Below, in pieces: positions 1-32,240 of a stretch of DNA of 32,240 bases. This stretch comes from Chlorobiota bacterium (lineage in GTDB: Bacteria; Bacteroidota; Bacteroidia; Bacteroidales; JAADJA01), in contig JAADJA010000015.1 in assembly GCA_013151015.1 (NCBI GenBank), positions 1-32,240 of the forward strand, written 5' to 3'. Each line of letters begins with the position of its first letter. Position 1 is the stretch's first letter. Made by a program: the position numbers and the translations under genes. The notes under the pieces were generated by a model. It saw only the letters and a list, made by a program, of their open reading frames with translations, searched no databases and had not been told where the DNA came from.

Positions 1-7
1 AACTGGT

Positions 8-1486
8 TTACCTATTATCGCAAGCGTAAATACATCGCAAAAAATGCACTATTTGGGTGATGTTTTTTTGATAGTTGTGTGAGAGCAGTAAAATGCACGA
101 ATCGGGTTCTATTTCCCTGATTTTCTCACCCAGGATTGGGTAAATATCGACGTCCGCCTTTATTTCGATAAACTCCATTGCCTTTTCCGACAAAAATTCA
201 AGGCTTTTTAAATATTTTTTTTCTTTGTCTTTTGCAGTTTTCGTGTCTGTAATATCGGTCGCAAAAACAAGAATGGCGGGCTTTCCATGCCAATCAATCA
301 AAATTGTATTGTTTTCGAGCCATTTTAAATTTCCTTCTTTATCAAGGATGCGGTACACAAAACGATCTTGTTTCCTCTTTCCATCAGTCCGGTCGGCGAT
401 CCTTCTTTTTGCAATTTCCCTGTCATCGGGATGGATCAAATCCATAATTGAAGTGGTCAACAGTTCATCCATGCTGCAATTGGCAAGTTCGAGGGTGCGG
501 GCATTGCAAAAACGGATATGGTAATCCTGAAGGATATAAATGGCTTCATGTGCATTTTCCACGATTATTTTATAGGCCTGCTTGCTCTTGAAAAGATCAT
601 TTTCAATCTCTTTTCTTTCGGTAATATCGCTGATGGCCAATTGGAAGCCTGCAAATTTGCCTTTTTTTGATATTATGCCACTGCGAACTTCCCCCCACTT
701 TGTTTTTCCATCCTTGGTTTTCCATTCTATTTCAAATGGTTCAGGGATTTGTCCCGATAGAAACATCTCGGTAATACTCTGGTATTTCTCATAATCCCCC
801 TGAAGGAATATGGGGAGTTTATGGAATTTTTTTCCGAGAAAATCTTCTTTTTGAAAATGGGAGGAGTCTGTTAAAGTTTTGTTCACTGAAATCACGACCC
901 CTTTGGAATTCGTTGATATCATTCCATCTGGTGCATGATCGATGATATAGGAAAGCTTTTCGTTAATTGAGAGAAGCTTTTTCTCCTTTGCAACCATATC
1001 GCTGATATCGTAGAAATGACCGATTACGGTTTTTGGTTTTCCCTGGGTTTCTTTCATGGGTGAAAGATTCACTTCAAACCAAAAATCCCCGGATGGGAAC
1101 TTTATGTTCACCTTAAAATTTAAAGCCTTGTTTTCCTTAAATACTCTTTGTACCTGATTATGTATTTCCTTTGCTTCGGGCTCTTGGAAAAACCCCTCTA
1201 TGCTTTTGCCTTTAAGGCTCTTGGACTCAATGCCATATTGTTCTTCTGTTTGTGCGTTGCCCCAAACTTCAATATGCTTGCCTTCGGAATTATAAACGAT
1301 AACAAGGGAATTGTGGATTGAAAGCAATATCTCTTCGTAAAAACGGGTTGTGCCCATGATAAGGCTTTTGTCCGACTGGCTTGTTCCCATATCAGAATCA
1401 GGATAATTGGATGGTTTCCTTGAATGAGGCTTCCCAATTATACTATCCCTAAAATCATTTATGGACATTTCTTTACCTTTACCCAT
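8..1486 (-). CDS. Multi-PAS sensor protein, probably a frameshifted histidine kinase
   Basis: The 492 residues contain three PAS-like domains at about 50-165, 175-295 and 300-418. Each ends in a PAC-like signature (GHFYDISD, QLAISDITERK, VFATDITD). PAS domains bind small ligands or sense redox state and usually feed a histidine kinase or cyclase. There is no signal peptide or membrane helix, so this is a cytoplasmic sensor. Residues 428-470 (SLEFLSEKAMEFIE onward) resemble the start of the GAF-like domain that usually precedes a kinase core, but the frame then stops after an uncharacteristic tail. Removing one base from the A6 run at 39-44 opens a frame to the window edge reading CDVFTLAIIGKPV, which resembles the expected continuation. 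I therefore read the stop as a frameshift and the gene as continuing to the left. The output domain is not visible. Start ATG at 1486; an in-frame ATG at 1468 is also possible. Confidence 0.75.
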   Translation of the reverse strand: MGKGKEMSINDFRDSIIGKPHSRKPSNYPDSDMGTSQSDKSLIMGTTRFYEEILLSIHNSLVIVYNSEGKHIEVWGNAQTEEQYGIESKSLKGKSIEGFFQEPEAKEIHNQVQRVFKENKALNFKVNIKFPSGDFWFEVNLSPMKETQGKPKTVIGHFYDISDMVAKEKKLLSINEKLSYIIDHAPDGMISTNSKGVVISVNKTLTDSSHFQKEDFLGKKFHKLPIFLQGDYEKYQSITEMFLSGQIPEPFEIEWKTKDGKTKWGEVRSGIISKKGKFAGFQLAISDITERKEIENDLFKSKQAYKIIVENAHEAIYILQDYHIRFCNARTLELANCSMDELLTTSIMDLIHPDDREIAKRRIADRTDGKRKQDRFVYRILDKEGNLKWLENNTILIDWHGKPAILVFATDITDTKTAKDKEKKYLKSLEFLSEKAMEFIEIKADVDIYPILGEKIREIEPDSCILLLSHNYQKNITQIVHFLRCIYACDNR

Positions 1487-1710
1487 TTTTTCTTTTGGAT
1501 TACAAGATTGAACCGATTGTAAGGAATCAATCCATCTTACCCTTTTACCTTGATTTGCTCAGCAATAATGCTTTAAATACAGTAACAGCTATTAGTTTGG
1601 AAGTCAACTATTATCTCTATTTAGTCGTTTAAGAATGCGCAAGGTATAAAATATTTTTATTCCACCAAAAAAATCCATAAAAAGAATTTTTCGTGTGTTT
1701 TATGATGGCA

Positions 1711-2505
1711 CTATTTAAGCATTTTTAAATAGCTTATTTCTTTTTGTGTCAAATGCCGCCATTTCCCCCTGGGAATGTCTTTTTTTGTGAGCCCTGCAAA
1801 CGAGACCCTGTCAAGACGCACAACCCTGTAGCCCAATTCCTCAAATAGCCTTCTGATTATCCTGTTCCTGCCCGAATGGAGTTGGACGCCCACCTCTTTT
1901 TTGTTTTCGGCTCCGCTCACATAGGCAATGTCATCAACTTTGATAGGGCCATCTTCCAGATCGAAGCCTTCTGAGATTTTAAGCATATCGTTTTTCGTAA
2001 GTTTTTTATCTAAAACCACATGGTAGATTTTTTTGACAGAATGTTTCGGGTGGATCAGTTTCTTCGCCAGCTCTCCGTCATTTGTGAACAACAACAATCC
2101 AGTGGTGGCCATATCGAGACGGCCCACCGGGTATAATCTTGCGTTACAGGCATTTTTGATAAGGGACATTACGGTTTTTCGCTCGTAGGGATCATCGGTA
2201 GTTGTAATAAAACCCTTGGGTTTATTCAGCAATAAGTAGTATTTTCTCTCTTGTTGCAAGATTTTCCCATCAAATTCCACTTTATCGCCTGCGCCCACTT
2301 TTTGCCCCATTTCACTTACGGTCACCCCGTTTACCTTTACCATCCCCGAGGCAATTAATTTATCGGCTTCGCGCCTGGAACAAACCCCTGCATTGGCAAT
2401 AAACTTATTCAATCTTGTTAAACTGTTGGCGACCTGGTTTTGGTTGTTTTCCGCTTTCCGTTTTTCGGTATGATTTGCTTTATCGTTCTTGCGAATATTT
2501 TTCAT
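1711..2505 (-). CDS. rluB: Pseudouridine synthase, RluB/RsuA family
   Basis: This enzyme isomerises a uridine to pseudouridine in ribosomal RNA; by family resemblance the target is probably the 23S peptidyl-transferase region. The 264-residue form has a basic, low-complexity N-terminus (1-28), an S4 RNA-binding domain (about 30-76, RLNKFIANAGVCSRREAD) and the synthase domain with the catalytic GRLD motif at 128-131 (D131 is the nucleophile). The conserved C-terminal block SGRNRIIRRLFEELGY lies near 211-226. The frame extends upstream to an ATG at 2571, but the extra 22 residues are hydrophobic and atypical, so I choose the ATG at 2505. No clear Shine-Dalgarno precedes either. It is downstream of nothing on its own strand within 200 bp and is probably monocistronic. 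RluB versus another RsuA-family member is a judgement from the sequence. Confidence 0.9.
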   Translation of the reverse strand: MKNIRKNDKANHTEKRKAENNQNQVANSLTRLNKFIANAGVCSRREADKLIASGMVKVNGVTVSEMGQKVGAGDKVEFDGKILQQERKYYLLLNKPKGFITTTDDPYERKTVMSLIKNACNARLYPVGRLDMATTGLLLFTNDGELAKKLIHPKHSVKKIYHVVLDKKLTKNDMLKISEGFDLEDGPIKVDDIAYVSGAENKKEVGVQLHSGRNRIIRRLFEELGYRVVRLDRVSFAGLTKKDIPRGKWRHLTQKEISYLKMLK

Positions 2506-2633
2506 TATTTTTTTTTGCGAAAATAGCAATTTCATTCTGAACATAAAGAATTGGTTTAAAGAAAAGAACAATTTGTCTTGCTAAGTAGGTTCCTGGTTAA
2601 TCGTTTGTTTTTTTTAAGTTTTTTAAAAAAAAG

Positions 2634-2665
2634 TTTGGTTTTCTATGTCAGTGTGAGTACATTTG
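2634..2665 (+). promoter_or_regulatory. Bacteroidota-type promoter for the tiny-protein operon
   Basis: TTTG at 2634-2637, a 20-nt spacer, then TACATTTG at 2658-2665. This matches the Bacteroidota primary-sigma consensus (TTTG near -33, TAnnTTTG near -7) in both boxes and in spacing. Transcription would start about 65 nt before the ATG at 2738. Confidence 0.7.
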
Positions 2666-2737
2666 TTCCTTGAATCTAATTCAGATAACAATTACATTCT
2701 TAAGAACAGGTTAAGAGTAAAATTCAAAATCAGTAAT

Positions 2738-2962
2738 ATGAAAAAATTAATTACTTCCATTTTAGTGTTCGTTTTCCTCTTTGCAGGACCCTTTATCTTG
2801 AATATATTTGCTGATACGCCACCGGATCCGGGCAGCGGTGGCCCGGGCAGCGGTGACCTACCTGTTGGTGGTGGTGCCCCAATTGGAGGAGGCTTGTTGA
2901 TCATGCTGGCCATGGGTGCTTTTTACGGAGTAAAGAGGATAATTGGATTTAGGAAAGCTTAA
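2738..2962 (+). CDS. Tiny secreted Gly/Pro-rich protein with C-terminal sorting-like tail (copy 1)
   Basis: A 74-residue protein. A signal peptide (basic MKK, hydrophobic 4-24, likely cleavage after A25 in IFA/DTPP) is followed by a Gly/Pro-rich stretch (26-52), the motif PVGGGAPIGGG (42-52), a short hydrophobic segment (53-63) and a basic end (YGVKRIIGFRKA). Signal peptide, small-residue motif, hydrophobic segment and basic tail form the tripartite architecture of exosortase-type (PEP-CTERM-like) or GlyGly-CTERM signals. From memory it resembles Bacteroidota PID-CTERM-like tails. Apart from the sorting signals, almost nothing remains: about 27 residues after processing. The frame extends to 2663, but the extra residues would bury the signal peptide, so the ATG at 2738 is chosen. 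It is 15 nt from the next gene, a paralogue, and the two probably share an mRNA. Function unknown; substrate of the exosortase at 12356 is inferred. Confidence 0.75.
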   Translation: MKKLITSILVFVFLFAGPFILNIFADTPPDPGSGGPGSGDLPVGGGAPIGGGLLIMLAMGAFYGVKRIIGFRKA

Positions 2963-2977
2963 TTTTATATTCGTATT

Positions 2978-3205
2978 ATGAAAAAAATATTTCAAACCTT
3001 ATTGGTAGTTTCAGCCTTTGTTCTGCTCCCATTTGCTTTGTCTGCACAAACCCCTCCCCATCCTAATGGTGGTGGTGCACCAGGTGGTGGAAATACTCCT
3101 GTTGGCGGGGGTGCACCTGTTGGTGGCGGCTTGATAATAATGCTGGTTACAGCATTGGCTTACGGAACAAAAAAGACATTTTATAAAAAGGACATTGAGT
3201 TCTAA
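2978..3205 (+). CDS. Tiny secreted Gly/Pro-rich protein with C-terminal sorting-like tail (copy 2)
   Basis: A 75-residue paralogue of the preceding gene. Signal peptide 1-23 (likely cut LSA/QTPP), linker 24-51 made mostly of Gly, Pro, Asn and Ala (QTPPHPNGGGAPGGGN, then TPVGGGAPVGGG), hydrophobic stretch 52-62 (LIIMLVTALAY), and basic tail GTKKTFYKKDIEF. There is no cysteine and no recognisable domain. It is more similar to the copy at 7599 than to its neighbour: both share QTPPHPNGGG and NTPVGGGAP. It is the last gene before a strong terminator at 3232-3271, so copies 1 and 2 form a short operon. The mature product would be a peptide of about 28 residues, either anchored or released after tail processing. 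Function unknown. Confidence 0.75.
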   Translation: MKKIFQTLLVVSAFVLLPFALSAQTPPHPNGGGAPGGGNTPVGGGAPVGGGLIIMLVTALAYGTKKTFYKKDIEF

Positions 3206-3231
3206 TTAATTTTCGGATGTATTTATTTATG

Positions 3232-3271
3232 TGCTTTACATTTCTTTATTGATTTGTAAAGCATTTTTTTT
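3232..3271 (+). terminator. Rho-independent terminator after the tiny-protein operon
   Basis: Perfect 9-bp stem TGCTTTACA (3232-3240) / TGTAAAGCA (3255-3263), 14-nt loop, followed directly by eight T (3264-3271). It separates the two tiny genes from rnhA, whose ATG is only 9 nt further on, so rnhA must use a promoter overlapping this site or readthrough. Confidence 0.85.
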
Positions 3272-3280
3272 ATCTGGGAT

Positions 3281-3913
3281 ATGGCAAAACAAAAATATTA
3301 TGTGGTTTGGGTGGGAAAAAGACCCGGGGTTTATACAAGTTGGGATGATTGTAAAAAACAAACCGATGGATACCCAAACCCTGTTTTCAAGTCTTTTAAA
3401 AACAAGGATATTGCGGAAAGGGCTTTTGAGGAAGGAAGCGGTAATTACATAGGCATCGATGAACGTATCCTGGCATTTAGCGATGAACAAAGGAAGTTGG
3501 TAGGTGACCCGGTTGCCAATAGCCTTTCGGTGGATGCGGCCTGTGCCGGAAACCCGGGCATTCTTGAATACCGTGGGGTTTATACCAGTTCAGGCCGGGA
3601 AGTTTTCAAAATGGGGCCATTCCCACAGGGGACAGTCAATATTGGTGAATTCCTTGCATTGGTCCACGGGCTTGCCATGCTAAAGCAAAAAGACAGCAAA
3701 ATTCCCGTCTATTCCGATTCCCGGACTGCCATGAGTTGGGTGAAAAGAAAAAAGATAAACACAAAACTGGAGAGGAACAGCCGCAACGATAAACTTTTCC
3801 AATTGGTCGATCGTGCACTTGTTTGGTTGCATAACAACAGCTACCCCAACAAAATATTGAAATGGGAAACAAAATACTGGGGCGAAATACCCGCTGATTT
3901 TGGGAGGAAATAA
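3281..3913 (+). CDS. rnhA: Ribonuclease H with N-terminal viroplasmin-like RNA-binding domain
   Basis: Cleaves the RNA strand of RNA-DNA hybrids (R-loops, primers). The 210-residue protein begins with a viroplasmin/RNase H N-terminal domain (about 4-50, KYYVVWVGKRPGVYTSWDDC, FKNKDIAERAF), which binds hybrids and is common in Bacteroidota and eukaryotic RNase H1. The catalytic domain follows (about 78-210). The metal-binding acidic residues are visible as D85 (SVDAACAGNPG), E123 (NIGEFLAL), D146 (YSDSRTA) and D206 (IPADF). Length and order fit the family. The gene sits alone between a terminator and a hairpin element that begins 3 nt after its stop. Confidence 0.92.
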   Translation: MAKQKYYVVWVGKRPGVYTSWDDCKKQTDGYPNPVFKSFKNKDIAERAFEEGSGNYIGIDERILAFSDEQRKLVGDPVANSLSVDAACAGNPGILEYRGVYTSSGREVFKMGPFPQGTVNIGEFLALVHGLAMLKQKDSKIPVYSDSRTAMSWVKRKKINTKLERNSRNDKLFQLVDRALVWLHNNSYPNKILKWETKYWGEIPADFGRK

Positions 3914-3916
3914 ATT

Positions 3917-3963
3917 AACCTTTCAGGTCGAAGAAAGCCAGCAAGAGGGAGACCTGGAAGGTT
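3917..3963 (+). repeat. Dispersed hairpin element, copy 1 (downstream of rnhA)
   Basis: Left arm 3917-3929 (AACCTTTCAGGTC), 21-nt loop containing AGAAAGCCAG, right arm 3951-3963 (GACCTGGAAGGTT), then GAAAA. All 13 positions pair, with one T-G wobble. It starts 3 nt after the rnhA stop. No T-run follows, so it is not a classical terminator. A second copy with the same arm and loop lengths lies on the minus strand at 17522-17568, just after the pepA stop. Confidence 0.75.
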
Positions 3964-3983
3964 GAAAACTGCTTATAAATATA

Positions 3984-4079
3984 TTTTCGGATTAACGGTG
4001 CACATTGCCATTGCGAAAATCCGAAAAAGCTATGTTTAACAGCGCATATAACCCCGGTGAAAATCAGAAAAAGCTGTGT
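3984..4079 (+). repeat. Intergenic dyad and 21-bp direct repeat
   Basis: The gene-free stretch 3914-4250 holds, besides the hairpin element and a promoter, a perfect 10-bp dyad (TTTTCGGATT 3984-3993 / AATCCGAAAA 4018-4027). It also holds a 21-bp direct repeat at 4015-4035 and 4059-4079 (GAAAATC[C/A]GAAAAAGCT[A/G]TGT, two mismatches). The role is unknown. It could be upstream regulatory DNA of the large gene at 4251 or the remains of a small repeat element. Confidence 0.5.
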
Positions 4080-4103
4080 CCAAGGATTGTTAATAAATAT
4101 TAG

Positions 4104-4132
4104 TTGTTCGTTTTATTTTTTTCTTACCTTTA
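4104..4132 (+). promoter_or_regulatory. Probable promoter of the large T9SS protein
   Basis: TTG at 4104-4106, an 18-nt spacer, then TACCTTTA at 4125-4132, one base off the TAnnTTTG consensus. This would give a 5' leader of about 110 nt before the ATG at 4251. Confidence 0.45.
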
Positions 4133-4250
4133 TCGCCCTTTTCGCTTTGGGTTTTTAATAAGTCGAAATTATCAATTAGTTATATGTTTTTCAAACATTT
4201 CTTACTAAATAATTTGAGAATCGAGTACTAACCTTTAAAATTTTATTGAT

Positions 4251-7200
4251 ATGAGAAAAATTACAATTCTTTTAATTACGGCCTTTATGGCTTTTGCTTA
4301 TGCCGGATGGTCACAGATCTTCATTACTGAGCTTGCCGATCCTAATAATGCGAGTGGGGCACGTTTTGTTGAACTTTATAATGCCGGGGCATCGAGTGTT
4401 GATTTAAGTACGGGTTGGGATTTGCAAAGGTGGACAAATGCAAATACTGCACCTCAAACAGCAAAAGAACTAACAGGTAGTATTCCAGCAGGAGGTTTTT
4501 ATATTGTTTGTGCAAATCAGACAACTTTTACCTCTACTTATGGATTTGCAGCGGATCAGAGTATTGGAACTGGCGGACCTGCTGACAGTAATGGTGATGA
4601 TCAAATTGCCTTACGTGATCCTTCTGATGTAATTGTTGATATGTTTGGTGTTCCTGGAGAAGATGGGAGTAACACAAATCATGAATTTGAGGATGGACGT
4701 GCTGAAAGAAAGTCAACTGTTACATCTGGGAATTCGACCTATACTTTTAGTGAATGGAACATATGGAATGACACAGGGGGGGCTGGTACAACAAACCTTC
4801 CCCAAAATGCTCCTGCTGATTTTGATCCGGGAGCTTGGATCGGGACATCTTCTTCCCCTATTATTTCGATTGCTCCCTCTGCTTTAAGTGGGCTAAACTA
4901 TGCTTTTGGAAGCGGGCCTTCAAGTACACAAACATTTACAGTTGAAGGATCGGATTTAACAGCAGATATTTCAGTTAACCCATCAACAAACTATGAGATA
5001 TCTTCTGATAATGTTACATTTCAGCTTAGTACGATTACACTTACACAATCAGGTGGTACAGTTACACCTACAACTTTATATACTCGTCTTCAGGCTGGAC
5101 TGAGTGCAGGGAATTATACCGAAGATATAATCATAACTTCAACTGGTGCAACTGACAAAACAGTTGCTTGTAGTGGGACTGTTGAAGTTCCCGCAACTAC
5201 AACCCTGACTTATAGTGAAACTTTCGATACAGGTTTTGGGGATTGTTATACTTATAGCGTTGCAGGAGTAAATGCGTGGTATCACTATGCAGGAGGACAA
5301 TTGGTCAATATGAACGGATTTGGAGGTAGTAATCCCGAAGAAGATTGGCTTGTTCTCCCTGGGATCAATTTGGATAATTATTCGAATGAGATAATGACTT
5401 TCACTACAAGTGCAAAATATGGAACCGTTGATGCGAATAATTACTTGAAGCTTTATTATTCCACAAATTATGCAGGTGTTGGAGACCCTTCAACGGCAAC
5501 GTGGGTAGAACTGACCTATAACCAACCGACCGGTATAAATAATTCAACAGAAGTTTCTGCATTTTCCGGGAACATTGATTTGTCTGGAATTTCTGGAACA
5601 AGTGTTTATATCGCATTCAAGTATTACTCAACCAATAGCCCTACAAGATGGGGGGTTGACGATATTTTAATAGGGGAAGCCCTAAGTTATTACAACTTGC
5701 AATGGCCACCTTCAGGAGCCATTAATTCGTGGTGGAACTATACCGTTTATGCCCAATGCTATGAGCCAGGGGTGACTGATGCTGGTGGACAAGGTGCAGG
5801 AATCGAATGTTGGATAGGTTACAGTCTTGTGGATGAAGACCCGAATGGAAGTGCAAATTTCTCTTGGGTAATGGCAAATTATGATTCGGATCAGGGTAAC
5901 AATGACCAGTATTCAACAAATTTAGGGGCTGATGTTCCCATGGCACCTGGAACCTATTATTACGTTTCAAGATGGCGGTTCAACAATGGGCCATATACAT
6001 ATGGCGGTTTTAATAGTGGCGCCTGGGATGGAACAACGAATGTTTCCGGTGTTCTTACCATCAATGCCTCGGCTGCTGCTTCCACATGGACAGGTGCTGT
6101 TGACAATAATTGGTTTGATGCCGGTAACTGGGACAACGGTGTTCCGGGTTATGTTACCGATGCCACCATACCTGCCGGGCTTGCGAATTATCCTGTAATC
6201 CCATCCGGAACCGCCTTATGCGGAACATTGCTTGTTCAATCGGGTGCTGCCGGTTCTGGTTCTATTGTTGAAACAAGCCTGAATGTGGTAGGTGCCACAA
6301 CAGTCGAGCGTTATCTTTCAGCCGACCAATATCATACATTCTCCCCATCTGTTGGTGGTGAATTAATTGATATATTCCATTTGAATGCCGGGGAGCCTGA
6401 TGTTTATCTCTATGAGAACAATGAGGCTACTTATGATTATACTGAGCTTTTTGCATTGGGAACGCCATTAAATGCTTATCAAGGTTATATGGTATGGGTT
6501 GATGGTGCAAATGCCGGAGGTGTTACTGGTTGGACTTTCTCAGAAACCGGTGCGTTAAATACCGGTCTATTTGGTGCTGCCGATAACCTTGTCAGGACTA
6601 CCACCGGGTTTAATTCTGGTTGGAACCTTCTTGGCAACCCCTATCCTTCTGCACTTGACTGGCAATCTGCTTACACAGCTTCCGGAGCTAATGTAGATGC
6701 AACTGTTTATGTTTATAATGGGACGCAATGGGCATCATGGAGTACTACTGGCTCGGTCAATGGAGGCTCCCAATACATTGCCATGGGGCAGGGTTTCTTT
6801 GTAAACTGCAGTACTCCCGGGACTGGTACTTTTATGGTTGACTATGCTGACCGGGTAAATAATAATGTTGGATACATGAAATCAGAAGTTTCCAATAAAG
6901 TAAGTTTGCAGGTGGAAGGTAACGGATATACCGATGAAACAGCGATTATATTCAACGATGCTGCAACCGCAGGTTTTGATTCTGATTTCGATGCCTATAA
7001 ACTTATGAGCGATCATCCGGGAGTTCCTTCATTGTACTCTATCGCATCTACTAACCTTGCCGTTAATGTGCTTCCCGAAACCAACTGGGTCCAGTTAGGG
7101 TTTAGTGCTGGAGTTAGTGGTGAATTTACGATCTCTGCAATTGAAATAAACGATATTGGTATTGTTGTTCTGGAAGATACTTTTACAGGTGAGATGACAG

Positions 7201-7520
7201 ACTTAACTTCAAGTTCATATACATTTGATTATACCTTAAATGATAATGAGCAAAGGTTTATTATCCATTTCTCACCATTATCGGTTGGTGAAAACACAGA
7301 TAAGCTGTTTACTGTTTATTCAGTGAATAATGAAGTGGTTGTTATAGCTCCTGAAAATACGGATGGACAAATAAACATCTATAATATGATGGGACAGGAA
7401 GTAATAGCAACACAGATAAATGGCACAATCAATACTATTGCCCTCGAAAAGAGTGCATATTATGTTGTGAAGGTGCTGAGCAATAACAGTATGACGACCA
7501 GGAAAGTTTTCATAAAATAA
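4251..7520 (+). CDS. Large secreted multidomain protein with lamin-tail domain and T9SS sorting tail
   Basis: A 1089-residue exported protein. Signal peptide 1-22 (ends AYAGWSQ). A lamin-tail-like domain at about 23-195 (IFITELADPNNASGARFVELYN, WDLQRW, GGFYIVCA). An Ig-like beta domain at about 203-312. A cleaved-adhesin/choice-of-anchor J-like domain at about 315-478 (ETFDTGFGDCYTYSV, EEDWLVLPGINL, RWGVDDILIG). Further beta-rich segments run to about 1010, including STWTGAVDNNWFDAGNWDNG near 610, typical of Bacteroidota surface proteins. The last 70 residues (INIYNMMGQEV, YYVVKVLSNN, RKVFIK) are a type A T9SS sorting domain, normally cleaved during outer-membrane export and A-LPS anchoring. 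No catalytic motif was recognised; an adhesin or structural surface role is likely. It lies between loci for the tiny Gly-rich proteins. Start: ATG with an immediate signal peptide. Confidence 0.88.
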   Translation: MRKITILLITAFMAFAYAGWSQIFITELADPNNASGARFVELYNAGASSVDLSTGWDLQRWTNANTAPQTAKELTGSIPAGGFYIVCANQTTFTSTYGFAADQSIGTGGPADSNGDDQIALRDPSDVIVDMFGVPGEDGSNTNHEFEDGRAERKSTVTSGNSTYTFSEWNIWNDTGGAGTTNLPQNAPADFDPGAWIGTSSSPIISIAPSALSGLNYAFGSGPSSTQTFTVEGSDLTADISVNPSTNYEISSDNVTFQLSTITLTQSGGTVTPTTLYTRLQAGLSAGNYTEDIIITSTGATDKTVACSGTVEVPATTTLTYSETFDTGFGDCYTYSVAGVNAWYHYAGGQLVNMNGFGGSNPEEDWLVLPGINLDNYSNEIMTFTTSAKYGTVDANNYLKLYYSTNYAGVGDPSTATWVELTYNQPTGINNSTEVSAFSGNIDLSGISGTSVYIAFKYYSTNSPTRWGVDDILIGEALSYYNLQWPPSGAINSWWNYTVYAQCYEPGVTDAGGQGAGIECWIGYSLVDEDPNGSANFSWVMANYDSDQGNNDQYSTNLGADVPMAPGTYYYVSRWRFNNGPYTYGGFNSGAWDGTTNVSGVLTINASAAASTWTGAVDNNWFDAGNWDNGVPGYVTDATIPAGLANYPVIPSGTALCGTLLVQSGAAGSGSIVETSLNVVGATTVERYLSADQYHTFSPSVGGELIDIFHLNAGEPDVYLYENNEATYDYTELFALGTPLNAYQGYMVWVDGANAGGVTGWTFSETGALNTGLFGAADNLVRTTTGFNSGWNLLGNPYPSALDWQSAYTASGANVDATVYVYNGTQWASWSTTGSVNGGSQYIAMGQGFFVNCSTPGTGTFMVDYADRVNNNVGYMKSEVSNKVSLQVEGNGYTDETAIIFNDAATAGFDSDFDAYKLMSDHPGVPSLYSIASTNLAVNVLPETNWVQLGFSAGVSGEFTISAIEINDIGIVVLEDTFTGEMTDLTSSSYTFDYTLNDNEQRFIIHFSPLSVGENTDKLFTVYSVNNEVVVIAPENTDGQINIYNMMGQEVIATQINGTINTIALEKSAYYVVKVLSNNSMTTRKVFIK

Positions 7521-7527
7521 AACCTTA

Positions 7528-7560
7528 CCTTTTCCCCCTACTACAGGTGGGGGGAAAAGG
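7528..7560 (+). other. Perfect intercistronic hairpin
   Basis: 11-bp perfect stem CCTTTTCCCCC (7528-7538) / GGGGGAAAAGG (7550-7560) with an 11-nt loop, 7 nt after the stop of the large T9SS gene and 38 nt before the next ATG. No T-run follows. It could be a leaky terminator or a 3'-end stabiliser that lets the tiny gene at 7599 be expressed separately. Confidence 0.55.
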
Positions 7561-7598
7561 ATATAATCAAATTATTATAAACCAATAAATTAAAAGAT

Positions 7599-7817
7599 AT
7601 GAAAAAAGTATTGAAATCAATTCTTGTAGCGGGTTTATTCCTCGCATTGCCTTTGTTTTCACTTGCCCAAACACCTCCACATCCAAATGGTGGTGGAGGA
7701 CCGGGAAGTGGAAATACACCGGTTGGGGGTGGTGCACCAATTGGTGGCGGTCTTATCATTATGATGGTAATGGGTGCTGCTTATGGTTCCAAGAAAGTGT
7801 TTAGGGCCTTTAAATAG
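7599..7817 (+). CDS. Tiny secreted Gly/Pro-rich protein with C-terminal sorting-like tail (copy 3)
   Basis: A 72-residue paralogue of the proteins at 2738 and 2978. Signal peptide 1-23 (likely cut SLA/QTPP), Gly/Pro/Asn linker 24-51 (QTPPHPNGGGGPGSGN, then TPVGGGAPIGGG), hydrophobic segment 52-62 (LIIMMVMGAAY), basic tail GSKKVFRAFK. The tail motif GGGAP[IV]GGGL, the YGxK[KR] junction and the absence of any cargo domain are shared by all three copies. It is downstream of the T9SS protein and followed by a strong terminator. The repeated, conserved architecture at two loci argues for real genes rather than chance frames. Function unknown; substrate of an exosortase or a rhombosortase-like protease is inferred. 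Confidence 0.75.
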   Translation: MKKVLKSILVAGLFLALPLFSLAQTPPHPNGGGGPGSGNTPVGGGAPIGGGLIIMMVMGAAYGSKKVFRAFK

Positions 7818-7834
7818 CAAGAAGCTAAATAATT

Positions 7835-7872
7835 AAAACCCGGTCATTCCGTTTTGATTGACCGGGTTTTTT
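7835..7872. terminator. Bidirectional terminator between convergent genes
   Basis: Perfect 12-bp stem AAAACCCGGTCA (7835-7846) / TGACCGGGTTTT (7859-7870) with a 12-nt loop and T-runs on both strands. It ends the tiny gene (plus) and comF (minus), whose TAA stop at 7871-7873 abuts it. Confidence 0.85.
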
Positions 7873-8560
7873 AATGGGAAGCAAATGCGATAGCAGCAAC
7901 ACTTATCCGTATTCCATCCACTGTTTTCAAGGCATTGATGCAAGCCTCCATTGTTGCCCCCGTGGTAATCACATCATCCACAATCAAGACATGTTTGTTT
8001 TCCAGCCCCGAATTGTCTTTTATCTTGAAGATTTCACTTACGTTTTCCCAACGTTTATAACGGCTTTTTTTTGTTTGGGTGGAAGTTTCGGTATTGCGAA
8101 ATACCGAGGTAGTGTCCATTGTGGTTTTCATGGTTTCGGCAAGACCGGATGCAAATGATTCTGCCTGGTTAAAACCTCTCTTTTTCAACTTTGCTTTATG
8201 CAACGGTATGGGGATTACCACATCCACATCATTCAAATATGTGGATCCTTTTAATTGCCCACCGTAAAGTTGTCCGAGGAAAACCCCGATTTCCTCATGG
8301 CCATGGTACTTTAAATGATGGATCAAAGTTTGGACTTTTCCGCCCTTTCTGTAAAAATAGAGGGCCGTTGCCATTTCGATATTTGCCCTTCCCCAAAAGG
8401 TTTTGCTCGCCGGATTGTCTTTGTCGAGATGGAAGTTTGTTTTGGGCAAATGAAACAAGCAATTCGTGCAGATTATTTCTTCATTGTGAAAAAGTGAATT
8501 CCCACAGGCCATACAGGTTTTTGGAAAAAACAACGATATAAAATCATTCAATAAATTCAT
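7871..8560 (-). CDS. comF: ComF family phosphoribosyltransferase-like protein
   Basis: A 229-residue ComF/GntX-type protein. An N-terminal zinc-ribbon has paired cysteines C16-x2-C19 and C31-x2-C34. A conserved PIPLHKAKLKKRGFNQAE block lies at 117-134. The PRPP-binding loop VLIVDDVITTGAT is at 191-203. In naturally competent bacteria ComF works with ComFA in DNA uptake; in Bacteroidota the biochemical role is less certain, and no other competence gene is in this window. The length is usual for the family. It is convergent with the tiny gene at 7599 and divergent from rnr. A TATCTTTA box (minus, 8567-8574) just upstream of the ATG is a weak promoter candidate. Confidence 0.88.
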   Translation of the reverse strand: MNLLNDFISLFFPKTCMACGNSLFHNEEIICTNCLFHLPKTNFHLDKDNPASKTFWGRANIEMATALYFYRKGGKVQTLIHHLKYHGHEEIGVFLGQLYGGQLKGSTYLNDVDVVIPIPLHKAKLKKRGFNQAESFASGLAETMKTTMDTTSVFRNTETSTQTKKSRYKRWENVSEIFKIKDNSGLENKHVLIVDDVITTGATMEACINALKTVDGIRISVAAIAFASH

Positions 8561-8589
8561 AAGTGATAAAGATAGGTTTTTTTCAATTA

Positions 8590-8639
8590 AGTTAAAAAGT
8601 TATGAGTTAAAAGTTATGCGTTTGGAGTTAAAAGTAATT
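8590..8639 (+). repeat. Degenerate heptanucleotide repeat, locus 1
   Basis: Seven consecutive units with a 7-nt period and one 8-nt slip: AGTTAAA, AAGTTATG, AGTTAAA, AGTTATG, CGTTTGG, AGTTAAA, AGTAATT. It lies between the divergent comF and rnr starts. See the related loci at 8721, 17454 and 23841. Confidence 0.65.
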
Positions 8640-8720
8640 AGCTTTGCAAATATGTATTTTGGAAACAAAACCATTAATAAAAATATAATCAGCAAAATTC
8701 AGTTTTGAACAATCGATAAC

Positions 8721-8769
8721 GCATAACACATAACCCATAACACATAACACATAACGCATAACACATAAC
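8721..8769 (+). repeat. Heptanucleotide tandem repeat immediately before rnr
   Basis: Seven exact units of NCATAAC (first base G,A,C,A,A,G,A), ending 6 nt before the rnr ATG. The array would be in the 5' leader if transcription starts at the TAGCTTTG box (8639-8646). The 18 nt at 8755-8772 recur identically upstream of pdxA. Confidence 0.85.
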
Positions 8770-8775
8770 CCAAAT

Positions 8776-10929
8776 ATGGCAGCCAAAAAAAGAAAAAATA
8801 CCAGGATAACAAAGAATACTTTTATCGAAACCGTCCTCAATGTATTCAGGAACAATCCGCATCGCGGATATAATTTTCGACAATTGTCGCATGCACTTGG
8901 AATTGAAGACAAAGCGAGCAAACAAGTTGTAAAAGATATTCTTTCGAAGTTGGAATACAACAAGGAAATAGTCGAAGCCCGCAGGGGAAAGTATAAGCTG
9001 AACCCTGAAAGCCTGAAAAAATTCCTTGCAAAAAACACTATCACGGGTATCGTGGACATGAAGCAAACGGGAAAGGCTTACATCCTGACAAAGGATTTGG
9101 ATGAAGATATCTTCATTGCGGCCAACAATACATACCATGCCTTGAACAGGGATACCGTAAAGGTACAGTTGTTCCCAAAACGAAGGGGGAGGAAAACCGA
9201 AGGCCGGATTGTCGAAGTCTTAAAAAGAGGCAAAAAGCAGATTGTGGGCATATTGGACGTGTCGGCCAAATATGCTTTTTTAATCCCTGACGATGTAGCG
9301 GTCCCGGTGGATATTTACATTCCTTTGACAAGTTTGAACGGGGCTAAGAACGGACAAAAAGTCATTGTGCGGATCACCGACTGGCCAGAGCATTCAAAGA
9401 ACCCTTTTGGTGAAGTGACCGACATCCTTGGAAATCCGGGCGAACACAAGGTAGAGATGCAATCCATCCTTGCCGACTTTGGTTTTCCGGTGAGTTTCCC
9501 AAATAGTGTTTTAAAAGAAGCGGAAAAAATCAATAATCGGATATCGAAGGAGGAGATAAACAAAAGAAGGGATTTCAGGAAAACCTTTACTTGTACGATA
9601 GATCCAAAGGATGCCAAGGATTTTGATGATGCTTTATCGTTATTGAAATTGAAAAATGGGAATTGGGAAGTAGGTATCCATATTGCAGATGTTTCGCATT
9701 ATGTGAGACCGGGAAATCTTGTCGATTCCGAGGCTTATGAAAGGGGGACTTCCATTTATCTTGTTGACAGGGTAATCCCAATGCTCCCTGAAAAACTTTC
9801 CAATGAATTGTGTTCGCTAAAACCAGAAGAGGAAAAGCTGTGTTTCTCGGCCGTTTTTGAACTAACGGAAAAAGCAGATGTAGTAAAAGAATGGTATGGA
9901 AAAACCATCATCTATTCGGATCGCCGGTACAATTATGAAGAAGTTCAGAAAATAATCGAGGGTGGAAATGACAACTACCGCAATCAAATATTGACCTTGC
10001 ACGAACTGTCATCTAAATTAAGGAAAAAGCGATTTGATAATGGGGCGATTGCATTTTCATCACATGAAGTGAAATTTGAACTGGACGAAGCTGGAAAACC
10101 AATTGGTGCTTATGTGAAAGAACAAACCGACTCGAACAGGTTGGTGGAGGATTTTATGTTGCTGGCAAACCGCAAGGTCGCTGAAACCATTGGCCGAAGG
10201 CATGGCAGGCAAGAGCCGCGAACTTTTATTTATCGTGTGCACGATGAACCCAATCCTGAAAAACTACAGACCTTTGCTGAATTCATCACAAAGTTTGGTT
10301 ATAAACTGAACATTGGCAGCCGGAAATCCATTTCTTCTTCCATGAACCAACTTTTTAAACAAATAAGGGGAAAAGGGGAGGAGAACATGATCGAGAAAAT
10401 TGCGGTAAGGACAATGTCAAAGGCCGAATACACAGTTAAAAACATTGGGCATTATGGCTTGGCCTTTAAGTATTATACCCATTTTACTTCCCCCATCCGC
10501 CGATATCCCGACCTGATGGTCCACCGCTTGCTTGAGATGTATTTGCAAGGGGCAAAATCGGTGAACCCGGCCGAATATGAAGAAAAATGTGTCCACTCTT
10601 CCGAAATGGAACGTAAAGCATTGGATGCCGAAAGGGCTTCAATTAAGTATAAACAGGCTGAATACCTTCTGGACAAAGTTGGGCAGGAGTTTAATGGGCT
10701 AATTTCCGGTGTGAGCAAATGGGGCCTTTTCGTTGAACTGGATGGGAACAAATGCGAAGGGATGGTCTCCCTTAAATACCTTGACGATGACTTTTATTAT
10801 CTTGACGAAGATAATTACATGGTCGTGGGACATAGCCATCGCAAAGAATACCGCTTGGGCGATCCTATCCGTATCAAGGTAAAAAGAATTGATTTGGGCA
10901 AGAAACAAATGGATTTTATCCTGGCCTAA
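8776..10929 (+). CDS. rnr: Ribonuclease R (3'-5' exoribonuclease, RNB family)
   Basis: Processive 3'-5' exoribonuclease that degrades structured RNA and helps ribosomal RNA quality control. The 717 residues show an N-terminal winged-helix domain (about 15-75, RGYNFRQLSHALG), two cold-shock-like RNA-binding domains (about 85-225), the RNB catalytic domain with the metal-binding motif TIDPKDAKDFDDA (about 274-286), HIADVSHYVRPG and HFTSPIRRYPDLMVHR, and a C-terminal S1 domain (about 640-715). It lacks the long lysine-rich tail of the E. coli enzyme, as is usual in Bacteroidota. A possible -7 box TAGCTTTG (8639-8646) lies 130 nt upstream, with a seven-unit heptad repeat between it and the ATG. 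The stop overlaps the stop of the convergent gene at 10926 by 4 nt. Confidence 0.95.
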   Translation: MAAKKRKNTRITKNTFIETVLNVFRNNPHRGYNFRQLSHALGIEDKASKQVVKDILSKLEYNKEIVEARRGKYKLNPESLKKFLAKNTITGIVDMKQTGKAYILTKDLDEDIFIAANNTYHALNRDTVKVQLFPKRRGRKTEGRIVEVLKRGKKQIVGILDVSAKYAFLIPDDVAVPVDIYIPLTSLNGAKNGQKVIVRITDWPEHSKNPFGEVTDILGNPGEHKVEMQSILADFGFPVSFPNSVLKEAEKINNRISKEEINKRRDFRKTFTCTIDPKDAKDFDDALSLLKLKNGNWEVGIHIADVSHYVRPGNLVDSEAYERGTSIYLVDRVIPMLPEKLSNELCSLKPEEEKLCFSAVFELTEKADVVKEWYGKTIIYSDRRYNYEEVQKIIEGGNDNYRNQILTLHELSSKLRKKRFDNGAIAFSSHEVKFELDEAGKPIGAYVKEQTDSNRLVEDFMLLANRKVAETIGRRHGRQEPRTFIYRVHDEPNPEKLQTFAEFITKFGYKLNIGSRKSISSSMNQLFKQIRGKGEENMIEKIAVRTMSKAEYTVKNIGHYGLAFKYYTHFTSPIRRYPDLMVHRLLEMYLQGAKSVNPAEYEEKCVHSSEMERKALDAERASIKYKQAEYLLDKVGQEFNGLISGVSKWGLFVELDGNKCEGMVSLKYLDDDFYYLDEDNYMVVGHSHRKEYRLGDPIRIKVKRIDLGKKQMDFILA

Positions 10930-12248
10930 ACCGGTGTGATCCTTAATGAAATATCATAGGTCAATTCAATATGCAGTCCGGTTTCGAGCCAAATACGGAA
11001 ACTTGCCAATAATAAAACAAAAGTGATTATATATGCCCAATGTATCTTTGTTGGTTTTTTGTCATATTTGAAATTTATTATCGGCTTTGCCCTTCTGTTA
11101 AAAATAACAGGGACAACGGCAAGCGACATCGTAAGTAAATTCCCGACGTCATAGGGCATATTGTTTGGGACTTTCACTAGGTAAATCAACAATCCACCGA
11201 TAAGCCAGGGCAAAATCACCTGGTGCAACAAAAAACGGTTCCTGTTTTCTTTTTTGATCCGATAGGCCGAATTGCTCGTTTCAAGGAATTTCCCTGTGGA
11301 ATAATATCCGATCAAACCAAGAATGAAAAGAAATGTGAGCGAAAAGAATATTTGCCAGAAAACATTCATGTAAAGCCAGTTGGCCACGTACCCAAAGCCC
11401 TGGTCGGTAGAAACGCCCGATGCAAACGCACCGAAAAACAGGTTGAACCCGTGAAGAGCGATCCATATCACGAACAGTTTCATAAAGCCCTTTACCTTCG
11501 GGCGGTTTGCAATTACTTTATAAAATAAGATACCGATCAAGAGCGAAACCAAAGGCCCAGAAAATGTGACCACGATGATATTGAAACGTGTCCATAATGG
11601 TGAGAAATCATTAAATGCAAGATCATAATAAAACAGAACCGAATCAAGGTGCCAACGCGATGCAACGATCATCACGGCCAACTGATAGGTGATATACACG
11701 ATCAAATAGGCCGTAACGTACAATGCCAATGAATTGATCGTATATTTAAAGTAGTTCCTCTCTTGTTGCTTTAATTTCTCCTGAATTCTTTGGTCCCTGG
11801 TTTTAGTCTCTTCCTCCGGGGGTGCAAAACCCTTTTTTTTCGGCTTTTTATAATTTGGGAAGAAAGAGCGGATATAGCTTATCCTCTTTTCCTTTCTGAA
11901 TTCCTTTGCCCGCTTCTTTTGGATTTTCTGTTTGAACTTTTTCTTCCTGTTCTTTTCTATCGCCCTTTTTCGTTTCTTTCTGTATTCCTGGAGGTATGCG
12001 GATAAACTGAAACGAGGCTTTTTTAACCTCTTGTATTTGGTTTCTTGTTTCTTGATCCTACTTATCTTACCATGTTCATCGTATGATATTTCTGTGGATT
12101 TTGAAAAAAGGGAACTCCCCTCTACTGTTGATTTGCGATGGGAAGGTTTTCTCCCCAGCTTCTTCCCAATATCATGGATGAATTGCTGAAAAGAATTTCG
12201 TTTTCTGCGCCCGTACCTGTGTTTTTTATTTTCTGGAAATTTTGGCAT
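10926..12248 (-). CDS. Polytopic membrane protein with long, highly basic N-terminal extension
   Basis: Not recognised as a named family. Of 440 residues, the first 165 are hydrophilic and extremely Lys/Arg-rich, notably 85-125 (runs such as RKKRKRAIEKNRKKKFKQK). About seven hydrophobic segments follow, near 171-196, 222-244, 254-276, 289-315, 339-358, 366-384 and 402-420. No HExxH, Walker or catalytic signature is evident. The basic part is predicted to be cytoplasmic and could contact nucleic acid, ribosomes or acidic lipid. It is divergent from the exosortase gene with a 107-nt gap, and a TAACTTTG box (minus, 12267-12274) lies 18 nt before its ATG. It converges on rnr with a 4-nt overlap of stops. 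Proximity to the exosortase suggests, but does not show, a shared role. Confidence 0.75.
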   Translation of the reverse strand: MPKFPENKKHRYGRRKRNSFQQFIHDIGKKLGRKPSHRKSTVEGSSLFSKSTEISYDEHGKISRIKKQETKYKRLKKPRFSLSAYLQEYRKKRKRAIEKNRKKKFKQKIQKKRAKEFRKEKRISYIRSFFPNYKKPKKKGFAPPEEETKTRDQRIQEKLKQQERNYFKYTINSLALYVTAYLIVYITYQLAVMIVASRWHLDSVLFYYDLAFNDFSPLWTRFNIIVVTFSGPLVSLLIGILFYKVIANRPKVKGFMKLFVIWIALHGFNLFFGAFASGVSTDQGFGYVANWLYMNVFWQIFFSLTFLFILGLIGYYSTGKFLETSNSAYRIKKENRNRFLLHQVILPWLIGGLLIYLVKVPNNMPYDVGNLLTMSLAVVPVIFNRRAKPIINFKYDKKPTKIHWAYIITFVLLLASFRIWLETGLHIELTYDISLRITPV

Positions 12249-12355
12249 ATCCTAAAAAGAAAGGTGCAAAGTTATTAAAGTTTTATAAATTAGCCGACTT
12301 ATTTATTTGGGCTGCTAAAGTAACTAAAAATAAGTTTCAAATCTATTCTTCTGAT

Positions 12356-12955
12356 ATGCGAACAATTATTCAACGGATAAAAACGATTATTAAAAAGTAC
12401 CACCTTGAAGCCTTTGTGGATGTGGCCATATTTATGGGGATATTGCTGTTTTTCCATTTTTTATATAGGTACTTAATACGAACCCCGGAGGTTGCCCAAT
12501 TTGTGAATGGAACACGAACCTGGTTGGCCCACGAAGTATTCCTTGCCAGCGAATGGTTTCTGCACACTTTTAACGTGAAGGTAACCACCTTCCCGGAATA
12601 TACCATCGATGACCACGTTTGGAAAAACCTTATATATTACCCCGAAGGAAATGGTTATGTGGCAGTAAACCCGGCTTGTTCGGGCATGAAACAATTTTAC
12701 CAGTGGATTGTGTTAATGATTCTGTATCCCGGTCCCTGGAAACACAAATTGTGGTTCATACCCATGGGGCTTGTGATTATCCACATTGTTAATATAGGGC
12801 GTATAGTGGGGATGACTTTTGTGACCATTAATTTACCGGAGCATTGGCATTTTATCCATGACTGGATCATGCGCCCTTTCTTTTATGTGGTGATGTTCAT
12901 GTTATGGGCATGGTGGAACGATAAGTTCCGGCATGGAAAGAAAACTGTTGCATAA
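12356..12955 (+). CDS. Exosortase/archaeosortase family transpeptidase-like membrane protein
   Basis: Exosortases are polytopic membrane Cys proteases/transpeptidases that process C-terminal sorting signals of exported proteins at the inner membrane. This 199-residue protein has a first helix near 19-40, a periplasmic stretch (about 45-100) and further helices near 113-124, 134-157 and 171-187. The putative catalytic residues are C108 in NPACSGMK, R149 in NIGRIVG and H168 in HFIHDW, in the order and spacing expected of the family. The frame extends to 12242, overlapping the divergent gene, but the ATG at 12356 begins a typical N-terminus and is preferred. Which Xrt subfamily it belongs to cannot be settled from memory; it does not look like XrtF. 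No PEP-CTERM or EPS cluster is adjacent. The best substrate candidates in the window are the three tiny proteins at 2738, 2978 and 7599. Confidence 0.85.
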   Translation: MRTIIQRIKTIIKKYHLEAFVDVAIFMGILLFFHFLYRYLIRTPEVAQFVNGTRTWLAHEVFLASEWFLHTFNVKVTTFPEYTIDDHVWKNLIYYPEGNGYVAVNPACSGMKQFYQWIVLMILYPGPWKHKLWFIPMGLVIIHIVNIGRIVGMTFVTINLPEHWHFIHDWIMRPFFYVVMFMLWAWWNDKFRHGKKTVA

Positions 12956-13064
12956 CAATATATTATAATGCTTAAAGATTGAATCATTCCGGCATTTATG
13001 GATTGATTGTCCTGTATCGTTTTCCACTAATCCAGCATGTACGGGAGTGGAAACAGCAAAATAT

Positions 13065-13778
13065 TTACCTGCTGAAAACATTGTATTTGATAATACTGAA
13101 TATCGCCCTGAAACCATCTTTCCAGTCTATTTTTTTGCCTTCATCATAAGTCCTGCCGTAGTATGAAATCCCTACTTCATAGATGCGGATATTTGGGATG
13201 CGGGATATTTTGGCCGTTACTTCCGGTTCAAACCCAAAACGGTTTTCTTTTAATTTCAGGGGCTTGATGATTCCTGAACGGAAAAGCTTGTAACAGGTTT
13301 CCATGTCTGTCAGGTTAAGGTTGGTGAACATATTGGAAAGGAATGTGAGGAATTTATTCCCAATTGAATGCCAAAAGAACAATATCCTGTGGGGTGTCCC
13401 TCCCAAAAACCGGGAGCCATATACCACATCGGCCACACCATCAACCATAGGTTTTAACAAGTAGTTGTATTCATTGGGGTCATATTCCAGATCGGCATCT
13501 TGGATAATCAGGAAATCACCGTTTGCCAATTCTATTCCCTTATGCAAAGCCGCTCCCTTGCCCATGTTCTTGGCCTGGTTAAAAAGCTGGATTTGTGTTC
13601 CGGGATGTTGCGAAATATATTCTTCAACAACCTCCTTTGTTTTATCCGTTGAAAAGTCATTTACAATGATGATTTCCTTTTCGATGGATGCGATCAAATC
13701 GACGGCAATTACTTTGTTAAGGATCAGGTGTATGGTGTCCTGTTCGTTGTATGCAGGTATTATGATCGATAGTTTCAT
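13065..13778 (-). CDS. Family 2 glycosyltransferase, polyprenyl-phosphate sugar synthase-like
   Basis: A 237-residue GT-A fold enzyme of the dolichol-phosphate-mannose synthase (DPM1) type, which moves a sugar from a nucleotide donor to a polyprenyl phosphate or related acceptor. It shows the N-terminal [16 protein letters not shown], the NDFSTDKT loop near 40-47, the DxD metal motif D94-A-D96 ([11 protein letters not shown]) and the family block [10 protein letters not shown] (158-167). There are no C-terminal membrane helices, so it is soluble or peripheral. It begins 45 nt after murF-alr on the same strand and is probably co-transcribed with it, consistent with an envelope-building role. 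It converges on the exosortase gene 109 nt away. Donor and acceptor are unknown. Confidence 0.88.
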
Positions 13779-13823
13779 GATTTCCTATTTGATTGTTTTC
13801 CATTGAATCTTTATCGAAGGGGA

Positions 13824-16310
13824 TTACTCTTGAAAATAAATCCTTTTTACCCTTCTCGAAATCCCGGTCATAATTTCATAAGGGATAGTTCCGGTTGCTT
13901 TTGCAAGTTTGGTAACCGGATAATCTTTACCGAAAACAATTACATCGTCGCCCTCTTCGGCTTCAATCCCGGTAATGTCGATCATGCACAAATCCATGCT
14001 TATATTCCCAACCACCGGAGCAAATCTCCCATGGATTAAAACCTGGCCCACGCCATTGCTCAGGCTGCGCTTAAACCCATCGGCATACCCAATGGCAACA
14101 GTGGCGATTTTCATGTCCTCATTTGCAATGCCTTTGCGGTTGTAGCCAATGGTTTCCCCTTTTTGGATTGTTTTAATTTGTGAAATGGTGGATTTTAATG
14201 TGCTCACATTTTCCAATTTATCTGCATCCGTGGGATTGGAAGAAATCCCATAAAGGCTGATCCCCAACCTTACCATATCAAACTGGGCTTGTGGGAAACG
14301 GTTTATCCCTGCCGAATTCAATATGTGCATAAGAATGGGGTGATGCGTATGTGATTTGATTTTGTCCGACATCTCCCTGAACAAATCGATCTGCCCTTTT
14401 GTGAAATCGTCTTCCGAAGGGTCTTCGCTGGCAGCAAGGTGCGAAAATACCGATTGCACGTAAATATGTTTGTTCCCTTTCAGCAAATCTATGAGCTCGT
14501 CAATCTCTTCCATCACAAATCCTAAACGGTGCAAGCCGGTGTCGAATTTGATATGGGCCTTAACGGGTTTATTATCGGGGATGATGTTTTTCCTTGTGGC
14601 TTTTTCAAGCAGGCTCAACGACCTGAAGTTGTAAATCTCGGGCTCCAGGTTGTGCTTGATAATGGCATCAAAGCTTTGTTCATCAGGGTTCATAACCATA
14701 ATGGGTAAAGTAATCCCGGCCTTGCGGAGCTCCACACCTTCATCGGCATAGGCCACGGCAAGATAATCGGCCCGATGGAACTGGAGGATGTTGGCTATTT
14801 CAAAACTCCCGCTACCATAAGAAAAAGCTTTGACCATGGCCATGATTTTTGTTTCCGGTTCGATTTTGCCACGGAAATAGTTCAGGTTATGGATCAACGC
14901 GGTCAGGTTTACCTCAAAAATCGTTTCATGGGCTTTTTGCTGCAATGCCCTGCTTATCTGCTCAAATTCAAAAACCCTTGCACCTTTCAATAGGATGGAT
15001 TCATTTTGGAAATGTGCAAATGAGCATTTATGAAGGAAATCATCCGTAGTGGGAAAAAAATCTTTTTCGATGCCAAACTTATCCGCCTGGTTGCTGATGG
15101 CTTTCCCGATCCCAATAATTTTGTCTATCCCCTTCTTTTCCAAAAGCCCTGCGATTTCTTCATACAAATCTTCATCGTTTTGGCCGCTTTGCAAAATGTC
15201 GGACAAAATAATCGTTTTCCGCTTATGCTGGTTTTGCTGGTTCAGGAAATCAATGGCAATGCTGAGCGAATTGATATCCGAATTGTAACTATCGTTGATG
15301 ATGGAGCAATGGTTGATCCCTTCCTTCATCTCAAGCCGCATGGCTATGGCTTGCAGCTTGAACATCCGCTCTGCAATTATAGCATTGTCGTAATCCAATA
15401 GCAACATGCTTGCCCAGCAATGGATTGCGTTCTCGATGGAAGCATCATCAACAAAAGGGATAATGATACTGATTTCCCTATCCTTGAAAACCCCTGAAAT
15501 CCGGGTGGTGTTGTTCGGGTTCTTTTCGGTAGATATTATTTGGAAATCGGCCTCCTGTTTGCGGCTCCATGTGAAAGCGGTAATGCTTTCAAGAATTTCC
15601 GATTTGATAATTGTTTCCTGGATGTCAGGATAATCGGAACAATAAACAAGGGTATCCACTTTGGTGAACAGTTTCAGCTTTTCGCCCACTTTCTGTTTGG
15701 TACTGATGAAGTTCTCGCTGTGGGCTGCGCCAATGTTCGTGAAAACCCCAATTGTTGGATTGATAATGGGTTGTAATTTCCCCATTTCGTCCGGTTCGGA
15801 AATACCGGCTTCAAAAATTGCGAGGTCATAACCGGGTTTCATTTGCCAAACCGAAAGGGGCACGCCCACCTGCGAATTATAGCTTTTAGGGCTTCGGATG
15901 ATTTTTTTATCCGGGGACAAAAGCTGGAACAACCATTCTTTGATAATTGTTTTCCCATTGCTGCCTGTAATACCAAAAATGGGGATATCGAATTGTTTCC
16001 GGTGGAAGGAAGTCAGCTTTTGAAGTGCTTCCAATGTGTTTTCGACCTGGATGATATTGGCGTCCTTTAATTCAAGGCCTTTCTCGGATACAATGAAGTT
16101 ACGGATACCTTTTTGGTAAAGTTCCTCGATAAAATCATGCCCGTTGTTTTTCTTTGACGACAGGGCGAAAAAGAGGCAATTCACAGGGTTGATAAGCCGG
16201 CGGGAGTCGATCAGGATATCAGTGATAACCTGATTCTCGTCAGTAATGTAAGGTAGTTCCCCTTTTACGGTTTCCGCTATTTCCTTAATGATATATTTTT
16301 TCAGGGACAT
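13824..16310 (-). CDS. murF-alr: Bifunctional UDP-MurNAc-tripeptide:D-Ala-D-Ala ligase / alanine racemase
   Basis: A fusion typical of Bacteroidota that joins two steps of peptidoglycan precursor synthesis: L-Ala to D-Ala racemisation and MurF addition of D-Ala-D-Ala. In the 828-residue form, the MurF half occupies about 1-455 with the ATP loop GITGSNGKT (113-121) and TNIGAAHSEN near 191-200. The racemase half runs from about 460 (EVNLTALIHNLNYF) and has the PLP lysine K494 in MAMVKAFSYGSG, the substrate-site block HRLGF, and the catalytic-tyrosine motif VAIGYADGFKR. A TTG three codons upstream (16319) could also be read as a start, but TTGGAG there looks like the ribosome site for the ATG at 16310. 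It lies 45 nt downstream of pdxA and upstream of a GT2 gene on the same strand. Confidence 0.95.
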   Translation of the reverse strand: MSLKKYIIKEIAETVKGELPYITDENQVITDILIDSRRLINPVNCLFFALSSKKNNGHDFIEELYQKGIRNFIVSEKGLELKDANIIQVENTLEALQKLTSFHRKQFDIPIFGITGSNGKTIIKEWLFQLLSPDKKIIRSPKSYNSQVGVPLSVWQMKPGYDLAIFEAGISEPDEMGKLQPIINPTIGVFTNIGAAHSENFISTKQKVGEKLKLFTKVDTLVYCSDYPDIQETIIKSEILESITAFTWSRKQEADFQIISTEKNPNNTTRISGVFKDREISIIIPFVDDASIENAIHCWASMLLLDYDNAIIAERMFKLQAIAMRLEMKEGINHCSIINDSYNSDINSLSIAIDFLNQQNQHKRKTIILSDILQSGQNDEDLYEEIAGLLEKKGIDKIIGIGKAISNQADKFGIEKDFFPTTDDFLHKCSFAHFQNESILLKGARVFEFEQISRALQQKAHETIFEVNLTALIHNLNYFRGKIEPETKIMAMVKAFSYGSGSFEIANILQFHRADYLAVAYADEGVELRKAGITLPIMVMNPDEQSFDAIIKHNLEPEIYNFRSLSLLEKATRKNIIPDNKPVKAHIKFDTGLHRLGFVMEEIDELIDLLKGNKHIYVQSVFSHLAASEDPSEDDFTKGQIDLFREMSDKIKSHTHHPILMHILNSAGINRFPQAQFDMVRLGISLYGISSNPTDADKLENVSTLKSTISQIKTIQKGETIGYNRKGIANEDMKIATVAIGYADGFKRSLSNGVGQVLIHGRFAPVVGNISMDLCMIDITGIEAEEGDDVIVFGKDYPVTKLAKATGTIPYEIMTGISRRVKRIYFQE

Positions 16311-16355
16311 TTTCTCCAATCAGGTTTTCAAGCAATGTTTAATAATTTGTTCTGT

Positions 16356-17435
16356 TTAAGATTTTCTCGCATTGCCCCCATTCTCTTTCACGGGCAATGC
16401 GGATTTTGTGAGTTCCTGGTAGGTTTTTCTGTTTTTGTACAATTCGATTGCAAGGAAAACAGCTTCTTTAAAGGATTGGGGCGATGCAATATTTTTCCCG
16501 GCAATATCAAAGGCCGTTCCGTGGGCTGGTGATGTTCGGATAATTGGTAGCCCGGCGGTAAAGTTCACACCAATGTCAAATGCGTATGTCTTGAAGGGCA
16601 ACATTCCCTGATCGTGGTACATGGCCAGGATACCATCGAATCTTGTGTAATTGGACGAACCAAAAAAGCCGTCGGAAGGATAAGGCCCAAAAGCAAGGAT
16701 GCCTTCCTTTTTCGCTTTGTTGATGGCCGGGCCGATGATGTCACGGTCTTCGGAACCAATAAGCCCACCATCACCGGCATGTGGATTAAGCCCCAGAACA
16801 GCGATTTTTGGTTTGGGGATGGCAAAATCCATTTGCAAGGTTTTTTGCATCACTTTTATGTTGGCCAACACCCTTTCTTCGGTAATGGCCGCAGGGACGT
16901 CTTTTAAGGGGATATGACCGGTAATGATACCAATGCGCAGTTTGTTGCTGACCATGAGCATCAAATGGTTTTCAACTTTGTACTTGTCGGCAAAATACCC
17001 GGTGTGCCCGGCAAAATTGAATTTCTCCGATTGGATGTTCACTTTGTTTATCGGTGCCGTAACGATTACGTCAATATCGTGTTTGTCGATATCCGAAATT
17101 GATTTCTCAAGTGCCAGAAAAGCAAGTTCCCCCGCAATATCCGTTAGCTTGCCAATTTCGATTTTCACTTCCTGGTCGTAGCAGTTGATGATATTTGCCC
17201 TTTTGGGATTTGCCATGTCGGCCCGTTTTATGAGGTTGAAATTCACATCGGGCATATTCAGGGTTTTTCGGTAATAAGAGGCAATTTTTGAGGAACCATA
17301 AATCACCGGGGTGAAAAAATCCAGGATACGGTTGTCCTTGAAAGTCTTGATAATTACTTCATAACTGATCCCGTTAAAATCCCCATGGGTTATCCCCACC
17401 TTTATCTTTGTTGATTTTTCTTTCGCGTTGTACAT
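16356..17435 (-). CDS. pdxA: 4-hydroxythreonine-4-phosphate dehydrogenase (vitamin B6 synthesis)
   Basis: Oxidises 4-phosphohydroxy-L-threonine in the DXP-dependent route to pyridoxal 5'-phosphate. The 359 residues carry the family blocks GITHGDFNGISYEV (N-terminal, 14-27), FAGHTGYFADKY with H144, GLNPHAGDGG with H219 and MYHDQGMLPFK with H274; these three histidines are the expected metal ligands. GLPIIRTSPAHGTAFDIAG (295-313) is also canonical. The N-terminal GDFNG replaces the commoner GDPAG. The racemase encoded next in the cluster is PLP-dependent, which gives a loose functional link. The leader contains heptad repeats, including an 18-bp block identical to the one before rnr. Confidence 0.94.
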   Translation of the reverse strand: MYNAKEKSTKIKVGITHGDFNGISYEVIIKTFKDNRILDFFTPVIYGSSKIASYYRKTLNMPDVNFNLIKRADMANPKRANIINCYDQEVKIEIGKLTDIAGELAFLALEKSISDIDKHDIDVIVTAPINKVNIQSEKFNFAGHTGYFADKYKVENHLMLMVSNKLRIGIITGHIPLKDVPAAITEERVLANIKVMQKTLQMDFAIPKPKIAVLGLNPHAGDGGLIGSEDRDIIGPAINKAKKEGILAFGPYPSDGFFGSSNYTRFDGILAMYHDQGMLPFKTYAFDIGVNFTAGLPIIRTSPAHGTAFDIAGKNIASPQSFKEAVFLAIELYKNRKTYQELTKSALPVKENGGNARKS

Positions 17436-17453
17436 GTTTCTTTTTTTGTGTAG

Positions 17454-17509
17454 TGGGTTATGTGTTATGCGATTATATTTTTAATTTCTAACTCTTAACC
17501 CCTAAGCTT
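17454..17509 (-). repeat. Heptanucleotide repeats in the pdxA leader, locus 3
   Basis: On the plus strand, GGGTTAT, GTGTTAT and GCGATTA (17455-17475) are followed, after a slip, by TAATTTC, TAACTCT, TAACCCC and TAAGCTT (17482-17509), each 7 nt. Read on the minus strand, 17471-17454 gives CGCATAACACATAACCCA, identical to 8755-8772 before rnr. Confidence 0.65.
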
Positions 17510-17521
17510 TCGATACTTTTC

Positions 17522-17568
17522 AACCTTTCGGGTCTCAAGCGTACTGGCTTTCTACGACCCAAAAGGTT
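17522..17568 (-). repeat. Dispersed hairpin element, copy 2 (downstream of pepA)
   Basis: Read on the minus strand: AACCTTTTGGGTC (17568-17556), 21-nt loop with AGAAAGCCAG, GACCCGAAAGGTT (17534-17522), then GAAAA. It has the same arm length, loop length and flank as the copy at 3917-3963, and begins about 10 nt after the pepA stop. All 13 positions pair, with one wobble. On the plus strand it is followed by T7, so it could terminate plus-strand transcripts, but no plus gene lies before it. Confidence 0.75.
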
Positions 17569-17578
17569 TTTTTAATTT

Positions 17579-19015
17579 CTAAGCCTTGCTCCTGATAAAA
17601 TTGAACAATAACCTGACACCCATTCCTGTTCCGCCCGTTGGATAGTATTTATATGTTTTTTCCACGAAAGCCGGTCCTGCTATATCGAGGTGAACATAAG
17701 GGTAATCGGTAAAATGCTCAAGGAACTTGCCGGCCGTGATCGCACCCCCTTCAGCGCCACCAAGGTTTTTGATATCCCCAACATCTGATTTGATTTCTTC
17801 TTCATATTCCTTCCAGAATGGGAATTCCACAATCCGTTCGTACATCTCTTCCCCGCTTTTTTGCAAGAGGGAAAATTCCCTGTCGGCATTTGAGTTCATG
17901 CCCACAATCCCATATTTTCCAATGGCACGGGCCGCTGCCCCGGTTAGGGTAGCCAGGTCTATCACCATTTCAGGGTCATACTTTTTTGCATAACTAAGGG
18001 CATCTGCCAGAATCATCCGTCCTTCGGCATCTGTGTTCAGGACTTCCACACGGGTGCCATCGTACATGGTGATAACATCGCCGCTAACATAGGCGTTCCC
18101 ATTGGTGCGGTTGTCCGTGGCCGGGACTATCCCGATAACATGAACGGGCAATTTGGCTTTGGCAATGGCGTAAACTGCCGAGGCGACTGTTGCCCCGCCG
18201 GCCATGTCCATTTTCATGTTGTTCATAAAGTTGCCGGTCTTTATGTTCATGCCGCCCGTATCGTAAACCACACCTTTCCCCACAAAAACATAGGGTTTTT
18301 TGTTCACTGCATTTTTGGGCTTCCACTCCATGATGCTGAAAGTGGGGGCATCTACACTGCCGAGGTTAACTGCAAGGAGGCCACCCATTTTCAGGGCCTC
18401 GATTTTTTTCTTGTTCAGGATTTCAACTTTTGCCCCCGATTCTTTCCCTAACTGTCCTATCTCTTTCGCCAGTTTTTCGGCATTAAGCGTAATCACTGGT
18501 TCGTTCACGAGGTCGCGGCATTTACAGGTCGCATCCAAAACAATATTGAGTTCATCAATATCGTCTTCGCTGATGTTTTTGGACAACAGGAATACCGAAT
18601 TGAGCGAATTGAGTTTCTCGCCCGGGTCTTTTTTGTATTTCAAGAACTGGTAATTCCCGAGTGAAAGCCCTTCGGCATAGGCCAGGGTTTCCTGTGGCTT
18701 GTCTTCACTGTCGATAAGGGTAATGCTATGCAGTTTGTTGCCGTTCAGTTTGCTCAGCAATGAATTGCCGGCCGCACGGTAGTTTTCCATCCGTTGGTTT
18801 TTTGCCCTTTCTTTTTTGAGGATATGCACAAAAACCCATTGTGAAAAATGGTTGAAAGCAAAAATCTCCTGTTTGTTTTCCTTGTTTTTTGATTTGATGT
18901 ATTTCAATTCCTGGGTGGAAAAATATTTTGGGTCCAGGTTTTTTAAATCGGACGTTAAAAAAACAAAATTATCTTTTTTGGCAAGCCTGCTTGTTTTACT
19001 TATGATTGTTTGCAT
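17579..19015 (-). CDS. pepA: Leucyl aminopeptidase, M17 family
   Basis: Two-metal aminopeptidase that removes N-terminal residues from peptides in the cytoplasm. The 478-residue protein has a weakly conserved N-terminal domain (1-155) and the catalytic domain with VFVGKGVVYDTGG (K247, D252), MKMDMAGG (D270) and the signature NTDAEGR (D329, E331, R333), together supplying the expected metal ligands and catalytic residues. ATLTGAAARAIG (355-366) is also typical. The length is usual for the family. It is the first gene of a minus-strand series (pepA, pdxA, murF-alr, GT2), but 143 nt with a hairpin and heptad repeats separate it from pdxA, so co-transcription is doubtful. Confidence 0.94.
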   Translation of the reverse strand: MQTIISKTSRLAKKDNFVFLTSDLKNLDPKYFSTQELKYIKSKNKENKQEIFAFNHFSQWVFVHILKKERAKNQRMENYRAAGNSLLSKLNGNKLHSITLIDSEDKPQETLAYAEGLSLGNYQFLKYKKDPGEKLNSLNSVFLLSKNISEDDIDELNIVLDATCKCRDLVNEPVITLNAEKLAKEIGQLGKESGAKVEILNKKKIEALKMGGLLAVNLGSVDAPTFSIMEWKPKNAVNKKPYVFVGKGVVYDTGGMNIKTGNFMNNMKMDMAGGATVASAVYAIAKAKLPVHVIGIVPATDNRTNGNAYVSGDVITMYDGTRVEVLNTDAEGRMILADALSYAKKYDPEMVIDLATLTGAAARAIGKYGIVGMNSNADREFSLLQKSGEEMYERIVEFPFWKEYEEEIKSDVGDIKNLGGAEGGAITAGKFLEHFTDYPYVHLDIAGPAFVEKTYKYYPTGGTGMGVRLLFNFIRSKA

Positions 19016-19159
19016 AATATTGTATTTGTTTCGAACACCTTAATTGATAATCCAAAAGTGGTAAGTTCACCTTTTTAAATAAAAAAAAACAAAGATAGTT
19101 AGTTTTTGATGTGTATATAAAAAATTGCTCAATTTCCAAAGGATAAAAAAATAAATTCA

Positions 19160-19192
19160 TTGGCCTTGAATTGAAAAAATCAGCTAATTTCG
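19160..19192 (+). promoter_or_regulatory. Probable asnS promoter
   Basis: A TAATTTCG box at 19185-19192 is close to TAnnTTTG, with TTG at 19160-19162 (22-nt spacer) or 19166-19168 (16-nt spacer). It lies 28 nt before the asnS ATG in a 204-nt AT-rich gap that holds nothing else recognisable. Confidence 0.4.
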
Positions 19193-19219
19193 CAACCGAA
19201 ATAAATAATTAACAAACTG

Positions 19220-20671
19220 ATGGATAAGTTAAAACGGACAAAAATAGTTGATCTCCTTGGTTCGGGCGAATTTGGGAAAACGGTGAACGTAAAGGGATGG
19301 GTGCGCACAAAAAGGGGGAGCAAAAACGTGGCCTTTATCGCATTGAACGATGGCTCCACCATAAATAATGTACAAATAGTTGTTGACCTTGGTATTATCA
19401 ATGAAAACGAAATCCAGAACATTTATACGGGTGCTGCATTGTCGGTTACCGGGGAGTTGGTGGAATCGCAGGGGAGCGGGCAAAAGCTTGAGGTAAACGC
19501 AAAGCAAATTGAAATATTGGGCACGGCCGATCCCGATGAATATCCGTTGCAGCCCAAACGGCATACATTGGAGTTCCTTCGTGAAAAAGCCCATTTGCGG
19601 TTTCGGACGAGTACGTTCAGTGCGATTTCAAGGATTCGCCATGCCATGATTTTTGCCGTACATAAGTTTTTTAACGATAAGGGTTTCCTGAATATCCATA
19701 CGCCCATCATCACCGGTTCGGATGCCGAGGGTGCCGGGGAAATGTTCAAGGTTACCACCCTTGATATTGAAAATCCCCCAAAAACAGAAGATGGGAAAAT
19801 AAATTATAAGGAAGATTTTTTTGGAAAGGAGACCAACCTTACGGTTTCGGGGCAGTTGGAGGCCGAGCTTGCCGCATTGGCATTGTCGGAGGTTTATACA
19901 TTTGGGCCTACGTTCAGGGCTGAAAACTCAAATACCACAAGGCACCTTGCGGAGTTTTGGATGATAGAGCCTGAAATGGCTTTTTACGATATCAATGATG
20001 ATATGGACCTTGCAGAGGAGATGTTGAAGTACCTGATTGATTATGCGTTGAAAAACTGTGCCGATGATCTGGGGTTTTTGGGCAAGCGCCTTCAGGACGA
20101 AGAAAAGAACAAGAAGGCGGAAGAGCGTTCACCCATGGAACTCATGGAAAAACTCCGTTTTGTACTTGAAGATGACTTTGCCCGCATTACATACACGGAG
20201 GCCATTGATATTCTGCGCAATTCAAAACCCAATAAAAAGAAAAGGTTCCAGTTTGTGATCGAAGACTGGGGCTCCGACCTGCAATCGGAACACGAGCGTT
20301 ACCTTGTGGAAAAGCATTTCAAGAAACCTGTAATCGTCACCGGGTACCCTAAAAAAATAAAATCCTTTTATATGAAACTGAACGATGACGATAAAACCGT
20401 GAGGGCGATGGATGTGTTGTTCCCGCAAATTGGTGAAATAATCGGGGGTTCGCAACGAGAGGAAAGTCATGATAAACTTTTGAAACGAATGAGGGAAATG
20501 AACGTACCAGAAGAGGAAATGTGGTGGTACCTCGAAACCCGGAAATTCGGGACTGTGCCACACAGTGGATTTGGGCTTGGTTTTGAAAGGTTGATACAGT
20601 TTGTAACGGGAATGGGAAATATCAGGGACGTGATCCCTTTCCCGAGGACACCGCAAAATGCAGAATTTTAA
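19220..20671 (+). CDS. asnS: Asparaginyl-tRNA synthetase
   Basis: Class IIb synthetase that charges tRNA-Asn. The 483 residues show an N-terminal OB-fold anticodon-binding domain (about 1-110, [21 protein letters not shown]) and a class II catalytic core: motif 1 region near 130-160 ([22 protein letters not shown]), motif 2 [20 protein letters not shown] (about 230-249) and motif 3 [15 protein letters not shown] (about 450-464) ending in [16 protein letters not shown]. AsnS is preferred over AspS because of the short length and the absence of the bacterial AspS insertion. It is monocistronic or weakly linked to rpoN, 243 nt downstream. Confidence 0.95.
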
Positions 20672-20674
20672 TTC

Positions 20675-20824
20675 GTTTGTATTCAAAATGTCCGATTTCT
20701 TGCGGCCACAGCTAAGGCGACACGCAGTTTTTACCTTGGCCTTTAAACCCAGTCATCCCACACATGAGGGACTCCGGGCTTTAAAGTCCGAACAAGCCTT
20801 GAACCCGAACATTTTGAATTAAAC
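20675..20824. repeat. 150-bp segment bounded by imperfect inverted repeats
   Basis: ATTCAAAATGT (20681-20691) is matched by ACATTTTGAAT (20809-20819). The match extends imperfectly outward (GTTTGT versus AAAC at 20821-20824) and inward (CCGATTTC versus GAACCCGA). The interior is richer in GC than the surrounding gap. Most of the asnS-rpoN spacer is this segment. It could be a small MITE-like element or a long-loop RNA structure. No target duplication is evident. Confidence 0.5.
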
Positions 20825-20914
20825 ACCAAATTAATGGGTTATTCAAGAATAAATTTTGATTTTAAGTGAAAAAAACGCAAATTTGTAAAAATTAGAGGGA
20901 AACCCCAGGGATTT

Positions 20915-22398
20915 ATGTTACATCAAAGATTACAACAAAAGCTATTACAAAAACTTTCGCCTCAGCAGATATTGCTGATGAAGTTGCTACAGGTTCCCAC
21001 GGTGGCCCTTGAACAAAGGATAAAGCAGGAAATAGAAGAGAACCCCGCCCTTGAAGAGAGTGAAGAGGAGGAAGAAGAAACCCTTGATATCCTGGATGAA
21101 ATTGACCCGGAAACCAATTCGGAGGACACAGAAGTTGAAAGCGATGCCGACACAAAAGACAGTGAAGATGAATTTGACCTCGGTGATTATATGGACGATG
21201 ATGAAATTCCTTCCTATAAATTAAATGCAAACAATCACAGTGCGGACGATGAGCCCCGCGATATTCCTTTTATTTCAGGAACTACTTTTCAGGAGGCCTT
21301 GCTCTCACAGTTGGGATTGAGCAGTTTGGACGAAAGAAAGCATTTGATCGCTTCCATTATTATCGGTAATCTCGACGATTCGGGATACCTGAACAGGGAC
21401 ATTAATTCCCTGGTTGACGATTTGGCCTTTACCCAGAATATCCAGACAAGCAGGGAAGAAATCACCGAGCTTTTGAAAATAATCCAGGGTTTTGACCCTC
21501 CGGGCGTTGGTGCACGGAATTTACAGGAGTGCCTTTTGATACAATTGCGCAAAAAGCAAAACGGATCAAAAGACATTGATTTGGCCATCCATATCCTCGA
21601 AAGGTATTTCAATGAGTTCACGAAAAAGCATTATGATAAAATCCTCAAAAAAGCCAAAATAACCGAGGAAGATTTGAAAGATGCCATTGAAGAAATCCTA
21701 AAACTGAACCCCAAGCCGGGAAACTCCCTTGGGGAAACTTCAAAGACAAACCATTACATTTTACCCGATTTTATTATTACAACAACAATGGGGATTTGGA
21801 GCTGCACCTGAATTCGAGGAATGCTCCAGAGTTAAAGTTGAGCCGGAATTATGTTGACATGCTGGAAGGGTATGCCCACAGCAAAGACAAAAAAAAGCAC
21901 AAGGATGCCATTACTTTTGTGAAACAAAAAATAGATTCGGCGAAATGGTTTATCGATGCCATTAAACAACGGCAAAACACATTGGAAACTACCATGAACG
22001 CAATCATGGAGTATCAGCGGGAGTATTTCCTCACCAGCGATGAAACCAAGTTGCGGCCCATGATCCTGAAAGATATCGCGGAAATCGTTAACCTCGATAT
22101 CTCCACGATTTCACGTGTTGCAAACAGTAAATATGTGCAAACCCCATTCGGGACATTTTTATTGAAAAGCTTTTTCTCGGAATCCATGCAAACCGAAAGC
22201 GGTGAAGAGGTTTCCACACGGGAGATAAAGAAGATTCTAATGGATTGCATTGATGCGGAAGAAAAAACCAAGCCCTATACCGATGAACAGCTTACAAAAA
22301 TTTTAAAGGAAAAAGGCTATAACATTGCCCGGCGAACGGTTGCCAAATACCGTGAACAATTAAGTATCCCGGTGGCCCGGTTGCGCAAAGAACTGTAA
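20915..22398 (+). CDS. rpoN: RNA polymerase sigma-54 factor, interrupted by a one-base frameshift
   Basis: Sigma-54 directs RNA polymerase to -24/-12 promoters and needs an AAA+ activator. The first frame (20915-21811, 298 aa) has the Gln/Leu-rich activator-contact region (LQQKLLQKLSPQQILLMKLL), an acidic linker and the start of the core-binding domain. The second frame (to 22398) has the rest, including the helix-turn-helix (DISTISRVANSKYVQTPFG) and the RpoN box ARRTVAKYREQL near the C-terminus. The frames join at FIITTTMG. Adding one A in 21780-21788 gives FIITNNNGDLELHLNSR, the normal family sequence, and makes the whole gene an exact 494-codon frame. As written, the product loses its DNA-binding part. 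It is either a sequence error or a recent null mutation; the remaining protein shows no other decay. Confidence 0.9.
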
Positions 22399-22458
22399 AC
22401 AGTAAGCTCTCAGTAGTTTTAAAGGCCAATAACAATCATTTTAGATTCTTTCCCATCC

Positions 22459-23070
22459 ATGGAAAACAAATTCGCAAAAACCATTTCCATCCTGTTTCAC
22501 CCTGTTTTAATCCCTTCCTGGTTTACGCTCATATTATTTGGTTCAAATACCTACATTTCGCTCCTGATCCCGATGAAGTTTGTTTTGTTCACCATGATAT
22601 TTATTACCACGGCCTTGTTCCCATTGTTGTTTGTGGCCATGATGGCGAGGAGAAAGATAATCGGTGATATTTACCTGAAAAAAAGGGAAGACCGGATTTA
22701 TCCTTTTGCCATTACGGTTTTGTTTTATTTCCTTTCCTATTACCTGATCAGGAAACTGCCCGTTTATGATGTTTTTTCGATGTTCCTGCTTGGGTCCACG
22801 TTCATTGTTGTTTTTTCCCTGCTGATTTCTTTTTTCTGGAAAATAAGCACTCACCTTATGGGGATAGGTGGGTTATTGGGTGGCTTGAGCGGGATAGACA
22901 TAAGGCTGAACCTTGATTTTACGGCAATGATTATTCTTGGGTTGATCGTTTCGGGCTTGCTGGGATTTGCCAGGTTGAAACTAAATGCGCACAAACCCTT
23001 GCAGGTTTATGTTGGCTTCCTGATTGGGTTTTTTGTGATGCTTGCAATCTTCCTTGTGGCCACTATTTAA
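22459..23070 (+). CDS. Multi-pass membrane protein, divergent PAP2-like
   Basis: 203 residues with about six hydrophobic segments (10-30, 38-62, 82-98, 104-126, 155-171, 183-202). Three motifs recall the PAP2 phosphatase pattern in order: KKREDRIYP (74-82), S130-T-H132 followed by GIGGLLGG, and R172-x5-H178 with Q182 where PAP2 enzymes usually have Asp. PAP2 enzymes dephosphorylate lipid or polyprenyl pyrophosphates. The changed last residue and loose first motif leave activity uncertain. It is 60 nt downstream of rpoN on the same strand, and its TAA overlaps the stop of the convergent barrel gene by 4 nt. Confidence 0.65.
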   Translation: MENKFAKTISILFHPVLIPSWFTLILFGSNTYISLLIPMKFVLFTMIFITTALFPLLFVAMMARRKIIGDIYLKKREDRIYPFAITVLFYFLSYYLIRKLPVYDVFSMFLLGSTFIVVFSLLISFFWKISTHLMGIGGLLGGLSGIDIRLNLDFTAMIILGLIVSGLLGFARLKLNAHKPLQVYVGFLIGFFVMLAIFLVATI

Positions 23071-23732
23071 AACGGGATGATGGAAAGGCCAAATGAAACC
23101 GGGAACATTTCGGAACCTTTTCCAGGGACAAATAAAGGTGATATTTGATAATAGCCATAAAGGTTTAGCCATTTGTACCCGATTTTTGCCGTAAAGCCAT
23201 ACCTGTTTTTTTCAACATAAGGTATCCTCCCTTTTTTATAAATTACCAGATTGGTGTTCCCTCCCATATAATCATCCCCTTTATATTTTGTTTGGGCCTT
23301 CATAAGGAACCCAAATTTAAAACCAATGGCAAAACGGAACTCGGCTTTCGACTTAAACCTGAATTCCAATGGAATGTCAAAATAGGTAGCCGTAAACTTT
23401 GCCTTTTTATAACTGACGCCTTCCTGGATAGCTTGAAAATAAGTGGAATCATTTTCGGTAACGGTAAGAGAACTGCTATAAAAATTATGGACACCGATTC
23501 CCAGACCTGGCGAGAAACTCACATTGCTCTCACCGAAAATATAATTATAGGATCCGATGATATTTACCCCGGGGTTCACCGATTTAAGCTTTAATTCATG
23601 TGGGACTTTTTGCCACACATCTATAAAAACATCCGTTCCAAATTGGAATTTCCGTTTTGTGTCTTCGCTTAATGATTGTGCAAAAGACTGTAAGGCTGCA
23701 AAGGCAAATAGAATTAAGAATATTTTTTTCAT
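23067..23732 (-). CDS. Outer-membrane beta-barrel protein (PorT-like size)
   Basis: 221 residues with a signal peptide (1-19, ending SFAQ) and alternating amphipathic strands ending in aromatic residues, for example NIIGSYNYIFG, VSFSPGLGIGVHNFY, YFDIPLEFRFKSKAEFRFAIGFKFGF, RYGFTAKIGYKW and the final FGLSIIPF. A terminal Phe is typical of outer-membrane barrels recognised by the BAM machine. It resembles the outer-membrane-beta-barrel/PorT-like class in Bacteroidota, but a specific role is not evident. A TATCTTTG box (minus, 23759-23766) lies 27 nt before the ATG. It is separated from corA by 171 nt containing heptad repeats. Confidence 0.75.
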   Translation of the reverse strand: MKKIFLILFAFAALQSFAQSLSEDTKRKFQFGTDVFIDVWQKVPHELKLKSVNPGVNIIGSYNYIFGESNVSFSPGLGIGVHNFYSSSLTVTENDSTYFQAIQEGVSYKKAKFTATYFDIPLEFRFKSKAEFRFAIGFKFGFLMKAQTKYKGDDYMGGNTNLVIYKKGRIPYVEKNRYGFTAKIGYKWLNLYGYYQISPLFVPGKGSEMFPVSFGLSIIPF

Positions 23733-23840
23733 TCCTGTTGATTTTCAAAAATTGGCTGCAAAGATACAATATAGATTCAATTGATTTACTAATAAAGGTT
23801 AAAATCAGGATGAGATAGGTTCATTTCGCAAATGCAACTT

Positions 23841-23896
23841 TTGAGTTTTGAATTTTGGATTTTGAGCTTTGAATCTTGGACTTTGATTTTTGTTTT
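23841..23896 (+). repeat. Heptanucleotide repeat, locus 4
   Basis: Eight consecutive 7-nt units: TTGAGTT, TTGAATT, TTGGATT, TTGAGCT, TTGAATC, TTGGACT, TTGATTT, TTGTTTT. All begin TTG with no slip. It is located just past the 3' end of corA, between corA and the barrel gene. Confidence 0.75.
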
Positions 23897-23903
23897 TAGT
23901 CTA

Positions 23904-24815
23904 TCACATCCATTTTTTCCTTTTGAAAAAGATGATCATGAAAAACGCAATCCCCAACATGACGCCGATCACGATCCAAAAGGAACGCGGGTCGTCCTGC
24001 AAGGGGAGGTTTACGTTCATCCCGTACAATCCGGTAAGAAAAGTGAGGGGAAGCAAAATGGATGAAATAAGGGTAAGGATTTTCATGATTTCGTTGGTGC
24101 GGTTTGCCTGCAACGAATCAAAGGTTTGCGAAAGCCCTTCGATCAGTTCGGCATAATCCTCCGTTAAATCCCATAATTGTTTGTAATAGTCAAGGATATT
24201 GCCCCAGTAATCTTCCATGTTGTGTGCATAGCCTTCAATTTGCCCCGATTCAAATTTGTTGAAAAGGGGGAGCTGCGGTTTGAACATTGTATTGATCAAA
24301 ATGATGTTTTTACGGATTACCGAAATTTGCTCAATGGTGTGTTCGGCTTTTTTGTCAAATAGATACCGGTTCACATTGTCAACATCATCGCCCATTTTCC
24401 GGATGATTTTTTGGGTGGCCTTCATCAACCTTTCAATAATGGCGTACAGAAGCGCATCACTTGTCCCGATTTCAAAATCTTCGCCCGATGCTTCCTGTTT
24501 TTTCCCTTCGGTAAACATGTCCTCAACGATCCAATGCGATTTCCCGATGGTAATCACGTATTCTTCGCTCCAGAAAATTTTCACCTCCCTGATTTTCAGG
24601 AAGCGGTTTTGCCGGTCGAAATATGGGAAATGGAGGATAATAAAATAATAATCATCATAGATGTCAACTTTTGGCCTTTGGTTCACAACACTCTTGCAAT
24701 CTTCGATATCCAACGGGTGGAAATGAAAATTGTCTTGTAGGTATTTCAGGTTTTCATCCGAAGGGTTCAAGACGTGGTGCCACCTTAAAGTCCCTATTTT
24801 AATTGTTTCTATCAT
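23904..24815 (-). CDS. corA: CorA-type magnesium/cobalt transporter
   Basis: Homopentameric Mg2+ channel of the inner membrane. The 303 residues consist of a soluble N-terminal domain (about 1-245, acidic and helical, with long helices from 120 onward) followed by two C-terminal helices (about 246-264 and 279-298). The signature YGMN lies at 264-267 and the tail is basic (FKRKKWM). Length and layout are standard. Expression signals are unusually clear: GGGGAGG just before the ATG, and a TTTG/TAATTTTG promoter at 24841-24869. The gene appears monocistronic. Confidence 0.94.
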   Translation of the reverse strand: MIETIKIGTLRWHHVLNPSDENLKYLQDNFHFHPLDIEDCKSVVNQRPKVDIYDDYYFIILHFPYFDRQNRFLKIREVKIFWSEEYVITIGKSHWIVEDMFTEGKKQEASGEDFEIGTSDALLYAIIERLMKATQKIIRKMGDDVDNVNRYLFDKKAEHTIEQISVIRKNIILINTMFKPQLPLFNKFESGQIEGYAHNMEDYWGNILDYYKQLWDLTEDYAELIEGLSQTFDSLQANRTNEIMKILTLISSILLPLTFLTGLYGMNVNLPLQDDPRSFWIVIGVMLGIAFFMIIFFKRKKWM

Positions 24816-24840
24816 ATTTCCTCCCCTATTTTTTCAATGC

Positions 24841-24869
24841 CAAAATTATGAAAATAAAATGAAAACAAA
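24841..24869 (-). promoter_or_regulatory. corA promoter
   Basis: On the minus strand, TTTG (24869-24866), a 17-nt spacer and TAATTTTG (24848-24841), an exact TAnnTTTG match. The GGGGAGG ribosome site and ATG follow about 25 nt downstream. Confidence 0.6.
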
Positions 24870-24889
24870 AATGGCTGTTTTTATAAATA

Positions 24890-25127
24890 TTTTGGGTTGA
24901 TGAAGGCTTGTGGGCTTGCAACCTGAAAACTTGGTGCATTGTTCCAATATTCGTTGGTGAAAACACCAACGAAGGGCAGAGTGAAAACACCAATGAAGGG
25001 CAGGGCAACGGTTGTTTCAAAACCTTTTGGGTTGAAGCTTGCATGTGTGCAGGCAACCCGGAAGCTTGAAATTGTATGCAATAGATGCAAATGTTCCTTT
25101 GTAGGTGACAACATCAACAAAGAGCAG
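24890..25127. repeat. Composite repeat region with paired hairpins
   Basis: This fills most of the 422-nt gene-free stretch 24816-25237. There are two diverged copies of a module. Hairpin a: TTTTGGGTTG / CAACCTGAAA at 24890-24928, and TTTTGGGTTG / CAACCCGGAA at 25025-25063, both with 19-nt loops. Hairpin b: TTCGTTGGTG-AAAA-CACCAACGAA at 24950-24973, and TTTGTAGGTG / CATCAACAAA at about 25099-25122. A 24-nt unit is tandemly doubled at 24957-24980 and 24981-25004, with a diverged third copy at 25104-25127 (20 of 24 identical). No credible gene is present. Confidence 0.65.
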
Positions 25128-25177
25128 TCCCCATAAGTTCGTAATGACAGAAATGTAGTGTTTGCATTACGATAAAT

Positions 25178-25211
25178 AAAAAGGCCAACCTCAAATAGAG
25201 GTTGGCCTTTT
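25178..25211 (-). terminator. Terminator downstream of the first Asp-box gene
   Basis: Stem GGCCAACCTC (25183-25192) / GAGGTTGGCC (25198-25207), perfect 10 bp with a 5-nt loop. It is flanked by A5 and T4, giving a U-run on either strand. It lies 27 nt past the stop of the gene ending at 25238. Confidence 0.85.
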
Positions 25212-25237
25212 CATAAAAATAGAATACGATTGTTGGG

Positions 25238-27076
25238 TTATTCAACAATCATTTTCTTTGTGATTTTTGTTTCGCCCGAAATTACGGTATAGAAATAAAC
25301 ACCGGAATCAAGGTTTTGGGCATCAATGGTCAATTGTTGTTTTCCGGCGGGATATTCCCTTTTGGGAACCTGGGAAACCAATTGCCCCATTATATTATGG
25401 ACCTCAATGCTCAGGGTAGTTGCCTCGGTGAGGTTCACATAAACAGTGGATGTTCCATTGAACGGGTTTGGGTAATTTTGTGAAACATTGCTTGTATTGA
25501 TTGCATCCTTTGTTTCTTCAACCCCCACAATATCCGATTTCAGTACTTTTACCACCCTGATATGGTTCTCGGTAGCTGCGGTAGTGGCAACCCCCGGAAC
25601 ATCGTCGGCCTGGTAACTGTAATAAATGTTGTCGTCCGTATTGGCTGCAACGGAAGGGAACACACATTCATCAAAAATATAAATCAAATCGCCGTTCATA
25701 TCATGGAAAGTCCCCCAGGTTGTTCCATTGTCGGGGGAAGTACGCGCCCAGATATGCCTGTATGTAGAAGCCCCATTATCAAAACCCTCCGTTACGGAAG
25801 AATAGAAAACATAAAGTTTGTTCATGTCGTCAATGGTGATTTGTGGCTGGCTTGAAAGACCTGTATTGTAGGCTGCGTCATTGATGCCATCCCATAAGAT
25901 ATCCAATTCGCCGTTTCCATCAACGTCCTGTGACCAACCAATCAGGTTCACGTCCTCTTCCAGTTCGGAATCGGGGTCTCCATATGGGTCCAGGGCGTGT
26001 AAGCCACTGGAGAATGTGGGCATGTCTTCGTTCCAGTATCCTATTCCGTCAACTGCGGGATAATAGGATTGAGCACCTGTATCATCGGCAATTGCACGGG
26101 TAATCCCAAATACGACATGTACTTTGCCGTTGTTGTCAAATGCAAGGTGATGTGAGCCATCGGCGCAATAGAATGTATCGGCAGGAAACCCTCCCAAAGG
26201 ATAAGGACACTCCCAGATTACTGTTTTGTCCCAACTGTCACCGTTATCATCCGATTTCATCAAAACAAGGTCTGTCCAGCTATCGCCTGCCAGAAAAGCT
26301 ATCATACCATTTTTTGGTTCAGCAAACTCATAAATATCGCCACCCCAATTTGTATATTGATCAGGGCCCAATTCATCAAAGAAATGGTTTTCGATTTCCC
26401 AGCTTTCGCCCCCATCGGAAGAACGGGAATACAGAAGTGCGTTGTCCTGTCCATTGTAACTTACATAAGTAACCGAAAGGAAGTGGATAAACTCATGGTT
26501 ATCCCCGGAAGTAATCCCCCTTGGCCATGAAATATCCGCCGCACTGGAAGGGCCTGCCTGGATAGCAATTTGCCATTCGCCAACACCTTTTTCTTGCCTG
26601 ATACCGTACAAAAGGCCATCGGTCATGTGATGGCAAACGAAAAGCTCGCCGTTTTCCCCGTAAGCAGTATAAGCCGGCCACCCTGTTTTTGTGTTCTCAA
26701 TTTGTGCCGTTGGCCATTCGCCCCAGGCATTTCCATCGAAATAATTATAGCCCGTGCCCCGGTCATTCCCACCTGGATTGCCTTCGGGGCCAAATGTCCA
26801 AGTTCCGCCCATGGTTCCATCACCGTACAAATACAAGCGGTTTTGGCATGATACGTTTGATTGCAGGTCGTACCAGGTATTGCCGATTTTGTCTTCCTCA
26901 AAAAGATTGGCGCTTTTTGTACCGGGCACAACTGCGTTATGGTCTCCCACATCTTTAATGGCTTTCGTCTTTTTTATCTGGATATTGCGAATTGAAGCAG
27001 GGGCATAAACCCTTTTTTGAGCCATTCCACTAAAGACAAAACCAATGGCCAAAACAAACAGTACTAATTTTTTCAT
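25238..27076 (-). CDS. Secreted Asp-box (BNR/sialidase-fold-like) protein with T9SS tail, paralogue A
   Basis: 612 residues. Signal peptide 1-20 (ends SGMAQ). The body is a probable beta-propeller with three Asp-box motifs: SSDGGESW (219-226), SDDNGDSW (275-282) and SPDNGTTW (447-454). The C-terminal T9SS type A domain begins near 532 (SQNYPNPFN) and ends SGVYFYTVISGETKITKKM. Asp-boxes mark sialidase-fold propellers, but no sialidase catalytic Arg triad is obvious, so hydrolase activity is not claimed. It is the last and most diverged of three tandem paralogues. A TAACTTTG box (minus, 27117-27124) lies about 40 nt upstream, so it may be transcribed separately. Confidence 0.85.
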   Translation of the reverse strand: MKKLVLFVLAIGFVFSGMAQKRVYAPASIRNIQIKKTKAIKDVGDHNAVVPGTKSANLFEEDKIGNTWYDLQSNVSCQNRLYLYGDGTMGGTWTFGPEGNPGGNDRGTGYNYFDGNAWGEWPTAQIENTKTGWPAYTAYGENGELFVCHHMTDGLLYGIRQEKGVGEWQIAIQAGPSSAADISWPRGITSGDNHEFIHFLSVTYVSYNGQDNALLYSRSSDGGESWEIENHFFDELGPDQYTNWGGDIYEFAEPKNGMIAFLAGDSWTDLVLMKSDDNGDSWDKTVIWECPYPLGGFPADTFYCADGSHHLAFDNNGKVHVVFGITRAIADDTGAQSYYPAVDGIGYWNEDMPTFSSGLHALDPYGDPDSELEEDVNLIGWSQDVDGNGELDILWDGINDAAYNTGLSSQPQITIDDMNKLYVFYSSVTEGFDNGASTYRHIWARTSPDNGTTWGTFHDMNGDLIYIFDECVFPSVAANTDDNIYYSYQADDVPGVATTAATENHIRVVKVLKSDIVGVEETKDAINTSNVSQNYPNPFNGTSTVYVNLTEATTLSIEVHNIMGQLVSQVPKREYPAGKQQLTIDAQNLDSGVYFYTVISGETKITKKMIVE

Positions 27077-27116
27077 AAAATTTATAGATTTAATTAAACA
27101 ATTGAAATTCTTTTGG

Positions 27117-27124
27117 CAAAGTTA
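27117..27124 (-). promoter_or_regulatory. Candidate -7 box for paralogue A
   Basis: TAACTTTG on the minus strand matches TAnnTTTG, about 40 nt before the ATG at 27076. No clear -33 TTTG is present. The surrounding TTTGGCAAAG is shared with the equivalent site of paralogue C. Confidence 0.4.
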
Positions 27125-27180
27125 TAAGAATTCCTTAAAATATAAGATTTTTGTTAACAGAGTTCTTCCAATTCAATAAT

Positions 27181-27261
27181 GGTCACCCTGAGCTTGTCAA
27201 GGTCATGTTGAGCCTGTCAAGGTCATGTTGAGCCTGTCAAAGGTCATGTTGAGCCTGTCGA
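27181..27261. repeat. Four tandem 20-bp repeats
   Basis: Units at 27181-27200, 27201-27220, 27221-27240 and, after one extra A, 27242-27261. The core is GGTCATGTTGAGCCTGTCAA; the first unit reads GGTCACCCTGAGCTTGTCAA and the last ends GTCGA. The sequence resembles a GTTGAGCCTGTCGAAACA-type dispersed repeat I recall from many bacterial genomes. It lies between paralogues A and B. Confidence 0.85.
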
Positions 27262-27315
27262 AACACGGCCATTTTTTTTATCAGATATCTATAAGCTTAT
27301 CTGATTGAAACCCCT

Positions 27316-29178
27316 TTAATCAACAATCATTTTCCTACTTGTTTTTTGATCCCCGGCTTTAATTGTATAGAAATAAACCCCCGGAGAAAGTTTGTCAGCA
27401 TCTAAACTGAAATTGTAGGGGCCTTGGTTTACGGTCCCGGCATCAATCTCCCGGACTTTTTGTCCCATGAAATTCGTTATCTCCAGGCTTAATGTGGATC
27501 TTTTGGCCAGGTCAACCCGGATAAGCGTTGTTTCCGAAAACGGGTTCGGGAAGTTTTGTGATACCTCCATAAGGTTTTCAGTTAGCATATCCTCAATACC
27601 AACATAGGTTGGGTCGATTGGAATATTCACATACGTCATTGTATTGTCATGGTATCCATGATCTTCGTCCAAGGCAGTCCCGACTTCACTATCAAGTTGA
27701 TAAAGCAAGTGCAGGCTTTCGTCCGTACTGCCTGCCAAAACGGGATAAATGCACTCGTCAAAAATATGGACAAGGTCGCCATCCAAATCATAGAAATAAC
27801 CCCAGGTAGGCCCGCTGTCAGGCGAACGGCGTGTCCAGATGTGCTTGAAATTTACCGTACCGTTATCAAAACCTTCCGTGGTCCCTGCCCAGACCACAAA
27901 TATTTGGTTGTCGTTCCCGATGGTAATATTTGGCATGGTCTGCAATCCTATGGTACGATAATATTGTATTTCATCCAATAAAGAATAATCACCGCTGTTG
28001 TCAAGGTCTTGTCCCCAACCAATGAGGTTTACGTCCGGTGTCAATACCTCATCCCAGACACTAAGGGCATGATGGGGGTTGTCATCGGTAAACTCTGGCA
28101 TGTCTTCGTTCCAATAAACAATTCCTTCTGCATAGGGATAGAGGAAGTAATTGTTTCCAACTTCTTCGTGCAAAACCCTGCACAGCCCAGAAACCGTATG
28201 GACTTTCCCATTGTTGTCGATGGCTACGTCAGCCGATCCGTCAGGGGCCCAAAGGGTATCGGAAAAAACGGTTACGTCCCAATCGTAGAAAGGGTAAGGG
28301 TGTTCCCAAACCATGATTTTTTGCCAGGTGTCCCCTTCATCTTCCGATTTCATGATAAACCAATCGCTTGTCCAGGTATTGGAAACCACGAAAGCGATTA
28401 CGCCTGCACGTGGTTCGGCCCAGGTATAGTCATCTGCGGTGATGCCCGAATAATAATCGCTGCCTGTCCCGTCCAGTATTGTATTTTCAATTTCCCATGA
28501 TTCGCCGCCATCCGTGGAACGGGAATACAACAAAGCATTGGTTTGTCCTTCATATTCCCCGTTGGTGATACAGATATTCTGGATTGTCTGGTGGTCGGTT
28601 CCCGAGGTGACCATCCTTGCCCAGGATATCATTACACCGGGTCCTTCAAAAAGGCTTTCGGTCCAATCACCCGTTCCTTTTACCTCCCGTGAGTTGAACA
28701 AAAGCTTTCCTGCCGAAAAATCATGCGCAACCACGATTTCCCCGTTTTCACCAAAGGCCGCATAGGAGGGCCATCCGGCACGGACCGATTCAATGGGGCC
28801 GATTCCTTCCCCCCAAGCAGCACCATCAAAATAGTTGTACCCGGTTCCCCGGTCGGGAAATGCGGGTGCATTTTCAACGCCCCTTGTCCAGACCCCGCCC
28901 ACGGTGCCATCTTCGAAAAGCCATAAACGGTTTCCGAGCGAGGCATTGGTCTGGAGGTCGTATTGCGTAATGCCAATTTGGGATTCGTCAATGGCAACGG
29001 ATTTGACATAATCTGAATTGTGAACCTCGTTTGTGAATTTGGCTTGTGCCTGTTGTGCAGGCCGGTATTGCATTTTTATTGCTACCTCCCGAAGGTTTTT
29101 TGGGGTGGGAATGTGCTTTTGAGCGTATCCGCTAAAAGCAAGGATGGCCGATAAGGAAAAGAGTAAAAGTTTTTTCAT
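27316..29178 (-). CDS. Secreted Asp-box (BNR/sialidase-fold-like) protein with T9SS tail, paralogue B
   Basis: 620 residues. Signal peptide 1-20 (ends SGYAQ). Asp-boxes STDGGESW (221-228), SEDEGDTW (278-285) and SPDSGPTW (452-459). A T9SS type A domain runs from about 540 (SQNFPNPFS) to the end (GVYFYTIKAGDQKTSRKM). It shares long conserved stretches with paralogue C that A lacks, such as the segment around GLQTMPNI and TALDxDH, so B and C are the closer pair. Export across the outer membrane and cell-surface attachment are expected from the tail. Ligand or substrate is unknown. A TACATTTG box (minus, 29229-29236) is 50 nt upstream. Confidence 0.85.
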   Translation of the reverse strand: MKKLLLFSLSAILAFSGYAQKHIPTPKNLREVAIKMQYRPAQQAQAKFTNEVHNSDYVKSVAIDESQIGITQYDLQTNASLGNRLWLFEDGTVGGVWTRGVENAPAFPDRGTGYNYFDGAAWGEGIGPIESVRAGWPSYAAFGENGEIVVAHDFSAGKLLFNSREVKGTGDWTESLFEGPGVMISWARMVTSGTDHQTIQNICITNGEYEGQTNALLYSRSTDGGESWEIENTILDGTGSDYYSGITADDYTWAEPRAGVIAFVVSNTWTSDWFIMKSEDEGDTWQKIMVWEHPYPFYDWDVTVFSDTLWAPDGSADVAIDNNGKVHTVSGLCRVLHEEVGNNYFLYPYAEGIVYWNEDMPEFTDDNPHHALSVWDEVLTPDVNLIGWGQDLDNSGDYSLLDEIQYYRTIGLQTMPNITIGNDNQIFVVWAGTTEGFDNGTVNFKHIWTRRSPDSGPTWGYFYDLDGDLVHIFDECIYPVLAGSTDESLHLLYQLDSEVGTALDEDHGYHDNTMTYVNIPIDPTYVGIEDMLTENLMEVSQNFPNPFSETTLIRVDLAKRSTLSLEITNFMGQKVREIDAGTVNQGPYNFSLDADKLSPGVYFYTIKAGDQKTSRKMIVD

Positions 29179-29228
29179 GTTAAGTTTTTTAAAAGTTCAA
29201 CTAATATATTTTGAAAAGTATGGAAACG

Positions 29229-29236
29229 CAAATGTA
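29229..29236 (-). promoter_or_regulatory. Candidate -7 box for paralogue B
   Basis: TACATTTG on the minus strand is an exact TAnnTTTG match, 50 nt before the ATG at 29178. It sits directly after the terminator of paralogue C, which supports independent transcription. No -33 TTTG is seen. Confidence 0.4.
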
Positions 29237-29240
29237 AAAA

Positions 29241-29274
29241 AAAATCCTGCATATTCTATGACATGCAGGATTTT
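29241..29274 (-). terminator. Terminator downstream of paralogue C
   Basis: Perfect 12-bp stem AAAATCCTGCAT (29241-29252) / ATGCAGGATTTT (29263-29274) with a 10-nt loop. On the minus strand the stem runs into a long U-run (plus-strand A-run at 29236-29244). It is about 20 nt past the stop at 29294. Confidence 0.85.
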
Positions 29275-29293
29275 AAACATAATTAATTGGTGA

Positions 29294-31171
29294 TTACTCA
29301 ACAATCATTTTCTTCGTTACTGTACTTTCACCAGCTTTCACAGTGTAAAAATATACACCGGAAGTAAGGTTGGAAGCATTAATGGTAATTGAGTGCATTC
29401 CTGTATTAACATCACCTTCATTTATCTCATATACAACTTGTCCTGTCAAACTTGTAACCTGTAAGCTTAAATTGGCTTTTTGTTCCAGTTTGACTTTCAC
29501 AACAGAAGTCGTGTTGAAAGGATTGGGGTAGTTTTGCGAAACATCAACACTGGAAATAAGCTCCGCATTTTCGTTCACGCCCACATACAGGTCATCGATA
29601 AGCGATGTGTAATAGGTCATCTTGTTTTCAACTACCGGATGGTCGCTGTCAAGTGCCGTGCCCGGATCGTTGTCCAGTTGATAAAGCACGTGTATGCTTC
29701 CATCGGTACTGCCAGCTATGGTTGGGTAAACACATTCATCGAAGATATGGATCAAGTCCGAGTTAAGGTCGTAAAAATAACCCCATGTTGTCCCATTGTC
29801 AGGCGACCTTCTTGTCCAGACATGTTTGAAGTTGCTTGTGCCATTGTCAAATGTTTCGGTGGTACTTGCCCAAACAATGAATATCTGGCCTTCGGAACAA
29901 GCAATATTCGGCATGGTCTGCAAACCAATCGTACGATAGGTATATGCGTCCAATTCCATTAAATATTGTCCATCCCCGTCAACGTCTTGTCCCCAGCCTA
30001 CAAGGTTTACATCCTCGGCAATTACGCCGTCCCATGCGTTAAGGGCATTTGTTTGGTCTCCATCGGGATCTTCCAATGGCCCCATTGATTCGTTCCAATA
30101 AACGATACCTTCGGCATATGGCCAATAGTTGTAGCTTGTCCCTGGTTCGGTATGTGCAATCCTTGTAAGGCCTGAAACGGTGTGCACCATCCCGTTGGCA
30201 TCAATGGCCACATCTGCTGCACCATCAACGGTCCACATGGAGTCAACGAGTGTTGCGTCCCAGTCCCAGAAAGGGAAAGGGTGTTCCCAAACCATGAGTT
30301 TTTCCCATGTTTCCCCATTGTCCATCGACTTCATAACGAACCAGTCAGTGTACCAGGGAGAGGAAACCACAAATGCGACTGTACTGCCCCTTGACTCGGC
30401 AAAGGTGTAACGGTCGGCACTGATTTCGCTATAATAATCACTTCCAGTTCCTTCCAATTGTTCAAATTCAATGTCCCAGCTTTGGCCACCATCTGATGAA
30501 CGGCTGTAAAGCAAAGCATCGGTCATTCCCAGGTATTCTTTGTTCATCACATGGATGATGTGCACAAAATTGTTGTCAGGGCCTGAAGTTGTAACACGTG
30601 GCCAATAGATGTCTTTTGAATCATCCGGGCCAGGATAGTAAACCTCTGTCCAGTCACCCTCACCCTTTGTTTCACGGGTGTTGATCAAAAGGCCGCCATC
30701 GGTATAAATACTTTGATTTGAAAGGTGGGAAACGATGATTTCACCGTTTTCCCCGAGCGGGGCATAAGATGGCCAACCCGTTCTGTCAGTCTCAATACGC
30801 TCGGTTGCCATAGGCCCCCAGTCTTCTCCGTTAAAATAGTTGTAGCCAGTGCCGCGTTCGCCCCAAGCATCTTCCCAAGAACCTGTCCAAACACCTCCTA
30901 CGGTACCATCGTTGAACATGGTTATCCTGTTCCCGAGGGAAGAGTTTGATTGCAGGTCATATGTCGTAGTCCCAATTTGTGCCTCGGCTTTTGCTGAGGG
31001 GATTGCGGTCCCATGGGGTTCAAACATTCCGAGGTCGCTAACGGGCGGTAGGTATTCTGCCTTCAGCATGATATGCTTCTGCGCTTCGGTTACTGTTGGT
31101 TTTTTCTGTGAAAATCCAGTCACGCATAGTGAAAGGATTAAACTTAAAAGTACTAATTTTCTCATGTTCAT
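29294..31171 (-). CDS. Secreted Asp-box (BNR/sialidase-fold-like) protein with T9SS tail, paralogue C
   Basis: 625 residues. Signal peptide 1-22 (ends VTGFSQ). Asp-boxes SSDGGQSW (225-232), SMDNGETW (282-289) and SPDNGTTW (456-463). A T9SS type A domain runs from about 545 (SQNYPNPFN) to the end (GVYFYTVKAGESTVTKKM). Several acidic DxDxDG-like loops (DPDGDQ near 368, DVDGDGQY near 396) could bind calcium. The ATG at 31171 gives MNMRK; the internal ATG two codons later is equally likely as start. A TATCTTTG box (minus, 31236-31243) lies 65 nt upstream. The gene has its own terminator, so the three paralogues look like separate units rather than one operon. Confidence 0.85.
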   Translation of the reverse strand: MNMRKLVLLSLILSLCVTGFSQKKPTVTEAQKHIMLKAEYLPPVSDLGMFEPHGTAIPSAKAEAQIGTTTYDLQSNSSLGNRITMFNDGTVGGVWTGSWEDAWGERGTGYNYFNGEDWGPMATERIETDRTGWPSYAPLGENGEIIVSHLSNQSIYTDGGLLINTRETKGEGDWTEVYYPGPDDSKDIYWPRVTTSGPDNNFVHIIHVMNKEYLGMTDALLYSRSSDGGQSWDIEFEQLEGTGSDYYSEISADRYTFAESRGSTVAFVVSSPWYTDWFVMKSMDNGETWEKLMVWEHPFPFWDWDATLVDSMWTVDGAADVAIDANGMVHTVSGLTRIAHTEPGTSYNYWPYAEGIVYWNESMGPLEDPDGDQTNALNAWDGVIAEDVNLVGWGQDVDGDGQYLMELDAYTYRTIGLQTMPNIACSEGQIFIVWASTTETFDNGTSNFKHVWTRRSPDNGTTWGYFYDLNSDLIHIFDECVYPTIAGSTDGSIHVLYQLDNDPGTALDSDHPVVENKMTYYTSLIDDLYVGVNENAELISSVDVSQNYPNPFNTTSVVKVKLEQKANLSLQVTSLTGQVVYEINEGDVNTGMHSITINASNLTSGVYFYTVKAGESTVTKKMIVE

Positions 31172-31235
31172 TTTTTTTTTAGTTAGACATAAAATTAATT
31201 GAATTAAAGACCTTTTCCGCTAAGAAAGAATTTGG

Positions 31236-31243
31236 CAAAGATA
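31236..31243 (-). promoter_or_regulatory. Candidate -7 box for paralogue C
   Basis: TATCTTTG on the minus strand matches TAnnTTTG, 65 nt before the ATG at 31171. The context TTTGGCAAAG resembles that at 27113-27121 before paralogue A. Confidence 0.4.
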
Positions 31244-31323
31244 AGAATAATTCTAAATAGTACCATTTGTTTTTTTGGGCTTATGATAAATGCAATAGCA
31301 TTTTAATCAATGGAAAACCTGAA

Positions 31324-32046
31324 TCATTGCCCAATCAGCTTTTTCATTTCCAACAAATTGATGATTGTTGACAGGATTTCCTTTTCGCTAAGTGACTTTC
31401 GGTTTAGGACAATATCAAAAATGGAATTACCCGTCTCGTAACCCATAAAAGTATCAATAAGGTATTTCCTCTCCATATCAATTTCATTAATGTATGCCAT
31501 GGCATCTTTCTTTGTCATTTTATGGTTTTTGGCAATTCGCTCCACTCTCCATTCCTTTGGGGCCACAAGTTTAATGTGAAGCGATCTTGCGTTATCGCTG
31601 GCGAATGCCACGCCACCCCTTCCCACAATGATAATATGTCCCGTTTTTGCAATTGCCCGGATAACATCCACAATTGTCTTTCTGATTTTTTTATCGCTTT
31701 TATAATAGCGTGTTGCCATTGCGCTTACTATTTCGTCCATCATCGTTTTTGCTTTTGATCGAAAAACGTATTCGATTTTTGAAGGGCTAAGTTCAAGGAC
31801 TTTAGACGATTCTTCCAAAATACTTTTGTTGATCCATTTCCATTTCATCTCCTTAATTGGACCCTTGGTGCGTTTGCTAAGCTCTCTTGCCAGCTTTTTA
31901 GCAATGTCATTTGCCATGCAGCCAAATTCCCTCGAAATGGAAATGTAAGGCCCTGTTTCGACCAACTTCATTTTTTCCTGAAGGAGGATTTGATTAAAAT
32001 ATTTTTCAAAAAGATTTTCCGGGTGCTTCAATTTGTAGCTTGTCAT
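31324..32046 (-). CDS. Cytidylate kinase-like family protein
   Basis: 240 residues resembling the cytidylate-kinase-like family: ISISREFGCMANDIAKKLA near the N-terminus (about 36-54), HIIIVGRGGVAFASDNARSLHIKLVAP in the middle, and the lid-like WRVERIAKNHKMTKKDA with a later DMERKYLIDTFMG. Nucleotide phosphotransfer is the family inference, but the loop where related proteins have Gly-rich SREYGSGG reads SREFGCMA, so ATP binding by a standard P-loop is not assured. It is distinct from housekeeping Cmk. A strong promoter lies at 32085-32115 and the gene appears monocistronic. Confidence 0.75.
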   Translation of the reverse strand: MTSYKLKHPENLFEKYFNQILLQEKMKLVETGPYISISREFGCMANDIAKKLARELSKRTKGPIKEMKWKWINKSILEESSKVLELSPSKIEYVFRSKAKTMMDEIVSAMATRYYKSDKKIRKTIVDVIRAIAKTGHIIIVGRGGVAFASDNARSLHIKLVAPKEWRVERIAKNHKMTKKDAMAYINEIDMERKYLIDTFMGYETGNSIFDIVLNRKSLSEKEILSTIINLLEMKKLIGQ

Positions 32047-32084
32047 AGCGTTTTCCTTTCCTGGGTTAAAATTCAGATCGTTTC

Positions 32085-32115
32085 CAAATATATGAAATAT
32101 CAGCCCTGATTCAAA
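32085..32115 (-). promoter_or_regulatory. Promoter of the cytidylate kinase-like gene
   Basis: On the minus strand, TTTG (32115-32112), a 19-nt spacer and TATATTTG (32092-32085): both boxes and the spacing fit the Bacteroidota consensus. The ATG follows about 40 nt later. Confidence 0.7.
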
Positions 32116-32186
32116 ATTTATTGGATACGGATTTTGAAAAAGTTTAATTTAGCGGTCAAAGGCAATCCCGATTAAATATAGAATTT

Positions 32187-32240
32187 ATGTTGTTAAAACC
32201 GCATTTTAGGCCAACAAAGAAGTATTATTTCACCGACACT
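32187..32240 (+). CDS. Possible start of a gene leaving the window
   Basis: An ATG at 32187 opens 18 codons (MLLKPHFRPTKKYYFTDT) to the window edge without a stop. A weak promoter candidate, TTG (32121-32123) and TAATTTAG (32145-32152) with a 21-nt spacer, lies upstream, and the gene would be divergent from the kinase-like gene. Too short to identify; it may be chance. Confidence 0.35.
   Translation, partial: MLLKPHFRPTKKYYFTDT

Follow-up and report, generated by a model that had tools for sequence, protein, structure and literature searches.

Which proteins does an exosortase serve when the candidate substrates in its neighborhood are only 72 to 75 amino acids long, and what might such short products do? 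The question is raised by the window, the whole 32,240-nucleotide stretch of contig JAADJA010000015.1 analyzed here, from a Bacteroidales bacterium of the family JAADJA01. Its exosortase gene (positions 12356 to 12955, forward strand) encodes 199 amino acids from the ATG, with a TTG upstream at 12242 as an alternative start that would give 237 amino acids. The preliminary description had recognized the enzyme by the residues C108, R149, and H168, and these proved to be invariant in 37 of 37 aligned exosortases. The protein is a member of the exosortase/archaeosortase family TIGR04178 (61 bits; cutoff, 23) and of Pfam Exosortase_EpsH (PF09721; 42.1 bits; cutoff, 25.7). For exosortase X (NF046081) it scores 88.2 bits, below the cutoff of 170, and for this reason we call it XrtX-like and do not file it as XrtX; none of the 17 genomes of its own family passes this cutoff. 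The whole genome contains a single match each to the window enzyme and to NF046081, and a search of it for the XrtX-associated membrane protein NF046082 returned zero matches. A search for solved structural relatives of the enzyme found none that was credible.

The three paralogous small proteins described earlier, each with a signal peptide, a Gly/Pro-rich peptide, and a tail composed of a transmembrane (TM) segment and YGxK[KR], are likewise real. Micro-protein 1 (D class; 2738 to 2962, forward strand; 74 amino acids) consists of a signal peptide, DTPPDPGSGGPGSGDLPVGGGAPIGGG, a TM segment, and YGVKR; its listed open reading frame starts farther upstream, at a TTG. Micro-protein 2 (H class; 2978 to 3205, forward strand; 75 amino acids) follows after 15 bases and contains QTPPHPNGGGAPGGGNTPVGGGAPVGGG, a TM segment, and YGTKK, and micro-protein 3 (H class; 7599 to 7817, forward strand; 72 amino acids) contains QTPPHPNGGGGPGSGNTPVGGGAPIGGG, a TM segment, and YGSKK. 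Their identities to micro-protein 1 are 51% and 60%, respectively, and all three have P-V-G-G-G-A-P-[IV]-G-G-G-L and Y-G-x-K in common. Against PID-CTERM (NF046080; cutoff, 26 bits), the window tails score 23.2, 14.7, and 17.9 bits and thus fall below the cutoff, which is passed by two other tail copies of the same genome, at 35.1 and 26.6 bits. A search of the full genome, as had been proposed, found 13 tail loci, all small, together with one weak degenerate neighbor; most of the copies have GGG in place of DGG.

The tails amount to more than a chance pattern. In addition to the 13 loci of this genome, they are found in 17 of 17 genomes of JAADJA01 (the exosortase in 16 of 17), where 140 profile matches yielded 119 distinct proteins once fragments and matches at contig ends, which were not fetched, had been set aside. 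The tail-core profile matches 21 times in 80 exosortase loci and 0 times once this DNA is reversed. Among the 21 matches, that of L237 does not contain the motif and is probably false. Among 295 genomes of the class, 127 contain both PID-CTERM and an XrtX-like exosortase, 45 the exosortase only, 5 the tail only, and 118 neither, as raw counts irrespective of T9SS presence or phylogeny. An XrtX-like exosortase is thus present in 127 of the 132 PID-CTERM genomes, and 118 of the 123 genomes without such a match are also without the tail; two of the five genomes with a tail and no exosortase are 80 to 85% complete. Of the 30 best XrtX loci, 22 have a tail gene as the immediate upstream neighbor of xrtX. 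The pairing of exosortase and tail, originally proposed from this locus, is therefore well supported by curated families, co-occurrence, and gene order, and tails in genomes without the exosortase are few. The suggestion that the substrates are minute also holds, with 141 of the 150 listed class matches in open frames of no more than 130 amino acids. Such micro-proteins would be exported and processed to a product of 28 residues.

The same proteins had been described as cargo-free, which overlooks that the gene right before them often encodes an adhesin of the type IX secretion system (T9SS). In the window, a large cargo gene (4251 to 7520, forward strand; 1,089 amino acids) with a RemA/RemZ-type C-terminal region precedes micro-protein 3, its partner, by 78 bases. 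The encoded protein qualifies as a T9SS type A cargo (TIGR04183, 26.8 bits; cutoff, 23), scores 20.5 bits for PF18962 (below the Pfam cutoff of 27), and contains the Pfam domains LTD and DUF5017 in its N-terminal part. Its type A-like C-terminal signal (7248 to 7517, forward strand) is of a subtype unlike the canonical signals of the genome. That micro-genes often lie directly behind a large T9SS cargo gene is new relative to the preliminary description: such a gene is found directly before 58 of 119 micro-genes in JAADJA01 and, in the remainder of the class, before 28 of 46. With TIGR04183 matches accepted at E values of up to 0.01, the signal is carried by 58 of the 79 same-strand genes upstream of the 119 tails of JAADJA01, versus at most 3 of 75 control open reading frames, and by 28 of 36 upstream genes for the 46 micro-genes in the rest of the class. 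Most D-class tails do not adjoin a T9SS gene (9 of 46 do, by C-terminus pattern); they are located beside a TonB receptor or a DUF3078 protein or at the head of the cluster. A D-class neighbor of 307 amino acids, considered as a PorP/SprF shuttle, has no NCBIfam match and is assigned to DUF3078 by Pfam. At loci L277, L279, L280, L282 to L284, and L286 to L288, which come from several Flavobacteriales, Sphingobacteriaceae, and others, the 450 bases before the micro-gene do not contain the end of any cargo gene.

The cargos coupled to PID-CTERM-like genes have a conserved region in common, represented in the window by positions 6318 to 7253 (forward strand; GWNLLGNPYPSALDW), which has no Pfam match. 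The profile of this region matches the Flavobacterium adhesins RemA (E value, 1.1e-47) and RemZ (E value, 4e-42), and by sequence many of the micro-gene-coupled cargos have a C-terminal region homologous to that of RemA and RemZ; the window cargo, with both the homologous region and a type A signal, belongs to this type. In a second, independently fetched set, 9 of 21 micro-gene matches lie right behind an open reading frame with the shared region. The cargo region and the exosortase occur together in 164 of the 295 genomes, the region alone in 22, the exosortase alone in 8, and neither in 101, so that an XrtX-like match is absent from 22 of the 186 genomes with the region; these counts too are raw and irrespective of T9SS presence or phylogeny. 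The structure predicted for the region is weak (mean pLDDT, 65; pTM, 0.53). A fold search with this model matched the T9SS signal domain (RgpB, RemA, and RemZ) and a DUF3244 domain, and the long matches to the remainder, at low TM-scores from a weak model, were not accepted as a fold.

A second feature absent from the preliminary description is that the mature peptide follows the genome, in contrast to the signal peptide and the TM part. The mature peptide is near-identical among the paralogs of a genome and different between genomes, with a D-class identity of 0.917 within versus 0.775 between genomes, compared with a difference of at most 0.042 after shuffling. This comparison kept 116 of the 119 JAADJA01 proteins, including a truncated C37 copy in class H; the three left out were two C183 copies with broken frames and a protein whose end point could not be recognized. 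The same-codon rate in the D class is 0.451 within genomes and 0.438 between them; because paralogs of one genome are as far apart in their codons as copies from different genomes, recent gene conversion is an unlikely source of the D-class uniformity. In the H class the rate is higher within genomes (0.422) than between them (0.369), and some recent copying is therefore possible there. Uniformity of this kind is also seen among the copies compared in G188, G186, and G129, which are genomes of other families; the paralogs of G058 have differing peptides. Of the five peptides of G240, four are alike, but two of the copies are near-identical in DNA and thus recent duplicates. Short exported peptides that are uniform within a genome, different between genomes, and encoded by diverged codons are unusual and point to a partner.

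Our tentative explanation, to which we give somewhat less than an even chance, is that XrtX sets free or conjugates a short peptide whose function is to serve adhesins of the RemA type, possibly by anchoring them. The micro-protein would be a Sec substrate from which signal peptidase removes the signal peptide, as the A|Q or A|D sites suggest, and the XrtX-like exosortase would then cut at PI[GD]GG, before the C-terminal helix. Given exosortase chemistry, the resulting peptide of about 24 to 28 residues may be released or, more likely, conjugated to an acceptor. Once conjugated at the surface, it would serve the T9SS adhesins, most likely as an anchor or docking partner. All paralogs would have to fit the one partner of their genome, and the mature peptide would therefore be uniform within a genome and drift between genomes. 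The D-class tails away from T9SS genes, the loci with no cargo gene close upstream, the genes of the window cargo's signal subtype that have no tail, the region-bearing genomes with no XrtX-like match, and the differing peptides of G058 speak against this reading.

The same uniformity is what selection by a shared receptor would be expected to produce in divergent precursors, and the peptides might instead be secreted signals, with several genes specifying one lineage-specific peptide, as duplicated pheromone genes do in other organisms, and with the adhesin linkage reflecting joint regulation of surface life. Nine D-class genes are indeed oriented divergently to genes that a C-terminus pattern marks as TonB receptors, one of them confirmed by Pfam. 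However, a non-systematic look at neighbors revealed no consistently linked sensor, a T9SS adhesin is the partner that recurs in many genomes, and a Gly/Pro-rich composition is atypical of signals; we regard this possibility as unlikely.

Likeness could also be needed for assembly if the peptides formed a surface layer or matrix to which the adhesins bind, which would agree with the 2 to 15 profile matches per JAADJA01 genome and with the requirement of an exosortase for biofilm in Flavobacterium johnsoniae (PMC10936215, in its mutant results), but many class genomes show a single listed micro-gene, and we consider such a layer quite improbable. We give the same low standing to the idea that the micro-proteins remain uncut in the inner membrane, where they would assist in the assembly or quality control of T9SS cargos, and are merely removed by the exosortase: the gaps behind cargo genes are mostly 2 to 93 bases and intact listed copies retain the TM segment and basic tail, yet the uniformity resides in the exported peptide and not in the TM part, and many copies have no cargo gene beside them. 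That linkage and co-occurrence are by-products of T9SS- and adhesin-rich genomes, the micro-proteins having an unrelated envelope role, is very unlikely despite the at least 150 T9SS-signal matches of this genome and class counts that ignore T9SS presence, because coupling is to a single signal subtype (among its 18 high-scoring genes, 8 have a tail and 10 do not, seven of the eight having been in the profile), none of 150 listed T9SS matches, out of 253 candidates, is tail-coupled, and the control open reading frames rarely carry the signal.

Returning to a peptide that serves RemA-type adhesins, the tiny adhesin-linked peptides suggest a common cell-surface role. A more far-reaching version, which we consider rather doubtful as a whole, is that XrtX is dedicated to conjugating peptides and that its product would be the surface anchor or track coupler of RemA-type adhesins, the peptide acting as a lineage-specific key that the paralogs and the cargo region of a given genome have to match. 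If true, exosortase sorting and type IX secretion would form one attachment pathway across the Bacteroidia. The link among exosortase, micro-peptide, and adhesin at the gene level makes two questions, the substrates of Bacteroidota exosortases and the anchoring of RemA, testable.

GlyGly-CTERM proteins have a Gly-rich motif followed by a TM segment and a basic tail, and the window tails resemble them in this. A rhombosortase as the tail processor was rejected, the best TIGR03902 match in the genome (41.8 bits) being below the cutoff of 84. With PEP-CTERM/EpsH the locus shares the exosortase family and a tripartite C-terminal signal; in contrast to that system, its tail motif is AP[IV]GGG without PEP, and its tails are without large cargo. 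In agreement with the preliminary description, no EPS cluster was seen among the 15 of 25 window genes scanned against family libraries, which included one family-2 glycosyltransferase (13065 to 13778). PMC7468200 draws a parallel between exosortase systems and the attachment of sugars at C termini. The XrtF system of Flavobacterium (Fjoh_1448/1449) also involves a Bacteroidota exosortase, but the window enzyme is of another subfamily (49 bits for XrtF versus 88 for XrtX). In the mutant table of PMC10936215, the F. johnsoniae xrtF mutant loses biofilm, its row being identical to those of the porU and porZ mutants and of mutants in FJ0334 and FJ0651, two genes outside the T9SS, and differing in one column from those of sprA and porV; a passage of that paper leaves the exosortase substrates to future work. 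The cargo resembles RemA and RemZ, T9SS type A adhesins of F. johnsoniae, in a C-terminal region of about 370 amino acids that includes the type A signal, as described in a section of PMC10994853. In the window the cargo gene is followed by a PID-CTERM-like micro-gene, and the N-terminal part of the protein has LTD and DUF5017 domains; according to part of PMC12618676, the type A signal of RemA leads to surface anchoring and release and that of AmyB to release. Systems of the present kind are already covered by the NCBI families exosortase X (NF046081) and PID-CTERM (NF046080), and a search of CC-licensed PMC found no paper naming either. The window enzyme and tails differ from these families in scoring below the curated cutoffs, in having GGG for DGG in most copies and no NF046082 match in the genome, and in the many copies per genome located away from the enzyme gene. 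They agree with them in a small Cys-Arg-His exosortase, in very short substrates with P-I-[DG]-G-G, a TM segment, and G-x-K-K, and in a micro-gene that frequently adjoins xrtX.

The window encodes a putative exosortase (12356 to 12955) that passes both the general family model TIGR04178 and the Pfam EpsH model. Its top match is exosortase X (XrtX; NF046081), yet with a score of 88 bits where the cut-off is 170, and we refer to such weaker matches as XrtX-like. The residue set Cys108, Arg149, and His168, read from the protein in the preliminary description, proved invariant in all 37 sequences of an alignment of the window enzyme, the 30 XrtX-like proteins that scored highest in a class sample, and 6 proteins from its family. 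The products of three micro-genes (2738 to 2962, 2978 to 3205, and 7599 to 7817) are built alike: after a signal peptide comes a Gly/Pro stretch that closes with PVGGGAP[IV]GGG, followed by a single hydrophobic helix and YGxK[KR]. Against the NCBIfam PID-CTERM model (NF046080; cut-off, 26), these tails score 23.2, 14.7, and 17.9, and a copy elsewhere in the genome, which reads PIDGG, scores 35.1 and bridges the GGG-type tails and PID-CTERM; the comparison with both NCBIfam models is one of model names and scores. Divergent from the exosortase gene is a gene for a 440-aa membrane protein (10926 to 12248), for which a family search gave no confident match and which overlaps the end of an RNase R gene by 4 bases; a counterpart likewise lies between the exosortase and RNase R genes in relatives (loci L100, L101, and L103 to L107).

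The pairing of this enzyme type with these tails, proposed from the window, was recovered in a sample of 295 genomes of the class. XrtX-like matches (E up to 0.001) were found in 172 genomes and PID-CTERM in 132, with both in 127, the exosortase only in 45, the tail only in 5, and neither in 118; at the strict XrtX cut-off, the tail was present in 70 of 78 genomes. The loose threshold may catch other exosortases too, which may account for part of the 45. The gene immediately upstream of xrtX encodes a tail protein at 22 of the 30 best XrtX loci. The suggestion that the substrates are micro-proteins was likewise borne out: among the 150 class tail matches listed, 141 lie in open frames of at most 130 aa and 149 in frames of at most 200 aa, and one, in genome G188, lies in a frame of 995 aa. 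From these frame sizes and the pairing counts, all of them uncorrected for phylogeny, very short predicted substrates are therefore the rule in the XrtX-like group and no quirk of the window. Loci L201 and L287 depart from this rule, with a frame of 995 aa that terminates in PIDGE-TM-R and a Cys-rich protein of 139 aa whose tail reads PLDGG.

The genome itself, a draft of 4.32 Mb in 237 contigs, encodes a single XrtX-like exosortase. Its tail loci number 13, every one of them small, and one of these has a weak degenerate neighbor; two of the 13 copies are frame-broken (contig C183) and one ends early (contig C37). Both broken copies (locus L096; approximately 7940 to 8169 and 11698 to 11942) lie behind type IX secretion system (T9SS) cargo genes and break at about the same place. 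Within the family of 17 genomes, this one included, 16 genomes have the exosortase and all 17 have the tail, with 2 to 15 tail profile matches per genome. On named genome contigs, a scan gave 264 matches to relatives of the exosortase, and the 80 best of them were retained; these are from Bacteroidales, Flavobacteriales, and kin, all 80 are titled metagenome-assembled or uncultured, and the closest is Bacteroidetes bacterium Dive96_bin10.114, with an exosortase 97% identical.

The third micro-gene of the window starts 78 bases after the end of a gene for a 1,089-aa T9SS cargo (4251 to 7520). For 119 distinct tail proteins of the 17 family genomes (from 140 profile matches, some fragments and contig-end matches being left out), the upstream partner was taken as the nearest long upstream ORF ending at most 450 bases away. 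This ORF lies on the same strand for 79, and in 58 of these 79 cases it bears a T9SS type A signal (E up to 0.01). Among 75 control ORFs drawn at random from a pool of 261 others at the same loci, at most 3 bear this signal, a bound set because the T9SS family is absent among the 25 families listed, the smallest of which has 3 members. Outside the family, 36 of 46 class micro-genes picked by a motif rule have an upstream ORF, bearing the T9SS signal in 28 cases, and the order cargo, micro-gene, xrtX occurs in some class genomes (e.g., loci L062, L083, and L089). On the named contigs, a cargo lies directly upstream in 9 of 21 micro-gene hits, of which one is probably false and two lack full upstream room; at several loci of Flavobacteriales and Sphingobacteriaceae there, the micro-gene and xrtX occur without a cargo. 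In the window's genome, a cargo gene precedes 8 of the 13 tail loci. These coupled cargos share a signal subtype (profile A5, built with seven of the eight), and 18 genes exceed 60 bits with this profile; a tail follows 8 of them and is absent behind the other 10. Tail-coupled genes are missing from the 150 T9SS matches listed out of 253 candidates in this genome.

An RNase H gene (3281 to 3913) lies between the micro-genes and the cargo gene, and a similar gene is placed alike in relatives (loci L100, L101, L104, L105, L108, and L109). Three tandem T9SS proteins of 612 to 625 aa (25238 to 31171), mutually alike and with high-scoring signals, have no micro-gene. At 20915 to 22398, one protein, which we take to be sigma-54-like, is divided over two ORFs by a broken frame or an assembly error.

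A stretch of about 310 aa before the signal, including GWNLLGNPYPSxxDW, recurs in coupled cargos of different families, and a Pfam search of this region gave no match. A profile of the window region and 14 relatives matched two T9SS proteins from Flavobacterium johnsoniae, RemA (1.1e-47) and RemZ (4e-42), as well as a part of Mfa5. With a region profile of coupled cargos (21 rows, 12 of them from sample genomes outside the family), region and exosortase were both found in 164 of the 295 genomes, the region only in 22 (5 of which are 60 to 80% complete), the exosortase only in 8, and neither in 101, T9SS presence being uncontrolled.

Two classes of micro-peptide occur in the family, D (DxPPDP...) and H (QxPPHP... 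or QPQPWDP...). Class D peptide identity (46 proteins, 17 genomes) is 0.917 within genomes and 0.775 between them, a difference of 0.142, whereas 2,000 label shuffles reach at most 0.042; the signal peptide (0.447 versus 0.470) and the TM segment (0.436 versus 0.458) go in the opposite direction. The effect is weaker in class H (70 proteins, 15 genomes; 0.785 within versus 0.742 between; shuffles, at most 0.035). At identical class D residues, the same codon is used at similar rates within (0.451) and between (0.438) genomes, with 0.37 expected from codon use, and the likeness of the peptides is thus held at the protein level. In other families, identical peptides with differing precursors and codons were found in genomes G188 (three copies), G186 (two), and G129 (two); four of five peptides are alike in G240, two of them recent duplicates, and paralog peptides differ from each other in G058. 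A conserved CWPPPC precedes PIDGG in many other class genomes (loci L034, L037, L039, and others) and was not seen in the micro-peptides of the window's family.

These gene-level observations agree with a scheme where a single exosortase would mature several copies of one peptide, which would then work together with RemA-type adhesins. The uniformity of the peptides would also be explained if the peptide were a signal or a self-assembling coat; the role we prefer and propose is that of an anchor. The main facts that the anchor model leaves unexplained are the class D genes, which often have no cargo neighbor, some of them being oriented divergently to a TonB-dependent receptor gene. Judged by C-terminus pattern, this arrangement holds for 9 of 46 (locus L141 and similar loci; one confirmed by Pfam), and 12 of 46 lie approximately 160 to 270 bases after a DUF3078-type gene (locus L091 and similar loci; one confirmed).

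Searches of CC-licensed PMC literature on PID-CTERM and on exosortases in combination with XrtX, type IX secretion, or RemA turned up no paper on this system. The enzyme type and the tail type are already named in NCBIfam, as exosortase X and PID-CTERM; what appears new, as far as that literature goes, is the link to adhesins and the genome-specificity of the peptide. In F. johnsoniae, the colonization phenotype row of an xrtF deletion is identical to those of porU and porZ deletions and is also shared by mutants of two genes outside the T9SS, as given in the phenotype rows of PMC10936215. According to PMC12618676, RemA carries a C-terminal signal that results in both anchoring and release, in contrast to the signal of AmyB. 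Because XrtF belongs to another exosortase subfamily than the window enzyme, the xrtF comparison counts as an analogy, and as such the xrtF phenotypes, like the behavior of the RemA signal, would agree with a peptide that acts with adhesins.
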